A stretch of DNA of 64,000 nucleotides, from positions 1 through 64,000 of the IMG/VR virus record IMGVR_UViG_3300026533_000002. One strand, given 5' to 3'. The notes beneath the pieces are model-generated. The model made no database searches. It was given only the letters and a program-made list of their open reading frames with translations, and was not told where the DNA came from. Shown here piece after piece: positions 1-64,000 of the stretch. Made by a program: the position numbers and the translations under genes. The DNA is from a virus. Numbering within the stretch: position 1 is the stretch's first letter; the number at the start of each line of letters is the position of its first letter.

Positions 1-20
1 ATGGTGAGAGAGATGAGTAA

Positions 21-1367
21 GACGAGCATACATCAGATGCTTCTAATAACTTTGAGTTTAAAGATAAAGCTAGAAAGAGATTAAGAGCTTTTGAGTACTG
101 GGGTTACTGGGATATTCAAGGTGATGGGGACTTAGTATCTATAGTTGCTACTTGGGTTGGTAACACTTTAATTAGATTAGAAGAGAACCCATTCCCTCAT
201 GGTAGAATACCTTTCAGTGTAGCTACGTATATGCCAGTTAAGAAGAGTGTTTATGGCGAACCTGATGCTGAGTTACTTAGAGAGAATCAAGAGTCTGTAG
301 GTAAGATGTCAAGAGCTATCCATGATACTACTGCTCAGTTAGCTGTTGGTCAGACATTTATAGATGAGAACTTCTTTCCTAGCCCTAGTCAGAAGAATGC
401 TTATGATAAAGGTAATACTGTTTACTACCGTAGTCAAATGGATCCTAGTAAAGCTATACATAAACTAGATGTGCAGAACTTAGGTTCTACTCCATTTGAT
501 GTACTACAATGGCAAGCAAGTGAAGCAGGTGAACTAGTGGGTTATAAACCATTTGGAGGTCCTGGTGGAGCTAAGAATGGTGGAGATGCTAGTTCTAGAG
601 GTTCAATGGATGCTGTTGCTAAGAGAGAGTTAAGTGTACTAAGAAGACTTAGTGATATGTTATTTGTAGATATGGCTAGAATGACTATTGCTATGAATCA
701 AGTATTCTTATCAGATGAAGAAGTAGTTCGTATTACTGATAAAGAGTTTGTAACTATTAAGAGAGATGACTTACAAGGTGACTTTGACTTAAAGGTTCAA
801 GTGTCTACTCCTGAGAGAGATGATGACCAAGCTACTAAGATAATGAAGTTACTTCAAACTAATGCTGCATCTATGGATCCAGAGATCTCTAAACTACATT
901 ATGTTAAGTTAGCTGAACTATGGAAGATAGAGGATTTAGCTGAAGCAGTATCTTCATTTAAACCAGAGCCTAGTCCTCAAGAGATGAAGATGCAAGAGTT
1001 GCAGTTACAGGAACAAGAGTTAAAGAATGCAGTACTAATGGCCCAGTTAGAAGACATACAATCTAAAGTATCTGAGAGAATCTCTAGAACTTCACAGAAT
1101 GAAAGAATGGACCCTATACTTGCAGAAGCTAAGGCACATCAAGCAGAAGCTACAGCAGAGAAACTTAAAAGTGAAACTGACTTACTTGACATTGCTGCTT
1201 TACGTATTCAGTCTGGTCAAGATAGACAGGAATCTATTGAGGATCAAGAGTATAAGGCTCAGACTAGTGCTTCAGAAGTAAATAGGAAAGCTGATATAGA
1301 TGCTAACTTGAAGTACTTAGATACTTCATTACAACGTATGCCAGCTAAACAAGTAACTGAAATATAA
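21..1367 (+). CDS. Portal protein, C-terminal part (5' end outside window or frame-broken)
   Basis: Portal (head-tail connector) of N4 type: the dodecameric ring through which DNA enters and leaves the head. The frame is open from 21, after an in-frame TAA at 18-20, but the first ATG is at 231. Bases 21-230 encode protein-like sequence (e.g. FEYWGYWDIQGDGD, IRLEENPFPHGRIPF) continuous with the rest, so translation must begin upstream. The C-terminal ~150 residues are Gln/Glu/Lys-rich and likely helical, as in portal tails. N4-type portals are about 750 aa; some 450 are visible. It heads the structural operon, before a small gene, scaffold and capsid. The family call rests on recalled sequence character and on gene order. 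Confidence 0.75.
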   Translation, partial: DEHTSDASNNFEFKDKARKRLRAFEYWGYWDIQGDGDLVSIVATWVGNTLIRLEENPFPHGRIPFSVATYMPVKKSVYGEPDAELLRENQESVGKMSRAIHDTTAQLAVGQTFIDENFFPSPSQKNAYDKGNTVYYRSQMDPSKAIHKLDVQNLGSTPFDVLQWQASEAGELVGYKPFGGPGGAKNGGDASSRGSMDAVAKRELSVLRRLSDMLFVDMARMTIAMNQVFLSDEEVVRITDKEFVTIKRDDLQGDFDLKVQVSTPERDDDQATKIMKLLQTNAASMDPEISKLHYVKLAELWKIEDLAEAVSSFKPEPSPQEMKMQELQLQEQELKNAVLMAQLEDIQSKVSERISRTSQNERMDPILAEAKAHQAEATAEKLKSETDLLDIAALRIQSGQDRQESIEDQEYKAQTSASEVNRKADIDANLKYLDTSLQRMPAKQVTEI

Positions 1368-1383
1368 TAAGGAATAGATAACT

Positions 1384-1824
1384 ATGAACAACGTACCAAT
1401 GCACCCATGTAATCAAATGCAAGCTAATATGGCACCACAGGAAACTCCACAAGCTCAACAAGCACCTAACCCATACTTTACACCTAGCCCAGCTCTTCAA
1501 GGCTATAATGGGCAACTATCAGGCGAGAATGAGGCTAAGTTAGCTCAAGCCCATCAAGCAGGAGCACAAGCTGGTAAGGCTGAAGCTGAGGCTCGTATAA
1601 TGGCTTCCCTAGGCGCAAGTCAATCATTAAGACCTCAGCCACAAGTTGATGGTAGAATGGTAGAACAACTAGCTCAAGGTATAGCTGATGGATCCATAGG
1701 AGACGCTGAGCTTAACGAATTAGTTCAGAGTGGAAATGTACCACCTGAAGCAGTTCAAGCTGCTGTAGAGCTTGTGAAGGGTGCTCAGCAACCTGCCCAA
1801 GGAAGAGGTTTAGGTTCTTTCTAA
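1384..1824 (+). CDS. Gln/Ala/Pro-rich small structural protein
   Basis: Protein of 146 aa starting 16 bases after the portal stop. The N-terminal half is low-complexity (Gln, Pro, Ala); residues ~90-135 look helical with a GIADGSIGDAEL stretch. No enzyme motif. In N4-type phages a small uncharacterised head gene sits between portal and scaffold, so a virion or assembly role is inferred from position only. Confidence 0.6.
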   Translation: MNNVPMHPCNQMQANMAPQETPQAQQAPNPYFTPSPALQGYNGQLSGENEAKLAQAHQAGAQAGKAEAEARIMASLGASQSLRPQPQVDGRMVEQLAQGIADGSIGDAELNELVQSGNVPPEAVQAAVELVKGAQQPAQGRGLGSF

Positions 1825-1853
1825 AGTTTAAAGACTATTTAAGGTTAAGTGAC

Positions 1854-1859
1854 TATAAT
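1854..1859 (+). promoter_or_regulatory. Putative late promoter, -10 box
   Basis: TATAAT in the 115-base gap after the 146-aa gene, within CTATAATCCCGTTACTTAA. The same CTATAATCCC...ACTTAA context recurs at 5153. No convincing -35 box. It would drive the 129-aa, scaffold and capsid genes. Confidence 0.45.
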
Positions 1860-1939
1860 CCCGTTACTTAATCAGTTACAATGTAACTACTGTTAAACAC
1901 CAATACATGAAGTGTATAAAAGCTTACACCTGAGGCAAT

Positions 1940-2329
1940 GTGGAGACACCCTCTGTAAAGGATATACAGACAATGGATTTATCTAATCTGAATGAAACAC
2001 TTAACAACATTGAAGACTATAAAAAGTCTCAACAGGAAGCTATACGATTAGGTACTTGTTTAGAAGTACTTATGAAGGACCAGAACTTCAAGGATGTTAT
2101 TTTAAATGGTTATGTCGAAGTTAGAACAGATGAGTTGTTTAAAACTTTAATGGATTATAATAGTGAAGAGCTACCAGAAGATGTCTGGAAAGAGATAAAC
2201 TCAATAAAGGGTTTAACTCATTACTTAGAAACTATTAGAATAAATAAAGCTAATGCTCCAGAGAACATTCATAGAAATGACTTAGAGAGAATTAGAGTAA
2301 CAGCAGAATCTGCTATAATTGAGGAGTAA
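1940..2329 (+). CDS. Hypothetical 129-aa protein before the scaffold
   Basis: Unrecognised acidic, helical protein. The longest reading uses GTG at 1940 with a GAGG four bases upstream. An in-frame ATG at 1973, preceded by AAAGG at 1957-1961, is an alternative giving 118 aa. It lies directly before the scaffold gene (5-base gap), so a head-assembly role is likely by position. Confidence 0.6.
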   Translation: METPSVKDIQTMDLSNLNETLNNIEDYKKSQQEAIRLGTCLEVLMKDQNFKDVILNGYVEVRTDELFKTLMDYNSEELPEDVWKEINSIKGLTHYLETIRINKANAPENIHRNDLERIRVTAESAIIEE

Positions 2330-2334
2330 CACTT

Positions 2335-3654
2335 ATGAGTAAAGAAATTGAAGAGGTAGAGTTTAGTGAAGATTTATTTGATTCACTAGTAGATGGTTCG
2401 TATAACCCTGAGGAAGAAGTACTTAGTTCAGATGATGAACTTGAGGAAGAAGTAGAGCAACAAGAGGACACAGACCAAGATATCGAAGAGGAAGAAGAAG
2501 AGGAACTTGATGAAGTAAACGACGGTGAACTTGATGAAGACTTAGACTCTGACACTGAGGTTGAGGAAGAAGACACTCTAGTAGAAGCTGATGATTTAGA
2601 TGATGAAGATAGTGATATTGATACAGAAGAGGAAGTAGCTGACGAAACTACTGAATCAGATGAGGATGACACTACTGAGGTATCAGAAGATAGTACAGAA
2701 ACAGAAGAGAAGAGCGACGGCAAAGCTCCAGACACTGAGACTATCGATTATAAAGCTTTCTATGATGCTGTAGTTAATACTGAGTTTGTGGTAAATAATA
2801 AGAAAGTTAAAGGCTTTGCAGACCCTAAGAAGATTATCCAGGCACAGCAAATGGCTGGTGGATTCTCTGAAAAGATGGCAGGCTTTAAACAGTATAGACC
2901 ATTTATGAATCCTCTTAAAGAGAGAGGGATGCTTGAAGATCAAAGTAAGTTTGACTTCGCTATGAACATTATCGATGGTGACAAAGAAGCTATTAAACAG
3001 CATCTTAAGACCTTAAACATAGACCCTATTGACCTTGATATGGATGAGATTTCATACAAAGGTACTAAGGCTACTGCTAGTGAGGAATCTATTATTATAG
3101 AGGATACGTTGGAAAGAGCAAGGAGTCTAGGTGTAGAGGACAAGTTACGTCAGGTAATTGGGAGTGAGTGGGATGCTGAGAGTTTCCAGGAGTTTATGAG
3201 TGCTCCTGATCTAAGAAGAGATTTAGTAAATCATATTCAAGATGGTGGTTATGATATAGTTCAGGACAAGATTGCTGAGATTAAACGAATTGATTACGAT
3301 GGTTCATTTAATAACATGAGTTCTGTTAACCAATATCGTGCTGCTGTAGATGAGATTCTTAAGCAACAAAAAGCAGCTGCACCTACTAAACAACAAGAAG
3401 TTGTGGAAAATACTCCCACTAAAGCTTCTGTTAAGGTAGAGAAAGCTAAGATACAGGATTCAAGAAAGGAAGAGGTTTATAAGGAGAAAGTAGCTAAGCG
3501 TGAGGCAACTATTGCTAAACAACGTAAGCGAGCTTCTGCTACATCTAAGTCTAGAGCTAAGAGTAAACCTAAACCTAAGTTTGATCCTATGGCGTTAGAA
3601 GGTGAAGAGTTTGATGCTCATATGGAGTATCTTATTTCAGGCGGTAGAGGTTAG
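2335..3654 (+). CDS. Putative capsid scaffolding protein
   Basis: Protein of 439 aa just upstream of the major capsid gene, the usual place for a scaffold. Residues ~1-140 are extremely acidic with runs of Glu/Asp; the middle is mixed helical; the last ~60 residues are Lys/Arg-rich, with short basic repeats such as KSRAKSKPKPK. An acidic N-terminus with a basic, shell-binding C-terminus is typical of scaffolds. It corresponds by position to N4 gp57. No protease domain is visible. The Ser-rich reading frame opposite the acidic region is an artefact of GAA/GAT-rich sequence. Confidence 0.7.
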   Translation: MSKEIEEVEFSEDLFDSLVDGSYNPEEEVLSSDDELEEEVEQQEDTDQDIEEEEEEELDEVNDGELDEDLDSDTEVEEEDTLVEADDLDDEDSDIDTEEEVADETTESDEDDTTEVSEDSTETEEKSDGKAPDTETIDYKAFYDAVVNTEFVVNNKKVKGFADPKKIIQAQQMAGGFSEKMAGFKQYRPFMNPLKERGMLEDQSKFDFAMNIIDGDKEAIKQHLKTLNIDPIDLDMDEISYKGTKATASEESIIIEDTLERARSLGVEDKLRQVIGSEWDAESFQEFMSAPDLRRDLVNHIQDGGYDIVQDKIAEIKRIDYDGSFNNMSSVNQYRAAVDEILKQQKAAAPTKQQEVVENTPTKASVKVEKAKIQDSRKEEVYKEKVAKREATIAKQRKRASATSKSRAKSKPKPKFDPMALEGEEFDAHMEYLISGGRG

Positions 3655-3691
3655 TCCCTCACCCCTAAAACAATAATATTAAAGGATTAAA

Positions 3692-5056
3692 ATGTCATTA
3701 ACATCAAAATTTAACGGCGGTAAGTTAAACTCAACAGGGATTGACGAACAATATAACGACAAGTTCTGGTCAAAAGGTGCTATTAAAGAAGCAGCTAAGA
3801 AACGTACATTTACACAGTTAGGTGATAGACTTACTCAACCTAAACATTTCGGTGATGAGATTGTTAAAGAACGTCAATTCCCAATCTTACATGAGCTTAA
3901 CCGTTTAGATGGTGGTATTGATGCAACAACTGCTAACCTAATCGAAGGTACTTACTATGCTTATGATGCTAATGGTGAAATCCTAGCAGATGGTATTTTT
4001 GAGTCTCGTAACTATGAAGCTGATGCTCAAGATGTTGGTGGTATGCCAGGTTCTTTTAATGCTCATAAAGCAGCTACAGATGCAACTGGTTCAGTTAAGG
4101 TTCTTAATGGTACAGGTACATTATTTGGTGGTGATGCAGAGTATTCAGTACTTCGTGGTGCTTTCCCAACTCTTACTGAAGATGGTGGAAATGTTAATGC
4201 AGTTAATACTAAATCTATTACTGTTCGTGGTACTGTATCTGAGTTTGGTGCTCACATGAAGTTCACTCAACGTTCTATTGATATGGATTCTCGTACTGGT
4301 GTACTAGCACAGAAAACTCAAGCTCTTGGTGAGTTGAAAGGTGATATCTTTGAAGCACAAGTACAGTCTGACTTACTTAATGCATCAGAACTTAACCGTA
4401 CATTTGGTGGTAATAAACTAGACTTAGCTTCTTGTAATGCTGAATCTGTATTAACTTACGGCGACTTAAGAGCAATGGAATTAGAGCTTAAGCGTGCTCG
4501 TGTACCGACTAGCACTAAACTAATCTCTGGTTCAACTAAGATTGGTACTAAAGTAGTAGCTAGTGCTTACTATGTTTATGTTGGCCAAGAGTTAACTCCA
4601 ATGTTAGAAGACATGGAACACATGGGTGAGAAAGTATGGGCTCCTATCGAAACTTACGCTGATGCTGGTGCAGTAGCAGTTGGTGAGATTGGTAAGATTG
4701 GTCGTTTCCGTTTCATCGAAGTTGAGAATATGCAACGCTACCGTGGTGTGGGTGTGGAGAATGCTGATGATGGTTCAGTTAATGATACAGCAGGTTACTA
4801 TGCTTCATTACCTGTAAATGGTACTGGTGCTGAGCACTTTGATGTATTCCCTATCTTATTCGTAGGTACTGATTCATTTGCTACTGTTGGATTTGAAGGT
4901 GATTCTTCTAAAATCAAAACAGCAATGCCTAAAGCTGATGCACATATGGATCCATTTGGTAAAACTGGTTCTATGAGTATCTCATGGTACTTCGGTACAT
5001 TGATCTATAGAGCAGAGCGTATACGTCAGCTTGCAGTGGTTGCACCAATCGCCTAG
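3692..5056 (+). CDS. Major capsid protein, N4-gp56-like
   Basis: Protein of 454 aa with the order and texture of N4-gp56-type (HK97-fold) capsid proteins: a basic N-terminus (KEAAKKRTFTQLGDR), then FGDEIVKERQFPIL, a long beta-rich middle, VSEFGAHMKFTQRSIDMDS, and a late RFRFIEVENMQRY segment. AAAGGA five bases before the ATG is a strong ribosome-binding site. It follows the scaffold gene and is followed by a strong terminator-like hairpin at 5091, as expected for the most highly expressed head gene. Codons here are less AGA-biased (many CGT) than in neighbouring genes, consistent with high expression. Confidence 0.85.
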   Translation: MSLTSKFNGGKLNSTGIDEQYNDKFWSKGAIKEAAKKRTFTQLGDRLTQPKHFGDEIVKERQFPILHELNRLDGGIDATTANLIEGTYYAYDANGEILADGIFESRNYEADAQDVGGMPGSFNAHKAATDATGSVKVLNGTGTLFGGDAEYSVLRGAFPTLTEDGGNVNAVNTKSITVRGTVSEFGAHMKFTQRSIDMDSRTGVLAQKTQALGELKGDIFEAQVQSDLLNASELNRTFGGNKLDLASCNAESVLTYGDLRAMELELKRARVPTSTKLISGSTKIGTKVVASAYYVYVGQELTPMLEDMEHMGEKVWAPIETYADAGAVAVGEIGKIGRFRFIEVENMQRYRGVGVENADDGSVNDTAGYYASLPVNGTGAEHFDVFPILFVGTDSFATVGFEGDSSKIKTAMPKADAHMDPFGKTGSMSISWYFGTLIYRAERIRQLAVVAPIA

Positions 5057-5071
5057 ATTAGTCAACTCTCT

Positions 5072-5113
5072 GTAGTTGAACTACCTCTATGATTGTGGTG
5101 TAATACCACAATC
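5072..5113 (+). terminator. Tandem hairpins after the capsid gene
   Basis: Two stems follow the capsid stop: TCAACT/AGTTGA (5072-5089), then a perfect 9-bp stem GATTGTGGT/ACCACAATC (5091-5099 and 5105-5113, loop 5100-5104) followed by TTCTTGT. The second looks like a rho-independent terminator with a weak U-tract. Confidence 0.6.
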
Positions 5114-5152
5114 TTCTTGTCATAACTTAAGTCCTACCTAAGGGACTTAGGC

Positions 5153-5158
5153 TATAAT
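5153..5158 (+). promoter_or_regulatory. Putative late promoter, -10 box
   Basis: TATAAT within GGCTATAATCCCACAACTTAA, nearly the same context as the box at 1854. It lies between the capsid terminator and the 182-aa gene and would restart transcription of the internal-protein genes. Confidence 0.5.
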
Positions 5159-5241
5159 CCCACAACTTAAATAAGGTGCTACTAAGTAGCTAACATAAGG
5201 CAATAGGTACTAACCTATCCGAAACAATAGGACGATTAATA

Positions 5242-5790
5242 ATGGAACAATACGAAAATATGACAAATGTAGAGCTTAAAGAAGCTTGTGTAGATTTAGG
5301 ATTAGAAGTAAAGAGTAAGAGCCCAGGTAAACCTAATAAGACTGAATATATAGAGGCTTTAACTGCTGACAAAGAAGCTAAAGAACTAGCTAAGAAGAAG
5401 GTAGCGGAGAGTAAGTTAATTAGAACTCCTCGTAAGTTATCTAAAGCTCAAGCTGTTAAACTAGATGCTCTTCGTAAAGAGAGAGTTATTGTTAGAGATA
5501 TGCAAGAGTCACAAACTAAAGATGAGTTATTATCTGTATCATGGGGTAACCCAGTTGTAGGTTTCTACACTGATATGATTGACTTAAGTGGTGAGCCTCA
5601 GTTTATCCATCGTGGTGCTTTATTCAACCTTCGTTCTGCTACTATGACTATTAAAACTCCTAAAGCTAGTGGTGGTTACAGTGCTACGGTTAAGAAGAGA
5701 TTTGTTATTGTAGAAGCTGAGAAGATTACTCAGAAAGAGTTAGATGAGTTAGCTGCTTTACAGAAGATGAGAAATTCAAAAGCTGCTTAG
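5242..5790 (+). CDS. Structural protein with SAP/Rho-N-like N-terminus
   Basis: Protein of 182 aa. Residues ~5-40 (NVELKEACVDLGLEV...KTEYIEAL) resemble the helix-extension-helix of SAP or Rho-N domains, which often bind nucleic acid. The C-terminal half (VSWGNPVVGFYTDMIDLSGE) is beta-rich. It directly follows the capsid gene, in the place of N4 gene 55. A virion role is inferred from position; the SAP assignment is by eye. Confidence 0.6.
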   Translation: MEQYENMTNVELKEACVDLGLEVKSKSPGKPNKTEYIEALTADKEAKELAKKKVAESKLIRTPRKLSKAQAVKLDALRKERVIVRDMQESQTKDELLSVSWGNPVVGFYTDMIDLSGEPQFIHRGALFNLRSATMTIKTPKASGGYSATVKKRFVIVEAEKITQKELDELAALQKMRNSKAA

Positions 5791-5812
5791 TGCATTAGAG
5801 TACTAGTTTATA

Positions 5813-5836
5813 TAGAGCCTTATTAGTAGGGCTCTA
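5813..5836 (+). terminator. Hairpin between internal-protein genes
   Basis: Stem TAGAGCC/GGCTCTA (5813-5819 and 5830-5836) with a 10-base loop, in the 74-base gap after the 182-aa gene. No T-tract follows, so it may slow or process transcripts rather than terminate them. Confidence 0.4.
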
Positions 5837-5864
5837 GTATATATTAATACAAGGATTACCTACA

Positions 5865-6350
5865 ATGGCAGGAACTATAAAGTTCGAGAAGTATAAGAGG
5901 CTAGGTAAGACTGTATTCTTTGCTACAAATGAAAATACTAGTGAGCATACTAACTTCAGTATTGGATATGATACTCCAAGAGAATTTCATCATAAACCTA
6001 TATCAGACTTAGATTCAGAAGTATTACTTAGTATTACAGTAGTTAGGGATGTTGAGTTCTATAAAGACTACTCAGCAGAGGTTGAGTTTATGGACTCTAT
6101 TGCTAATGTTGTTTACTTAGACAGCATTGGTAATAGTACAGACTCTGAGCTATTAGCTGAAGGTTATGAGGTATTAATAACTTACCCATCTTCTAAACCA
6201 GTTTATGGTATAAGTAGACAATACACTGGAGAACTAGAGCAAGGCTGTACAGAGTCTAGTAGTGTTAAATACGAAGGTAGGATACTAGATCCTTCAATTA
6301 CATTAGTAAAGGCTGTGCTAGTTACAGAACATAAAGAGGAGTTAATATAA
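5865..6350 (+). CDS. Hypothetical structural protein, 161 aa
   Basis: Beta-rich protein without recognised motifs. Its stop codon overlaps the next start (TAATG), indicating translational coupling with the 500-aa repeat protein. It lies in the internal/appendage gene group of an N4-like order. Function not recognised. Confidence 0.55.
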   Translation: MAGTIKFEKYKRLGKTVFFATNENTSEHTNFSIGYDTPREFHHKPISDLDSEVLLSITVVRDVEFYKDYSAEVEFMDSIANVVYLDSIGNSTDSELLAEGYEVLITYPSSKPVYGISRQYTGELEQGCTESSSVKYEGRILDPSITLVKAVLVTEHKEELI

Positions 6351-7852
6351 TGGTAGACATTAAATGGAATAGTCTAGTAGGTGATAAAACTGTTGAGGTA
6401 GGAGGGTTTGTAGGAGACTTGATGACAATCTCTGCTGCTCATATTGATAAGGCAGTACAGGCTTCTAGGCTGACTCAGGACCAAGCAGGTGAAGTATACG
6501 CTGCTATGATACCTAGTGCTTTTCAGAATGGTATGCAATTCCTATTACAGGAGAAGTTAGTAGAGGCTCAGATAGCTAAGGCTGACTTAGATGTTGAGAT
6601 AGCGGCTATTAATAAGATATTGGTAGAGAGACAAGTTCTCCAGATAGAGACTAATATAGAGATCTCTAAAGAGATGCATGAGGCTAAGGTTAATGAAGTT
6701 ACATTGGCTACTGCAAGAGCTAACACTCAGTTAGAGGATAGCCTATTAAGTTCTGACCTACAAAGAAAAGCTACTGAAGCTCAGACTATTGAGATTAAGA
6801 AGGCTAGTACTAGAGCAGACACTCAGTTGAGTGATTCTTTAATTAGTGCTGATACACAACGTAAACAAATAGTAGCACAGACAGAAGAAGTTGTTAAAGC
6901 CAGTACTAGAGCTGATGAGCAATTAGCTGATAGCCTGCTTACAACTGACAAGCAAAGAGTGTTATTAGATACTCAAGAAGAGGTAGAGACTTATAAACTA
7001 AATACTATGCTGCCTAAAGAAGTTGAGGTTAAAGAAAGACAGATAATAGAAGCTGAAACTATGGGTACTAAGAATAGAGAGTCTATAGATAAGAAGGATG
7101 CAGTTAGTGAAGCTCAGTTGACTCTTGTTAATGCTCAAGCTACTGAAGTTAGAAAGAAGTCTGCTAGAGACACTGCTATGAATACTGCTCAGATAAAAGA
7201 ACTAGAGAGAACTACTTCTCGTAAGGATGCTGAGTCTGCTCAAGTTGTAACTGAGAGAACTGAGAAGTGGGATAAACAAAAGAACATAGTAGATGACCAG
7301 GTATTTATGAGTAGTGTGGATAAGACTAATAAAGCTAGAAATGTTGAGCTAGATATTCATCAGAAAGAGCTAGTGGCTAAACAACTAGTAGCTGATACTG
7401 AGTTCAACGTAGAAAAGAAAGAGATTATGACTCATACTCGTAAGGATAATATTAGAACCAAAGCTGCTGAACAATTTGCCGAGTTCCTTAAGTATATGTC
7501 TGCTTCTGATGCTGTGCCAGCTGCTACTGACTTCTATAATATAAGAGTTCTTATAAATGATATGGTTAAAGGTAGTGAGGATCCTGATAGAGCTCCTACA
7601 CCACTTGTAGTAAGAACAGGGTTTAAAATGGGTAAAGGCCCTTTTACTTTAAAAGGTACAGCTGATAATGATGCAATATATACTGATGACAATGGTAAGA
7701 ACTGTAACGCAAACTATGAGATACTAGGAGCAACTGGTGGTGGTACTGATGATAAAGACAGAATCCCAATAGAGACTACTGTTCCTAGTGAGTTTAATGG
7801 TGGAGTAGTTGGTACTATTTATGGCGCTACTGACTACACTAAGACTAAATAG
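6350..7852 (+). CDS. Coiled-coil virion protein with 32-residue repeats (N4 gp54-position)
   Basis: Protein of 500 aa. Most of it (residues ~60-390) is charged and predicted helical. Three tandem repeats of exactly 32 residues are visible at about 123-215; each begins ARANTQL, STRADTQL or STRADEQL and then D-S-L-(L/I). The C-terminal ~110 residues are Gly/Asp-rich and non-helical. Position matches N4 gp54, a structural protein. A long coiled-coil or tail-interior role is inferred; no enzyme motif is seen. Confidence 0.65.
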   Translation: MVDIKWNSLVGDKTVEVGGFVGDLMTISAAHIDKAVQASRLTQDQAGEVYAAMIPSAFQNGMQFLLQEKLVEAQIAKADLDVEIAAINKILVERQVLQIETNIEISKEMHEAKVNEVTLATARANTQLEDSLLSSDLQRKATEAQTIEIKKASTRADTQLSDSLISADTQRKQIVAQTEEVVKASTRADEQLADSLLTTDKQRVLLDTQEEVETYKLNTMLPKEVEVKERQIIEAETMGTKNRESIDKKDAVSEAQLTLVNAQATEVRKKSARDTAMNTAQIKELERTTSRKDAESAQVVTERTEKWDKQKNIVDDQVFMSSVDKTNKARNVELDIHQKELVAKQLVADTEFNVEKKEIMTHTRKDNIRTKAAEQFAEFLKYMSASDAVPAATDFYNIRVLINDMVKGSEDPDRAPTPLVVRTGFKMGKGPFTLKGTADNDAIYTDDNGKNCNANYEILGATGGGTDDKDRIPIETTVPSEFNGGVVGTIYGATDYTKTK

Positions 7853-7854
7853 TA

Positions 7855-8331
7855 GTGAAGAGTTCAAGCTCACCTTTTGAGATAAAGGCTATAAGACGTA
7901 ATACAGGTACTGCTCCTGTAGATCATTGGACTATTAATAAGTTCAATGACCACACATACTTTAACAAAAGTGCATCTATGTATAGTAATAGTGGTCTTAG
8001 TATATACTATGACTCTGGAGATGTTAGAAATACTATGCCAAGTATTAGGCTATCTCCTAGCCTGTCAGTATTCTATAACAACACTATAAAGCTAGGATTC
8101 CCTAACGAGGAAGGTAGCTCAGACAATACTAACGGCAATGAAGGTGGACTTTCAATCAACTATAAGGATATTCAACTAGCTCCTTGGACTGTATTTAATT
8201 TTAACTATAATGACGGTAATGAGGATGAAGATGATGATAGGATACCTAAGTTTATAGGTAAAATAAATGTAGAGGATGTAGAGTTTATTGGTAGTGGTAC
8301 TACTGATAAAACTATAGTAGAGTGGGATTAA
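7855..8331 (+). CDS. Hypothetical Asp/Asn-rich structural protein, 158 aa
   Basis: Begins with GTG at 7855, two bases after the previous stop, with no clear ribosome-binding site, so it probably depends on re-initiation by ribosomes leaving the 500-aa gene. Beta-rich, with an acidic stretch near residues 120-130. Not recognised. Confidence 0.5.
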   Translation: MKSSSSPFEIKAIRRNTGTAPVDHWTINKFNDHTYFNKSASMYSNSGLSIYYDSGDVRNTMPSIRLSPSLSVFYNNTIKLGFPNEEGSSDNTNGNEGGLSINYKDIQLAPWTVFNFNYNDGNEDEDDDRIPKFIGKINVEDVEFIGSGTTDKTIVEWD

Positions 8332-8332
8332 C

Positions 8333-8389
8333 ATGAATAAAAGCTATGTATTAACTAAAGGGATACTTACTAAAGTAGAAGATGTGTAA
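8333..8389 (+). CDS. Possible 18-aa leader-like ORF
   Basis: ATG one base after the preceding stop opens an 18-codon frame ending four bases before the next ATG (8394), which has only a weak ribosome-binding site of its own. Its translation could carry ribosomes to the 504-aa gene. It may equally be chance. Confidence 0.25.
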   Translation: MNKSYVLTKGILTKVEDV

Positions 8390-8393
8390 ATAG

Positions 8394-9908
8394 ATGAGTA
8401 CAGCCATATCCGATGATGATGTAAAAGAATACTTAAAGCATAGTGATAGTGACTCATCTATATCGGACAAGTACAAGATAAATTATGATAGTTCAGGTGA
8501 CATTGAATTTACTAAGACAGTAAGTACTAGTAATAAGAGCTGGTATCAGAAAGGTGTTCTTGGAGATATAGATTCAGCAGCTTCTACATTTGACCAGTTC
8601 GTAGATACTACTACTAAAGATCTTGATAAAGGCATTACTAAAGCAGTAGACGATGTAATTGACATACCTTCTAACTTACATAAAGAATATAATAAGTTTG
8701 AAAAAGTTGTTGTAGACTTAGAAGAGTTTGGCGAAGAGATAGCTAAACAGACAGGGTTATCTGGCGACAGGCAAGATGATGAAAAGGCTATTAGTAACTC
8801 AGCTGATAGGCTTGAAGACCTTCAAGAACAATTACAAGAAGATGTATCAGGTATAGATGATAACAGCTTTATGGGTGAGATATTTACATTATCTTATAAT
8901 AATAAAGTTAGAGATGCTATAGATTCCTCAGAGTACTATACCGAATTAACTAGGTATGAAGGTCTTGTAGATAAGTACGAGAAAGAGTACGCTGTAGGTA
9001 TCCTACTGGATAAACTAGCTGAAGATATGCCTATCATGAAACCTATGTTAGGTTCGTTTAGAATTATAGGTGGGCTATTTAATGAGGTAGATGCCTTAGG
9101 TAGGTCTATAGATGATGGGGAACTTGCTAACTCTCTAGAGCATACATTTAAAATAGCCGGTATTGCACTAGCATTGTACGGTATCTACGTAACAATACCT
9201 GTATGCCCTTTATGTGCTGGATTTATGATAGCTGGACTAGTTTCATCTTTAGATGCTGCTTATGGTAATAGTCAAATATTAGGTGCAGTATTTAACGTCC
9301 TTGATGAGATATTTACTGGAGAGCTACTACAGCTAGACGAGAGATGGGGAGAGGGTTGGAATAGTTTTGATGAGGATAGTAAATACTATCAAGATACAAT
9401 AGCTTACACTCAGATAACACTTTCAATAGCTGCTGCTATTTCTTCTCTTTATGTTCCTACTACTCCGACCGATACTTCAGCTACTGGGCAAGTAATGGCT
9501 GCAACAGGCACAGCTTCTAAGTACTATGGCCTACTTCAACAAGCTCAGCAAATCAATGATATAGTTGAACAATATAATAACTTAGATAACCTAGAGACAG
9601 AGCTAAGAGATAGGCAGGATCTTATCACTAAGAGACAGTCAGATGCTAGAAGAAACAAGATGTTTAAAGCTTATAGAGAGATGGAGTCTATGCTTACTGA
9701 TGAAGATATAGCTATACTTAACTATGAGTACATGCTTTATAATGACCCTACTGCAGTTATAGATCCTGAACTACTTATTAGAGGCAATCCTTCTACTAAT
9801 AGAAGTAGTGGTAATAGTGATGCTACTAGCTTTGGATTTGAAGAGTTATTTGATTATGAAACTATGAATGGTGGTAGTAACTATACTAATTCAATGCTAT
9901 TTGGATAG
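8394..9908 (+). CDS. Internal virion protein with hydrophobic core
   Basis: Protein of 504 aa: an acidic helical N-terminal half (coiled-coil-like to ~residue 190), a hydrophobic stretch at about residues 250-285 (IAGIALALYGIYV, FMIAGLVSSL, with a CPLC motif), a second apolar segment near 340-355 (QITLSIAAAISSLYV), then a helical charged tail. Phage internal proteins that enter the host membrane during DNA ejection often look like this. The position corresponds to the N4 52-53 region. Family not recognised. Confidence 0.6.
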   Translation: MSTAISDDDVKEYLKHSDSDSSISDKYKINYDSSGDIEFTKTVSTSNKSWYQKGVLGDIDSAASTFDQFVDTTTKDLDKGITKAVDDVIDIPSNLHKEYNKFEKVVVDLEEFGEEIAKQTGLSGDRQDDEKAISNSADRLEDLQEQLQEDVSGIDDNSFMGEIFTLSYNNKVRDAIDSSEYYTELTRYEGLVDKYEKEYAVGILLDKLAEDMPIMKPMLGSFRIIGGLFNEVDALGRSIDDGELANSLEHTFKIAGIALALYGIYVTIPVCPLCAGFMIAGLVSSLDAAYGNSQILGAVFNVLDEIFTGELLQLDERWGEGWNSFDEDSKYYQDTIAYTQITLSIAAAISSLYVPTTPTDTSATGQVMAATGTASKYYGLLQQAQQINDIVEQYNNLDNLETELRDRQDLITKRQSDARRNKMFKAYREMESMLTDEDIAILNYEYMLYNDPTAVIDPELLIRGNPSTNRSSGNSDATSFGFEELFDYETMNGGSNYTNSMLFG

Positions 9909-10029
9909 GTTAAATACAGCCATATAAGCTATGTATTAGCTACAATACCATTTACTAGATATAATGTGTAGTGTAAGAGATAAAACTCCTTCACGGTAAA
10001 GTATAGCTCACTCTGGTACGTGGTTATGC

Positions 10030-10035
10030 TATAAT
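10030..10035 (+). promoter_or_regulatory. Putative extended -10 late promoter
   Basis: TGCTATAAT (TATAAT at 10030-10035, TG one base upstream) 20 bases before the 267-aa gene, in a 146-base gap. A sigma70 extended -10 needs no -35 box, and none is visible. The same TATGCTATAAT string occurs before the vRNAP gene (13219). Confidence 0.55.
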
Positions 10036-10054
10036 AAAATAAAAGGATATAACA

Positions 10055-10858
10055 ATGGGTCAATTAACAGCAGCAGAGAAAAAACAACTGGAGAGGGATG
10101 GTTTCATCATTAAAAATGGAGAGTATATAGAAGGCTCAGCTTTTGTAGGTATGCCTATCAATGCTACAAATAAAGAAAATCTTCAACAAGTTCAATCTTT
10201 AAGTCCTCCCGCTCAGAAACTTTCTACATGGGAACAGGTTAAAGGTACGACCAATTCTAATGTAATGGATTCATGGGCAATTAGAAATGCTAAAATAGAA
10301 GACCCTTATGGCGCTGCTTATGGCTACATGGATAAAGATGTATCAGCTAAACCTGTAAGTAGTATATACCAAGGGTTCGATGGAGATGTTGGTGTTAAAT
10401 CACTAGTAAAAGGCTATGCTCCTAGCAATACTACTGACTCATTCTTAAGTACTGATGACAGTAACTGGGGTACTATAAAAGATAATTGGAATAATTCTGG
10501 AACTCTTAAGCAATTAGGTGACGGCTCAGTAGTTAAGCAAGGACTGGTATGGAACTCTAAAGCAGGGTTTGGTGATTACGATAATGTAGGGCAGTATAAC
10601 TCATTAAACAACTTAACAGGAGATAAAGCTTTATCTAATAAAGACTTTGCATTAGGTGTGCAAAATGAGAACCAATCCACAGCTAATACTATAGGCCTTG
10701 CACAAGCTGGGTTAGGGGCTGCCTCATTAGTAGGTAATATGTGGGTAGCTAATGAGAATAGAAAGATTAAAGAAGATGCTTTAGATTACCAGAAAGAACA
10801 AGATGCAGCTGCAACAGCTAAGACAGATAAGTTCCAACGTAGATTAGGTGGTCTATAA
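10055..10858 (+). CDS. Hypothetical virion protein, 267 aa
   Basis: Starts after AAAGGATATAACA. Gly/Asn/Ser-rich body with a mildly hydrophobic segment near residues 215-232 (GLAQAGLGAASLVGNMWV) followed by a charged helix. Its stop overlaps the next ATG (TAATG). Position fits the N4 gp52 neighbourhood; a role in the virion interior is inferred only from that. Confidence 0.55.
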   Translation: MGQLTAAEKKQLERDGFIIKNGEYIEGSAFVGMPINATNKENLQQVQSLSPPAQKLSTWEQVKGTTNSNVMDSWAIRNAKIEDPYGAAYGYMDKDVSAKPVSSIYQGFDGDVGVKSLVKGYAPSNTTDSFLSTDDSNWGTIKDNWNNSGTLKQLGDGSVVKQGLVWNSKAGFGDYDNVGQYNSLNNLTGDKALSNKDFALGVQNENQSTANTIGLAQAGLGAASLVGNMWVANENRKIKEDALDYQKEQDAAATAKTDKFQRRLGGL

Positions 10859-13212
10859 TGGGTTACTATGAATCTAAGAGAAGAGGAGCACTAGTAAACC
10901 CTACTATAGAAATAGGTAATGTAAATGCTTCTACTAATGCTTTAATGGGCAACTTGAATAACTTTGTTAGTAATCAAAGACAACAAGATGCTGTTAATGT
11001 TCAACAAGCTCAGAGAGAAGAAGCTTTAGCTTTAGAAGCTGAGAAGTATAAAGCTGCTCAAACTAGGCTAGCTACTCAAGATGCTATGGCCGCAACTGCG
11101 TTCAATACTCAACAGTTAATTAGAAATAATCAACTAGCAGAGTATGGTAGAAAAGTAGACCAAAGAAATACATTAGCTGATCTTAATAAGAACTTTACTA
11201 CTGTTGGTATGAAGCAAGGTATGGGCCTAACTGAGGCAGATATAAATGCACAGTACAGTAAAGCTAACGATGCTTACGAGAAGGGGTTAGTTACTAAAGG
11301 ATTAGATAGAACTAATGAGCAAATAGCTGCAATGTCGCCTAAACAAAGAGATGCTTGGAGAGAGAGTACTAAAGGCTTATACACTGACCCATTCGACAAT
11401 GGTAAAGGTACTGGTCAAGCTGACTTTGAGAAGAAGTATTTAAAATCATTTAATACTGCTACAGATGCTACTTATACTCAAAGACATGATGCTATTATTA
11501 AAGCTTATACTGACAAAGGTATACCGCTAGACGTAGCCGAACAACAAGCTGCATTGAGATTGAAAGGTGCACAGACTGAAGCTCAGAAAGCAGAGTCATG
11601 GAATAAAGCAGCTGAGAAACAGTACGCTAGGGAAATGGAAGTATATAAAGTCGATCCTAAGTACCAGGCTAATATAATTAAGTATAATGAGTCTCTACAA
11701 GGTAATACAGCTAGTGGAAGTACTAAGTCAGGTAAAGATGCTTTATCTGATGTATTTAAAGCTAATGGAGTAAAAGCTAAAAACATAGCTGGTAGTTTAA
11801 ACATAATAGACGATTCTTTGATGGAAGTAAATAAAGCACTTCCTGACGGTGTAGATAAGTTTACTACAGATGATATTACTAAGTACGTAGCAGCCTCTAT
11901 AGAAGAAGGTGGATTTTTCTCTAGTACAGGTGTTAATAGTGAAGCTCTTAAGGCACTTATTATAAGTGGAGCTAAGACTGGAGACATTAAACATACTAAG
12001 AAAGGTACACCTATAGCTTTACCTGATATTAAAGAACCTAAGTATAAGACTTACACGGTACCTGAAGCTAGGACAGCTCAGGAGTTACTAGATATTTATA
12101 AAGAGCCTACAGTTAGCAAGGTCAATAACTTAGAGACTATAAGTGATACCATTAAGAACACAGAGAATGGTACAGTTGGTAAAAGTATCTCACCTAGTGA
12201 AAAAGTAACCCCATTGACGGGCGGACAGAAAATCGATATAATTAATACAAGTAATGAAGGCGTTATAGTAGATAAAGATGGGAAAGCAGTAACAAATACT
12301 GCAATTAAAAGTAAGTTGGAGAAAGTTAGAGAAGCTCTTGAGTATAAGAGCACTACTGGAGCTCCAAAAGCTATGTACAGTTTTATACCTAAAGAAGGTT
12401 CTAAAGGTAGTTTTGCAGAGGATGCAGGTATTGCAACTACTGACGGTTCAGGCTCTAAGAAGTTACTAAATTATCAGAATGCACTTAAGAAGCTGTCAGA
12501 GAAGGATAGAGTTAAGTACTTTGAATCATTGGAACCTAGGTATAGAGAACAAGCTTTTAAACTAGCAAATACACTTGAAAGAGGATTTATTACTGGTAAT
12601 GTTGGAAGCTGGGGTTATGATGTGTATGATTCTACTACAGGTACAATAGGTGACATTTGGAGAGGCGGTAAAGCAGCAGCAGGTTCAGTGTATGATTTCC
12701 TAGCTTATGATGCTATAAATAAAGACCCAGACAAAAGAGATATAAATACTAGAGTTCTAGACGCTGTAGGTAAGTCTGCATATGAAAAGGATACTAAACA
12801 GGATAAGTATAATGAATCATTAGATACCTTACGCAAAGTATTTAGAGGCGAAGTACCTGCTATTACAGTACCTAATAAATCTATAGATGAACTAGGTAAA
12901 ACAGGACCAATCACTGCTAGTAAAAATAAGTACATAAAACAGCTACTATCTACCAAAGTACTTACGCCTAAAAGTTACAGCAACTTAGTCAATGCTTTGG
13001 ATGGAGGTACTCCAGAACATAGTACTAGTACGTTATCTCCTGTAGAGCCTATTAGAACTAAATTTATGGATCAAGATGTTCTAGCAACTAAAGTTGTAGA
13101 TGATGTACTAAGTAGCTCAAAAGGTTTTGAAGATGCAATTAGACGCTTTATAGCTGTTGGAATATCAGCAGATGAGGCTAAAACTCTAGCTATGAATTAC
13201 TACAGACCATAA
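10858..13212 (+). CDS. Large internal virion protein upstream of vRNAP
   Basis: Protein of 784 aa. Residues ~1-130 are Gln/Ala-rich and helical; the middle is Lys/Ser/Thr-rich; the C-terminal ~200 residues include GNVGSWGYDVYDSTTGTIGD and YDFLAYDAINKDPDKRD. No catalytic motif recognised. Coupled by overlap to the 267-aa gene, and followed after 42 bases by the vRNAP gene with its own promoter. It corresponds by position to N4 gp51 and is probably ejected or packed with the vRNAP. Confidence 0.6.
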   Translation: MGYYESKRRGALVNPTIEIGNVNASTNALMGNLNNFVSNQRQQDAVNVQQAQREEALALEAEKYKAAQTRLATQDAMAATAFNTQQLIRNNQLAEYGRKVDQRNTLADLNKNFTTVGMKQGMGLTEADINAQYSKANDAYEKGLVTKGLDRTNEQIAAMSPKQRDAWRESTKGLYTDPFDNGKGTGQADFEKKYLKSFNTATDATYTQRHDAIIKAYTDKGIPLDVAEQQAALRLKGAQTEAQKAESWNKAAEKQYAREMEVYKVDPKYQANIIKYNESLQGNTASGSTKSGKDALSDVFKANGVKAKNIAGSLNIIDDSLMEVNKALPDGVDKFTTDDITKYVAASIEEGGFFSSTGVNSEALKALIISGAKTGDIKHTKKGTPIALPDIKEPKYKTYTVPEARTAQELLDIYKEPTVSKVNNLETISDTIKNTENGTVGKSISPSEKVTPLTGGQKIDIINTSNEGVIVDKDGKAVTNTAIKSKLEKVREALEYKSTTGAPKAMYSFIPKEGSKGSFAEDAGIATTDGSGSKKLLNYQNALKKLSEKDRVKYFESLEPRYREQAFKLANTLERGFITGNVGSWGYDVYDSTTGTIGDIWRGGKAAAGSVYDFLAYDAINKDPDKRDINTRVLDAVGKSAYEKDTKQDKYNESLDTLRKVFRGEVPAITVPNKSIDELGKTGPITASKNKYIKQLLSTKVLTPKSYSNLVNALDGGTPEHSTSTLSPVEPIRTKFMDQDVLATKVVDDVLSSSKGFEDAIRRFIAVGISADEAKTLAMNYYRP

Positions 13213-13218
13213 CTATGC

Positions 13219-13224
13219 TATAAT
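13219..13224 (+). promoter_or_regulatory. Extended -10 promoter of the vRNAP gene
   Basis: TATGCTATAAT with TATAAT at 13219-13224. Expected transcription start is about 13230-13232, inside the left arm of the hairpin at 13222-13250, so transcripts from here lack most of that arm. Confidence 0.55.
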
Positions 13225-13250
13225 TATCCTTATATAACTTAAGGATAATT
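13222..13250 (+). promoter_or_regulatory. Hairpin sequestering the vRNAP ribosome-binding site
   Basis: Perfect 11-bp inverted repeat: AATTATCCTTA (13222-13232) and TAAGGATAATT (13240-13250) with loop TATAACT. The right arm contains AAGGA, the only ribosome-binding site before the ATG at 13255. A read-through transcript would fold and hide it; one starting at the adjacent promoter would not. Confidence 0.6.
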
Positions 13251-13254
13251 ACTC

Positions 13255-16200
13255 ATGAACGTAGACTTCACTCAATATAATAAAGACTTACAAGCTAGCT
13301 TAGTAACGCCTACTCTAACTCAGAATAAAGCTAATAGGTTAGCAGAAAGAACTGCAAGTAAAGCTCGTAGGTTGAGTGTTTCTGATGTGAATACATTATC
13401 ACCTATGGAGCTACAAGAACAAGCTTCAAACCTGATGTTACAACAACTATATAGAGATGATAAAGGTTTATACAGATATGACTTTGACACTTTAGATAGT
13501 GAAGGTAACTGGGCTAATCCTAACAAAAAGATCCGCTTTAACGAGGTTAACCAGTATGGTCAGCCTAATATAGAAAACTACTACATAGACAATAATACTA
13601 ATAATACTGAAATGAAAGCTGGTATAGCTAGATCAGATGTTAATCCAAACTTTATTAACCCTACCACAGGTGTACCAATTACTCCTTTCGAAGCTAGATA
13701 TATGGATAAGAAAGATAAACCTTCACCATACTTAGGAGGAGGAAGTAAATATGATGGTACTCCTGGAAGTTTAGGAGTTACTCCTGGTGACGGTGCTTTA
13801 CTAGATATTACATTACCATACAATACTGCATCTACCTTAGAACAAATAAGATTACAAAATAAAGGTGAGTTAGAGAATAGAAGCTCTGGAATCACTAAAC
13901 AAGACTACTATGCTGCTAAGAAACTAAGAGGTCCTGGAGCTAGTGAGTATAGCCCATCTATAACTAATGAAGAACTAGGCATACAAGCATCTCCTATGTG
14001 GAATGTGGGCTACAAAGGTAAAGATGAAGAACTGCCTAAAGACACTTACATGCCTATGGAAGGTAAGTTTACTACTGAAACAGGCTCATCTAGTAGAGGA
14101 CTTACTGATAAAGAGTATGAGAAACTAAAAGAAGAGTTGAAAGAACCTAACGGTAGAGTAGAGAACTGGGTAGATGCATTACAATTTAGCTTCGGACGTA
14201 TGGGCGCAGAAGTTGGTGATGCAATAATAGATGCAGGTGTTAGAATAGGTAAGGAAGGTGCTAAAGCCTTAACTGACCTAACAGAAGATGATATTAATAC
14301 TGCACTAACTAAAGGTACTCTAGGTAAGACTAAGCTGTTTGATAAGAATATGAACTTTACTTATTTTGATAAGTATAAGACTGGTAAAGAGTATGGCTAT
14401 GACAATACTAGAGTAATAGAAGTTCAAGAAGATGTGTCCGCAGCTTGGAAGTCTGGTGACCCTATACAGATAGCAGGTGCAGTTTTATCTGCTATACCTA
14501 AAGCAGGGCCAGAGTTTGCATTAGAAAGTTTTGCAGAGATGGCTGGAGGTGTTGGAACTTTACCTAGTAAAGCTGGGTTAACTGCATTCTCGTTACTAGC
14601 TGCTAAATATGATAATGAAATGTTAGAAGATAGAGAAAAAATAACAGGTAGACCAGCTACTAATGCTGAAAGACTTGGTACTGGTATAGCAGCTATTGCT
14701 GTGGCAGGGCTTAATAGATTAGGAGCTGGAGAAGCTATAGGAGATACTAATGTAGTTAATACATTACTATCAACTGTTATTAAAGACGGTACTGAAGGAG
14801 CTGTTAAAAGTGCACTTAAGTCAGCAGTTAAGGTACTAGCTGTTACAGGTGGTAAAGGAACTTATGAAGGGTTAGAGGAAGTTGTCCAAGACTATACTCA
14901 ACAAATAGGTACTAAGTATGGAACTAAAAAAGAGAAAGACTTAACTAACTATAATAAAGTAGGTGAAGCATCTCTACAATCATTTACTGGTGGTATGGCT
15001 GCTGGTTCTACTATTTCAGCTGCTGGACAAGGATACTCAACTATAGCTGATGGTAAGAAACCTACTACACCTACTACTGGGGATACAGAAGTACAAGAAG
15101 TACCTGAACCTGAAGTAGCTAGGCAAGAACCTCCTAAGGTTAAGAGAACTGCTAAAGAATCGACAGAAGCGTTCGGTGCTGCGTATGCAGAGAAACTTAA
15201 AGGCTCAGCTCCTAAAATGGAGATACTACAATTAACTCAGAACCATTTAGACGAAGTTAGAGGTATGGAGGATAGTCCAGATAAAGTTCACTTCGAAAGT
15301 TTACTTAAAGGTGTAGTAGAACAAACTAAGTCTGATATTATAAAAGAACTAGATTCAGATAAGAGTAGTGATACTATAAATACTATCAACAAATCTTTCG
15401 GCTCAGACCCTGTAATGGAAGATACTATATTTAATGCTGAAGAAGCAGGAGATACTAAACTAGCTGATAAGATAATAGAAGCTAGTGATAAGCTAGGTAC
15501 TAAGGAAGCTAAGGAAGTTAAAGCTAAAGTAGAGTCTATTAAAGAAGAAGTAAAAATACTTAAGTCTATTAAGCAAGTAGAAGATGAAGTTACTAAAGGA
15601 AGTAAAGGTTATGGCACTTACTTCAAAGATGCTAAGAAAGGTATATACGACTTAATTACTGCTAATAAGAATAATGATGAGGAAGGGCAAGATAAAGCAT
15701 TTAAAACTGTTACTGATAACTTAAAGCGGTTAGATAGCTTTAAAAAGTCACAAACAGCTAAGTTAAGTAAGTTACAGGAAGCTGAGGCTGAAGGTATCCA
15801 GAAAATGGCTGATGAGGTAAGTATACCTTTAACTAGCAATAACTATAAAGAGATAGCATTAGCTCACATTAAAAAGTATTACCACGGTAAACTACCTTAT
15901 ACTAAGATACCTGTTAAGTATAGTAAGTACAGCGATCCATTTGATATGGATATTGGACATATAGCTTCTCATTATGCAAAAGGTAGTAATATTGGTCTGT
16001 ATAAAACTATGGGTGAAATAGAGAATTCTATCAATAGTATGGACAAATTAACAGGCAATATCAATGATAGAATAGCAGCTTTGAATGAAGCTCCTACAGA
16101 TACAAATAAGGTACCTACAAGCGACGAAGTAGTTTCAAAGGGTACATTACCTATACAAGAGGATTCTAAGCCTACAGGAGCTCCTACAGTCTCTGATGAA

Positions 16201-19200
16201 GTTATTACTGAAGATAGTGTAGATACTAAAGATACTACTGTTACTGGTAAAGTTAAAGGAGAATCAGTAGCTGCTAAAGCTATTAAAGAATCTAAAGTCC
16301 CTAACAATACTATAGTAGATAAGTTAAAACAAGTTGATCCTGAGTATAGTGAGTACACTCAAGAAGATGTAGATAATGGAACTATCACTGAAGAAGAACT
16401 TACTAGTCTACAAGAAGAGAAAGATGACGTACCTAACACATTAATAAGTTTAGTTGAAAGAAATAAGCTACCTATTAGAGTAGTAAGAGATACTATTAAA
16501 GAGCTAGAAGAAGATATCGGTGCCATACAAACACCAGATAAACCTAACTTAATTAATAAGTTACTTGAAACTTCTACAGTAAGTGAAAAAGAGTTAGCTA
16601 AAGCTTTAGAAAATGAGACTCCAGCAGCAGTAGATTACTCTGAAGAAGATGTTGCTGATGGGACAATAACAGAAGCTGACTTGAAGAGTCTGCACGGTGA
16701 AGATGGGGAGTTTGATGGTACACTAGTAAGACTAATTGATAATGGATTATTACCTGTAAAACTTGTTAAGCATACAATAAACATGTTAGAAAAAGAGAGT
16801 GCCTCTGACAATAAAGATAAGGCACCTACAAGCCCTAAAGGCAAAGTAGAGGATAAAGTACCAGCAACTCCTACTAAAACTCCTTCAGAGCAAAGTATAG
16901 CCCAGCTTACTAGTGATGAGCCAGAGATACCAACAGTACCAGACTATGTAACAGATGATGAGGTGATAGTTGATTATGGTGGGCACAGCATAGATGAAGA
17001 GATAGATTATACTGATACTACTGTATACGAAGAGGAAGCTACTACTATTAGAGATATGTTTAAAGATGTATCTACTGAAGGTAAGTCTAAAGCTGAAGCA
17101 TTCTTAATCAAATCTATACAAAATGATACTACTGGTAAAGTTACTGAAGCAGTAATAGCTGACATAGATGAGTTACAAGGTAGAATAGAATCTATTAACG
17201 ATGTCATAGCTAATTCTGAGGGTGGTTTAAGTAAAGACTTCGATAGAACAGCAGCCTTAAAGAATACTAGAAATAAGTTATCTAAAATAATAGAAGATGT
17301 TAATGCTAAGATTACTGATGCTAAAGAGCGTAAAGCACACGAAGCTACTCTAACAAAGAATATAGTTAACTTAGCTAAAGCTCAAGCTAAAATAGCTAAC
17401 GAGATTAAATCCCTTAAATTAGGTAAAGCAGGTCCATTGAAAGGAGCTAAAGCCTTAACTACTAAGATCAATGCTATGTATGATAAGACGAAGCCTAAAA
17501 TAAAAACTACTAAGCAGGCTAGTAAAGCTAAAGCTACTTTTAAAGAGCAACAAGCTGAGTCAGAAGATTCTATTAGAGGTACTAAAGCTATTAAAGAAAT
17601 ATTAAGTGATAGTATTAATAAAGGTAGGACTGCTAAGGCTGGGGAAGGTATAGGTAAGACATTAAGACAATCACTAGCTAAGGTTAAACAAGACTTAGTA
17701 GCTTCATTACCAGCTAATATCTATGAACCTGTAAAGAATAGTACTAGTAGAATATCAGCATCTAATATGAAAGTAGATGCTATTAGTGATACGTCAGCTG
17801 CTATAGCTTATGACGTAATGGATACATTAAAGACAGTATTAGCACCAGCTAACTCTATGGAAGAAGTTGAATTTACAGATAAGCAAGGCAATGTTAAGAA
17901 GTCTAAAGCTACTAATAGAGAATATGAACATTGGAGCAACTCTCCAGGTAGATCTCTATTATTTGATAGCAATGGAGATATACAGCCTAATGTTGCATTA
18001 GCTATTGGAGCATCTGTGTTTGAGTTAATAGGTTTAGGTAGTAGTGAGATTGGTATTAATGATAGTAACTCTATATCAAGAGCATTAACTATACAAGAAC
18101 ATGAAGTAACTCCAGCTATGAGAACATTACTAAAAGAAGGAAGCTTTAGAAAGTTAGTAGCTTTCAAACTAGGTAAGTCTATTGAGACATCTCTAGGTAT
18201 TAGAGTTAGAGATGATGCTTCTACTGTTGAATCTCAGAGATTTACTACAGACTTAGGTAATATGGCTTTACTATATGCTCAAGAAAGAGGTTATATAAAG
18301 CCTATGACTAAAGAGAATTCTATTAAAGTAGAAGAATATAATCAAATAGTAGGCAGTAGCTCAGATGTAGCTGAAGGATCTATTATACCTATGGTTACAC
18401 TTAGTCATCTTGACAATGCTAGAGAGAAAGCCAAGATGGTAGCTAACTCTAAAGCTGTGTTTGAAGACTTAGAAAAGGTACTTAAGATAGAGAGAACTGT
18501 TAAAGGTGTGTTATTCAAGAAACCTAAAGTAACTACTAAATCTAAGATGAGAAAGAACGAAGCTACTGTTGAGCCTGAAGAATCTAAAGATGTTATATCT
18601 AATGTACTAGAGCCAACTGAGTACGGTGTACATATGGAAGCTGTAAATAGATTAAAGAAGTTCACTAGAGAACAAGCATTAAAAGTAATGGGTTTTAAGA
18701 CTGCTTTAGAGATGAATGGTCAAGAGGCTTCTGAAGGTAAGAAGTATATACCTGGAATGGCTAAGGATGATAGAGAAGGACAAGTAGCTAAGAATGCTGC
18801 ACTGGTGGCTGAATATGATGATTTAATGGAACTTCATAATACTGTAGATACTAAGAAAGAAAACAATAAGATGTGGTTTGAATGGTTCTTTACTAAGAAT
18901 GGTAGATTTATATTAGACAGTATAGGTATTAATCCTCAGACTAATAAGAACTTACATAGATGGCTAGTAAGCCCTTTAAAACAACATAACAATCTTATTA
19001 TGATGAATAGTAAGAAAGATGTTACAGTATTTAAGTTAGCAGTAAATCAATCATTTGGCGTGTCTATAGATAAGTTATCTGAAGAGACTAATATGAAAGT
19101 AGCTGACCATATATTAGCTATGGATGCGGATGAGCTAGAGACTCTTATTAGTGAAAAAGCTAAAATAGATACTGGACTTAAAGAGTCTAACGGTAAAGCT

Positions 19201-21345
19201 ATAAAGTTAGAAGCAGAGCATTTAGGACATGCTATACAAGGTTTACTAGCTGTAGAAGCTTATAATAATAGAACTAAAGTAAATGGTGTAGAACAGTTTG
19301 AAACTGGTATAGCTGTAGAGTTTGATGCTGTTACTAGTGGTTTTATACTTAAGCTTATGCAAATGCCTATAATTAAAGATACAGAGATTTCACTAACAGA
19401 CTGGTTAGCTAAGGGTGCTATATTTATAAAAGATGCTTTTAGCTTTGGTAATAAGGAATCTATGGGTTCTAAAATTGAGAATAAAGTAATAACAGATACA
19501 TATGTAACATCTGCAAGAACACTGGAGAATAGGGATAAGTTTGAATCAGTAGAAATGGTTAAAGGAAAGCCTAAAGTAGAGGACTCATACGGACTATATG
19601 ACATTACTAATAGACTAAGCCCAGAAGTAACTAAAGACGGTGTAGTACAGTCATTTGGAAGGTTATTGTTAAAATACCCTACTATGATGTTCAATTACGG
19701 GTCAGCATTAGCTACTATTAAAAAATATGTTAGTGTTGAGCTTACTCAAGATATACCAAATATAGCTATTGATAGAGTTGAAGGTAAAGAGTTCAGAGAT
19801 AAGCTATTAGAAGTACAGAACATACCTAACACAGAAGAAGCACACAATAAACTAATTAAAGAGTTTAAAAATACTAGTTTCACGTACATAACATTAAATA
19901 TTAATGGTAAAAAAGTTAAACTACAAGAACATTTAGAAAGTCTAATGGTAGACCAGTATGGTACACAAGTAGCTGATGTATTTGAGTTAAACTTTGGAGA
20001 TATGATTAGAGCTAATGAGAAAACTAGAAATGCTTTTAGAGCTATGACTAGATTATTTATCATGGACTATGATAGACAATTAAGTTACATTAACAAGCCT
20101 ACTAAAGGTGACGAGGCTGATGTACTTAAAAGCCTTATGAACAAGTATCCTGCTCTAAGAGCTCCTTTAAGTAACACAGAAGGCTTTGATGACTATATCT
20201 CTATTATGAGTAAAGGTAAGGCTACAGCTGCTAATGCTTCTGTATCTACAGCTTTGAATACTAATATAGAGCAGAAGAGTGGGACTACTAGTATTACTAC
20301 TAAAGCATTACTTACAAGATTTGAAGAAGCTATTAGTTCTGGTGTAGTTCTACCTATTCACTATATCGATGGGACTATAATGGCTCTAACACTGAAGCTA
20401 GGAGAGCTAGGAGTTCATGATGCTATTGTACTAGGAATTCTAGGTGCTATGGATACTGTTAAAAGATACAATAAGAATGTATATGAAGTATCTAAGAATT
20501 ATTCAGTTGTTGAAGAAACACTCAAGTCACTAGAAAGAGCTATAGAAGCTAGTTCAGAAGCTGATATACTAGATGTAGATATTAACAATGCTGAAGAGAC
20601 TGGCGGTAGAGTACTTAAAGATAGTAAAGGTAATGCACTTACAATAGGCGAGATACAGGCTGAGTTTAATAAATTAGCAGATGAAGTAAGAGCTGAGAGA
20701 GAAGAGTTATTTAGTAAAGATATGAGAATAGATCATATGATTGCTACTAAAGACTCAGCTTATGAAGTTATAGGCTCTAAGACTAGGAAAGCTAAAGCAG
20801 AGCCTGAAGCTAAAGCTAGTGATATTAAAGAAGCATTAGTTAAGACATTTGCAGATAGAGGTATAGAAGCTAATGTTAGAAATGTAAGTGAATTACTATT
20901 TAAGGAGATAACTAAAGTAGTTATATCTGGTAAAGAGAAGACTACTATAGAAGATAACTTAGAAGCTATTAAAGGTGTTATGAGTAAGACTCAACTTAAA
21001 GCATACAACATAGCTGAAGCAGATGGAGCAGGTATAGCTTATATAGCTTCACAGTTTGCTACTGTAGTTAAGTTTAGAAAAGAAGTAGGTAAGATAACTG
21101 AAGAAGACACACCAGCTAACTTTGCTAGTAGATTTCTTAGTACAGCTAAGAAGATAGTTAAGTTTATTAAAGGTGATGATACTGAGTTAAGTAGAGCATT
21201 ACTTAATGTTATTGGTAGAGGTATAAGAAATAAAGATGTTAAAAGTCATAGAGTATTAATAGGCAAAGTGTTAGGTGATAAGTATAGTGATACACATTTA
21301 GCTATAATTAAAGCACTAAATGAGTTTGATAAGGAATGTAACTAA
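13255..21345 (+). CDS. Virion RNA polymerase (N4 vRNAP-like) giant protein
   Basis: Protein of 2,696 aa. It carries all motifs of T7/N4 single-subunit RNA polymerases: TKNGR (T1880-R1884); motif A DAVTSG (catalytic D2024); motif B R2136-xxx-K2140-x7-Y2148-G2149, the exact T7 R627/K631/Y639 spacing; motif C HD (H2388-D2389). Distances between them (140, 112, 253) are close to those of N4 vRNAP (135, 107, 285). The polymerase domain probably spans ~1450-2560. The N-terminal half is injection or polyvalent-type sequence: apolar segments near 478-495, a GTYEGLEEVVQDY stretch near 535-550, and two copies of an EDVxxGTIT repeat at ~1031-1090 and ~1127-1185. N4 packages its vRNAP and injects it to transcribe early genes; the same is inferred here. 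The stop overlaps the next ATG (TAATG). Confidence 0.85.
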   Translation: MNVDFTQYNKDLQASLVTPTLTQNKANRLAERTASKARRLSVSDVNTLSPMELQEQASNLMLQQLYRDDKGLYRYDFDTLDSEGNWANPNKKIRFNEVNQYGQPNIENYYIDNNTNNTEMKAGIARSDVNPNFINPTTGVPITPFEARYMDKKDKPSPYLGGGSKYDGTPGSLGVTPGDGALLDITLPYNTASTLEQIRLQNKGELENRSSGITKQDYYAAKKLRGPGASEYSPSITNEELGIQASPMWNVGYKGKDEELPKDTYMPMEGKFTTETGSSSRGLTDKEYEKLKEELKEPNGRVENWVDALQFSFGRMGAEVGDAIIDAGVRIGKEGAKALTDLTEDDINTALTKGTLGKTKLFDKNMNFTYFDKYKTGKEYGYDNTRVIEVQEDVSAAWKSGDPIQIAGAVLSAIPKAGPEFALESFAEMAGGVGTLPSKAGLTAFSLLAAKYDNEMLEDREKITGRPATNAERLGTGIAAIAVAGLNRLGAGEAIGDTNVVNTLLSTVIKDGTEGAVKSALKSAVKVLAVTGGKGTYEGLEEVVQDYTQQIGTKYGTKKEKDLTNYNKVGEASLQSFTGGMAAGSTISAAGQGYSTIADGKKPTTPTTGDTEVQEVPEPEVARQEPPKVKRTAKESTEAFGAAYAEKLKGSAPKMEILQLTQNHLDEVRGMEDSPDKVHFESLLKGVVEQTKSDIIKELDSDKSSDTINTINKSFGSDPVMEDTIFNAEEAGDTKLADKIIEASDKLGTKEAKEVKAKVESIKEEVKILKSIKQVEDEVTKGSKGYGTYFKDAKKGIYDLITANKNNDEEGQDKAFKTVTDNLKRLDSFKKSQTAKLSKLQEAEAEGIQKMADEVSIPLTSNNYKEIALAHIKKYYHGKLPYTKIPVKYSKYSDPFDMDIGHIASHYAKGSNIGLYKTMGEIENSINSMDKLTGNINDRIAALNEAPTDTNKVPTSDEVVSKGTLPIQEDSKPTGAPTVSDEVITEDSVDTKDTTVTGKVKGESVAAKAIKESKVPNNTIVDKLKQVDPEYSEYTQEDVDNGTITEEELTSLQEEKDDVPNTLISLVERNKLPIRVVRDTIKELEEDIGAIQTPDKPNLINKLLETSTVSEKELAKALENETPAAVDYSEEDVADGTITEADLKSLHGEDGEFDGTLVRLIDNGLLPVKLVKHTINMLEKESASDNKDKAPTSPKGKVEDKVPATPTKTPSEQSIAQLTSDEPEIPTVPDYVTDDEVIVDYGGHSIDEEIDYTDTTVYEEEATTIRDMFKDVSTEGKSKAEAFLIKSIQNDTTGKVTEAVIADIDELQGRIESINDVIANSEGGLSKDFDRTAALKNTRNKLSKIIEDVNAKITDAKERKAHEATLTKNIVNLAKAQAKIANEIKSLKLGKAGPLKGAKALTTKINAMYDKTKPKIKTTKQASKAKATFKEQQAESEDSIRGTKAIKEILSDSINKGRTAKAGEGIGKTLRQSLAKVKQDLVASLPANIYEPVKNSTSRISASNMKVDAISDTSAAIAYDVMDTLKTVLAPANSMEEVEFTDKQGNVKKSKATNREYEHWSNSPGRSLLFDSNGDIQPNVALAIGASVFELIGLGSSEIGINDSNSISRALTIQEHEVTPAMRTLLKEGSFRKLVAFKLGKSIETSLGIRVRDDASTVESQRFTTDLGNMALLYAQERGYIKPMTKENSIKVEEYNQIVGSSSDVAEGSIIPMVTLSHLDNAREKAKMVANSKAVFEDLEKVLKIERTVKGVLFKKPKVTTKSKMRKNEATVEPEESKDVISNVLEPTEYGVHMEAVNRLKKFTREQALKVMGFKTALEMNGQEASEGKKYIPGMAKDDREGQVAKNAALVAEYDDLMELHNTVDTKKENNKMWFEWFFTKNGRFILDSIGINPQTNKNLHRWLVSPLKQHNNLIMMNSKKDVTVFKLAVNQSFGVSIDKLSEETNMKVADHILAMDADELETLISEKAKIDTGLKESNGKAIKLEAEHLGHAIQGLLAVEAYNNRTKVNGVEQFETGIAVEFDAVTSGFILKLMQMPIIKDTEISLTDWLAKGAIFIKDAFSFGNKESMGSKIENKVITDTYVTSARTLENRDKFESVEMVKGKPKVEDSYGLYDITNRLSPEVTKDGVVQSFGRLLLKYPTMMFNYGSALATIKKYVSVELTQDIPNIAIDRVEGKEFRDKLLEVQNIPNTEEAHNKLIKEFKNTSFTYITLNINGKKVKLQEHLESLMVDQYGTQVADVFELNFGDMIRANEKTRNAFRAMTRLFIMDYDRQLSYINKPTKGDEADVLKSLMNKYPALRAPLSNTEGFDDYISIMSKGKATAANASVSTALNTNIEQKSGTTSITTKALLTRFEEAISSGVVLPIHYIDGTIMALTLKLGELGVHDAIVLGILGAMDTVKRYNKNVYEVSKNYSVVEETLKSLERAIEASSEADILDVDINNAEETGGRVLKDSKGNALTIGEIQAEFNKLADEVRAEREELFSKDMRIDHMIATKDSAYEVIGSKTRKAKAEPEAKASDIKEALVKTFADRGIEANVRNVSELLFKEITKVVISGKEKTTIEDNLEAIKGVMSKTQLKAYNIAEADGAGIAYIASQFATVVKFRKEVGKITEEDTPANFASRFLSTAKKIVKFIKGDDTELSRALLNVIGRGIRNKDVKSHRVLIGKVLGDKYSDTHLAIIKALNEFDKECN

Positions 21346-24300
21346 TGGGTTGTAAAGCTAATGATGCTAGAAAGAAAGTATGGGATATCTTAGAAGAAAG
21401 CAATGTACCAATGAATTTAAAGAAGCTAATAGCTAATGCAGTTGAGAAGGATTACAAAGAGAAAGCTGTTAGAGCTACTGAAGCATCAAAGAGAGAAGCT
21501 GAAGCTGATATAGTAAAAGCTATAGAAGAAGTAGATGACTCTAAGATTGTAAAAGAGAAGACTAAAGGTTCGTTATGGATAATGAGAAGTAAGTTTGACC
21601 CTGACTTTGGTAATCCTTTCCTATCTAAGCCTTCTAAAGATCCTAAAGCTAGTGACTTTGTATTACCTAAAGCTACAAACAAAGACTTAACATTAGCATT
21701 TTATAACTGGCTAGAGAATTCAGATAATGTACCTGCAGGTGTTAATGCTAAGACTAGAGAAGCACTAAATACTAAGAGAGATACTATAATCAATAGCATT
21801 GATAAAGTACTGAATGCTGAGTCACTAGTTTACAATAGTACAGGAGCTAATGAAAGTATAAACCCAGCTAAAGTGTTGATACTTATAAGCAATGTTGTTG
21901 GTGAGAAGTCTGGTAGTAAGTCTAAAGAAGGTAGCCAGTCTGAAAAGTATACTTCACACTTTAATAAGGGTAAGGCTACTGTAAAACCCAAGAATGGGCC
22001 AGATATGTTAAAAGCTAAACTAAAGGCAGAAGAGTCTAACTCTTATATAGGTTATGGTAAAGATGGTTCTAGTACTAAGCTATATGAGGACCAATTAAGA
22101 GAGCAAGGTATACCTATAAATAAAGGTAATTACTCTAAAGGTGATGTAGTATTTGCAAGTATAAATGGAACACCTACTAAGAAAGATTTAGACAGTACAT
22201 ATAACGAGGTAGTAAAAGCACTTGAATCTGGAGCTAAAGTTATACTAGATAGTAAAGAGTATATAGAAGATAGTTCATACAATAAAGGTGAGGCTCAACT
22301 AGCTAAGTTACTACAAGATAATGGGTACATTAGAGCAGATTCTAAGACTAAGGTACAAATTAGTCATAAGGCTAAGAGTGGTGGGTACATAGTCAAGAAT
22401 TATAGCGTAGGTATATGGAGTAAGAAACAAAGTAGCACTGGTAATAAGGACACTGCTAAGGACATTGTAAAGTTTACAGACATGTATACTACACTAGATG
22501 GTAAAGGGTATATTGATTCACGTATATCAAGTATTGAAAGTAGTTCAGACAATGAGCCTAGGTTAGTCTCAAGATATTATGATATCCTAAACAAAATAAA
22601 GTCTCCTTTACTAGTGCCTACAAAGGAATTACTTACAGCTATAGCTGATAGACCTGTTGATTTCTATATAGATATAAGTAATAGCCTGTCTATAGGCGAC
22701 GGAAATTTCATGAAAAAATATAAGTCAGATATAGAAAAAGTAGTGCCTGTAAAGGATTTTAAGAAATATGTAAACTACAGAGCAGGTGGTATTGCTGATA
22801 TAGGTTTCAATATTCCTGATAATATTGAAGCTTCCGCAGTTTTAGCTACTAGTAGCAAGTATACAATTAACGACATTGAAGAGATACTAGTAGATAGAAC
22901 TAAAACATTGGAGGACAACTTTAATATATGGAAGGGCATAGAAGAAGTTCTTAATAAGTCTTATAGTAGATGGAAAGACTCTGGAGGTACTGCTAAACAA
23001 GTAGACACTAATACTAAAGATATAAGTAAGTTCATAAAGTCACTTCCTTTGGATGATAATGAATTATATGAAATATACGATAAAGAAGATACATTTGGTA
23101 TGGATACCTATACTCTAAAAAAAGCTATAATACATCTTATTATATATGGCGGGTTAGAAATTGATAGCCCTATTGATGTAAGTCTCGAGGAAATGGCTAA
23201 GTATAAAGGTACTGACTTAGGAGAACAGATAAAGGACTACATGAAAAGTAATCTAAAGGGCCATGGAGGACACAGCCTGCCTAAAGATGATACTAATAAC
23301 TTAACTATTTATATAAGTAAATTATATGGTTTCGACTTACAGAAAGTAAATAGACTAGCTGTTCATTACGAAGAAGACTACTCAGAAATAACATTAAATG
23401 ATGTAAAAGATAAAACTTTTAAAGAAGTTGTAGAGGATGCCAACCTAGACTATACAGTACATGAAATTGGGCAGAACTTGCAGCCTGACTCTGGTGTAGC
23501 AGCAGTACTTGTGAAGAGCGGTACTAAGGATATAGAAGATGTTAGACTAGCTAGTAATATTTCAGAGATATCTGAAAGCATTAAGGACGGTTACAATAAA
23601 ATAGTAAGTACTGAGTTTGGAACATCAACTCAAAAACCTAAAAGTATTAAAACTACTAGTAACAGAGAACTTACACTAGAGTCAATCAAAGGTAAGTCAG
23701 TACAAGGTATAGTTGAAGAGGAAGGTTTTGAGTACTTCACTCAAACTGAGGCAGACAGAAGGTTGCCGTCAAGTACAGTTATTACCCTAGCTAATTCAGA
23801 TGGAGAACATATATCAAGTTTTACACCTACACTTGAAGAATTTAAAAACCTGATAAGTAGAGGGTATAGTACAATTAAAAGCACTAATGATGTGCACGAA
23901 ATACCGTTCCAACACTCATCAGACTTACCTTCTATAAAAAGTAACAGTAAAGAATTTGAGAGTATAAGATCTAAGTTAGCTAAGATGTACCCTGAAATTA
24001 AAGTAGAAGCATTAGATAAGATAGTAGACAGTGAAGGTATAGAAGTACTAGGTAAAGCATTAGATAGGATTGTGCAATACAATACTAATAAAGCTAAACT
24101 AGATACACTACCTCATGAGTATGCACATATTTATATAGACTTATTAGAAAGAACTAAGTTTGTTAAAGCCTTAATAGCTAAGACTATGAAGACACATAAC
24201 TTAAGCAGATACGATGCTAAAGAGTTTATTGTAACTCAAATGGGTGAGAATTACATAAAACAAATGAATGGTGAGAAGCTGAGTAAACCTATAGATAAGA

Positions 24301-26996
24301 GTCTACTTACTAGGTTATGGAAAGCTATAAAAGAGTTCTTTAATAAGGATGCATCTGAAGTAACTAAAGACATAGAAGAAGTATCTAAGAGATTTTATAA
24401 AGGAGAGAGAAGTACTACTAAAAGTAAAGTCAAAGCTAAATCAGCTACTAACACTGGAGATAGTAAAGGACCTACTACTAGAGTAGAGCTAAACTCTATG
24501 AGAGAATTAGATGCTTACATAGACTCAATAGCTAACAATAGAAGTGAAGCTACTAGAGCTAAACAGAAGTTAAAGTTCTTATCTAGTATAGTTCCAATAG
24601 ATAAGTTAGCAGTAACAGTACAAGATGTTCTATTATATGATGGTAAGAATGTAGATGGATTATACCACCATGGAGATGGATTAATAGAGTTAAGTAGAGA
24701 AGGTAACTTAGTAAATACTCTTGTACATGAGATAGTTCATTCACTTACTGAAAGAGCTTTACAGAAATCAGGCTTATCAGATACAGTTATGAAGTTAGAG
24801 AAGTTAAGAATAGAAGCTCATACTAAATCATATACTGAACTAGGAAATAAACCTAGTTTAATTTATGGGTTATCAGCTAATCAGACATTAGAAGAGCTAA
24901 ACAATGATACTGATGAGACTTTAATTAAATCAAGAGTAGCAGAGTTTGTAAGTGAATTAGTAGCTAACGATGAGTTACAAGACTTACTTACTAAGGTACT
25001 TAGAGAAAACCATAAGATACCTAGAAAAGTAGGTTCATTAGATGTAGTAGTTAAGTTATGGGGTAGATTAGTTAACCATTTAACTGAGGAAGATATAGAA
25101 AGTGCTTTAAGTGACGGGCTCACTCTAGTGAGAGCATTGATAACTGAAGGAGTTACTACTGATGGTTCTACTAAGAAAGCTCTAATAGTAAGAGCTAAAG
25201 AGAGAAGTCTAAATTTTGATGACATAAAAGACAAGCTAGCTAAGCTTTATCCTGAAATAAAAGTAGAAGCCTTGAATAAGGTAGTTAGTAGCGAAGGTGT
25301 AGAAGTACTGAGCAGAATTATAGACGGAATTATACAATACAGTAATGGTAAGGCTAAGTTAGATACACTACCTATCGAGTATGCTAACATATACATAAAG
25401 CTATTCAGAGATGCACCTATTGTGCAAGAAGCTGTTAAACAATGGGGTTCAGAAGAGAAGTTAGTTGAAGCTATAGGAGAGCAAGTAGTTAAGCAAGAAG
25501 GTAAGGTGTATGGTTGGTGGTCTAAGTTCAGTGAATGGACTAGTAATTTATTTGAAAAACTAAGTACTAGTAAAAAAGAAGAACTAAGTAAAGTACTGAC
25601 TGATGCGTTTCTACTTAACCAGAATTTGCATGCTATATCTTCTAGGAAAAGAACATATAAACAGTACAGGGATCTGTTAGCTAATGTGCAGCTGAGATAT
25701 AAGAAGGCAGGTATAGAAGTAACTAGTAAGGAATTTGCTGAGTACGCCTCTACTGTATTCCCAGACTCAGAGCTACAGGACCTGTACAAGCACGATACTA
25801 AGCTGCAAGAGAGTAAATTAGGCTTAGAAGGCACTAAAGAGTTTGCCAGCATTGTAGAAACTCTTCAAGGGAACGTTACACCTTTCACTTCACTTGCTGA
25901 AGATTTTGGAGATGAAATAGCTGCTGACTACAGCTTAAGTAAGAGAGAGTATATACAGAGTATAGTGGATGGTACTTTAGAGATAGACGAGGATACGGAG
26001 GACTGGTTAGAAGGTCTTGAGAAGGCAGATATATTAGAAAAACTAACAGGGAATAAAGATGCAGAATTGCCGACTTATAGTGAATCTATACCTGCTTTTA
26101 GTATACGTACTGGTAAACCTTTACAGATGAATGCTTCAGAAGTAAGGCTAAATAGTGGGAGTATGGAAACTTACAATGACGAGAGTATAGCTATACTAGT
26201 GAAGAAAACATCATCGAAAGGTAGGTATAACAAGTTAATTATGGACAAAAACTATGTAAACAGCAAGCTTAGTGATAAACTAGTAAGAGACCTTATAGTT
26301 GTAACTTCAATGACCAGTGATGATTTTGATGCCACGTACGACATACTACTAGATACTATGGTACCAACTATTCAAAAACTGCTTATGGCAGACAAGATTG
26401 ACAATGACACAACACTTGTCGATGTTTTTGATGAAATTATCAATAACCAAAACACTTACCCTGATACATTAGATTCTTTAGTGATGCTAGACTCAAAATT
26501 ATTAGATAGAATTAAAGCTAAGAAATCAAGTATTACAGAAGACTACAACTACTTCGTTGAAAGTATGGTACAGGAAAGTAGAAAGTCAATATACAGAGAA
26601 GGGTTTAAACGTGATAAAATAGGCTCACAGACAGGATTTAACTTTAGAGGGGAAGGTTTTTACTTTGGAGAGTTAGGGCAGGCAGCATGGGGAGACTCTA
26701 CATACACATATTTTGTAAAGTTAAATGGAAAGCTTGACGATTACAAGTTCGGGTATATACCTGACCTTAATACAGGTTACAGTGACTTTGACACTGCTGA
26801 GGTAAAAGAGGAGAAGACTAGAGCTTACTTAGACAATTATACTGACAGGTCTAAAGAAGCTTACGTAGAAGACCCTAGCCAAGTCCACATATTCGGCTCA
26901 GCAAATGATGTAGAAATGTTAAAGAAGTGGCTTGATAACAGTTATGCTAAAATGTCTATAAAAGATAAGGCTAAAGAAATAGCTGAAAGCTGTTAA
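21345..26996 (+). CDS. Giant polyvalent virion protein with metalloprotease-like, SLOG-like and ART-like regions
   Basis: Protein of 1,883 aa, coupled to vRNAP. Visible regions: ~234-360, YIGYGKDGSST...DVVFASINGT...YNKGEAQLAKLL, resembling a domain recurrent in phage polyvalent proteins (possibly SLOG-like); ~880-1070, a module with HEYAH (H924-H928); ~1060-1200, HEIVH (H1128-H1132); ~1300-1450, a second copy of the first module in which HEYAH has become IEYAN (1344-1348); ~1765-1870, RGEGFYFGELGQAAWG, resembling the core of ADP-ribosyltransferase-like domains. HExxH is the zinc-peptidase signature. Large polyvalent proteins are known to be injected with phage DNA and to act on host defences or envelope; that is the inferred role. 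Individual domain names are by-eye calls. Confidence 0.65.
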   Translation: MGCKANDARKKVWDILEESNVPMNLKKLIANAVEKDYKEKAVRATEASKREAEADIVKAIEEVDDSKIVKEKTKGSLWIMRSKFDPDFGNPFLSKPSKDPKASDFVLPKATNKDLTLAFYNWLENSDNVPAGVNAKTREALNTKRDTIINSIDKVLNAESLVYNSTGANESINPAKVLILISNVVGEKSGSKSKEGSQSEKYTSHFNKGKATVKPKNGPDMLKAKLKAEESNSYIGYGKDGSSTKLYEDQLREQGIPINKGNYSKGDVVFASINGTPTKKDLDSTYNEVVKALESGAKVILDSKEYIEDSSYNKGEAQLAKLLQDNGYIRADSKTKVQISHKAKSGGYIVKNYSVGIWSKKQSSTGNKDTAKDIVKFTDMYTTLDGKGYIDSRISSIESSSDNEPRLVSRYYDILNKIKSPLLVPTKELLTAIADRPVDFYIDISNSLSIGDGNFMKKYKSDIEKVVPVKDFKKYVNYRAGGIADIGFNIPDNIEASAVLATSSKYTINDIEEILVDRTKTLEDNFNIWKGIEEVLNKSYSRWKDSGGTAKQVDTNTKDISKFIKSLPLDDNELYEIYDKEDTFGMDTYTLKKAIIHLIIYGGLEIDSPIDVSLEEMAKYKGTDLGEQIKDYMKSNLKGHGGHSLPKDDTNNLTIYISKLYGFDLQKVNRLAVHYEEDYSEITLNDVKDKTFKEVVEDANLDYTVHEIGQNLQPDSGVAAVLVKSGTKDIEDVRLASNISEISESIKDGYNKIVSTEFGTSTQKPKSIKTTSNRELTLESIKGKSVQGIVEEEGFEYFTQTEADRRLPSSTVITLANSDGEHISSFTPTLEEFKNLISRGYSTIKSTNDVHEIPFQHSSDLPSIKSNSKEFESIRSKLAKMYPEIKVEALDKIVDSEGIEVLGKALDRIVQYNTNKAKLDTLPHEYAHIYIDLLERTKFVKALIAKTMKTHNLSRYDAKEFIVTQMGENYIKQMNGEKLSKPIDKSLLTRLWKAIKEFFNKDASEVTKDIEEVSKRFYKGERSTTKSKVKAKSATNTGDSKGPTTRVELNSMRELDAYIDSIANNRSEATRAKQKLKFLSSIVPIDKLAVTVQDVLLYDGKNVDGLYHHGDGLIELSREGNLVNTLVHEIVHSLTERALQKSGLSDTVMKLEKLRIEAHTKSYTELGNKPSLIYGLSANQTLEELNNDTDETLIKSRVAEFVSELVANDELQDLLTKVLRENHKIPRKVGSLDVVVKLWGRLVNHLTEEDIESALSDGLTLVRALITEGVTTDGSTKKALIVRAKERSLNFDDIKDKLAKLYPEIKVEALNKVVSSEGVEVLSRIIDGIIQYSNGKAKLDTLPIEYANIYIKLFRDAPIVQEAVKQWGSEEKLVEAIGEQVVKQEGKVYGWWSKFSEWTSNLFEKLSTSKKEELSKVLTDAFLLNQNLHAISSRKRTYKQYRDLLANVQLRYKKAGIEVTSKEFAEYASTVFPDSELQDLYKHDTKLQESKLGLEGTKEFASIVETLQGNVTPFTSLAEDFGDEIAADYSLSKREYIQSIVDGTLEIDEDTEDWLEGLEKADILEKLTGNKDAELPTYSESIPAFSIRTGKPLQMNASEVRLNSGSMETYNDESIAILVKKTSSKGRYNKLIMDKNYVNSKLSDKLVRDLIVVTSMTSDDFDATYDILLDTMVPTIQKLLMADKIDNDTTLVDVFDEIINNQNTYPDTLDSLVMLDSKLLDRIKAKKSSITEDYNYFVESMVQESRKSIYREGFKRDKIGSQTGFNFRGEGFYFGELGQAAWGDSTYTYFVKLNGKLDDYKFGYIPDLNTGYSDFDTAEVKEEKTRAYLDNYTDRSKEAYVEDPSQVHIFGSANDVEMLKKWLDNSYAKMSIKDKAKEIAESC

Positions 26997-27007
26997 GGAT
27001 AGTTTAG

Positions 27008-30000
27008 ATGAAATGTGGTACACTAGAAAGTAAGATTCAGGAAGGTAGTAAAGAGGTTGGCGCAACGCAATTAATTATGGCAAAAGCTGTATCGGCTTAT
27101 AAAGACAATGTCTCGTCTGTAGGCTTGTCTTCAATAGATATTGATATGAAGAATATTAATGGATATGACACTAAACAAGTAGAGGCTATACAGAGCAAGA
27201 TAAGCACACTAGAAGGTACAGAAGTCAATATAATGACTAATGGTAAGGCTGGAGGTAAAAGTACTGTGAAGGCTCTTAAAATGAGTCCTAATATGTCTAT
27301 AGAATTAACTACTAAAGACGGTAGTAAACACGTACTTAACTTAGAAGGAACTAATGAGCAAGGCTCTATTAAAGTACCTGCTATTACTAAGTTACTTAAA
27401 CCATTTAAAGAAGCTAGAGATAAAGCCTGGGAAGACTCTATAAAGAATATAGGTAGTTATGCTTCAGACATAGATACAGAACTAGGTGATGCTTCTAGTG
27501 AAGAAATAGTAGATACATTGATGAATGATCCTGCTAGTGTTAAAAAGATGATGAAAGACCTTAGAGAAGCTGACGAGAATACTATTAGTGACTTCCATTA
27601 TAAAGTCTTAGAGAAAGTAGTTGATATGTATATAGGTACTGTAGGTAAAGCTATACCGGGTATGTTAAATGTTTATATGCTAGATAAAGCTGAGAAGAAT
27701 GGGGGAGAGTTTGTACTTAATAAAGGTATTAAGTTACAGATGGGTAAGAAGAATAAACTAGCTAAGAGTATGGTAGAGATATATGTACATGAACTTATAC
27801 ATGCTAGTACAGTATATGCTAGACATAGTACAGATGCTAAGGTTAGAAGAGCTGTGCAAGAGTTAGAGAAGCTTAGACTTAAGATACTGCCTAGATTAAA
27901 GCCTGGGGACTTAATACCTAATAGAATAGGAGAACCTACAGAGTTAGAACTTAACTACGGTGAAGCTGCTATAAACTACATGTCTAGTAAAGATACTGGA
28001 TTAGAAGAGTTTATAACTTACTCACTAACTAATGAGCCTATGATTAATGCTATTAATAATATTAGTAAAGACATTATTAAAGAGGAAGAGCTAGAAGATA
28101 AGACACTATGGGATAAGATAGTTGAATATGCACTTACTATGTTTGAAGGTGTAAAGAGAATTGCAGGTCAACAAGTACTAAGCCATAAAGAGGAAACAGC
28201 TATACAGCAGTTAGTATTAACTATGGTAGCTAATAATAACAAAGCAGTAGTTAGGAGAAAAGAAGGGCTATCTGGTAAGATGGAAGACTTCTTCGTTAAT
28301 ACTAATGATAAGTGGTCACAGATAATTAATAAATGGGATGCTAAAGCAGTAGAGAAGATGAGAAAGAAACATCCTACATTCAATCCTACAGGTTCTACTT
28401 ATAGTAAGGTGAAGTCGTTAGCAAGTAATGCTGCTAGGCTAGCTCTGGACCCAGAGACTAGAGTAGGTTTTGAGACTACACTTAGTGCTATTGGTTTAAA
28501 GGAAGAAGGAGTAGTCCAGACTGTAATACACCAAATGAGGGAGAAAGACTCACTCACTAGAACAATAGAGAACATGCTACTAAGGGCAGGCAATATAGAC
28601 CGTAAGAAAGAAAATATGAGACATATGTATCATAGCTTAGTGTTAGAAGGGTTTACGGAGAAACCAGCAGTACAACATCAAGAAGCAATGACTACTATAG
28701 GGTTAGATTTAGACCTTAGTAGCATATACAGTAAGCTTGGCAGCAGTAAGATTGCTAAACTACTCACTAATACTACTGAGCTATCTAAGGAGATAGAAGA
28801 TACTAAGAATGACATAAAAGAACTAGATAGTAGTAACTATAACTACTACACAGCTCAAGCTAAAGGTCTAGGGAACTTTATGGTTACGCATGTGCCAAAG
28901 GCAGTTTACCTTTATAATGCTAAAAGTATCGCAAGTAAACTTAATATGGATCAAATATTTGACCCAGATGAAGAGCTTATAACTGCTATAGACAAGTTAG
29001 CCACTCTTGAAGCGTTGCAGGTAGCTGAACAAGGAGATAAAGACGCATTAGCAGATTTAATAGCTAAAGATAGTAAAGGGGTGGATAACTTTATGGCATT
29101 CCATTCAATGTATAAAGATGTAGCACTTAGAGAAGCGTTTGAGGGCAAGCAAGAGAAAATAGTAAAAGGGCAGATAAAAGAGATTTATGACGGAGACATA
29201 TCGACTAAGATAATTAGAGTAGAGGACTTGAAAGAGTTTGAAGCTAAAGGTTATGAGAAAGTAGAAGATGTGAAAGTGCATAAAAAAGATAAGTCATTAT
29301 CTAAACTAGTGTTAGTAATTAATAGAGATAACATAACTAAGACTTACGATAAAGCTTTGATAAGACTAAAAGATGAGCATGTTCTAGGTACTTCCCTAGT
29401 TGAGACTAAGAAAATACAAGACAATGAATACGGCTCATCTGAGCTACTAGCAAGAGCTAGGAATGATATGGTACAAATAACAAATAGTATGTATAGACAA
29501 CTTAAGATGATGGAGAAAGGTACATATGACCCATCAAAAGACGAATACGATTTGTTAGCAGTACACAATGAGAAGGGAGAAGTAGAGTCTTATAGCTATA
29601 TAATGCCTAAAGCACAGAAAAAGACTTTAATGGATCAAGAAGTAAAGGCTCCAGTAGTTTTAGCTGGTATGTTTACAGATGTATATGACCTTAAGAATTC
29701 TAAAGAGTTTAACAGGGAAGTATTTAACTTAGCTAAGAAAGATGCTATTGAGAATGGAGTTAATCCTGAAGCTAGAGTTATCAAGAGTGATGCCGGTAAG
29801 AATTACATTATGCTAGAAGAGAATTCTAATAATAAAATCATAAGAGATATATGGAACATACTGCCTAAAGATTTTGCTAAACTCATTAAAGAAGAAGGCT
29901 ACAACGGTAAACTTCCACTTAGACGTGATGCATTACTAAACTATACAGGCAGTAGGAAACTAAGTGTAGCTGATGTATTGCCTAAAAGCACTAGTACATA

Positions 30001-30940
30001 TACTAAGCATTTAGTTAGACATATAGGGTCTCTATGGCAAGAATTTGTTAGCATAGCTGCTGGCAATATTATTATTAAAACACCTGCTGTATTTAAAGAG
30101 AATGTTAAGAGTAACTTTAACCTTAGTGTTAAGTTTGGCATATCTCCTATGGAAGTGTTTAGATTGCAAATGGATGGTGTTAAGTACCTAAAGGAATACC
30201 TAGACACTTCAAAGAAGTTAGAGAAACTTAAAGCACGTAAAGCAGCTAAGGTATTAGATAACTTACCTACTACTAATACTGATATACAGATTAAAGTGTT
30301 AGAAAGTATACTAACTAATAGTCCTGTAGCTAACATGATGGACAGGGGTATGTATAGCGGTATAATAGAAGACTCAGCATTCTCTGAAGCTAGAAGCCAA
30401 GGTAAGATTAGTAAAACAGCAGATAAGTTTCTAAATTACCTGCATCCATATGTAAGAACAGGAGTAGAGTATACATTCCTTAGTAGTAAAACTAAGTTAT
30501 ACAAACTAATGTCTACGATGATTCAGTTTAGTGACTTTGTTGCTAGGTATGCTCTAATACAAGCATTATTAAGACAAGGTCCTCCTCCTTCACTAAAAGA
30601 CTACACTGCAAAACAGTGGGAGGAGTATGTAATAAATTTAGCAAATGATGCAATGATTGTATACCCGTCACAACTTAGTCCTCTACATCAATATGCAGAG
30701 GACATGGGTTTTATTAAGTTCTCTAAGTACTTCATAAGAATACAGAATGTAATTAGACAAGGAGCTAGGAAACATCCAGTAAACTTCTTAGCAGCTATAC
30801 TAGGTCAAGAGCTACTAGGAGATGTAAGTGATGTAACTGACCAGAACCTTTTAACTAAAGACTATGGAAACTTATTCTATAGCCCTTACACTATTGCGAA
30901 AGAAGCTTCAGCAATGAAAGGATTAGAGCTAGTTACTTAA
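27008..30940 (+). CDS. Giant virion protein with HExxH motif and podovirus internal-protein C-terminus
   Basis: Protein of 1,310 aa. HELIH at 261-265, with flanking sequence like the HEIVH module of the preceding gene, suggests a related zinc-peptidase fold. The C-terminal ~250 residues (LYKLMSTMIQFSDFVARY, then GFIKFSKYFIRIQNVI) match my recollection of a segment shared by the C-termini of large podovirus internal proteins. It is the last late gene; its stop overlaps the stop of the convergent leftward gene. In N4 a single ~3,500-aa gp50 combines polymerase and injection regions; here these regions may be divided over three proteins. Role inferred: ejection apparatus or injected effector. 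Confidence 0.6.
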   Translation: MKCGTLESKIQEGSKEVGATQLIMAKAVSAYKDNVSSVGLSSIDIDMKNINGYDTKQVEAIQSKISTLEGTEVNIMTNGKAGGKSTVKALKMSPNMSIELTTKDGSKHVLNLEGTNEQGSIKVPAITKLLKPFKEARDKAWEDSIKNIGSYASDIDTELGDASSEEIVDTLMNDPASVKKMMKDLREADENTISDFHYKVLEKVVDMYIGTVGKAIPGMLNVYMLDKAEKNGGEFVLNKGIKLQMGKKNKLAKSMVEIYVHELIHASTVYARHSTDAKVRRAVQELEKLRLKILPRLKPGDLIPNRIGEPTELELNYGEAAINYMSSKDTGLEEFITYSLTNEPMINAINNISKDIIKEEELEDKTLWDKIVEYALTMFEGVKRIAGQQVLSHKEETAIQQLVLTMVANNNKAVVRRKEGLSGKMEDFFVNTNDKWSQIINKWDAKAVEKMRKKHPTFNPTGSTYSKVKSLASNAARLALDPETRVGFETTLSAIGLKEEGVVQTVIHQMREKDSLTRTIENMLLRAGNIDRKKENMRHMYHSLVLEGFTEKPAVQHQEAMTTIGLDLDLSSIYSKLGSSKIAKLLTNTTELSKEIEDTKNDIKELDSSNYNYYTAQAKGLGNFMVTHVPKAVYLYNAKSIASKLNMDQIFDPDEELITAIDKLATLEALQVAEQGDKDALADLIAKDSKGVDNFMAFHSMYKDVALREAFEGKQEKIVKGQIKEIYDGDISTKIIRVEDLKEFEAKGYEKVEDVKVHKKDKSLSKLVLVINRDNITKTYDKALIRLKDEHVLGTSLVETKKIQDNEYGSSELLARARNDMVQITNSMYRQLKMMEKGTYDPSKDEYDLLAVHNEKGEVESYSYIMPKAQKKTLMDQEVKAPVVLAGMFTDVYDLKNSKEFNREVFNLAKKDAIENGVNPEARVIKSDAGKNYIMLEENSNNKIIRDIWNILPKDFAKLIKEEGYNGKLPLRRDALLNYTGSRKLSVADVLPKSTSTYTKHLVRHIGSLWQEFVSIAAGNIIIKTPAVFKENVKSNFNLSVKFGISPMEVFRLQMDGVKYLKEYLDTSKKLEKLKARKAAKVLDNLPTTNTDIQIKVLESILTNSPVANMMDRGMYSGIIEDSAFSEARSQGKISKTADKFLNYLHPYVRTGVEYTFLSSKTKLYKLMSTMIQFSDFVARYALIQALLRQGPPPSLKDYTAKQWEEYVINLANDAMIVYPSQLSPLHQYAEDMGFIKFSKYFIRIQNVIRQGARKHPVNFLAAILGQELLGDVSDVTDQNLLTKDYGNLFYSPYTIAKEASAMKGLELVT

Positions 30941-31398
30941 AATAACTCTATAGGAGTAATTGGCTCTGGTCGAGGTACTTTAGAGTATAGGGCTTCCATA
31001 TCCTCTTCAGTATAGACTTCTGTTAGTAAGTCCTCTTCTAGCTCAGGTAGTACGCCAAGACTTTCAAGTGCCTTGCGAGTATACCTAGCATTATCTCTAC
31101 TAGTAGTTTTTAATCTACTACGCTCAATAGCAGCATCACCTATAAGATAGATTAATGTAGTAGCATTTAACCTATGTACCTCCAAGAAACCAGCATATAC
31201 AAGTTCCCTTTTAGCTTCTTGATAACTCCTAGTACTTATTTTTAGACTACTAGCTAGAGTATCATCTGATAAATCTGAAGAGTCTACTTTAACTAACTTG
31301 CCTAATACCTTAACAGCTAGTTTACTGTAATTATTACGGTTAAGCCACTTCTTAGCTGTAGCTACATTTATACCTTTACTATCTTTTATGTACTTCAT
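30937..31398 (-). CDS. Putative DNA-binding protein, 153 aa
   Basis: Last gene of the leftward block. Residues ~35-85 (LSDDTLASSLKISTRSYQEAKRELVYAGFLEV) have the pattern of a winged or plain helix-turn-helix used by replication-initiator-like regulators. Preceded by TATAAT at 31417-31422 and AAAGG. Its 3' end overlaps the giant late gene tail to tail by four bases. DNA-binding role is inferred. Confidence 0.5.
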   Translation of the reverse strand: MKYIKDSKGINVATAKKWLNRNNYSKLAVKVLGKLVKVDSSDLSDDTLASSLKISTRSYQEAKRELVYAGFLEVHRLNATTLIYLIGDAAIERSRLKTTSRDNARYTRKALESLGVLPELEEDLLTEVYTEEDMEALYSKVPRPEPITPIELF

Positions 31399-31416
31399 AC
31401 TAAATCCTTTAGGTTT

Positions 31417-31422
31417 ATTATA
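31417..31422 (-). promoter_or_regulatory. Putative -10 box for the 153-aa gene
   Basis: TATAAT on the minus strand in ACAATATAATAAACC, about 20 bases before the ATG. No good -35. It would give a very short leader. Confidence 0.35.
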
Positions 31423-31502
31423 TTGTACATAGGCTTAAATATACCTTGCACCGTATCGTCTCCGACTCTACCTTCGCTTCGCTCAGTTACCTATAAAGAA
31501 GA

Positions 31503-31557
31503 CGCAAAAATACACCTGTTGAAACTGCTTGAAACATCGGTGTGCAGGTGGTTTGCG
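31503..31557. other. Structured intergenic element (nested inverted repeats)
   Basis: The gap 31399-31587 is visibly richer in G+C than its surroundings. It holds nested stems: CGCAAA (31503-31508) with TTTGCG (31552-31557), and CACCTG (31513-31518) with CAGGTG (31545-31550), enclosing the direct repeat TTGAAAC-TGC-TTGAAAC. It could be a terminator, small RNA, replication or recombination site; nothing decides between them. Confidence 0.4.
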
Positions 31558-31587
31558 CGTGTACAATTTTTACAGTATACTAGTTAG

Positions 31588-32181
31588 CTATTGCATAACA
31601 ATCTGCTCACTTACACTAGGAAAGGTTTCCTTAAACTCACATACAGTAGCCTTTCCAAGATATAACATATCAAGCAAATCGCCGCTGATTACTAGCAAGT
31701 ATCCACTGTACATGAGTTCGTTCCTATAAAGTTTTAACTGCCTACTAGATAACTTAAGTTCAGGTACACATTCGGTTGAACTCCAGTCAAACCTGTAATC
31801 CCTACCATAGTAATAGATAAGAAGTTTAAAAGCTCCAGAAGATAGTTCCTTCAACCCTGATAGGATATCCTCAGACGGGATTGACGTTACGGGATGTCCA
31901 TAAGTAGCCAGAATATGCTCTTGCTCAGACTCAGGTAAATAAAACCATTCGCCGCGTAAGTTGTCTTTGCTGTACTTCTCGTGTAGAAATGATTCCAACT
32001 CCAACGCGTCTGTCTCTGACTTACAACCCATAACACCAATTATATGCAGTTCAACAGGATTTGCTGTTTGTAAATTTGAAAGCCTAGCATTAACGTCATT
32101 AGACTTACCAATTTTTACAGTAGTATCGTAACCTATTAAGTACACGTAAGATTTAAATCCAAAAATTGACTTAGTCTTCAT
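31588..32181 (-). CDS. GIY-YIG superfamily protein (T5orf172/MUG113-like)
   Basis: About 197 aa from the ATG at 32181, which lies one base after the upstream stop; the frame is open further 5' but that would overlap the membrane-protein gene. Residues ~12-80 fit the GIY-YIG nuclease fold as in T5orf172/MUG113 domains: SYVYLIGYDTTVKIGKS, a following Arg (NARLSNLQ), ELESFLH with the candidate catalytic Glu, then GEWF. The C-terminal half is unrecognised. Homing or DNA/RNA-processing nuclease activity is likely; the target is unknown. Confidence 0.6.
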   Translation of the reverse strand: MKTKSIFGFKSYVYLIGYDTTVKIGKSNDVNARLSNLQTANPVELHIIGVMGCKSETDALELESFLHEKYSKDNLRGEWFYLPESEQEHILATYGHPVTSIPSEDILSGLKELSSGAFKLLIYYYGRDYRFDWSSTECVPELKLSSRQLKLYRNELMYSGYLLVISGDLLDMLYLGKATVCEFKETFPSVSEQIVMQ

Positions 32182-32182
32182 T

Positions 32183-32365
32183 CTAGCCAACTCTCTTATC
32201 AAACTTATCAGGATTATCAATCTCATCAGTATTATGTAGCCATACATAAGCACCTATAGCAACTAATGCTATTAATGGCGTTAAGAAGTACATAATAGCT
32301 ATAATACTTACTATTAAGAATATAGCTACTGGCAATGCTAGTAAGACACTAATTAGTTCTCTCAT
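32183..32365 (-). CDS. Small membrane protein, 60 aa
   Basis: Start chosen at the ATG (32365) that overlaps the helicase stop as TAATG, with GGAG inside the helicase gene; a GTG four codons earlier is possible. Residues ~5-45 are almost wholly hydrophobic (two short membrane helices), with an acidic then basic tail. Superinfection or lysis-related roles are possible, but nothing specific supports them. Confidence 0.55.
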   Translation of the reverse strand: MRELISVLLALPVAIFLIVSIIAIMYFLTPLIALVAIGAYVWLHNTDEIDNPDKFDKRVG

Positions 32366-33846
32366 TATAGTCTCCACCCAGCTAACCCAGTCTTTTCTTT
32401 GAGTAAGTCAGTACCTTTTAAAGTATGACGAGCTCTAGTAATAGCTACATAATATAGCTTTAACTCAGTCTCAGCTTCAGCCTTCTGTTTAGGTGTACCT
32501 GATATTTGCCATCTAAGGGCTCTGTCTACTGTAGTGTCTACATCAGGTGCTAATACTACTGTATCAGCCTCCAAACCTTTAGAGGAATGGCAGCTAGTAC
32601 ACACTAGAGTAGTAGGAGTGTTCAGATTCTTATCTACAAAAGCCTTAAGCTTAAGTAATCTAGCAGCATTGTTCTTAAGCACTACATTAACACCCCTAAC
32701 AATCTCTTCATCATACTTTAGTTCAGCCTTTATATACTCTAATAGAGACTCATGATTAGCCTTTATATAAGGATTAGTATTCCATGAGTTACGGTACTTC
32801 TCTAGTAACTTATACTGGTGTACCTTAATAGGCTCACCATTATCTAAGTTAGCTAGTACTAATGGGAGCTCTAGTATAGTGTCTATCTTACGAGTAGTCT
32901 TAAAGGCTTTACCTTTATCCATATTCCTAAGCATCTCAGCTACTAAAGAACCATTAGTTCTAGCTATATACATAGTGGAGTTGGTAGTAACTTTAGAGTA
33001 CTTGAATCCTCTAAATACAAACTCTTTATCAACATTAGTTCTCATAAAGGACTCAACTTTCTTAGCTAGTGGTTCTGATACTCTAAATGATTGAGTAAGG
33101 TTAACAGTAGTACCTACATCTTTAAAGTAATCAAAGGCATTAGTACAGAACATAAATGTAAAGATAGCTTGATGTGGGTCACCTACTATAATCTTAGTAT
33201 CAGCCTTTAATAGTTTAAACACTTCTATTGTAAGATTAGTTAAGTCACCTGCCTCATCTATCATAAGTAAATCATACCTAGGTACTTTAATCTCACCTAG
33301 TCCTAGCATAATATGAAAGAACTTAAGGTAGAAGCTATGAGTACATTTAATTACACCAGTAGCCATTAAGTCTAAGTGTTCATCTACACTATCTATAACA
33401 TACTGTTTAGCATTGGTTGTAGCGAAGTAAGACTCTGAATCAGTATAACCTGATAATAAGAATTCTTCTAAGTGTTTGATTATAACTTTCCTTTCCCCAT
33501 AGTTAAGCCTACCTCTAAGGTCTCTAGCATTGAAGAAGCCTACATCTAACCCATACTGTCTTACTGTATATTTATAAGCTAGTGAATGTATAGTGCTACA
33601 CTCTGTATTACTAGGGAACTTAGTAGATGACTCATCAGCCATAGCTTTACTAAATGTAAGGTATAGCTGTTTAGAGCTGGGCCCAAAGCGTTCAGCTATC
33701 TCAGTTATACTGGTAGTTTTACTGCTACCACTGACTGCTGATACTTTTACAAAGTTTACATTAGGATCTAATGCTGTATCAAACAGGTGTAGTTGTTCCT
33801 TAGTCCAGTCAAAGCCTTCTTTACTCTTAGTTAACGATCTTGTCAT
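32365..33846 (-). CDS. UvrD/Rep-like SF1 helicase
   Basis: Protein of 493 aa with SF1A helicase motifs in order: Q-motif region (FDWTKEQ), Walker A SAVSGSSKTT (G40-T45; Ser-Ser instead of the usual Thr-Gly), motif Ia, Walker B LLMIDEAGDL (D197-E198), motif III GDPHQAIFTF (222-231), QSFR (motif IV), HSSKGLEADTVV (motif V) and YYVAITRARH (motif VI). The size is that of compact phage or F-box-helicase-like enzymes. It would unwind DNA during replication or recombination. An AT-rich leader precedes it. Confidence 0.85.
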   Translation of the reverse strand: MTRSLTKSKEGFDWTKEQLHLFDTALDPNVNFVKVSAVSGSSKTTSITEIAERFGPSSKQLYLTFSKAMADESSTKFPSNTECSTIHSLAYKYTVRQYGLDVGFFNARDLRGRLNYGERKVIIKHLEEFLLSGYTDSESYFATTNAKQYVIDSVDEHLDLMATGVIKCTHSFYLKFFHIMLGLGEIKVPRYDLLMIDEAGDLTNLTIEVFKLLKADTKIIVGDPHQAIFTFMFCTNAFDYFKDVGTTVNLTQSFRVSEPLAKKVESFMRTNVDKEFVFRGFKYSKVTTNSTMYIARTNGSLVAEMLRNMDKGKAFKTTRKIDTILELPLVLANLDNGEPIKVHQYKLLEKYRNSWNTNPYIKANHESLLEYIKAELKYDEEIVRGVNVVLKNNAARLLKLKAFVDKNLNTPTTLVCTSCHSSKGLEADTVVLAPDVDTTVDRALRWQISGTPKQKAEAETELKLYYVAITRARHTLKGTDLLKEKTGLAGWRL

Positions 33847-33893
33847 CTTATTCCTTAGTAATACTACTATAAGCCTAGCTTATAATAATTATA

Positions 33894-34064
33894 TTATTTA
33901 TTTATATTAAGTCTATCAAAGACCCAATTCATATACATACCTCTTAAGGCAACTTCAGCTTGGTAAGCTTCTCTTTGAGCCATAGCTCTACTTGTAATAG
34001 TAATAGCTCTTATGTTCTCTGCGTTTATAACTAATGGGTTACCTTGTGTGTTATTGTCTTGCAT
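33894..34064 (-). CDS. Hypothetical 56-aa protein
   Basis: Starts MQDNNTQGNPLVINAENIRA and ends DRLNINK. It overlaps the MazG-like gene by 14 bases and has a continuous reading frame up to an AT-rich leader. Central helix ITSRAMAQREAYQAEVALRG. Not recognised. Confidence 0.5.
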   Translation of the reverse strand: MQDNNTQGNPLVINAENIRAITITSRAMAQREAYQAEVALRGMYMNWVFDRLNINK

Positions 34065-34566
34065 CTAATATCTCCTGTAATTTAGCTTCAGGGCCTACCC
34101 ATCCACTTGGTTTAGTTTGTTTACCTGACTCATCTACTGGAGCATCTAATTTAGCCATATTAGCTTCAGATACTACTTTAAACATACTATCAATTTGATC
34201 AACTGTTAAACCCATCTTAGCTAGTTTACCTATATTGTAAACAACTATATCTATAGACTTATCAACCTCTTGTACATCAGTTAGAGGAGGTACATCAAAC
34301 TTTAATGCCCCTTCTTTCAATGCATTAGCAAGACTTAGCCCTAACTGTCTAGAAGTAGGGTAATATGGGTCACCTGGTTTAAAAGGATTACCATTAGCGT
34401 CTAATGTATTGTAACACTCTTCAAACCCTTCGAAGCACTCTTCTAAAGTGTAGCTGAGTTCATTAAAGGAATCCATTGGCTTATCTAGGAAACCTGCCTT
34501 AGAATTAAACTCATAGATATCTTGTATTAAACTAGATGTCAAGTTTAAGAGCCTCTGATACAGCAT
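34051..34566 (-). CDS. MazG-like / all-alpha NTP pyrophosphatase
   Basis: Protein of 171 aa. Residues ~15-50 (DIYEFNSKAGF..., ELSYTLEECFEGFEE) give the E-x2-E metal-binding helix; DKSIDIVVYNIGKLAKMGL near 107-125 gives the partner acidic helix; VVSEANMAKLD and the C-terminal KPSGWVGPEAKLQEIL fit the substrate-site segments of phage MazG or HisE-like enzymes. These hydrolyse (d)NTPs to monophosphates, cleaning the nucleotide pool or lowering (p)ppGpp. Neighbouring RNR, ligase and helicase genes fit nucleotide metabolism. It overlaps the upstream 110-aa gene by 35 bases. Confidence 0.6.
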   Translation of the reverse strand: MLYQRLLNLTSSLIQDIYEFNSKAGFLDKPMDSFNELSYTLEECFEGFEECYNTLDANGNPFKPGDPYYPTSRQLGLSLANALKEGALKFDVPPLTDVQEVDKSIDIVVYNIGKLAKMGLTVDQIDSMFKVVSEANMAKLDAPVDESGKQTKPSGWVGPEAKLQEILDARQ

Positions 34567-34864
34567 GAACTAAAGTATTTAATTCATTAGCATTAGAAAT
34601 ATCTCTTTCACCAGTAATAACTGCATCAAGATACTTGTTAATAACTATTGACATCTTAGTCTCAATACATAAAGTATCTAAGTCAATTACTTCTGAGTCA
34701 CACTCACTACAATCTTGGCTCTCTTCTTTATTACGTTCTTCATTAGAAGTATTAGGTTGCAAGTCTTTCACTAAGTCATTTACCATATCTTCTAGGCTAG
34801 AGTACTTTGAAGTTGCTTCTCTGATACTACCTTTTAACATTTCCATTAATTCTTTTTCTGTCAT
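34532..34864 (-). CDS. Hypothetical acidic protein, 110 aa
   Basis: Helical, acidic, with one CSEC pair near the middle (residues ~52-55). It overlaps the MazG-like gene and follows the ClpP-like gene by 10 bases, so the three are probably co-translated. Not recognised. Confidence 0.5.
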   Translation of the reverse strand: MTEKELMEMLKGSIREATSKYSSLEDMVNDLVKDLQPNTSNEERNKEESQDCSECDSEVIDLDTLCIETKMSIVINKYLDAVITGERDISNANELNTLVHAVSEALKLDI

Positions 34865-34874
34865 TTGTATTCCT

Positions 34875-35492
34875 TTATTTGTTTTTACGTTTAGCAGCTA
34901 TCTCTTCTAATAACACTAAGTTATCGTCTTCTTTAGCTATTAGTCTCTCTCTAACTTCACTACTACTTAACCAGATATCTTCATCATTAATGATTGCTTC
35001 TATCTCTTCGGTAGTGAAGAAACCTTCATGTACTTCTTTGAATGAAGATGCTAACTCTCTAGACATAAACTCCATCTGAGATTTAATCTCCCCACCCTTA
35101 CCTTGAACTCCTCCACTATAGTTATGGGATAACCAAGACAAATGATCACCTACAGTAATTCTATCACAAGATAAAGCTATAATTGTAGATATGGAAGCTA
35201 CTGTACCAGTAATGTAAGCTTCTACATGGGCTTTACTAGCTTTAACAGCATTGATTAACATAAAGCCTGAATCAACAAAGCCACCACCATTATTTATATG
35301 GATAGTAAATGTATCATGTCTATCTGCATTTAATAAGGCTGCATACACCTTAGTATACTCAGCAGGAGCTTCTATACTGTCATGGAGGTATACATCTGTA
35401 TGATGACCTTTAGTTATTTGAGGGACATAATCGTCCCATACTGTATGAGGTTTGGTAGTACTACCACATTGCTCTACAACTCTTTCTTCCAT
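34875..35492 (-). CDS. ClpP-like serine protease
   Basis: Protein of 205 aa with the ClpP/crotonase-like fold signature: FTIHINNGGGFVDSGFMLINAV (oxyanion glycines), TGTVASISTIIAL (nucleophile Ser100) and WLSHNYSGG (His123), then ...DIWLSSSEV as the expected third-residue region. Both catalytic residues are present, so an active protease is likely. Phage ClpP-like proteases usually cleave scaffold or capsid from a locus beside the portal. This one is in the leftward operon, 30 kb from the capsid gene, so early proteolysis of host or phage proteins is also possible. Confidence 0.75.
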   Translation of the reverse strand: MEERVVEQCGSTTKPHTVWDDYVPQITKGHHTDVYLHDSIEAPAEYTKVYAALLNADRHDTFTIHINNGGGFVDSGFMLINAVKASKAHVEAYITGTVASISTIIALSCDRITVGDHLSWLSHNYSGGVQGKGGEIKSQMEFMSRELASSFKEVHEGFFTTEEIEAIINDEDIWLSSSEVRERLIAKEDDNLVLLEEIAAKRKNK

Positions 35493-35576
35493 CCATTTCC
35501 TTTATAATTTATACGTTACATACAACGTTTTAAGTACTGTATTAGCTACGATCACTAGTTATAGCAGTAAGACTAC

Positions 35577-35591
35577 CGATAACTATTATCG
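35577..35591 (-). promoter_or_regulatory. Perfect 6-bp hairpin with 3-base loop (candidate vRNAP promoter)
   Basis: On the minus strand CGATAA-TAG-TTATCG, in the 121-base gap upstream of the ClpP-like gene. N4 vRNAP recognises 5-7-bp hairpins with 3-base loops centred about 11 bases before the start; here a start near 35573 would suit the gene beginning at 35492. Sequence does not match the N4 hairpins; the link is inference. Confidence 0.3.
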
Positions 35592-35613
35592 CGGCTTATA
35601 GAGCAAGTATAGG

Positions 35614-36705
35614 TTATTCCACAGCTTCACCTTTACTATCTACAGCTCTAAACATAAGACCAACTGGCTTTAACGGTTTATTATCCTTACTGTAACGTTC
35701 GAACTCAACCTTTAAATACTTGCCAATGTTGTTAGGAGCCTCTTCAGCGTCTTTCAACCTATCTTCAGCACTACCTTTCCTCTTACAAGAGAACGTAGCT
35801 CCTTGACCTGTTATCAGCTCATATACAACGTGTTTATTCTTATCCAGCTTAAACCCTACTACTTTGAACTCTTCATCCATAGCTTTCTTGAACTTAAACA
35901 CATCTAATGATCTAGTATTGTATTTGTATAGCCCTTTAGAGTTACGAACAATCAAACCTTCATAACCTGCTACGATAGCTTGATTAAATTGCATTTCTAT
36001 ATCATCTTCATCGTAAGCAGCTCCAACCATAACTAATGGTATATTCGGAGTGTCAGCTTTAGCAGATAAGTCATACATAGCTTTACACCTAGTAGCGTAG
36101 TCACCTTCAACTTCGGGGAAGTCAAACACATAGAACTTTAGCTGTTTAGTTAACTCGTTAGGCTTCTTAACAGCAGATGTTATATCTTGTAGATATTCTC
36201 CATGAATGTAAAGCTCTCCATTAATAGAGTTAGTGCCTAATACTTCTAAAAGCTCTAGAACTTCTGCTCTGTGCTGTTCAGGAATACAATACTCTTCACC
36301 ACCTCTTGATAGAAGCTTAAGCTTTCCATCTACTAATCTATATTCCCCATTAATACCGTCCAGCTTGACACTAGTATAACAAGGGAATACCACTTTACTC
36401 TTATGCTTTACATACTCATTAACCTTCATAGGTAATAATACTGTAGGAGTAGAGTCTCTATCAATAGAGTAACCACTCTTAAGCTTTTTAGCATGTACTG
36501 ACTGAGCTTCTGCTAGAGCTTGTTGTTCGGGAGTAGTCTCATTCTTCTTACCTACATTCTTACTAAAACATTCAGTAGTTTTAGATTGGAACTTGCCGTC
36601 AACTTTACCCCATTCAACAGTATAAGTATTATCTTCTACTGTTATTCTAAACTCTTGAGTAGAGCCTTTAGCGTTAGTCTTGTATAATATTTGTAATGCT
36701 ACTAT
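35614..36705 (-). CDS. ATP-dependent DNA ligase with WGR-like N-terminal domain (non-AUG start)
   Basis: Catalytic part: motif I VKLDG (nucleotidyl-accepting Lys, residue 114 counted from 36705), GELYIHG, EGLIVRN (motif IV), FKFKKAMDEE (motif V), and an OB-fold ending YLKVEFERYS. The only ATG near it (36429) would cut off 92 in-frame residues that form a phage-ligase N-terminal domain: YTVEWGKVDGKFQ, GKKNETTPEQQALAEA, KLKSGY. The frame is open only back to 36708, leaving ATC (36708) or ATA (36705); ATA overlaps the upstream stop as ATAG. AAAGGA lies just upstream. The enzyme seals nicks in replication and repair. The ligase call is firm; the exact start is inferred. Confidence 0.8.
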   Translation of the reverse strand: MVALQILYKTNAKGSTQEFRITVEDNTYTVEWGKVDGKFQSKTTECFSKNVGKKNETTPEQQALAEAQSVHAKKLKSGYSIDRDSTPTVLLPMKVNEYVKHKSKVVFPCYTSVKLDGINGEYRLVDGKLKLLSRGGEEYCIPEQHRAEVLELLEVLGTNSINGELYIHGEYLQDITSAVKKPNELTKQLKFYVFDFPEVEGDYATRCKAMYDLSAKADTPNIPLVMVGAAYDEDDIEMQFNQAIVAGYEGLIVRNSKGLYKYNTRSLDVFKFKKAMDEEFKVVGFKLDKNKHVVYELITGQGATFSCKRKGSAEDRLKDAEEAPNNIGKYLKVEFERYSKDNKPLKPVGLMFRAVDSKGEAVE

Positions 36706-36824
36706 GATTTATCCTTTACTGTTTCTTTATACCATCTAGATTGAATTCTGTAATTAAGCACAGAAGCTATAGACCCAGCCATTATAAATGGCAAAGCTAT
36801 TATGTAGTATGTACTACAAGTCAT
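36702..36824 (-). CDS. 40-aa membrane peptide
   Basis: Starts at the ATGA overlap with the preceding 113-aa gene and ends with TAG at the ligase start. One hydrophobic segment (YYIIALPFIMAGSIASVL) followed by a basic tail. Tight overlap at both ends supports real translation. Function unknown. Confidence 0.5.
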   Translation of the reverse strand: MTCSTYYIIALPFIMAGSIASVLNYRIQSRWYKETVKDKS

Positions 36825-37162
36825 CTGTAACTCCACTCTATACCAGCTATATTCCAATAGTTATGAATTGTAACTTCATTGTATTGAGATTCGATAGAGT
36901 TTAGTACATCTAAGTACCTAGTGTATGCAGCTATCTTAACATCATCAGAGTCATTCTGACCTTTCTCTCTACTGTGGTACTTATATATTGCTACACGGCA
37001 ATAACCTACCATATCTCTTACAGAGTAAATCTTCTCCATCTTTTCAATAGTAGACTCTTCTCCGTTATCATAATGTTTATTAAGTAACTCTCCATTCTCA
37101 TCAAGAGTTAGTACAGGGTGTAACTTAGGCATTAGTACTCTCATCAAATCTGCTAAGGTCAT
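36821..37162 (-). CDS. Hypothetical 113-aa protein after nrdB
   Basis: Overlaps the 3' end of nrdB by 38 bases and the next small gene by ATGA. Helical, with an EKIYSVRDMVGYCRVAIYKY central region. Not recognised; probably co-expressed with RNR. Confidence 0.5.
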   Translation of the reverse strand: MTLADLMRVLMPKLHPVLTLDENGELLNKHYDNGEESTIEKMEKIYSVRDMVGYCRVAIYKYHSREKGQNDSDDVKIAAYTRYLDVLNSIESQYNEVTIHNYWNIAGIEWSYR

Positions 37163-38147
37163 CTTGTATAGTGCCTTTAGAATACTGAGTACTCTTCATC
37201 TCTTGCTGAGAAACTTGCTTGTTATTTGGATTCCTAGCATGATTGAACCAGTCCACAAAGCTATCTGGTTTTATAGTTTCAATATCCTTGTAACCTATAT
37301 CTCTTAAAGCCTTATTATGAGAGTACCTAATGAAGTTCTCGCCAATAGCTTTGTTATATCCAGGTATTGGACCATCTTTCTGCAGATACTCATTCCAAAG
37401 TAACTCTTGTTCTAGTACCTTGTCTGCTATCTCTTTAACTAGCTCAACATCAAAACCATACTGTTTAATAGCTAACTTTATAGCTATACTATTAGTAGGT
37501 ACATGGATCTCAAGCTCTTCTTCAGATATTCTACTAATTAGCTGAGCAAAACCGTTAATGGCATTACCTGAGCCTTTATTTATAGATAAAGTAACAAAGA
37601 AACTAAATGGAAATTTAACTCTTTCAAGTATGTATGTAGCTACAACTAGCTTAAATATGTTAATAGGGGACGGATCCTCTATGACAGCACTTAAGTAATC
37701 TATCTCAGAATCTAACCTCCTACTAACAACTGGATCTGCTTCAACTTCATTAATAACTCTTGTAGCATCCGACCCAAACATTTGAACTAGTCCATCAGAG
37801 TATGAAGTAGCATGAATAGTTTCAGTGAAACCTATCTGTGTGTAGGACAATGCTAAGTCAGCACTGTAGGTATGCTGAGCTAGTCTACTATAGACGCCAA
37901 CAACTTCACTATCCATAAGTGTTTGATATCCGTTATTTAAGATAAACATACGCTGCTGTGTTTCTGTCATAGTTTTAAACCCTAAGCTATCCTTAGAGAA
38001 ATCTACCATTTTGGTAGTCCAAAATAAGGCTAGGGATGATTCCCATAACCTTCTTAAATCAGGGTACTCTACTGTATCAGTACGTAAGAATACTCCATCA
38101 CCTTTGTAATTATCAAATATATTCAAATTATGCTCCACAAGAATCAC
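37125..38147 (-). CDS. nrdB: Ribonucleotide reductase class I small subunit
   Basis: Protein of 340 aa; holds the di-metal/tyrosyl-radical cofactor that activates NrdA. Matches to E. coli R2: D84 = D79 (GYQTLMDS), E115/H118 = E109/H112 (TETIHATSYS), radical tyrosine Y122 = Y116, E204 = E175 (ILERVKFPFSFF). The second E-x-x-H pair (E238/H241) is unusual: around H215 the sequence is EEELEIH, with Glu at -4 and -2 but Leu at -3. The C-terminus is acidic, as needed to dock to NrdA. It overlaps nrdA by 20 bases. Confidence 0.9.
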   Translation of the reverse strand: MILVEHNLNIFDNYKGDGVFLRTDTVEYPDLRRLWESSLALFWTTKMVDFSKDSLGFKTMTETQQRMFILNNGYQTLMDSEVVGVYSRLAQHTYSADLALSYTQIGFTETIHATSYSDGLVQMFGSDATRVINEVEADPVVSRRLDSEIDYLSAVIEDPSPINIFKLVVATYILERVKFPFSFFVTLSINKGSGNAINGFAQLISRISEEELEIHVPTNSIAIKLAIKQYGFDVELVKEIADKVLEQELLWNEYLQKDGPIPGYNKAIGENFIRYSHNKALRDIGYKDIETIKPDSFVDWFNHARNPNNKQVSQQEMKSTQYSKGTIQDDLSRFDESTNA

Positions 38148-40713
38148 ATTGTTCAGCTATAGCTGTAGAAGATTGTAAGTAGTAAAGAGATAATAGCCCT
38201 AACTCTTCAGCTAAGATTATATCACTTATAATATCATAGGCACTATCAGAGTTACTCATGTAAGTATTTACTGATTGTCCTTGAGCCATTTCACCAAGAC
38301 ACTCTTGTCTTATAGCTGCTAACGAGTACAGTGCTTTAGTAGGTATATCACCTGCTATAGAGTACTTAGAACCGAGAGAACTTAGTTCAGGAGCTAATTG
38401 CTTAGTGGAGTACGTACCTGTTTTTTCAGCCAATAGCTTGCTAACAGGCTCAATACCTTCAGTGGCATTTATTATAAGGCTAGAAGTACTAGTAGGAGCT
38501 ATAGCAAATAAGGTAGCAAAACGAGATGGTACTGACTGAGAAGTTTTATTAAAGAACTGGAAGGATCCTCTAGACTTAGCTAGTAGCCTAGACTCTTCTA
38601 CAAAAACATCTCTCATAGACGAGCTAAGTTCTTTCATGAGCTCTCTAGCTTCTTCACTATCGAAAGGTAAGCCTTTACTAGCAAATAAGTAGGCTAGGTT
38701 ATTCATACCTATACCAATAGCTCTAAATCCTCTATTAAACAACTCTCCATCAGCAGTTGGGTAGTATTGCCATTCAATTAAATTATCAGAACCTTCTAGA
38801 AGTTCTTTAGCTAGTGAATGTTTAGCAGGTGTATCTAGCTTATCCCATGCTGCTACATTTATAGAACTTAAGTTACATAAAGCAGTTAATCCTGTCTCTT
38901 CTATAGTTGTGGTTGTAAACTTACAATCACTCATAGACATGCTTAACTTAGCTTTATTAAACTTAGAAGCTTTAGTTGGTAACATTATCTCTGTACAGTT
39001 ACCAGTCAATACTCCATTAAATACTAATTTATTATTTCTAGGAGAAGTACCGCAATAGATAGGTTGAGAGCCTTCTAGTAATCTAATGCCAGAAATAGTA
39101 CCGCCATTTACAGGTTCTCCAGAATCTGCATCAATGTGTCCTTCAAGTATCATGCCTTTAGTAAGTTCTTTAGTTCTAAACATTTGCCCAGCAGAGTTAT
39201 ACCATTTATGATAGTCCGAGGCTTTAATGGTTACACTTGTATCTCCTGTAGTTACACTGATAGAGTATATTTTATTATAGCCATTATGGGTCTTAAACAA
39301 TGGTGTCTCTACCCACTGTTCTCCATCCCAACACTCAAGTGTCTGACCAGCTACCTCTGAGATAGGTACATTGCCAAACTCTTTTGTAAGTATTTTAGTA
39401 TCTCCAGTTACACACGCGTTACTTGAGTGTATAGTATCATTAAAAGTAGATTGCTCATTAGCATTATCAGAAAAGAATATGTAAATATTACCAGTCTCAG
39501 ATCTTTGCTTAGCTAATTCATATGCTATGGCCCTAGCGCTTATAACTGTCTTAGTAAGCCCGTTATCTATTGCTTGTTGATATAAATCTTCAAACTCAGT
39601 ACCCCAAGTATTTAAGAGTTCAGGTACATCCTTAGGATCGAATAAGTGTACATCAGAACCTGATTCAATAGCTCTTAAGAAGAGTCTATTAACTTTCAAA
39701 GTATACTTAAGATTCCTAGCTCTTTGGTTCTCTTGACCACCTTCATCAAGTAACAGTAGTAAAGACATAATATCAGCATGCCACCATTGATATGTTACTA
39801 TACATATACCAGGACGTGTTCCTGATTGATTAAAACCTTCTACTGCAGCTTGAAACTTTCTAATAAAAGGTATTGGTCCTGATGACACACCTTTAGATCC
39901 AATAGTAGATCCACTAGCTCTAAATGCACTTACATCGGCAGCATTGCCTCCATCATGTCTAGAGTATTGACCTATATCTGAAGTAACTTTGTTTATTGAT
40001 TCAGTATTATCATCTGGCTTATGAACACAGCAAGAAGCACCTTGCATATTAAATGTTAGACTATTCTTCCATTTAGGAGTTGCTTCAGTATACAGTCCGA
40101 GAGATAAATTATCATACCTAGATATAATCTTATCTATTCTAGTAGGACTTTCATCTAGTAAGTAAGACTGTATAGCAAGTCTCATAAAACCATGTTGAAG
40201 TAGTTCATAACTACCATTATGGTTTTTACTATACTTTGAAAAGAATGTTGACATACCTAGGTATGAGGATAACTTATCTCTAGATGGATTTATAGCTTTA
40301 GACAGAGTAGTTAACTCGTCATCAGTAAAGTGTTTAGTAACATCTACGATGATACCTGCATCACTAAACTTCTTAAGTACTTTAGGTAAACTAGGGTAAA
40401 AGTTTCTAGTCATATTCCATGACGACTTATACATCTTCTGAAGGTATAAGTTAAGTAGTACTTTATCGTAAACTGGCGATATTCTAGAGATTAGGTTATA
40501 AGTAGTATCCATAACCTCATCATATAATAAAGCTATTGGTATTCTATCGTATATACGTATTTTAGTTGCTTCTAGTATACTATTAGCTATTACTTCATTC
40601 CCGTCTGCTGCCCATAGTAGCACCTTGTATAATTTATCTGGATTGTATGGTTCAACTTTACCAGAACGTTTAACAACTAAATGTTTTTTAGAGTTTTCTA
40701 ATTCTATTGCCAT
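38128..40713 (-). CDS. nrdA: Ribonucleotide reductase class I large subunit with intein
   Basis: Precursor of 861 aa; 722 aa after removal of the 139-aa intein, close to the usual NrdA size. Reduces ribonucleoside diphosphates to deoxy forms. An N-terminal ATP-cone-like region (residues ~10-100, VVKRSGKVEPYNPDKLYK) suggests dATP control. Active site: C229 (E. coli C225), N432 and C573 (N437, thiyl-radical C439), E575 (E441), C613 (C462). The C-terminal CDSCGA supplies the redox pair. The start has a strong AAGGAGG site. It is followed by nrdB with a 20-base overlap. No thioredoxin or glutaredoxin gene is in view. Confidence 0.93.
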   Translation of the reverse strand: MAIELENSKKHLVVKRSGKVEPYNPDKLYKVLLWAADGNEVIANSILEATKIRIYDRIPIALLYDEVMDTTYNLISRISPVYDKVLLNLYLQKMYKSSWNMTRNFYPSLPKVLKKFSDAGIIVDVTKHFTDDELTTLSKAINPSRDKLSSYLGMSTFFSKYSKNHNGSYELLQHGFMRLAIQSYLLDESPTRIDKIISRYDNLSLGLYTEATPKWKNSLTFNMQGASCCVHKPDDNTESINKVTSDIGQYSRHDGGNAADVSAFRASGSTIGSKGVSSGPIPFIRKFQAAVEGFNQSGTRPGICIVTYQWWHADIMSLLLLLDEGGQENQRARNLKYTLKVNRLFLRAIESGSDVHLFDPKDVPELLNTWGTEFEDLYQQAIDNGLTKTVISARAIAYELAKQRSETGNIYIFFSDNANEQSTFNDTIHSSNACVTGDTKILTKEFGNVPISEVAGQTLECWDGEQWVETPLFKTHNGYNKIYSISVTTGDTSVTIKASDYHKWYNSAGQMFRTKELTKGMILEGHIDADSGEPVNGGTISGIRLLEGSQPIYCGTSPRNNKLVFNGVLTGNCTEIMLPTKASKFNKAKLSMSMSDCKFTTTTIEETGLTALCNLSSINVAAWDKLDTPAKHSLAKELLEGSDNLIEWQYYPTADGELFNRGFRAIGIGMNNLAYLFASKGLPFDSEEARELMKELSSSMRDVFVEESRLLAKSRGSFQFFNKTSQSVPSRFATLFAIAPTSTSSLIINATEGIEPVSKLLAEKTGTYSTKQLAPELSSLGSKYSIAGDIPTKALYSLAAIRQECLGEMAQGQSVNTYMSNSDSAYDIISDIILAEELGLLSLYYLQSSTAIAEQCDSCGA
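38998..39414 (-). other. Mini-intein in NrdA (residues 434-572)
   Basis: In-frame 139-residue insert. It begins CVTGDTKIL (block A, Cys1), contains ASDYHKWY (block B, Ser replacing the usual Thr) and a LTKGMILEG block, and ends NNKLVFNGVLTGN (blocks F/G; Asn last, Gly instead of the usual penultimate His). The next residue is C573. Flanks join as SSNA+CTEIMLP, restoring the conserved NrdA motif. It is too small for a homing endonuclease. Confidence 0.85.
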
Positions 40714-40918
40714 TCATTGCCCTCCTTGTTTATTTATTAATTTATTATTTAGTATTACTGTAAGGTATCGACCCCTATTTACTATCGTTTAGCAGTAATA
40801 TATTTATTAGTGTATGTAGCACCAAAAGCATAGCTCTCAGCACCTCATACTTTGATGTGAAGGCATAGTTAGCAGTTACACTACAACTAGTACCTTTCAT
40901 TACTTTAAGAGCTTATAC
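40714..40918. other. Intergenic region upstream of nrdA
   Basis: 205 bases without a gene. Contains an 8-bp inverted repeat TATTACTG/CAGTAATA (40753-40760 and 40793-40800) and an imperfect stem near 40840-40858. It probably holds the promoter or leader of the nrdAB operon; no TATAAT is obvious. Confidence 0.35.
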
Positions 40919-41281
40919 CTAAAGTATAAAGCGTTTAGACTCGTAAAGTTCTTCACAATAAGCATCTACACCAATATTATCAGTAAATGGCACTGTAACT
41001 CTATCAGAGCCCCAGTAACCTACTACTTCGTTAGTATTAGTACTGATGTAAATAGAAGGACCACCTAGAGCAACAGCTATCTTAGCACCTTTATAGTCTA
41101 AGTCGCTAGTAATAGTGTACTCTATATCAAATGAGCCTTCTAGGTAAGTAGAAGCTGAAACATTTTCACCTAATTCCCAGTCATCATACTCATCTATATT
41201 AGATTCATCCATAACAATACCATTAGTTAGTTCGTTAGCTATACTTTTACAAGATAGCTCTAGCTGCTCTTTAGTGTTCAT
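40919..41281 (-). CDS. Hypothetical conserved-looking 120-aa protein
   Basis: Acidic protein with a GGPSIYISTNTNEVVGYWGSD segment that I recall from small uncharacterised phage proteins. No catalytic motif. It lies between nrdA and the 57-aa basic gene. Function unknown. Confidence 0.5.
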   Translation of the reverse strand: MNTKEQLELSCKSIANELTNGIVMDESNIDEYDDWELGENVSASTYLEGSFDIEYTITSDLDYKGAKIAVALGGPSIYISTNTNEVVGYWGSDRVTVPFTDNIGVDAYCEELYESKRFIL

Positions 41282-41284
41282 TTA

Positions 41285-41458
41285 CTAAGACTTGTCTGCT
41301 GCTACCAAAGCCGCTCTACAAGGAGTTACACCTTTCTTAATTTCACCTAATGTTACACGGATACGTTTAGACTCTGCTTTAGTTGCTTTAGCTTCATATT
41401 TCTCAATCATTTCTACTGCTGCTACTAAGTTCTCTTTCATTGCTGTTAATTCGTTCAT
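41285..41458 (-). CDS. Small basic helical protein, 57 aa
   Basis: Starts MNELTAMKENLVAAVEM after AAAGGAAAACAA. The second half, TKAESKRIRVTLGEIKKGV, has the Lys/Arg-rich helical pattern of histone-H1-like phage proteins that coat DNA. Three bases separate its stop from the next gene. The nucleic-acid-binding role is inferred from composition. Confidence 0.5.
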   Translation of the reverse strand: MNELTAMKENLVAAVEMIEKYEAKATKAESKRIRVTLGEIKKGVTPCRAALVAADKS

Positions 41459-41476
41459 TTGTTTTCCTTTTGGTTT

Positions 41477-42550
41477 CTAAAGACTACTAAAGTAATAATC
41501 TTTAACAGTTTTAGCTACATTACTATTGATATCTCTCAATGTTAATCCAGCCTCTTCTATAGTTAGAGTTTCTTCCTTGACAATGTCTGTCAATACCCAC
41601 TTAATAAGTAATCCAACTTCTTTAGATTCAGTTATACCTAACTCTGAAATACCCTGTGCTATTCGCCAAGCAGGTGTTACTTCTTCAGCTAGTTTAGATC
41701 TAGCCTCTAGTACTTCATCAGATAACTTCTCTCTAGGTGCTTTGGCCTTACCTGCATGTTTCTCAGCCTTAGTCTTTACTTTGTAAGTAATACCATTATA
41801 GGTTGTAAACAGTACAGCGCCTTCACCGATATTGTCTGGCTTATTGAAGTACTTAGCTACAGGAGAATTGTCTTCTATACTTTCAGCCAATTCTTTAAGC
41901 TTCTGTAAGTTAACTTCATTATCCTCTGAAAGGTCAAGAGTTATTGTATACTCACCAAACTCTTTAGCTAAATAAACTCTAACAGTTTCAGCTACCAAGT
42001 CTTTCAAAGGCTCTGTAGGAAGTAACTCAGATGTGTTGTCTTCGTTACTAACTACTCGAAAGTGCTCGAACAGGTAAATACTATTAGGTATGCCTGAACA
42101 AGCTGCATTCTTCCCTTGGATATTGCTACCAGCCCACTCGCCATCTAATGCTAAAGTATGAGTAGTTAGATCTAAGTTATACTCTTCAACCAGCTTAAAT
42201 ACTAAGTCTAGTACTTCTTTCTCAATAGATTTAACAAACTGAGCCAAACCATTCATGTCGCCAAGTTCAGTCTTAATACTGTTCCTACTTTGAACCCATA
42301 TCTCACCTTGAGAGTAACATACGCTACAAAAACTTCCATGTATCTTTTCTGAGCCTGCTAAAGTTACTTTAGGCAAGGAGACAGGAGCATTAATTGCCTC
42401 TAACTCTTCAGTAGTAGGTTCTCTATCCTCATCTCTAAGAAGCTTGAATAAATCTTTATTTCTCAGATACTTGATATCACTATGAATAGCTCTTCTGAAA
42501 TCTCTAAAATGACTAGTAGATCCATAAGATATATGTCGTCTTACGCTCAT
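41477..42550 (-). CDS. RNA ligase, T4 Rnl2-like
   Basis: Protein of 357 aa. Nucleotidyltransferase motifs: I EKIHGSF (K69 is the expected AMP-accepting Lys), III LALDGEWAG, IV GEGAVLFT, V YKVKTKAEKH. Residues ~280-357 form a helical C-terminal domain as in Rnl2. It seals 3'-OH/5'-P nicks in RNA duplexes. Together with the CCA-adding enzyme and the RlaP-like gene at 54-56 kb it suggests repair of tRNAs cut by host anticodon nucleases. Confidence 0.82.
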   Translation of the reverse strand: MSVRRHISYGSTSHFRDFRRAIHSDIKYLRNKDLFKLLRDEDREPTTEELEAINAPVSLPKVTLAGSEKIHGSFCSVCYSQGEIWVQSRNSIKTELGDMNGLAQFVKSIEKEVLDLVFKLVEEYNLDLTTHTLALDGEWAGSNIQGKNAACSGIPNSIYLFEHFRVVSNEDNTSELLPTEPLKDLVAETVRVYLAKEFGEYTITLDLSEDNEVNLQKLKELAESIEDNSPVAKYFNKPDNIGEGAVLFTTYNGITYKVKTKAEKHAGKAKAPREKLSDEVLEARSKLAEEVTPAWRIAQGISELGITESKEVGLLIKWVLTDIVKEETLTIEEAGLTLRDINSNVAKTVKDYYFSSL

Positions 42551-42563
42551 TATTTATCCTTTA

Positions 42564-43370
42564 TTACTTCCTAGAGTTTGCTATATACTTAACCATAATA
42601 TCTTTTGTTTTAGCAACAGCAAAGAAACCAGCTACATGTACAAACTCCATAGTAGGGTCAGGAAGTAAAGACTTACCTACTTTATCATAAGACCCAGCCT
42701 TAGCATTAGTTGTCTGAATATTATAAGTATCTAACTCTTCATCATACCAATGTACAGCTTCAATATTCGGCATTGTCTCACCGTTAACATGCGAACCCCA
42801 ACCTTGTAACCAAGTACCGAGGTCTAGTACGTCATCTGTACCTTCAAACAGCTTAGCCTGTTTAATAGTTTTAGCTGTAAAATCTAGCTGAACCTGGGCA
42901 CGCTGTAAGTTAGTTAGAATAGCTATAGCAAACTCTATAGCCTTTATGAAAGCAGTATACTGTGTACCACTATGGACATCGTCAGAGTTGAAAGTAGATA
43001 AAAGTCTACTATACTCAAACTCTTCAGCAGGTTTTACTCCGATATCATTATCATCTACAGCTTTTACTAAAGAAGAAATCTTAGGAAAATTATCAGCTAA
43101 ACCTAGATACTTCCATACAAGACCAGCTGATGAAGGTAATTCCTTACTTTGGTGGTGGTCAAATAAAAGTTTATCAGGATTATAGGTCCTGCCAATGTCT
43201 AGTACATACCCATCATCAAACTCTAAAGTCTGATGAGGCACTCTTTTAACATTAGTGTAGTCTACACCTCTGAATATATGAAGTAACGCAATAGCAGTTA
43301 CCTCGTCAGCATGAAAGGTACCGTTGTGTGTAGTTACAGAGCTAATGCTACAGCCCCGAATACTTCCCAT
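42564..43370 (-). CDS. MYG1-like (UPF0160) DHH-type nuclease
   Basis: Protein of 268 aa with MYG1-family signatures: THNGTFHADEVTAIALL (residues 14-30; His/Asp metal ligands), YVLDIGRTYNPDKLLFDHHQ (DHH-like motif), and KAVDDNDIG. MYG1 proteins are 3'-5' RNA exonucleases in eukaryotes, related to DHH phosphoesterases; bacterial and phage roles are little known. About 50 residues shorter than cellular MYG1. The 5' end overlaps the next upstream gene by 37 bases. Confidence 0.75.
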   Translation of the reverse strand: MGSIRGCSISSVTTHNGTFHADEVTAIALLHIFRGVDYTNVKRVPHQTLEFDDGYVLDIGRTYNPDKLLFDHHQSKELPSSAGLVWKYLGLADNFPKISSLVKAVDDNDIGVKPAEEFEYSRLLSTFNSDDVHSGTQYTAFIKAIEFAIAILTNLQRAQVQLDFTAKTIKQAKLFEGTDDVLDLGTWLQGWGSHVNGETMPNIEAVHWYDEELDTYNIQTTNAKAGSYDKVGKSLLPDPTMEFVHVAGFFAVAKTKDIMVKYIANSRK

Positions 43371-43618
43371 AACTCATTCCTAGCATTAGTAAAAGCTACT
43401 GACTCACCAATCTCTTGTACATCGTTAGCAGCGTCAAGTACTTGAGCTATACCAATTACCTCATGCCCTGATTGTAATCTAATTACACAAACTCGCATGT
43501 TAGGAGTTAACTGTGTATGAGTTACAGTACCTAATGCAACTTGTTTATCTAGCAGTAACGGAGATAACTTACCTCCGTTACTTTCTAGTTCGGCTTTAAT
43601 AGCTAATTGTAAATTCAT
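43334..43618 (-). CDS. Phage Gp49/Gp66-like small protein
   Basis: Protein of 94 aa. The segment MRVCVIRLQSGHEVIGIAQV, followed by NARNELWEVFGAVAL, fits the small phage Gp49/Gp66 family (N4 gp49/Sf6 gp66). Function unknown. The stop of the SSB-like gene overlaps its start by one base. Confidence 0.6.
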   Translation of the reverse strand: MNLQLAIKAELESNGGKLSPLLLDKQVALGTVTHTQLTPNMRVCVIRLQSGHEVIGIAQVLDAANDVQEIGESVAFTNARNELWEVFGAVALAL

Positions 43619-44283
43619 TACTTGCTACCGGGAAATCCAGATTTAGCTTTTCCAGGGAAGGTCGAAGGTTTAGCTGCTGAAGTAGGAGCTGAAGATCCTC
43701 CACCCATTTGAGCTGCTTTCCAAGCTTTAACTGACTCTTCATTAGTGCCATCATCATACTTAATCTCTTCAGCAAACTGCATATCTTTCTCTAGACGTTC
43801 ACCAATAACTGCATCTTTACCGTTATCTAGTTTAGCTATCTCAGAACCTGCAGCTCCATCAGTGGAACGGTAGAATCGTTTAACTGTAACATTCTCACGA
43901 ACTTCACCTTTATACATGCTATATCCGAATTGGATCCAAGCTTTCACTTCTACATCATTTAACTCTGGAATACAGCTTAACTCTTTAGTACCAGTTTTAA
44001 ACTTAACATCTACCATCTCTGGGTCAGACAACTCATCTGTGCCTACTACTGTAGCTAATGATTCAATTACTTTATAACCAAAAGTAGGTTGACCATTGTT
44101 ACCTAGAATTGTATTACCATAAGACATAACTCTATCAAATAGGTAGTTAATTTGAGTTGCACCATTCTGTGTGTTCTTTACTTCTGCATGACGTAATGTA
44201 AGGTCATAGATACCTGATTTATTAATATGATTGCTTCCGCCTTCTGCTTCTACTTCTGTTGTGTTTACTACGAGAAATGCCAT
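43618..44283 (-). CDS. Putative single-stranded DNA-binding protein
   Basis: Protein of 221 aa. The N-terminal ~150 residues are beta-rich (SGIYDLTLRHAEVKNTQNGATQINYLFDRV), in the style of phage OB-fold SSB/DUF669-like proteins; the tail is Ala/Gly/Ser/Pro-rich and disordered, ending GFPGSK rather than the acidic tip of cellular SSBs. It lies next to a Sak4-like ATPase, a common pairing. N4 SSB is also needed for late transcription; whether this one is cannot be told. Confidence 0.55.
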   Translation of the reverse strand: MAFLVVNTTEVEAEGGSNHINKSGIYDLTLRHAEVKNTQNGATQINYLFDRVMSYGNTILGNNGQPTFGYKVIESLATVVGTDELSDPEMVDVKFKTGTKELSCIPELNDVEVKAWIQFGYSMYKGEVRENVTVKRFYRSTDGAAGSEIAKLDNGKDAVIGERLEKDMQFAEEIKYDDGTNEESVKAWKAAQMGGGSSAPTSAAKPSTFPGKAKSGFPGSK

Positions 44284-44295
44284 TGTTATCCTTCG

Positions 44296-44352
44296 CCTAA
44301 TATTAGGACTTATAAGTAGGTCTAGCCTACTAGTTCTGTACTCTTTTAGTAC
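44296..44352 (-). promoter_or_regulatory. Three palindromes in the SSB leader
   Basis: In the 97-base gap before the SSB-like gene: CCTAATATTAGG (44296-44307), AGTAGG/CCTACT (44315-44331) and GTACT/AGTAC (44338-44352). The first ends just before the GAAGGA ribosome-binding site, so translational control or a processed leader is possible. Confidence 0.4.
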
Positions 44353-44380
44353 ACACTTTATATAATAGCTACTATAACTG

Positions 44381-45046
44381 TTAGATAGCGAATTCTGCTG
44401 CTGTATCTTTAGCTGCTGTTAACTTAGCAATGTGTTCATTTATATTATACTTAGTACTTTCCATAGACTCTTCTATATCTGGTAAAGTAGATCTACATGG
44501 GAATTTCATAGTAGTATTATGCATAATATACTTACCAGACTTCTTCTCAACGTATACTGCTTCTCCCGTAGTACTCAACCATGAACCGCTTTTTCCAAAC
44601 TGACCTGAAGCTGGGATAATGTGACGACCAGTCTCAGAATCATACATCGTGTGAGCTACTATAACTACATTCACACCATTAGCTATAAGAACATCTTCTA
44701 CATAACCATTAAATTGAATAGTGTCTTTGTTATTCATCTTATGAATATCAAAACCTTTGTACATTTGGTCGTTATAGCCTTGCATTGCAGTGTACATCTG
44801 AGTTACTGTATCAAATACTACAGTGGCTGGTAATTTATTGAACTTCTCTTGGTAAACACCAAGTTTTTCGTTTATAGTATCAATTAAATCATCAGTACCA
44901 GTAAACGAAGCAATTCTTACGTGAGGTACAGGGAATGTATAAGGTTTCCTATCAAAGTGGACTACTAGTGCATCTTCTATTTTAGACACAATAGTACTCT
45001 TACCTACATTTTCAAAACCTGATATTAGTATTTTTACTGCTGACAT
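44381..45046 (-). CDS. Sak4-like RecA-fold ATPase
   Basis: Protein of 221 aa, RecA-like: Walker A GFENVGKST (G10-T18), Walker B PATVVFDTVTQMYTAM, then NVVIVAHTMYD as the sensor strand, and GQFGKSGSWLSTTGEAVYV. Length and motifs match the AAA_24/Sak4 group of single-strand annealing or recombination ATPases. SSB, PD-(D/E)XK nuclease and RusA-like resolvase neighbours complete a recombination module. Confidence 0.75.
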   Translation of the reverse strand: MSAVKILISGFENVGKSTIVSKIEDALVVHFDRKPYTFPVPHVRIASFTGTDDLIDTINEKLGVYQEKFNKLPATVVFDTVTQMYTAMQGYNDQMYKGFDIHKMNNKDTIQFNGYVEDVLIANGVNVVIVAHTMYDSETGRHIIPASGQFGKSGSWLSTTGEAVYVEKKSGKYIMHNTTMKFPCRSTLPDIEESMESTKYNINEHIAKLTAAKDTAAEFAI

Positions 45047-45116
45047 TTATTTCCTTTATAGGTATTAACCTTTTATTATTGCAAGAGTTTAAAGCCATCG
45101 CTAGGCATAGTATTAG

Positions 45117-45401
45117 TTATCTAACTAAATATAGCTCTCCATAGTAATTACCACAGTAATCACAGCTATAAGCTTTCTTATTCTTAGTTGGCGATTTACT
45201 ATGATTAGAATTACAATTATCACAAGTAAATCTCTTTACCTTAGCTTTATCTAGTGACTTAAGAAGCTTAGTACTTAGTAGTCTTAAAGCTTCTCTATCT
45301 TCCTTACTAAAACCTACATCAGGAGGAATCATATTACTTAAGCTAGGCAATGTTCCTCTAAGTCTTGCTATATTCCAATTACGCTCTCTTACATCATTCA
45401 T
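45117..45401 (-). CDS. Zinc-ribbon protein, 94 aa
   Basis: The C-terminal half has two CxxC pairs (CDNC and CDYC, 20 residues apart), a probable zinc ribbon; the N-terminal half is helical. It sits between the recombinase and nuclease genes. Possibly a DNA-binding accessory factor. Confidence 0.55.
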   Translation of the reverse strand: MNDVRERNWNIARLRGTLPSLSNMIPPDVGFSKEDREALRLLSTKLLKSLDKAKVKRFTCDNCNSNHSKSPTKNKKAYSCDYCGNYYGELYLVR

Positions 45402-45407
45402 AATGTT

Positions 45408-46244
45408 TTAGTCTTCTTCACGCAATCTGTAATCTCCAGCTAAGAGGTATCTACAAGCAGGATATTCTTTAAATGTAGTAACTGAGTCAGCTACTAGTTT
45501 TAGAACTCCTTCTATATAGTCGTAAGCATCACTATTGAAAGGCTTAGTAAAGTTAAATACTCTAGCAGGTAGTGTCTTAGTAGGTCTAACTACAAAGCAT
45601 AGCTCTACTTGATCTATCTTAATACCTTGTTGGTGAAGTATATAAGCATAAGTAAAAGCTTGCTGTGTATACTCTGATGTCCACCCACGAGGCTTAGATG
45701 TTGCTGTCTTAAAGTCTCTAACAGTGAGCATTCCAGTATGTTTGCCTTCTTTAATTAGCTCCCAAGTATCCGTAGGAGATGAGCTAGTTATAGCGTCATA
45801 TGTGCCAGAGGGGTAAACTCCTTCAGTAATCTCATAAGCTATAAACTCTTCAACAGATACAGTATTAGCCTGCAACACATGTTCTATTATAAGTAATTCA
45901 GCCATACCTTTCCATAAGTTACGTATTACTGAAGTGTCATGCCCTTCCACCTCATCGTACTTGGCAATGTATGCTTCAATACCTGCATGAAGCTTCTCAG
46001 AGTTATACTCTTCACCTTCAATCTTACACCTAGCTACTACTTCACAAGCGTGGTGGCAAACAGTACCTAGGACAGTGGAAGTACTGGAAGTAAACCGTTT
46101 ATCTTCTCCAAGTAAGTTCTCACCATACCAAGTTCTCTTAGCACTAAAGAATTTACCTACACCTGAAGGAGATAGTCTAAAACCATCAGCTGGTACATGA
46201 TTCTCTCCGTTGTAGTACTCACCTACCTTATAACTTACTGCCAT
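45408..46244 (-). CDS. PD-(D/E)XK nuclease (RecB/Cas4-like)
   Basis: Protein of 278 aa. Nuclease core: STVLGTVCHHACEVVARC (His motif), YPSGTYDAIT (Asp), LTVRDFKTAT (D-x-K), TQQAFTYAYILHQ (QxxxY). Such phage enzymes are DNA exonucleases acting with annealing proteins. Next to RusA-like and Sak4-like genes. Confidence 0.75.
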   Translation of the reverse strand: MAVSYKVGEYYNGENHVPADGFRLSPSGVGKFFSAKRTWYGENLLGEDKRFTSSTSTVLGTVCHHACEVVARCKIEGEEYNSEKLHAGIEAYIAKYDEVEGHDTSVIRNLWKGMAELLIIEHVLQANTVSVEEFIAYEITEGVYPSGTYDAITSSSPTDTWELIKEGKHTGMLTVRDFKTATSKPRGWTSEYTQQAFTYAYILHQQGIKIDQVELCFVVRPTKTLPARVFNFTKPFNSDAYDYIEGVLKLVADSVTTFKEYPACRYLLAGDYRLREED

Positions 46245-46309
46245 TATGTTTCCCTCTAAATATATTAGTTAAATAATACTCTATAAAATGTCCTATAGCT
46301 TCTATAACA

Positions 46310-46762
46310 TTATGTCTCATCTTCATACTTCCTTATATAGATATCCATTCTAGGATTGTCTTTATCTTTCCCTCCTACTAAGAAGGTCTCTTTAACACAG
46401 AACTTTACATTATCTTCTTCTACTATACCTGCTTTCTGTAAAGCATCTAGTAGTACCTTGGATACGAATGAACCAACATTTAATAAATCACTTTTAACAT
46501 TCTTATAGTAATAAACATAAGCTACTTCGTATTGGCCTTTAATAGGTACTGGCTTCTCATCTAAGAAAAGCTTCATAAAGTAATCATTAAAGTGTTGTTT
46601 GATTTCATTTCGTAAGTGGTAATGTGCTGTAAATAGTTTGTTCATTGAGAGTAGAAAAGTCTTTGATGGCTTAGTCTTAAAGTTCTGAGTATAGTACACA
46701 CTCATAGAGTAGAATAGGAACTCTTCTTCAGGAGGATCAGCAGTAGTTACTACTTTACTCAT
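46310..46762 (-). CDS. RusA-like Holliday junction resolvase
   Basis: Protein of 150 aa. The central region SDLLNVGSFVSKVLLDALQKAGIVEED carries the acidic residues (D92, D106, D117) in RusA-like spacing, followed by the conserved ...GGKDKDNPRMDIYI end. RusA enzymes are small dimers that cut four-way junctions. The first ~45 residues are longer than in typical RusA. Overlaps the next upstream gene by ATGA. Confidence 0.7.
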   Translation of the reverse strand: MSKVVTTADPPEEEFLFYSMSVYYTQNFKTKPSKTFLLSMNKLFTAHYHLRNEIKQHFNDYFMKLFLDEKPVPIKGQYEVAYVYYYKNVKSDLLNVGSFVSKVLLDALQKAGIVEEDNVKFCVKETFLVGGKDKDNPRMDIYIRKYEDET

Positions 46763-46944
46763 CCTTTATAAGCCTTCATGTACTCTTTAAACTCCCTAGC
46801 CTCGTTAATAGTTGAAAACATATTACCTACTTCTGCTCTAGCTTTATCATATCTATCACCAGTGTACTTCCACTTCTCAAGTCCATTATTACTTTGTAAA
46901 GGGCCTACACAGAAATAGTAGTCACCTTTATTAATGAAGTACAT
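46759..46944 (-). CDS. Hypothetical 61-aa protein
   Basis: Starts MYFINKGDYYFCVGPLQ and ends helical (EAREFKEYMKAYKG). Overlaps both neighbours, so part of one operon. Function unknown. Confidence 0.45.
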   Translation of the reverse strand: MYFINKGDYYFCVGPLQSNNGLEKWKYTGDRYDKARAEVGNMFSTINEAREFKEYMKAYKG

Positions 46945-47560
46945 AAGCTACTGGCTTATTAGTATCAAAGCATAAAGTACAAGTGCCACAGCTCTTTAAT
47001 TTACTGTCTGGCATAGTTACAGGGCATACAATAATACCTTTAGCCTTAGCTTCATCAATACTATCAGTATTAATTACAAACGCAGTCATACTAGTTCCTG
47101 TCTCACTAAGTCCTATACTATTAGCTGAGTACTTCATACTTACGTTAGGTAGAGTTTTAATCTCTTCTAGGACTTCTCGTATACCTTTAATGTTATAAGA
47201 CCTTGTAGGTATCCAGAATTGAGTTTTAGTACACAGTGTTACCACTTCTTTTATCTTAGTAGCCAATAGCTCTGTCTCTATATCACCTGATACAAAGAAT
47301 CTAAAGTACTTGTCTTTACCTATAGCTTTAACCATATCAGCTACCCAACCATCTCTCTTGTAATCTTGTTGATTATGTTTTCTCAAAGCTACTGAAGCAG
47401 GCCATACAAATGCACCTTTAGTAGCATAGCAGCTTTTACAAACTTCAACTACTTCTCCGTCTACCTTAGATCCAGGGCATGAAGTCCTAGCTTCTAAGTC
47501 CCAACTCTTTACTTGTTTACCGTTAACTTTCATCTTAGATGCTTTACTAAGTTTTATCAT
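46931..47560 (-). CDS. Gp88-like cysteine-rich protein
   Basis: Protein of 209 aa with TSCPGSK...CKSCYATKG near residues 27-49 and a C-terminal cluster CPVTMPDSK...CGTCTLC. This matches the phage Gene-product-88 family, a frequent but uncharacterised phage protein whose Cys pattern suggests a metal or Fe-S cluster. No function assigned. Confidence 0.6.
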   Translation of the reverse strand: MIKLSKASKMKVNGKQVKSWDLEARTSCPGSKVDGEVVEVCKSCYATKGAFVWPASVALRKHNQQDYKRDGWVADMVKAIGKDKYFRFFVSGDIETELLATKIKEVVTLCTKTQFWIPTRSYNIKGIREVLEEIKTLPNVSMKYSANSIGLSETGTSMTAFVINTDSIDEAKAKGIIVCPVTMPDSKLKSCGTCTLCFDTNKPVAYVLH

Positions 47561-47765
47561 TATCTATTACCTTTGCTAACAAGCTATCAACTTGTATATA
47601 CTTACCTTCTCTACCAGAGTTATTACTTGCCTTAGGATAAGATTCATCGTCAACTTTAACTAGTAAATACATCCCGAAATCAGCTACAACAGTACCAGTT
47701 TGTCCGTTATGGTGTGACTTCCCATAAGCCTGGATGCGCTTACCTTTAAAACTGAACTTACCCAT
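47547..47765 (-). CDS. Small beta-rich protein, KOW/SH3-like
   Basis: 72 aa; KGKRIQAYGKSHHNGQTGTVVADFGMYLLVKVD looks like a KOW or SH3-like barrel, often nucleic-acid-binding. Operon member; function unknown. Confidence 0.45.
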   Translation of the reverse strand: MGKFSFKGKRIQAYGKSHHNGQTGTVVADFGMYLLVKVDDESYPKASNNSGREGKYIQVDSLLAKVIDNDKT

Positions 47766-47766
47766 G

Positions 47767-47955
47767 TTAGTCTAAAGTATCTGCTAATACACTTAGTTCA
47801 GTAGCTAGCAACATTAATTGAGACTTAGTTAAAGTCTGGGAATAATGTCTATCACAATTTTCAACCAACTCGACTTTTGTACTGTCTAATTTATTTATAC
47901 AAAACACACCAGATTCTTCTAATAACTCTAATATCGAGTTAAATTCATCATTCAT
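47767..47955 (-). CDS. Hypothetical 62-aa protein
   Basis: Small acidic helical protein (MNDEFNSILELLEES...). It overlaps the upstream gene by 8 bases; no recognisable domain. Confidence 0.45.
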   Translation of the reverse strand: MNDEFNSILELLEESGVFCINKLDSTKVELVENCDRHYSQTLTKSQLMLLATELSVLADTLD

Positions 47956-48166
47956 TTAATTCCTTTATTAACTTTCTATTGAAAGACATAGCATTTACAC
48001 AAGAGTTAACTCTATTAAAATCTCTAGTCTCTAATGGCTCAACCAGTAACCTAGCTATTGTTGTATCTGATAGGTGAATCTTCAAGTTGAGAACATCTAT
48101 GTACTTCATAGATTTCCAAACTGAAGGTTCGACATCATCTCCATATATGTATTTAGTGTCTAACAT
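47948..48166 (-). CDS. Hypothetical 72-aa protein
   Basis: Overlaps the antirepressor stop by one base and the next gene by 8 bases. Mixed helical sequence with IHLSDTTIARLLVEPLETRD. Not recognised. Confidence 0.45.
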   Translation of the reverse strand: MLDTKYIYGDDVEPSVWKSMKYIDVLNLKIHLSDTTIARLLVEPLETRDFNRVNSCVNAMSFNRKLIKELNE

Positions 48167-48987
48167 TAGTTTATGTAACCAGATTCTGCGACTATCTCTA
48201 CTAAAGTAGTAAACCTATCTGGATAAAACATAACTGTGTACGGCATAGGGTTTACACTAGAAGCACTCCTATTGTATCCAAACCATCTAGCTTTCTTAGT
48301 TAATTTTCTTTTAATACCTTTGTGTTCATATTCTTCAAGATAACCTAATTCAACTAAAGCATCGTTAAACAGCTTAGTATGAGTATTAACCTTATAATCA
48401 GACAATAACTTAGTAGTAGATTCTCCTTCCACATTAGGCCTAATATCAGACATAGAATCAGTTAAAGCTTCACCAATTCCTTGTGGAAGTAAAGTCTTGA
48501 ACTCTCCCTCTGCTAGTGATACAGGGTCGAATGTTATGCCTAGAGCTTTATGTAATTTTATAGCAGTATCTACTTTAGCATCAATTACCTTCTGCTCTAG
48601 TAACGCTATAGTAGCTACATTCTCACCTCGTAACTTATCTATCTCTAATTTCAGCTTCTCTTTACCTAAGTATTTTACAGCAGCCTTTTCAGCATCGATG
48701 AAATACTGGCGGACAGCTTTGCCTTTAGGAGTTCTTTGCACCATAGCTATAGATTTAGCGACATCAAGAGTGACTATGTATTCTTTACGAATACTACCTC
48801 CAGTTTCTCGTTTGACCGATTTGTCAAATGATGTGTAATCAATTCCCTCGTCTAACGATGCAAGCTCTTTCTTTATCCATGTAGCAAACTCTCGCTTACT
48901 TCCTAATTCTTTATGAAGTTCTCTAGCATCTACGCTATTTACCTCGGTTGCACCTATTTGTGTTTCTATAATTTCTAAATCTATCAT
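48166..48987 (-). CDS. AntA/AntB-type antirepressor
   Basis: Protein of 273 aa. Residues ~14-110 fit the AntA/AntB domain: VNSVDARELHKELGSKREFATWIK, then GGSIRKEYIVTLDVAKSIAMV and GKAVRQYFIDAEK. The C-terminal region (residues ~195-265) resembles a KilA-C-like DNA-binding domain. Such proteins counter prophage repressors or regulate gene expression in lytic phages. It sits immediately after the primase gene. Confidence 0.75.
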   Translation of the reverse strand: MIDLEIIETQIGATEVNSVDARELHKELGSKREFATWIKKELASLDEGIDYTSFDKSVKRETGGSIRKEYIVTLDVAKSIAMVQRTPKGKAVRQYFIDAEKAAVKYLGKEKLKLEIDKLRGENVATIALLEQKVIDAKVDTAIKLHKALGITFDPVSLAEGEFKTLLPQGIGEALTDSMSDIRPNVEGESTTKLLSDYKVNTHTKLFNDALVELGYLEEYEHKGIKRKLTKKARWFGYNRSASSVNPMPYTVMFYPDRFTTLVEIVAESGYIN

Positions 48988-48996
48988 TTATTATCC

Positions 48997-49890
48997 TTAA
49001 TTTAAAGATGTTAATATTGTATCTTGTAACCTACTTATAGGCATACTATTATCCCAGAAGTCATTTATACTATATATCATGTCAATTATATAAGCCTTAT
49101 CAGCTCCTAGCTCCTTAGCATGTTGTATAGCTCCTAACATCATATTATTACCTTCTCCATTCTTAGCATCATAAGCATAGCCAAATGTAGTAAAAGGAGA
49201 TTGAAGTAACTTAGAAGCTTCTTCTTTACCTATTACTACTTTCTCTTCTGCTTGTATAGCTAACTTCATTCTAGCCATTTTAAGGTGGGTAGAAGGGTCT
49301 AACTTAGTCTTACCTAATACAGAGTATACATCTCTACCTTCATAGCCGTATATGACTTGTGAGGCAGCTAATTCATCAGCACTAATACCTAATGAATCTC
49401 CAATACTTTTAATAAATAACTTCCACTCTAGAGGCTCTACATCTATTACTCTGTCTAGCTCTATTAGTATCCTATATTTAAACCTATTATTCTTATCAGA
49501 AGTAGTAGCTATATGATGATTAATGTTCCTAAGAACAGAGTGTGTGCTTTCTATAGGTATAGTTGTATTGTCTACATCTAAACAAACCCAAGAAGCTTTA
49601 TTATTAGTATTGAATTTACCCCTAACTCTACCCCAAGCATTAGGATGTTTATCTTTATTATAAACAGCACCTTCTTCGACTGACTTGTATTTAAAAGGAT
49701 TAAACCCATAATCATGGCTTAGTAGTAATCCTAAATCCTCAAAGCTCTTCTCTTCGTATTGAAAACCATATACAGCATTAAAAGCAGTACTTTGCTTTAA
49801 CTTACTTATGTAGTCTTTATGCTTATTATCAGCTATAGCTTGTTGTATCCTAGAGTTATCCACTTCTAAGAAGGATACTCCATGTAACAT
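48997..49890 (-). CDS. AEP-type (archaeo-eukaryotic) primase-like protein
   Basis: Protein of 297 aa. WVCLDVDNTT (D105, D107) matches the hhDhD catalytic motif, followed by HHIATTSDKNNRFKYRILIEL (His126, Arg139-141 region), as in AEP or prim-pol-like primases that accompany DUF3987 helicases. Its stop and the helicase gene start share one base, so primase and helicase are made together. The call is motif-based; a zinc motif is not seen. Confidence 0.6.
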   Translation of the reverse strand: MLHGVSFLEVDNSRIQQAIADNKHKDYISKLKQSTAFNAVYGFQYEEKSFEDLGLLLSHDYGFNPFKYKSVEEGAVYNKDKHPNAWGRVRGKFNTNNKASWVCLDVDNTTIPIESTHSVLRNINHHIATTSDKNNRFKYRILIELDRVIDVEPLEWKLFIKSIGDSLGISADELAASQVIYGYEGRDVYSVLGKTKLDPSTHLKMARMKLAIQAEEKVVIGKEEASKLLQSPFTTFGYAYDAKNGEGNNMMLGAIQHAKELGADKAYIIDMIYSINDFWDNSMPISRLQDTILTSLN

Positions 49891-51293
49891 TAAGCTAGCT
49901 CTTCATGCTCTTGATGTAACTCATCAGCTTCATAGAAATGTATATAACCATTATCTGATTCATACTTATTGACATCATCATATGATTTAATTAACTCAAC
50001 AAACTCAGCTAATTTGTTCTTAGGAGAACCATTACCTTTAATGAATCCCATCTTTCTTAATTGATGAATTGACATTCTAAAGTAGCCATTGATAGCTGTC
50101 TTCTGCATGTAGTCACTAGCTAATTCATAACTTTCTTTATTAAGCTCAATCTCAAACTGTTCAAGGTCTTCAGTGAACATCTCTACAAAGTTGATAGCTT
50201 CTATATAGTGCCTAGTCTGTATACTAGTTTCACCTTCTAGTATTGCTACAGCACCTGATATCTTAAGTGCAGCCCATTGTCTGTGCTGTCTATGGATCTT
50301 AGTTAAAGGATATAACATACTAACAGTATCCGCTAGTCGTTGGTTATAATTGTAGTAATCAGAGAATAAAGACTCAACGCCATCATCAATGCCTAGGTCA
50401 TCTTTAACAGTAATGTTTACTAAGTTCTCAAACCAAGGTCTTAGTGATTCAGTTGTAGTTGACACTCTTTCATCTTCAATTTTATCAGCATTACGAGACT
50501 CTTCTATGCTGTCATAGATCTTATGTTCAGCTTTCTTCTGAGAGAAACAGAATATAGCTCTTCTAGCCAACTTGGAACTAGCTTCGTCTATAAACTTCTT
50601 CTTAACAGCTTCATTGTATATAAGCCCGTGAGGACTTCCGAACAGTAAGGCACTAACAGGTAAGTTATGTACAGGTTTACCTTGGTTAGCATCATCTTTA
50701 ACAGCTTTTACTGGTAACTTACCACTATCATAAACTATTGCTAATGATGATATTAGCTCAGGCAAGTCTTTACTGCTAGCAAGCTCTGAAGCAAATTCAT
50801 CCACATAAAGAGTGCCGGCACCTAAGTAACCTTCCTCTAGCGAGTTCAAATGCTTCACCCATCCAGGTAAAGTTGATACTGCTACTGTTAGAGGCCTAGG
50901 TTTAGAGTGGAACTCTTTCCATTTAGTCTCAGGCTTACCTGCCTCTGTTGCTGCTATTACAGCCTGCAGTTTAGCTTGCTCTTCTCTACTTCTATCTATC
51001 AGTACAAAAGCTGGTTCTAGTATCTTCTGTATAGCCCCTAAGGCCCTTCCTTTTCCTGAACCCGATTCACCTATAAGAATTCCTATACTATTAACAGGAA
51101 TGGAACTACCCTTCCAGCCAATATTCTTTCTAAGATGTCCTGCAAAAGTTACTAGTTCATTAGCAGTCATCAATGCCCTCATCTCTGGCTCAATATTCCT
51201 AGTTATAACTTGTTCAGCTGCTTCAAATACTTTAGGCAACTTAGGAGATAAAGCTCCTACCTCTCTTAATGCTTCTTCATACATAGTATGCAT
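49890..51293 (-). CDS. DUF3987-like replicative helicase/ATPase
   Basis: Protein of 467 aa. Walker A ILIGESGSGKGRA (G75-K81), Walker B AGTLYVDEFAS (D165-E166), then LLFGSPHGL (sensor) and ASSKLARRAIFCFS (Arg finger region). The order and length fit DUF3987-family ATPases, the helicase half of phage and plasmid primase-helicases. The C-terminal ~80 residues look like a winged helix. With the adjacent AEP-like gene it forms a primosome split over two genes. Confidence 0.7.
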   Translation of the reverse strand: MHTMYEEALREVGALSPKLPKVFEAAEQVITRNIEPEMRALMTANELVTFAGHLRKNIGWKGSSIPVNSIGILIGESGSGKGRALGAIQKILEPAFVLIDRSREEQAKLQAVIAATEAGKPETKWKEFHSKPRPLTVAVSTLPGWVKHLNSLEEGYLGAGTLYVDEFASELASSKDLPELISSLAIVYDSGKLPVKAVKDDANQGKPVHNLPVSALLFGSPHGLIYNEAVKKKFIDEASSKLARRAIFCFSQKKAEHKIYDSIEESRNADKIEDERVSTTTESLRPWFENLVNITVKDDLGIDDGVESLFSDYYNYNQRLADTVSMLYPLTKIHRQHRQWAALKISGAVAILEGETSIQTRHYIEAINFVEMFTEDLEQFEIELNKESYELASDYMQKTAINGYFRMSIHQLRKMGFIKGNGSPKNKLAEFVELIKSYDDVNKYESDNGYIHFYEADELHQEHEELA

Positions 51294-51295
51294 AA

Positions 51296-51517
51296 CTACT
51301 CCTTATCTACTTTAACCCACTCCATACGATTTCTAATCTCAGTTGTAGTTGTTTGTATGTTCTTATATTCATAACCTGCTTCTATGAACATAGCTTCTCT
51401 TTTACGATCTTCAATACTATCTGCTAGATGACTGGTATTAACTAAATGCATCAGTGTAGCCATGAATACAAATATTAAAACCATTGCCGTTAATGGTGCA
51501 GTATACTCTTCGCTCAT
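51296..51517 (-). CDS. Small membrane protein, 73 aa
   Basis: One N-terminal hydrophobic segment (PLTAMVLIFVFMATLMHLV, residues ~8-26) and a charged helical C-terminal half. AAGGAG precedes the ATG. Next to another membrane peptide gene; function unknown. Confidence 0.5.
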   Translation of the reverse strand: MSEEYTAPLTAMVLIFVFMATLMHLVNTSHLADSIEDRKREAMFIEAGYEYKNIQTTTTEIRNRMEWVKVDKE

Positions 51518-51528
51518 TGTAAACTCCT

Positions 51529-51651
51529 TTAAATTACTGGTATGGGTAAGCTGAGTAAAGGGTTAATTTCACTAGTATTAGCAGAGACCATTGTTACAGT
51601 TAATACTATTAAGAAGGCTATAGCCAGTATTACTTTATTAGTATTACACAT
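51529..51651 (-). CDS. 40-aa membrane or secreted peptide
   Basis: Starts MCNTNKVILAIAFLIVLTV, a hydrophobic signal-like helix; SANTS could be a signal-peptidase site. The start overlaps the upstream stop as TAATG. It is followed by the 73-aa membrane gene. Confidence 0.45.
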   Translation of the reverse strand: MCNTNKVILAIAFLIVLTVTMVSANTSEINPLLSLPIPVI

Positions 51652-51824
51652 TATCTTGTTCTCTCTATCTTAGAGACTCTAGGTTCTATCACAGAATTAG
51701 CTCTTACTATATCTGACCTCATCATTAATCTTACTTCACTGTAAGGTCTCAACATAGCTAAGTCAGAATGTTTAGCTGACTTTACTACTTTACTCAATCG
51801 TCTTATATTATTTAGTCTATTCAT
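51651..51824 (-). CDS. Small basic protein, 57 aa
   Basis: Starts MNRLNNIRRLSKVVKS after AAAAAGG; rich in Arg/Lys, without hydrophobic segments. With the two neighbouring membrane peptides it fills what would otherwise be a 370-base gap. Function unknown. Confidence 0.45.
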   Translation of the reverse strand: MNRLNNIRRLSKVVKSAKHSDLAMLRPYSEVRLMMRSDIVRANSVIEPRVSKIERTR

Positions 51825-51889
51825 TGTAGTTTACCTTTTTATTTAATTAACACAGTTGTTAGCTGTGCTTTATTGTTAGATTTTGTTAG

Positions 51890-52348
51890 TTACCTAGCTG
51901 CAGTTACTTTACCAGGAGGTAACAACTGGTTATTATTAGCCTTCCAACCTCTAATCCAGCCACATGTTACGCTATAAGACTTATCTGCTATCTTTGCTAA
52001 ATCAGTACCAGTACATTTTGTCTCAATCCAATAATTGTAACCGTCAACATAAGCTTGTCGATACCTATTACTATTAGCCTCAGTTACATTGGCTTTATGA
52101 GTAATCCACTCACAGTTAGAAGGTTCATAGTTAAGATTTGAATCTATACGTTCTATAGTCAAACCTTCTTTATACCCATTAGCTATTGCCCAAGCTGCAA
52201 AGTTAGCAAACCTATCCCATTCTTTACTAACTGTAATACCTTTAGCTCCGTACCATTTATAAGCCTTATTTGCTTTATTATTACACCTTTCTCTCATACC
52301 TCTCCAAGAATTATACATCCTAGGATTGCTTTGCTTGTTATACTCCAT
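51890..52348 (-). CDS. HNH (His-Me finger) endonuclease
   Basis: Protein of 152 aa of the common phage HNH/AP2-like group: YNSWRGMRERCNN, YGAKGITVSKEWDRFANF, GLTIERIDSNLNYEPSNCEW (catalytic His usually falls in this region), then a C-terminal DNA-binding-like part. It lies 20 bases after the polymerase-domain gene and is a possible homing element that shaped this split locus. Confidence 0.7.
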   Translation of the reverse strand: MEYNKQSNPRMYNSWRGMRERCNNKANKAYKWYGAKGITVSKEWDRFANFAAWAIANGYKEGLTIERIDSNLNYEPSNCEWITHKANVTEANSNRYRQAYVDGYNYWIETKCTGTDLAKIADKSYSVTCGWIRGWKANNNQLLPPGKVTAAR

Positions 52349-52367
52349 ATTTTTCTCCTATAGAAAA

Positions 52368-53699
52368 TTAGTGAGATCCCCACCAATCCGGGCTCACTAA
52401 TACCTCGCCCGTGAAGGTGCATTGCATACCTAATTGTCTTGATATGCTTTCGTACGTACCTGCTATGGCTTCTGTTAGTAAGTCTATACAGTCGTTCCTG
52501 ACTAGGTAATCAGTCTCATCGTATATAGTAGCTTGAAGTTTGAAATGCACACCATGCACTAGTCCTAAAGCTTTAGCTCTAGCCATCATAGTTGTAAGGA
52601 AGTACTTCATAGCCTCGCCACCTTGTCCTTGAGTAGCGCTGTTTAAAGCTGCATGAGCATGTCTTACTTCAATCCTTCTACCTCCGAACATTGTAAGGTA
52701 CCCATTTTCTTTGGCTTCAGCCTTCAAGTCTTTGATAAGTTCTGCTAGACCTGTTGTAGATTTGATTAGTTTATCTTGTGTATGTTTACCGAAGATAGCT
52801 TGTATTACTACTTGATCAGTGAAAGGTACCATTGTATCCTTCTTAATAGGGTAGAACGAGACTCCCTCAATTACAATAACTCTCCGCTCTAGTTTCTTTT
52901 TCATTGCTTGAAACTCAATAACAGTATACTTAGCGTATTTATCTTCACCTAGCAATGTGTACCCAGTCAATGTAGGCGAAGACCCGAATAAAAATCCGAA
53001 CCAGAGAGGTTTCGACTGCCCTCTAGTAACATTACACGCTTTAGCGTTAATACTATGTAAATCAGTTCCATTACTTTTGTCACCAGCTACAATTATATCT
53101 CGTAACCTGCCTCCGTCATAAGGTAGAAGAAGTTCAGCTAAGACAACATTTTCCTGACCATCAAAGTCCGAGCCTAAGAAGCTCCATCCTTTCGGCGCAG
53201 CAAATAACTTTCTAAATTCCTGCTGAGCAGGGTACTGTGCTATGTTGGGTGAACTATACCCAAAGCGGCCTGTCACAGCAGTATTAGTGTCACAACGCGA
53301 GTGTAGAGTATTTGTAGCTAAGTTAACTTTACTAAGTATAGACCCCTTATCCCCACCAACTTGACTCTGATCCTTAACTACTTTGAGATATCTCTTCATC
53401 ATCTTACCTGCTGGGTGTTCCATACCTTCTAAACTATCTACATCTACTTTTACATTACCTGCAGCAGTATAATAAGGGAAAGTGTAGCTATAATCTTCTT
53501 CCATCCACCTCTTTATATGGTTCCTAGAACCAGGATTAAAAGGTGTATATACTATAGGCTGATGTTCACCATTCTTAATTACATTAATAGTCCTCATAGG
53601 TCTATCAAACCATTTAATAGTCTTTACTTTTACTAATTTAGTAGTTCCATTCTTATACTTCTTAAGATAAGGTATAGTGTATGGACTTAGTTTATTCAC
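52368..53699 (-). CDS. DNA polymerase family A, polymerase domain only (T7-like)
   Basis: Protein of 443 aa. It begins at the linker region (VYTPFNPGSRNHIKRWMEE matches T7 pol before its thumb), then TAVTGRFGYSSPNIAQYP, motif A LGSDFDGQE (D178, E183), motif B TRGQSKPLWFGFLFG (R226, K230, F234 in place of T7 Tyr526), DGR-like FGGRR, motif C IYDETD (Y393-D394-E395; HDE in T7), and C-terminal His. The exonuclease half is a separate gene at 57,399-58,211. All catalytic residues are present, so the two proteins probably act together as the replicase. Confidence 0.88.
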   Translation of the reverse strand: MNKLSPYTIPYLKKYKNGTTKLVKVKTIKWFDRPMRTINVIKNGEHQPIVYTPFNPGSRNHIKRWMEEDYSYTFPYYTAAGNVKVDVDSLEGMEHPAGKMMKRYLKVVKDQSQVGGDKGSILSKVNLATNTLHSRCDTNTAVTGRFGYSSPNIAQYPAQQEFRKLFAAPKGWSFLGSDFDGQENVVLAELLLPYDGGRLRDIIVAGDKSNGTDLHSINAKACNVTRGQSKPLWFGFLFGSSPTLTGYTLLGEDKYAKYTVIEFQAMKKKLERRVIVIEGVSFYPIKKDTMVPFTDQVVIQAIFGKHTQDKLIKSTTGLAELIKDLKAEAKENGYLTMFGGRRIEVRHAHAALNSATQGQGGEAMKYFLTTMMARAKALGLVHGVHFKLQATIYDETDYLVRNDCIDLLTEAIAGTYESISRQLGMQCTFTGEVLVSPDWWGSH

Positions 53700-54019
53700 T
53701 ACTTAGCCTTAACAGCTCTGTACCTAGTACCTTGATACATAATACTTTTACTAGATTTTACTATAGGAGTATTGAAATCCTTCTCAGCTTTTAACTTCTT
53801 AATACGCTTTATATTAGCTTTTAAAGTATTAGGATGTTGATCTCTCTGTAATCCTTCCTTAGCTGCCCATTGTCTTACTGTTGAAGTAGATACTCCTCTA
53901 GTAAGGCCTATCTCTCTAGCAGTCATCTTAGGCTTACCTTTTCTAGTAGCTTTCCAATCTTTGATAGTTGCTTGTTTAACTTCTTCTGAGAATCTACTTC
54001 CATTCATTATTGTTTTCAT
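53699..54019 (-). CDS. Helix-turn-helix protein, 106 aa
   Basis: Residues ~33-55 (TAREIGLTRGVSTSTVRQWA) form a clear helix-turn-helix. Lys/Arg-rich, with a basic C-terminal part. It starts just upstream of the polymerase gene (one-base overlap) and may be a regulator or a remnant of a mobile element. Confidence 0.6.
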   Translation of the reverse strand: MKTIMNGSRFSEEVKQATIKDWKATRKGKPKMTAREIGLTRGVSTSTVRQWAAKEGLQRDQHPNTLKANIKRIKKLKAEKDFNTPIVKSSKSIMYQGTRYRAVKAK

Positions 54020-54041
54020 TATTATCCTTTATAATTGTTAT

Positions 54042-55079
54042 TTACCACTTATACTCTACCATCTCTATCAATAAAGTATCTAAGGTCTTTTTATCTGGTT
54101 CACTAGGTAGCTTAGAACGTGACAGTTCTATGTCAATAGCATCTAATACACTCTCTACTTTATCCACTACTGAAGATAAGTCATGTTTACCTTCTTTTAT
54201 CTCTTTAATATAAGATGCTTCAGCTAAAGGGAATACTATAAACTCATTAGTTAGAAGTTCTAATGCCTCACTAGCAATCCTATAACTATGAGATAAAGCC
54301 TTAAAATCAGTCTTAGAAGGTGTGTTAGCTATAGTCTTAGTTCTATTACCAAACTGTCTATATTGATATAAACACTTATCAGAGAAGTACTCTAATGTTA
54401 CTGTACCTAGGAATAGTTTACCTAGTACAGATATATACTCTCTATTACCTTCATATGTGTCTCTATTAGCTTTAGCCATCACAAACTTAATATACTTAAA
54501 GTCATTATCTTTTATAAGTTGTTTCAGGTCATCGTATCTAGTCTCTAGCTTATCTTTATGGTCAGTGCCATAATTAACTCTAAAGTTATTAATAAGAGTG
54601 TCCAGTTCTTTATACCTAGCACCTTTAATTCCAAACTTCTTTGTTTGTCCTAGAGCATAACCTATAAAGCTCTTCATACTACTGTTAAGAAAGTCTTTAT
54701 AGTTTCTACGGATAGAAGCTGTGAACACTATATCCTCGTACATAATAGTATCTGGTCTCCACATACTAAATAATAGATCTATAGCACCAGTCTCTGATTT
54801 AGATAACTGACTAAAGAATCTATGAATAGACATTAGACTAAAGTCAATGTCATCTTCACCATTCTTATCTGTTGTATTATTACTGTTAGATGAGTAGTGG
54901 TCTACTGAGTCAGCTAATAGTAATGACCTCTTACTAGGTATAAACACACCTTTAAAATCAGAGTCACTAGTAGGAGAATCAGTGCCATATAACTTAGATC
55001 CTGTATAACTAACATACACTACCTTATTACCAGTAAGTCTCTCAAACTCCTCTATCTTTTGCACTACTAAATTCTTCAC
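54042..55079 (-). CDS. RlaP-like predicted nucleotidyltransferase
   Basis: Protein of 345 aa. VSYTGSKLYGTDSPTSDSDFKGVF (GS at 27-28; D39, D41) is the Pol-beta-type nucleotidyltransferase core of the RlaP (RNA-ligase-associated protein) family; DDIDFSLMSIHRFF provides the third acidic strand. It is probably involved in RNA 3'-end repair. It overlaps the CCA-adding enzyme gene by 38 bases, and an RNA ligase is encoded at 41.5 kb. Confidence 0.75.
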   Translation of the reverse strand: MKNLVVQKIEEFERLTGNKVVYVSYTGSKLYGTDSPTSDSDFKGVFIPSKRSLLLADSVDHYSSNSNNTTDKNGEDDIDFSLMSIHRFFSQLSKSETGAIDLLFSMWRPDTIMYEDIVFTASIRRNYKDFLNSSMKSFIGYALGQTKKFGIKGARYKELDTLINNFRVNYGTDHKDKLETRYDDLKQLIKDNDFKYIKFVMAKANRDTYEGNREYISVLGKLFLGTVTLEYFSDKCLYQYRQFGNRTKTIANTPSKTDFKALSHSYRIASEALELLTNEFIVFPLAEASYIKEIKEGKHDLSSVVDKVESVLDAIDIELSRSKLPSEPDKKTLDTLLIEMVEYKW

Positions 55080-56253
55080 TTACAATCCTTATATGTTCTC
55101 TATGAACATGTTGTTTAATAGCATCATTAGAAGGTCTAACCTCTAAAGAATCTAACCACCTCTTAGGTGAGTAACTTTTCATTCTAGATATAGCAGATGT
55201 AAACATAATCTCATCTTTAGAATCAAAAGTACGTTTATCTACTGTTGAGTCTCTGCCCATTACATCAGCATTAGCAAACCTTAATAGGTCAATTATAGAC
55301 TCATTAGTAAACTTCTTTAAGAGTATTACTTTTCTACTATCTCTATTAGAGTGTATAAGAAATATCCTAATATGGTTACTAATTATAAGTAATACATCAT
55401 TAGATAGTTTAGAAGGGAGCTTTAAAGACTTTAACTCTGACTCTATCAACTCACTCTTTTCATGCCCATGTGCACTACCTTTGGCAGCATACAGCAGAGG
55501 CTTTCCAATATCATGGTAAATAGCAGCTAACTTTAAAGTAGTACTATCTACTAAATCTAATACTCTCATACTATGCTCATACACGGACTTCTCTTGATGG
55601 TAGGCACTATCTTCTACACACTTAGTCATTAAGTAGATCTTAGGAAATATAACATCTAGTACTCCTAAATCTTTTAATGTATCAAAGAATATTCTAGAGT
55701 TAGGTAAAGCTAATGCTTTCATTAACTCCATTGTAACTCTTTCCTGTACTAACCCTTCTAGACAATGCTTCATTGTGAGAACTAATTTCTTAGTCTCTTC
55801 AGCAATAGTAAAGTCAGGTAGCATAGTCTTAAATCTGGCTAACCTTAGTACCCTAACCGGGTCTTCTTTGAAAGCTTCAGAAGTATGTCTTAGTACTTTA
55901 GCTTTAATATCATCGTAACCGTTGTAAGGATCTATAAGAATACCATCTTCAGATAACGCTATTGAGTTCATAGTTAAATCTCTTCTTAGTAAATCATCCT
56001 CTATACTAATATCTTCTACATCTACAGCAAAGTCTGTATACCCTCTACCTGTTGACTTCTCTGATCTAGCTAAAGCTATTTCGTTACCATTACCATCTAA
56101 GAACACTGGGAAACTATTGCCTACTTTCTTATGAGTAGGGAACTGTTTCATGTAAGATTCTACATTGTAACCTGTAACTACATAATCTACATCAGAAGGA
56201 GGTCTGTCTAAGATTGTATCTCTAACATACCCTCCTACTGTGTACTTAACCAT
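55042..56253 (-). CDS. cca: CCA-adding tRNA nucleotidyltransferase
   Basis: Protein of 403 aa, class II. Nucleotidyltransferase head: GGYVRDTILDRPPSDVDYVV (GG at 7-8, D21/D23), RRDLTMNSIAL, DPYNGYDDI, RVLRLARF. Residues ~220-330 form an HD domain (YEHSMRVLDLVD, AAIYHDIGK) like that of E. coli Cca. It rebuilds the 3' CCA end of tRNAs. As no tRNA gene is seen here, the substrates would be host tRNAs or phage tRNAs outside the window. Length is close to cellular enzymes. Confidence 0.88.
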   Translation of the reverse strand: MVKYTVGGYVRDTILDRPPSDVDYVVTGYNVESYMKQFPTHKKVGNSFPVFLDGNGNEIALARSEKSTGRGYTDFAVDVEDISIEDDLLRRDLTMNSIALSEDGILIDPYNGYDDIKAKVLRHTSEAFKEDPVRVLRLARFKTMLPDFTIAEETKKLVLTMKHCLEGLVQERVTMELMKALALPNSRIFFDTLKDLGVLDVIFPKIYLMTKCVEDSAYHQEKSVYEHSMRVLDLVDSTTLKLAAIYHDIGKPLLYAAKGSAHGHEKSELIESELKSLKLPSKLSNDVLLIISNHIRIFLIHSNRDSRKVILLKKFTNESIIDLLRFANADVMGRDSTVDKRTFDSKDEIMFTSAISRMKSYSPKRWLDSLEVRPSNDAIKQHVHREHIRIVSEEFSSAKDRGV

Positions 56254-57370
56254 TACAGTTTTGTACTACAGAATCAGCTAAAGTAGAAGCCATAGTTAGC
56301 GCTTGATCTGTCATAGTAAGTATCTCTTCACTTCCACTTGTTACTGATAAACTAGCCATATGGTTAAGTAACCTATGAGCTTGAGCTTCTACACTATTAC
56401 TCTCAGGCAAGTCATATAACTCTGTTATTTCTTTAGCTGTAACTGCAGGCTCAATAGTTGAAGTTCCATCAGTTAATCTAAAGTACGTTTCACCAAACAT
56501 AGAATCCATAGCTTCAATAACTAAGCCATTTCTGAACTCTGTACCAATTTCCAACTTAACTAGAGAAAACCTAGAAGTAAACTCATCAATAGCTAGCTTT
56601 TGTTTGAACCCAGAAGAGTACATTACATTAGTACTATTAACAGCATCTACATGATATAATATACCGTTATGAGAGGCCCATACTTGCCCTTCACGGACTT
56701 CTATCTCTTCAGACGACTCATTACCTACCTCAGGCTCTTCTAGCTCTCTAGACTCATCTGTGTGCATTTCAGCAGGTGTTGTGTCGGTAAAGTCATAAGT
56801 ATTATCAACTAAGTCACTGTAATGTAGGATATTCTCTAGTATTAGTAAACTAACACCTCTTACCTTAAAATTACATACTCTACCATCAATCTCACTAGCA
56901 TCAATAGTTTTAGGTATAGTAACTCTGTAAGACTCTTTACTAGGTAACATAGTAAGGTACATAGACTTAGTCTTAACGTTATGATTAGCTACTACTACTT
57001 CTGCAGTAAACTCTTTAGGTAAATCTTTAATATTAGTTACAGTAGCTTTAGAAGGAGTCTTACCAACTTCAACTTCTCCACTATTGTCAACATGTTCACC
57101 CAATAAGATTAGTTGATTAACATTGTACTCATGGTTATAAAGTATGGCTACTGAGTAAGTCTTACCTATCTCTAGCTCTTCGTTCTTCCAAGAAGAGTTA
57201 TTAGGCTTATTAACAGTTACTGTAGTTAAGGCTCCATCGACAGCCACTGTTAAAGTCAGTGTGTACTGAGTACCATAGTTAGTAGTTACTTCGTCTATAT
57301 CAATTAGATTAATTCTAAAGTTCTCTTCACCAATAAGTTCTTTTAATTCAGTTATTTTTGTTACGTGCAT
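56246..57370 (-). CDS. Hypothetical acidic protein between polymerase halves, 374 aa
   Basis: Beta-rich in residues ~1-190 (possible OB-like repeats), an acidic linker (~205-232, ESRELEEPEVGNESSEEIEV), a second beta-rich part and a helical tail. No motif recognised. It overlaps cca by 8 bases. ssDNA- or RNA-binding would fit the context but is not shown. Confidence 0.45.
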   Translation of the reverse strand: MHVTKITELKELIGEENFRINLIDIDEVTTNYGTQYTLTLTVAVDGALTTVTVNKPNNSSWKNEELEIGKTYSVAILYNHEYNVNQLILLGEHVDNSGEVEVGKTPSKATVTNIKDLPKEFTAEVVVANHNVKTKSMYLTMLPSKESYRVTIPKTIDASEIDGRVCNFKVRGVSLLILENILHYSDLVDNTYDFTDTTPAEMHTDESRELEEPEVGNESSEEIEVREGQVWASHNGILYHVDAVNSTNVMYSSGFKQKLAIDEFTSRFSLVKLEIGTEFRNGLVIEAMDSMFGETYFRLTDGTSTIEPAVTAKEITELYDLPESNSVEAQAHRLLNHMASLSVTSGSEEILTMTDQALTMASTLADSVVQNCNG

Positions 57371-57398
57371 TGCTTATCCTTTTATTTTAATATAGCTA

Positions 57399-58211
57399 CT
57401 AAGGAGTACCTAGTAGCTTTACATAGTTATTGTCTGGAAGAAACTTCCTACTAATACTTAGCTTCTTATATGTTTTAACTTTACCATCTGGCAAGAACTT
57501 AGGATCAAATATACTAGTTAATTTAGTATGTAAGTCTAACTTCTCAGCTAATAAGTCATTGTTTAACTCATTAGCTTTATCAATATCAATATAGAAACCA
57601 AAGTGTGTCTGTTCTTGTATAATAGCAGCTGTTTCATGTTCTATTTCAACTACTTTATCTAGCGGAAAGTTATCTTGCTCTAGTAAGAATAATAAGAAGT
57701 TTACAGCTAAGTCAGTATCTCTGTTACAGTAGATAGCCATCTCCTCAGTAAGTCCTGAGAAGTCTTCAAACTCAATCTTACTATCTCCTCCCATTCTCTC
57801 ACCAAAAGCTTTAAGAGAGTACTTTCCCCATAAGCTTTTATCTAATCCTAATCCTGGATCTATAGACATTAAATAATCTTTAGAGAATATAATCTTAGAT
57901 AGAATGAGAGTATCTAATGGTCTAGGTTTTAACTTAATACCTGTTACATTTTCAATAACGGGAACATCAAACCCTACACCATTATGAAATGACATATAAT
58001 CAGCTGTGTTAATTAAAGCTACAGCTTCACCTATACTACCTTTAGAGTATGGAGTCCAGACATTAGTGTATACCTCAGCTAATGTAGGCTTACCATTAAT
58101 AATCATAGCAACAGAAATACAGTATATATCATCTATAAATGATAACCCTTCCTTAGGTATGAGTTGAGTTTCAATATCTAGAACAGCTACAGTAGCGTTA
58201 CTTATATCCAT
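57399..58211 (-). CDS. DNA polymerase family A, 3'-5' exonuclease domain only (T7-like)
   Basis: Protein of 270 aa. Exo motifs: VLDIETQ (D12, E14), SFHNGVGFDVP (D82), YCNRDTDLAV (D165); then KVVEIEHETAAIIQEQTHFGFYIDIDKANEL, the T7-type stretch linking to the polymerase domain. It stops at ...NNYVKLLGTP, where T7 pol continues to FNPSSR. The matching polymerase domain is a separate gene 3.7 kb downstream. Proofreading in trans or by association is inferred. Confidence 0.85.
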   Translation of the reverse strand: MDISNATVAVLDIETQLIPKEGLSFIDDIYCISVAMIINGKPTLAEVYTNVWTPYSKGSIGEAVALINTADYMSFHNGVGFDVPVIENVTGIKLKPRPLDTLILSKIIFSKDYLMSIDPGLGLDKSLWGKYSLKAFGERMGGDSKIEFEDFSGLTEEMAIYCNRDTDLAVNFLLFLLEQDNFPLDKVVEIEHETAAIIQEQTHFGFYIDIDKANELNNDLLAEKLDLHTKLTSIFDPKFLPDGKVKTYKKLSISRKFLPDNNYVKLLGTP

Positions 58212-58855
58212 TAATCATATGAACTAGAGCTACTACTTGAATCTGAACTTGAGCTAGAGTAGCTATCTGAAGAATCAGATGAACTGTAACTGCTGCTAGA
58301 AGAGTAACTTGACCCACTAGAATAACTAGAGTAGCTAGGCTCTATGTAACCTCCAGGAGTTGTAGTAAACGAAGAGTTATCAACGGAATACTCACTGACT
58401 GTTTCAGTTACCTCGTCTATCCTACTGACAAGTTCATTAACTGTACTAGGCAGGGTATCAGGTACGTCATCACTTAGATCAATTACTTCAGATTCCTTAG
58501 GAGTAGCATAAGAAGATTTACATAAGTCTTCTAAGCTATTAGGAGGTACTGCAATATACCCAACATAAGTTTTACTAAACTCTCTATAAGCGTCAGTATC
58601 TTCATCAGCAAATAATACCCATAAGGTTATTACATCATTACCTATGCTACAATGTGAGCCGTCAACTATACCTCTAAAGTTATACTTAAAATTATACATA
58701 GCTTTAAGAGTCCTATTAGTTCCTAACTTCTTATTAGCTTTAACTAATACTTTAGAAGGGAACTTATACTCCATAACACTTTCATCTTCAGAGTAACCTT
58801 TACTGTCGTTCTTGTTAAATAACCACCTAAACGCTCTTTTAAGTACATCTATCAT
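58211..58855 (-). CDS. Protein with serine-rich tail, 214 aa
   Basis: Residues ~1-120 are mixed alpha/beta with no recognised family; the last ~45 are almost only Ser, Tyr and Asp, a disordered tail seen in other phage proteins. Start overlaps the upstream gene by ATGA; stop overlaps the exonuclease gene start. Function unknown. Confidence 0.5.
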   Translation of the reverse strand: MIDVLKRAFRWLFNKNDSKGYSEDESVMEYKFPSKVLVKANKKLGTNRTLKAMYNFKYNFRGIVDGSHCSIGNDVITLWVLFADEDTDAYREFSKTYVGYIAVPPNSLEDLCKSSYATPKESEVIDLSDDVPDTLPSTVNELVSRIDEVTETVSEYSVDNSSFTTTPGGYIEPSYSSYSSGSSYSSSSSYSSSDSSDSYSSSSSDSSSSSSSYD

Positions 58856-59433
58856 ATGTTTTCCTTAGTTAATTTAGCTATTGAGTCTACTATATTCTTA
58901 TACTTATCTTTAGCATACTCAGCCTTCTTAACTAGAGTTTTCTCTACCTTAAGTGTAGTAGTAGTATCCTCTAGTTTAGACTCTAAATCAGCTATGCTAG
59001 TTGCTTGTATGTTAATAGTATTATCTTTGTCTGCTATCAGGCTCTGTAAGCTCTTTATAGTTTCCTCAGAAGCCTTAGTACTAGTATTAACTAATTCCTC
59101 AACAGTAGTATCTAAATGTAGCTTAAGATCCTTACATAATATATCAGCAACTATAGGTTTACTAGCTAATTTTTCACTAGCCTCAGCAGCCTTACGAAGA
59201 GACTCAACTTCAATCATTAGTCTCTTATTGTCTACCTCTAGCTTATCTTTATCCAATATAAGTTGTTGGTCAGGTACTAGTGAATCCATACTTGCATATA
59301 GTTGATTAATATCCTTAGATAAGTAATAAGCTTTAATAAGAGTATTATATAACTCCTCTGCAGTATCACTTGGATCTATAGAGTTCTCTATATCAGTAAG
59401 CCTCTGTTGAAGCTCACTAATCTTATTCATCAC
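58852..59433 (-). CDS. Coiled-coil protein, 193 aa
   Basis: Almost wholly predicted coiled coil with heptad-like Leu/Ile spacing from ~residue 60. No enzyme motif. Overlaps both neighbours by 4 to 11 bases. Confidence 0.5.
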   Translation of the reverse strand: MMNKISELQQRLTDIENSIDPSDTAEELYNTLIKAYYLSKDINQLYASMDSLVPDQQLILDKDKLEVDNKRLMIEVESLRKAAEASEKLASKPIVADILCKDLKLHLDTTVEELVNTSTKASEETIKSLQSLIADKDNTINIQATSIADLESKLEDTTTTLKVEKTLVKKAEYAKDKYKNIVDSIAKLTKENI

Positions 59434-60244
59434 CTTGTTCCTGTTTGAACTGAAGCTCTGGATATATTACACTCTCAAACTTATCTTTAAGAGCTGCTAA
59501 GTTATTGTAAGCTTCTTCAGAATCTAAATACTCTTTAATAGGGCCACTGGCATCTTGCATATCAGCTAAGAATCTAAGTGCTGCTGGGTTATCAGATTCA
59601 AACACAGTCTCAGCAATAATGTCATAGAATATCTTCCAGTCTCCTAACATCGAATGAGCTTGTAACATCTTTTCAACATACTCTGTTTTACCAACAGTAT
59701 TAATACTACTAGCTTGATGAACATCATCATCAGACATAGAGTATTCATCTGCTAACCAATCCATAAGAGCTTTCTTCTTCAATGTCTCTATATTTAAAGT
59801 AGCAGTAGACATCTTCTTAACAGTTCTACCTGTATCTTCAGTAGCTTTCTTTAGATTATCTGCAGTTAGCTTACCGTATTTAGCAATACACACATCACAT
59901 AAGGCTAATGAGTCTTCTACATCTTGTGTAAGGTATTCACTAGCTGATAGAGACATAGCTACCATATACTTAGCTTTCACAGCTTCTAGAACCTCTCTCT
60001 TCTGTAAGTAACTTATGTACAGTTCAGAAGTTTCTACTGTGTACCCTAACTCATGTACAGCTTGTTCATAAGCTTGAATAGTTAAGTTAGTACTCAACAT
60101 AAACAATACAGAACCTTTACCAAAGTACATTAACTCCTTAGAAAAGGCATCAACTCTCTCTAACTGAGCTAATGCCCACTTAACATCAACGACTCCATCA
60201 TCTGGCAGTATGACACCAGTATCTATTTCTTTTACTTCATTCAT
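59423..60244 (-). CDS. Hypothetical helical protein, 273 aa
   Basis: Helical protein; a middle CDVCIAKYGK pair of Cys and an acidic C-terminus (KQEQGDE). Not recognised. Member of the tightly packed leftward operon starting near the right edge. Confidence 0.45.
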   Translation of the reverse strand: MNEVKEIDTGVILPDDGVVDVKWALAQLERVDAFSKELMYFGKGSVLFMLSTNLTIQAYEQAVHELGYTVETSELYISYLQKREVLEAVKAKYMVAMSLSASEYLTQDVEDSLALCDVCIAKYGKLTADNLKKATEDTGRTVKKMSTATLNIETLKKKALMDWLADEYSMSDDDVHQASSINTVGKTEYVEKMLQAHSMLGDWKIFYDIIAETVFESDNPAALRFLADMQDASGPIKEYLDSEEAYNNLAALKDKFESVIYPELQFKQEQGDE

Positions 60245-60246
60245 TA

Positions 60247-60645
60247 TTATCCTTTTAACACTGTTACCAATGTTTTATCTTTAACTACACCAACTACACC
60301 TTTAAATAAGCTATACCTGCCATCTTGCAATGTATCCATAGTATAAAGTTGACGTATCAATGCCTTATAAAGCATCTTAGAAACATCTGCATTAGTAAGT
60401 TTATTATTAATACGTTCTTTATACCTGTGTACTGCATGGGCAGATACTGCCAATTCATTGTAGATAGTTGCTTCACTAGACTTCTTGTCAGCGAGCATAT
60501 CTTCTAACTTCTGTAACTTACTATGAAGCTTACTATTAGTAACCTTCAGTGAAAGCCCTTCATCCATTAGTTCATATACTTTCTCCCTAGAAGCTGCTAA
60601 TAACTTTACAGAAGGGCATAGCCAATTTCTTATCTTATCAATCAT
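60247..60645 (-). CDS. DUF4258-like small protein, 132 aa
   Basis: Residues ~66-132 (VSAHAVHRYKERI, then DGRYSLFKGVVGVVKDKTLVTVL) resemble the S-x-H-A-x-x-R-x-x-E-R pattern of DUF4258/RelE-like proteins. The N-terminal part is coiled coil. RNA-binding or toxin-like function is possible only by resemblance. Confidence 0.45.
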   Translation of the reverse strand: MIDKIRNWLCPSVKLLAASREKVYELMDEGLSLKVTNSKLHSKLQKLEDMLADKKSSEATIYNELAVSAHAVHRYKERINNKLTNADVSKMLYKALIRQLYTMDTLQDGRYSLFKGVVGVVKDKTLVTVLKG

Positions 60646-60892
60646 CTACTTTAACCTCATAGGTATACTTCTTTATAGTTCTCTCAGATAGACCTGTAGC
60701 CAAAGTAGCTGCGTGTAGAAACTTCTTATGGCTAGGTGCTATCTTATTAGCTTGTCTCATTATCCTAGCCTTACCTTCTTCTATAGAATCCTTATCAAAA
60801 GGATTTATAGAGTATCTGGTAGTCTTTATAAACCAATATAGACTACCGTATGTTAAAGGTTCGTTAGGGTAATAAGGCCTAGAATTAGGCAT
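60638..60892 (-). CDS. Hypothetical 84-aa protein with HTH-like end
   Basis: The C-terminal segment HAATLATGLSERTIKKYTYEV has the pattern of a helix-turn-helix. Overlaps both neighbours by 8 bases. Regulatory role possible. Confidence 0.45.
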   Translation of the reverse strand: MPNSRPYYPNEPLTYGSLYWFIKTTRYSINPFDKDSIEEGKARIMRQANKIAPSHKKFLHAATLATGLSERTIKKYTYEVKVDD

Positions 60893-61460
60893 CTAATACA
60901 AGGTATGTTGTTGTTTCTGAAGATGCTGCATTTAATTTAACAGCCCATACCTTTAATGAATTAATCTCTGGTAAGTTTAATTTCTTAACTGTACCAGTTG
61001 CATGGTTTACAGATACAAGTGCAGGTCTTTCTATCCCATCTAACCTCTTACTCATGTTAAACATTGGGACAGTATTAGTTTCAAAGTTAAATAAGGTAGA
61101 TACCTTATAGTTAACATAAGTAAAGTCAGAGTGGAAACTACCTTCATCTACAAATACCTTAGACCTATAATCTGTAAAGAACCTATGGAATAATATACTC
61201 ATAGTAATATCATAGGGATTACGCTTATTAAGCATATTAACTGCAGTCTCTACAGCTCTCCTATGGTCTTCATAAGTAACTCTACTTTCATCAGCTATAC
61301 TGCTATAATTTCTACTAGCCCTGTCTTTATCAAAGTGATAGATATCCCTATCAAATCTAGTAATAGTATCTTCACCTTTACGTCTAGGCCTTTCAGCCAT
61401 ACGTCTAAATAGCTCTTCTGCTAATACAACCTGTTTTGTTATAGTATTGTGTTTTATCAT
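60885..61460 (-). CDS. Hypothetical 191-aa protein
   Basis: Basic N-terminal half (FRRMAERPRRKGEDTITRFDR) and beta-rich C-terminal half. No family recognised. Starts in a one-base overlap with the small membrane gene. Confidence 0.45.
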   Translation of the reverse strand: MIKHNTITKQVVLAEELFRRMAERPRRKGEDTITRFDRDIYHFDKDRASRNYSSIADESRVTYEDHRRAVETAVNMLNKRNPYDITMSILFHRFFTDYRSKVFVDEGSFHSDFTYVNYKVSTLFNFETNTVPMFNMSKRLDGIERPALVSVNHATGTVKKLNLPEINSLKVWAVKLNAASSETTTYLVLDA

Positions 61461-61651
61461 TAACTACCTCCTAATGGTAAGATTAATACTAAATTAACAA
61501 CAAACAAGTATCCAAGTAACAGCCTAGTTATAGCTCTTTCCTGCTTATATAGTAGGTAAGTAGTATGAGACATATGCTTATGTAAATAGGCTTTATCTAA
61601 ATCAGAACCATTCCAATATGTAATAAAATCATTAAGCATTATACCTCCCAA
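61460..61651 (-). CDS. Small membrane protein, 63 aa
   Basis: C-terminal hydrophobic segment (LLLGYLFVVNLVLILPLG, residues ~43-60) anchors it in the membrane; the N-terminal part is polar with several His/Lys. Function unknown. Confidence 0.45.
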   Translation of the reverse strand: MGGIMLNDFITYWNGSDLDKAYLHKHMSHTTYLLYKQERAITRLLLGYLFVVNLVLILPLGGS

Positions 61652-62127
61652 GGCTTAGCTAGAGATGCTTCAGCTACTAATGGTTTGATAGCTTTTATAC
61701 TTTCAACCTCGTCTTGTAACTTCTTCTTAGCAGCATCCTTCTCAGCTTGTTCTTTATCTTTAATAGCTTTCTTCTCAGCTCTTTCTAAAGCTCTAGCTTC
61801 TTTATCAGCTTCCTCAGCTGTCATAGCTTCTAAGCGTTTACTCTCTTCTTCATCGTAAGAATCTATCTGTTCTTGTGTTCTACCAAATGATGGTAGCTTC
61901 ACACCTTTAACAGACTTCTTAGTAACTGGTTTAGTAGCTACATTATCAGGGAACTTGCCTATACTTTGCTTAGAAGAGCTAGAAAGGTCTAAGGTAGGTA
62001 AATATACCTGAACAGAGGGTTTATGCTCTGTAGGTTTTAATTTGGACTCAGGCGAGGTACTGAGCAGCTCCATTACTTTTATTACTTCAGAAGGAGTAAG
62101 TTCTAATGTTATTGATACTTTATTCAT
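61639..62127 (-). CDS. Hypothetical charged coiled-coil protein, 162 aa
   Basis: Residues ~90-145 form a highly charged Ala/Glu/Lys coiled coil; the start (MNKVSITLELTPSEVIKVMELL) is a short beta-alpha unit. First gene downstream of the 247-base gap. Not recognised. Confidence 0.45.
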   Translation of the reverse strand: MNKVSITLELTPSEVIKVMELLSTSPESKLKPTEHKPSVQVYLPTLDLSSSSKQSIGKFPDNVATKPVTKKSVKGVKLPSFGRTQEQIDSYDEEESKRLEAMTAEEADKEARALERAEKKAIKDKEQAEKDAAKKKLQDEVESIKAIKPLVAEASLAKPWEV

Positions 62128-62374
62128 ATATCTCCTTTAATTTAAGTTTATGCTAGCTATAGGGCTTCCACCTATAGATGTAGTACCTAGCTATATGTTC
62201 ATAATTACACAAAGTTGCACCTATTATACTTCTATAATTAATCAAGCCTAGGAGTGTCTTTTAGTACTCAGCTTGTATCTGTTAGTAATTCCACCACTAG
62301 TATAGGTTAGTTTTAGCTAAAGCATAACCAGGCTATGCAGGTAGTTTATACTCATAACTGATGGAGTATTTACA
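62128..62374. other. Gene-free, repeat-rich intergenic region
   Basis: 247 bases with no plausible gene. It contains CTATAGG/CCTATAG (62157-62163 and 62171-62177), a direct repeat CTAGCTAT (62153 and 62187), a palindrome TTTAGCTAAA (62312-62321) and a 17-base hairpin at 62322-62338 with a 7-bp stem (one G-T on the minus strand) and 3-base loop. A minus-strand GTATAAT lies near 62230. Candidate early promoter or origin region. Confidence 0.4.
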
Positions 62375-62995
62375 CTATTTAGCAGAACCTACATTAATAG
62401 TTGGTTGAGATGAGTTCTGTGCAATGTTAACACGAGCTTCTCTCTCTGCATCAATAGTCTTATTAGCTGCTACTAAAGAAGCTTCAAGATAAGATACTTT
62501 ATCAGTAAGAGTAGTAACTTTAGCTGCTACTTCAGCATTAGCTATTTGATGTTCAGCTGTCAATGCTTGAATCTTAGAGTCTAGTTCTCTTTTAGCTTCA
62601 TCTTTAAGCTGTTGCTTAATAGCTAAGATAGAAGCATCTGCTTGTGCTTGAATAGTAACTTCTTTATTCTCTAACTCAAGTAAGTCATCTCTGTTAATAG
62701 TAACTACATTACGAACTGTCAGTAATTTCTTTAATTCAACCTCTTCATTCTCACGAATCTTAAGTTTAAGCTCAACTTCTGCATTACGTACTTTAAGTGA
62801 ATACTCTTCATTTAAGCCTTGTAACTCAGCTTGTTTAGCATCAACTTCCTCGTTAATAGATGTAACTGTATCTTTAAACTTCTCAATAGAATTAAGAACT
62901 TTAGTTAAATCTGCTGCTGATTTCTCTAATGCTTTAGAAGCTTTTAAAGTCTCTACTGATGTTGCTTTACTTGGTGTTGTTTTCTGTACTGCCAT
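62375..62995 (-). CDS. Coiled-coil protein, 206 aa
   Basis: Continuous charged coiled coil over residues ~20-190, short Ser/Gln tail. Many GTA/ACT codons and few AGA, unlike its neighbours, suggesting high expression. Likely a structural or scaffolding role in the early programme; not recognised. Confidence 0.5.
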   Translation of the reverse strand: MAVQKTTPSKATSVETLKASKALEKSAADLTKVLNSIEKFKDTVTSINEEVDAKQAELQGLNEEYSLKVRNAEVELKLKIRENEEVELKKLLTVRNVVTINRDDLLELENKEVTIQAQADASILAIKQQLKDEAKRELDSKIQALTAEHQIANAEVAAKVTTLTDKVSYLEASLVAANKTIDAEREARVNIAQNSSQPTINVGSAK

Positions 62996-63039
62996 TGTTA
63001 AATGCCTTATATTAGTTTATGTGTATACTTATATACCGC

Positions 63040-63717
63040 TTACACTAAAGCGGACTTGCTATCAATTAACTTTAAAGTTTTAACTAGTAACTTAGCTTTA
63101 CTAAGTGTCTCCGCTTCGTCTGGTTTTGAGTTTGTACGAGCTTTATACTCTTCATATTCTCTGTAATATTCAGTTAATAAATCTTCTATAACTGTTAAGT
63201 TCTTAGCCTTATTCTCTAGCTTCCACATTTCTAAAGCTAGTATCCTATTAACTAAATGCCCTCCAGTCACAGCATTAGTAAAAGAATCTGAGTATGTGTT
63301 AAATACATGGTTATAATATTGAGTATTAGCTCCAACTATTTTAGCTAATCCAAATACAGCTGTGTATGTATTATGATCATGTATTACATTCTCTGTATAC
63401 TTAAATGTTTCTAAATACTCTTCATAAGTGAATAGGCTAGTTGCATTGCTGTTTACTTTTTTACTTGTTATCTGTTTACAGATGTACGACATATTATCTA
63501 GTATATAAGCAGGCAGTGATCTACTAGACTTAGAGTCGAATAGATGAACAAGATAAGCACTGTACCTATATTCCAGCACAAGTTCATCATCGTTTAACCT
63601 ACGTACTCCCCAATAATCTGATATACAGTCAGAAGCTCTAAGTAACTCCTCTATCTCTTTGATAGTAGTTACATCTTTAGCATAAGACATTGCTGCCTTG
63701 AATTCAAATAAGTTCAT
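63040..63717 (-). CDS. Hypothetical 225-aa protein
   Basis: Helical protein without known motifs. Its start shares one base with the stop of the gene at the right edge. Not recognised. Confidence 0.45.
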   Translation of the reverse strand: MNLFEFKAAMSYAKDVTTIKEIEELLRASDCISDYWGVRRLNDDELVLEYRYSAYLVHLFDSKSSRSLPAYILDNMSYICKQITSKKVNSNATSLFTYEEYLETFKYTENVIHDHNTYTAVFGLAKIVGANTQYYNHVFNTYSDSFTNAVTGGHLVNRILALEMWKLENKAKNLTVIEDLLTEYYREYEEYKARTNSKPDEAETLSKAKLLVKTLKLIDSKSALV

Positions 63718-64000
63718 TATATTCCTTTAATTACTTTAGTAGCATATACATACTTTTGTCTAATATCTAGTACTTCTTCCTCATATACAGGCTTGTTTAT
63801 CTCATCTTTAAGTTGTTTAAGTAGCACATGTAGAGGAGAATCTTTCTTAGCTTGGATCTTATTTATTAGGGCAGTTAGTATCAGTATCTGATCTATTACT
63901 ACAGGTACTTGATCTTTTTTAATCCTTGTACTTCTGTCTAGGCCAGTTACAAACTTATGCATAGTGCTAGGCTGCATAGATTTAAAGTTCAATGATAATG
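63717..64000 (-). CDS. Hypothetical protein, probably 5'-truncated by the window edge
   Basis: The frame is open to the edge of the window. Within the window the only starts are TTG at 63992 and ATG at 63977, neither with a good ribosome-binding site, so the true start is probably beyond 64,000. About 94 codons visible; helical, basic. Unknown. Confidence 0.45.
   Translation of the reverse strand, partial: LSLNFKSMQPSTMHKFVTGLDRSTRIKKDQVPVVIDQILILTALINKIQAKKDSPLHVLLKQLKDEINKPVYEEEVLDIRQKYVYATKVIKGI

What the first reader, a model, noticed from the sequence alone, without database searches (positions are those of the whole stretch)
13255..21345. N4-type virion RNA polymerase in a phage with a non-N4 replication module
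All four single-subunit RNAP motifs are readable (R1884, D2024, R2136/K2140/Y2148, D2389), with exact T7 spacing in motif B and near-N4 spacing overall. The head genes also follow the N4 order. But the replication genes (AEP-like primase, DUF3987-like helicase, Sak4, split Pol A, RNR) are not the N4 set. This suggests a separate lineage that kept the vRNAP strategy.
Basis: partly seen in the sequence, partly recalled or inferred. Interest (0 to 1): 0.75.

Follow-up and report, generated by a model that had tools for sequence, protein, structure and literature searches.

The report
Split giant phage virion RNA polymerase
This phage carries the giant RNA polymerase that N4-type phages inject into bacteria, but here and in about twenty related phages it is encoded as two separate proteins, cut at the joint between the polymerase and its self-inhibiting tail, so a known single-chain machine appears to have become a two-part one.

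Summary
This ORF is only the N-terminal and polymerase part. The C-terminal domain (CTD) is a separate gene, 27008-30940 (E 2e-117), and a 1,883-aa zincin-motif protein (21345-26996) lies between them. The cut falls where N4 has its 23-residue linker (2102-2123), between the polymerase and the CTD that inhibits it.

The split is real and inherited. It occurs in 22 records, including Alteromonas phage AD45-P1, where it had been put down to a gene-calling mistake or readthrough (PMC10654107). All 21 placed rows sit on one side of one branch (support 99). Reading frames between the two genes vary, and some carry whole inserted genes, so readthrough or frameshifting does not explain it.

The 'non-N4 replication module' is mostly wrong. 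The primase plus 'DUF3987 helicase' are the two halves of N4 gp43, and Sak4, SSB and PolA fall in N4's own families. The helicase and the exonuclease do differ.

The whole genome (about 118.8 kb) has three candidate hairpin promoters, on the correct template strand beside the early genes.

The parts
13255..21345 (+). vRNAP subunit A: N-terminal region (about 1-1515) plus single-subunit RNAP domain (about 1516-2474), with a ~220-aa tail
   Evidence: PHROG 2206 columns 643-2041, E 2e-61; catalytic residues aligned; Foldseek to N4 vRNAP
21345..26996 (+). Intervening protein B, 1,883 aa; two zincin modules of the DTLPHEYAH family (HEYAH at 924; a degenerate copy near 1363) plus HEIVH at 1128
   Evidence: zincB profile hits at 872-1039 and 1292-1442; 48% identity over 170 aa to the tail of subunit A in L024; start overlaps the stop of A
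27008..30940 (+). vRNAP subunit C: stand-alone C-terminal domain (C1 zincin-like with HELIH at 261, and C2)
   Evidence: PHROG 2206 columns 2341-3390, E 1.9e-117; PDB profile hit to the N4 vRNAP CTD, E 6e-52; the only two PDB fold matches with E below 0.001 are N4 vRNAP 9pnt and 9pnr
10858..13212 (+). 784-aa protein directly upstream of vRNAP A; positional counterpart of N4 gp51 (periplasmic tunnel)
   Evidence: position only; no profile hit
10055..10858 (+). probable N4 gp52 counterpart (outer-membrane channel ejection protein)
   Evidence: weak PHROG 2646 hit, E 0.0012; N4 gp52 is PHROG 2646
6350..7852 (+). gp54-family virion structural protein
   Evidence: PHROG 2050, E 3e-7; N4 gp54 is PHROG 2050
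3692..5056 (+). major capsid protein (N4 gp56)
   Evidence: phmmer to N4, E 2.5e-65
2335..3654 (+). N4 gp57 homologue (annotated tape measure protein)
   Evidence: PHROG 2120, E 4e-42; N4, E 3e-22
231..1367 (+). C-terminal part of the portal gene (N4 gp59); its N-terminal part lies at the other end of the contig (record 118041-118976)
   Evidence: tblastn with N4, AD45 and A5 portals; PHROG 1216 columns 349-702
49890..51293 (-). N-terminal half of the N4 gp43-type primase
   Evidence: PHROG 2135 columns 24-389, E 1e-44
48997..49890 (-). C-terminal half of the N4 gp43-type primase
   Evidence: PHROG 2135 columns 463-706, E 1e-23
44381..45046 (-). Sak4-like protein (N4 gp44 family)
   Evidence: PHROG 2872/124
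43618..44283 (-). SSB (N4 gp45 family)
   Evidence: PHROG 743, E 7.5e-12
52368..53699 (-). family A DNA polymerase (N4 gp39 family, polymerase domain)
   Evidence: PHROG 17, E 3e-39; Pfam DNA_pol_A, E 3e-19
32365..33846 (-). UvrD-type helicase shared with AD45-P1, not the N4 gp37 family
   Evidence: PHROG 1967, E 3e-70; N4 gp37 is PHROG 325

Best explanation
The locus encodes an N4-type virion RNA polymerase that has undergone gene fission. Subunit A carries the N-terminal region and the T7-like RNAP domain. Subunit C carries the C-terminal domain, which in N4 is covalently attached and inhibits the polymerase allosterically. Shown by sequence: both halves are homologous to consecutive parts of N4 gp50, the cut lies at the RNAP-CTD linker, and it is inherited by one clade of phages. 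Inferred: A and C (and probably B) are made late, packaged together, ejected into the cell as separate chains after the gp52/gp51-type tunnel proteins, and re-associate there without a covalent link. A then transcribes the early genes from single-stranded hairpin promoters, and C inhibits in trans, so regulation that is intramolecular in N4 would be intermolecular here. B is proposed to be an additional ejected multidomain protein with zincin-type metallopeptidase modules, inserted at the same linker.
For: PHROG 2206 (one 3,406-column family) is covered by two window ORFs, columns 643-2041 and 2341-3390 (repeated over whole records). A profile of split-clade C proteins with no N4 in it finds N4 vRNAP residues 2455-3384 in the PDB at E 6e-52, and the AF2 model of C (pLDDT 73) has the N4 vRNAP complexes as its only PDB matches with E below 0.001. 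N4 has a 23-residue linker at 2102-2123 between RNAP and CTD, and the CTD inhibits RNAP (PMC12633501). The same split is present in AD45-P1, in 19 environmental viral contigs and in one MAG contig. The offset of C relative to the stop of A ranges from -20 to +26 nt in all three frames, with inserts of 529, 1236, 5662 and 6857 nt elsewhere, and most C genes have a purine-rich stretch upstream of their ATG. One branch separates split from single-chain proteins in the RNAP tree (100) and in the CTD trees (100; 99 with 21 against 45 rows). L070 and L071 encode RNAP, HEYAH zincin, HELIH zincin and CTD as one chain of about 4,755-4,964 aa, the fused counterpart of A-B-C. Three candidate hairpin promoters lie on the expected template strand.
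Against: Packaging, ejection, A-C binding and inhibition in trans are all untested. A profile made only from split-clade RNAP domains does not reach N4 in the PDB; the bridge needs pYD6A or PHROG 2206. The MCP tree does not recover the split clade as one group, so the vRNAP history is not the history of every gene. The candidate promoters have interrupted stems, unlike N4's perfect ones. The first His of the C1 HExxH motif is lost in the AD45 group, so peptidase activity cannot be essential throughout the clade.
Confidence: 0.78

Rival explanations
1. The split is a sequencing, assembly or gene-calling artefact, or is bypassed by stop-codon readthrough or frameshifting, so the product is still one chain, as suggested for AD45-P1 in PMC10654107.
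For: AD45-P1 is annotated 'potential frameshift', and readthrough was proposed for it. In some members (L021, L022, L028, L110, L120) C is in frame with A. pSb-1, about 70% identical to N4, is broken in three, with one cut inside C1 and its SSB also broken, which does look like an error.
Against: Twenty-two independently assembled records share the split at the domain joint, the frame relation varies, whole genes of up to 6.9 kb lie between A and C in the window and in L027, most C genes have a purine-rich stretch upstream of the ATG, and the split rows form one clade.
Confidence: 0.04
2. C has left the polymerase: it is an independent ejection or structural protein, and A works as a constitutively active polymerase without a CTD.
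For: In N4 the isolated RNAP domain is active and the CTD is only inhibitory in vitro; in the window and L027 the two genes are kilobases apart.
Against: Almost the whole CTD is kept in every split phage, A and C stay in the same operon in order, and the A and C trees share the same split.
Confidence: 0.25
3. An ordinary Schitoviridae member with an unusual replication module.
For: About 12-13 of the 17 Schitoviridae core proteins have a match.
Against: The genome is 118.8 kb against 59-80 kb, the vRNAP is split, gp15, gp42 and gp67 families were not found, and the vRNAP trees place it outside all sampled genera. The replication core is mostly the N4 set.
Confidence: 0.12

Closest known systems
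Escherichia phage N4 vRNAP (gp50; PDB 2po4, 9pnr, 9pnt)
   Same: N-terminal region, RNAP domain with all catalytic residues, C1 zincin-like and C2 domains in the same order; position in the head operon; candidate GGA-loop hairpins near early genes
   Different: N4 is one 3,500-aa chain; here RNAP and CTD are separate proteins with a third protein between; motif A reads EFDAVTSG, not ExDGxxxG
Alteromonas phage vB_AmaP_AD45-P1 (NC_021532)
   Same: Split vRNAP (ORFs 94860-102347 and 90623-94852), intact gp43-type primase, same UvrD-type helicase, Sak4, SSB, PolA, RNR, RusA, Clp protease
   Different: No protein between A and C; C1 motif lost its first His; primase not split; vRNAP parts 22-28% identical to the window; the split was dismissed as a possible frameshift
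IMG/VR contig 3300026521_000088 (L027/L089, 104 kb)
   Same: A, then inserted proteins with a DTLPHEYAH zincin, then C; MCP 45% identical
   Different: Two inserted proteins, the first with NADAR, 2OG-Fe(II) oxygenase and DUF7831 domains
Single-chain 4,755-4,964-aa vRNAP of L070/L071
   Same: RNAP, HEYAH zincin, HELIH zincin and CTD in the order of window A-B-C
   Different: One uninterrupted chain; lies outside the split clade

Membership tests
N4-type vRNAP (PHROG 2206) | Single-subunit RNAP domain with motifs A, B, C and TxxGR-like Arg | tested here: met
   R1884, D2024, R2136, K2140, Y2148, D2389 aligned; PHROG 2206, E 2e-61
N4-type vRNAP (PHROG 2206) | Conserved CTD (C1 with HExxH, C2) | tested here: met
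   Present as separate protein 27008-30940
N4-type vRNAP (PHROG 2206) | Single ~3,500-aa chain | tested here: not met
   Two genes of 2,696 and 1,310 aa with a 1,883-aa ORF between
N4-type vRNAP (PHROG 2206) | Packaged in the virion and ejected | not testable with these tools
   Only position among head genes; no proteomics
N4-type vRNAP (PHROG 2206) | Three early hairpin promoters with a GC-rich heptamer (5'-GCGRAGC-3') near one genome end | tested here: inconclusive
   Three repeated elements with covarying stems and GGA/AGA loops at record 94.6-97.35 kb; one has the exact heptamer; stems interrupted
Schitoviridae (PMC7650795) | Genome 59-80 kb | tested here: not met
   118,976-bp record with ~146-nt overlapping ends
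Schitoviridae (PMC7650795) | 17 conserved proteins | tested here: inconclusive
   Found: gp24, 25, 39, 43 (split), 44, 50 (split), 54, 56, 57, 59, 68, 69, and weakly gp52; not found: gp15, gp42 family, gp67; gp16 only as a weak candidate
Schitoviridae (PMC7650795) | Three RNAP genes (vRNAP plus RNAPII heterodimer) | tested here: inconclusive
   No PHROG 2051 or 2166 hit in the own record; weak single-chain candidate 90579-92279
Schitoviridae (PMC7650795) | Podovirus morphology | not testable with these tools
   environmental contig

The most novel reading that the evidence does not exclude
A phage clade outside the described Schitoviridae has turned the single-chain, self-inhibited virion polymerase of N4 into a multi-polypeptide virion enzyme in which the catalytic and inhibitory parts are packaged and injected separately and assemble in the new host. 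The linker became an insertion site for further injected proteins with metallopeptidase and other effector-like domains.
Probability: 0.55. Interest if true: 0.82.

Novelty: new variant of a known kind. Interest (0 to 1): 0.7.

Why it matters
N4 vRNAP is the textbook single-chain virion polymerase, and its 2025 structure raised open questions: what the large CTD does, how a 3,500-residue chain passes a ~35 A tail channel, and whether inhibition by the CTD matters in vivo. A clade in which nature has cut the protein at that linker makes these directly testable, because A and C can be expressed, mixed and mutated separately, and one member (AD45-P1) is a cultured phage. The lineage is under-counted: the main census kept only chains of at least 2,500 aa with motif ExDGxxxG (PMC10654107), whereas the window and nearly all its split relatives have ExDAxxxG and many of their A proteins are shorter than 2,500 aa.

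Tried and rejected
Single-protein scans of viral contigs with A or B found nothing; alignment queries were needed. phmmer of A alone against the PDB found nothing. A profile of split-clade RNAP domains only misses N4 in the PDB and gives one spurious hit. N4 RNAPII subunit families were not found in the own genome; one weak candidate was kept as tentative. A canonical N4 promoter scan (perfect stem of 4 or more with loop GRA) finds N4 P1-P3 exactly, and in this genome only three 4-bp matches away from the early promoter region, so the candidate promoters were found as repeats instead. Portal fission was considered and rejected: the gene spans the contig ends. pSb-1's three-part vRNAP was checked and set aside as a probable error with a different cut. 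The MCP tree does not support one split clade. B is called zincin-containing from its motifs and module profile only; it was not folded.

Full report
WHAT IS THERE. The window is bases 1-64000 of a 118,976-bp virus record. ORF 13255-21345 (2,696 aa) matches the phage family 'virion RNA polymerase' (PHROG 2206, E 2e-61) over residues 736-2565. A poor AlphaFold model of the domain (pLDDT 48) has nine N4 vRNAP entries as its nine best PDB matches and T7 RNAP as the tenth.

THE SPLIT. The same PHROG hits a second window ORF more strongly: 27008-30940 (1,310 aa) matches columns 2341-3390 at E 1.9e-117. Between the two genes lies ORF 21345-26996 (1,883 aa), which overlaps the stop of the first by one base and ends 11 nt before the second. 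The vRNAP is therefore encoded as A (N-terminal region plus polymerase) and C (C-terminal domain), with B between them. A profile of C proteins from the split lineage, with no N4 sequence in it, finds N4 vRNAP residues 2455-3384 in the PDB at E 6e-52. The AlphaFold model of C (pLDDT 73) matches only the N4 vRNAP closed and open complexes with E below 0.001. In the N4 structure (PMC12633501) the RNAP domain (1007-2101) is joined to the CTD by an invisible 23-residue linker (2102-2123). The CTD consists of C1 (2124-2375, with an HExxH motif) and C2 (2376-3500), and it inhibits the polymerase allosterically. N4 residue 2103 aligns with window A residue 2474, and C begins before C1, so the cut is at that linker, with extra tails on both sides.

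THE SPLIT IS REAL AND HAS ONE TRACED ORIGIN. AD45-P1, the nearest annotated phage, has the two parts as adjacent genes flagged 'potential frameshift'. A census paper suggested gene-calling mistakes or stop-codon readthrough and joined them (PMC10654107). Searching viral contigs with alignments brought in many more. With the window and AD45-P1, 22 distinct records have C as a separate gene; some are cut at a contig end, and one (L109) is in a MAG labelled Sulfolobales, probably a binning error. The start of C relative to the stop of A is -20, -11, -10, -1, 0, 3, 7, 8, 12, 15, 23 or 26 nt in different members, in all three frames, or 529, 1236, 5662 (window) or 6857 nt with sequence or genes in between. 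No readthrough or frameshift scheme fits this. In the RNAP tree all 11 split rows are on one side of one branch (SH-aLRT 100), in the first CTD tree all 10 (100), and in a 66-row CTD tree 21 split against 45 single-chain (99). These are quick trees without bootstrap, with long branches. The MCP tree of 15 rows puts the split phages in three places, so head genes may have been exchanged or long branches mislead; I do not claim one history for the whole genome. As a control, Shigella phage pSb-1, also recorded in pieces, is about 70% identical to N4, is cut inside C1 rather than at the joint, and has a broken SSB gene in the same record, which looks like sequencing error.

PROTEIN B AND ZINCIN MODULES. 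All ten single-chain schitovirus vRNAPs examined carry an HExxH motif after the polymerase (N4 HELVH at 2228); PG11 has two about 237 residues apart. Window C has HELIH at 261. AD45-P1 and its closest kin keep the Glu and second His but lost the first His. B has HEYAH at 924, HEIVH at 1128 and a degenerate copy near 1363. Its modules are 48% identical to the tail of subunit A in L024 and up to 46% identical to an inserted protein in L027. In L070/L071 one chain of 4,755-4,964 aa contains RNAP, a DTVPHEYAH zincin, a HELIH zincin and the CTD, the fused counterpart of A-B-C. Those two lie just outside the split clade in the CTD trees. In L027 the inserted region holds two proteins, the first with NADAR, 2OG-Fe(II) oxygenase and DUF7831 domains. 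The linker therefore looks like a place where extra proteins are added and the chain breaks. That B is ejected, and what it does, is inference.

REPLICATION GENES. N4 itself is annotated with primase gp43, Sak4-like gp44, SSB gp45, PolA gp39 and helicase gp37. The window ORFs 49890-51293 and 48997-49890 cover columns 24-389 and 463-706 of the gp43 family (PHROG 2135), so the 'AEP-like primase' and 'DUF3987-like helicase' are one N4-type primase split in two; it is intact in AD45-P1. Sak4, SSB and PolA fall in N4's families. The helicase (PHROG 1967, shared with AD45-P1; N4 gp37 is PHROG 325) and the exonuclease (45408-46244) are different families from N4's. RNR and resolvase genes occur in several named Schitoviridae. 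The claim of a non-N4 replication module is therefore mostly wrong.

GENOME AND EARLY PROMOTERS. The record's ends overlap by about 146 nt with a mismatch, and the portal gene runs across the join, so the genome appears complete at about 118.8 kb, above the 59-80 kb of Schitoviridae (PMC7650795). N4 has three early promoters in the leftmost 10% of its genome: template-strand hairpins with the heptamer 5'-GCGRAGC-3' centred at -11 (PMC4496689). A scan for them finds exactly N4 positions 95, 564 and 4553, plus one unrelated site, among stems of 5 bp or more in 50 kb. In this record three repeated elements lie on the + strand at 94590, 95840 and 97314, beside the divergence point, in an early-gene region transcribed on the - strand: CTTAACTTGT followed by stems GTGCCG/CGGCAC, GTACC/GGTAC and GTTTC/GGAAC and loops GGA, GGA, AGA. 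The combined motif is expected 0.02 times per random genome. Number, strand, position, covarying stems and loop fit vRNAP promoters; interrupted stems do not fit N4 exactly. I rate them candidates (about 0.55).

MECHANISM. Shown: homology, location of the cut, inheritance, conserved catalytic residues and a near-complete CTD. Inferred from N4: packaging, ejection after gp52/gp51-type proteins, transcription from hairpins. Inferred only: non-covalent A-C association and inhibition in trans.

KNOWN OR NEW. The enzyme family is known, and so is the fact that AD45-P1 is called as two ORFs. I found no paper in the held library that treats the split as real, and that library lacks most subscription journals. 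New here are the clade, the coincidence with the structural linker, the in-between proteins with a fused counterpart, and the candidate promoters. Novelty: new variant of a known kind.

Noticed in passing
record G000 94590, 95840, 97314 (+ strand; L005 12590, 13840, 15314): Three repeated elements CTTAACTTGT plus hairpin with GGA/AGA loop and covarying stems beside the early genes; candidate vRNAP promoters.
   Followed up: partly
record G000 1-146 and 118831-118976: Ends overlap by ~146 nt with a mismatch and the portal gene spans the join, so the record is probably a complete genome although classed as linear.
   Followed up: yes
window 48997-51293 (-): The N4 gp43-type primase is split into two overlapping genes in this phage but intact in AD45-P1.
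   Followed up: partly
record G000 90579-92279 (-): 566-aa protein with possible RNAP motifs (GYDFIASG, RDEAKLVQQPYMHG, ILDAF); weak best hit to the RNAPII large subunits of relatives; possible middle-gene polymerase.
   Followed up: partly
window 41477-42550, 54042-55079, 55042-56253; record 70984-72459: RNA ligase, RlaP-type nucleotidyltransferase, CCA-adding-type tRNA nucleotidyltransferase and nicotinamide phosphoribosyltransferase: RNA repair and NAD salvage genes.
   Followed up: no
L070-L101, e.g. L099 ORF 2-18049: The DTLPHEYAH zincin module also occurs in giant phage proteins without N4-type domains, including a 6,015-aa chain with a DFDGD motif (possibly a crAss-type polymerase).
   Followed up: no
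L052/L057 (record G009 44168-46936): Large terminase in the L027 contig is a 997-aa frame with an insert of about 1.1 kb, which looks like an intein.
   Followed up: no
L027 13174-17052: Inserted protein between vRNAP A and C carries NADAR, AlkB-like 2OG-Fe(II) oxygenase and DUF7831 domains.
   Followed up: partly
MCP of L043/L044/AD45-P1 against window/L041/L042: Capsid protein tree is not congruent with the vRNAP trees; AD45-P1 and schitovirus A5 have the MCP annotated in two ORFs.
   Followed up: no
L109 (CALIBI010000067.1): Split vRNAP close to AD45-P1 in a MAG labelled Sulfolobales; probably mis-binned phage contig.
   Followed up: no
window 31588-32253 (-): T5orf172/MUG113 (GIY-YIG-like) gene between the late and replication blocks, a possible homing endonuclease.
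   Followed up: no
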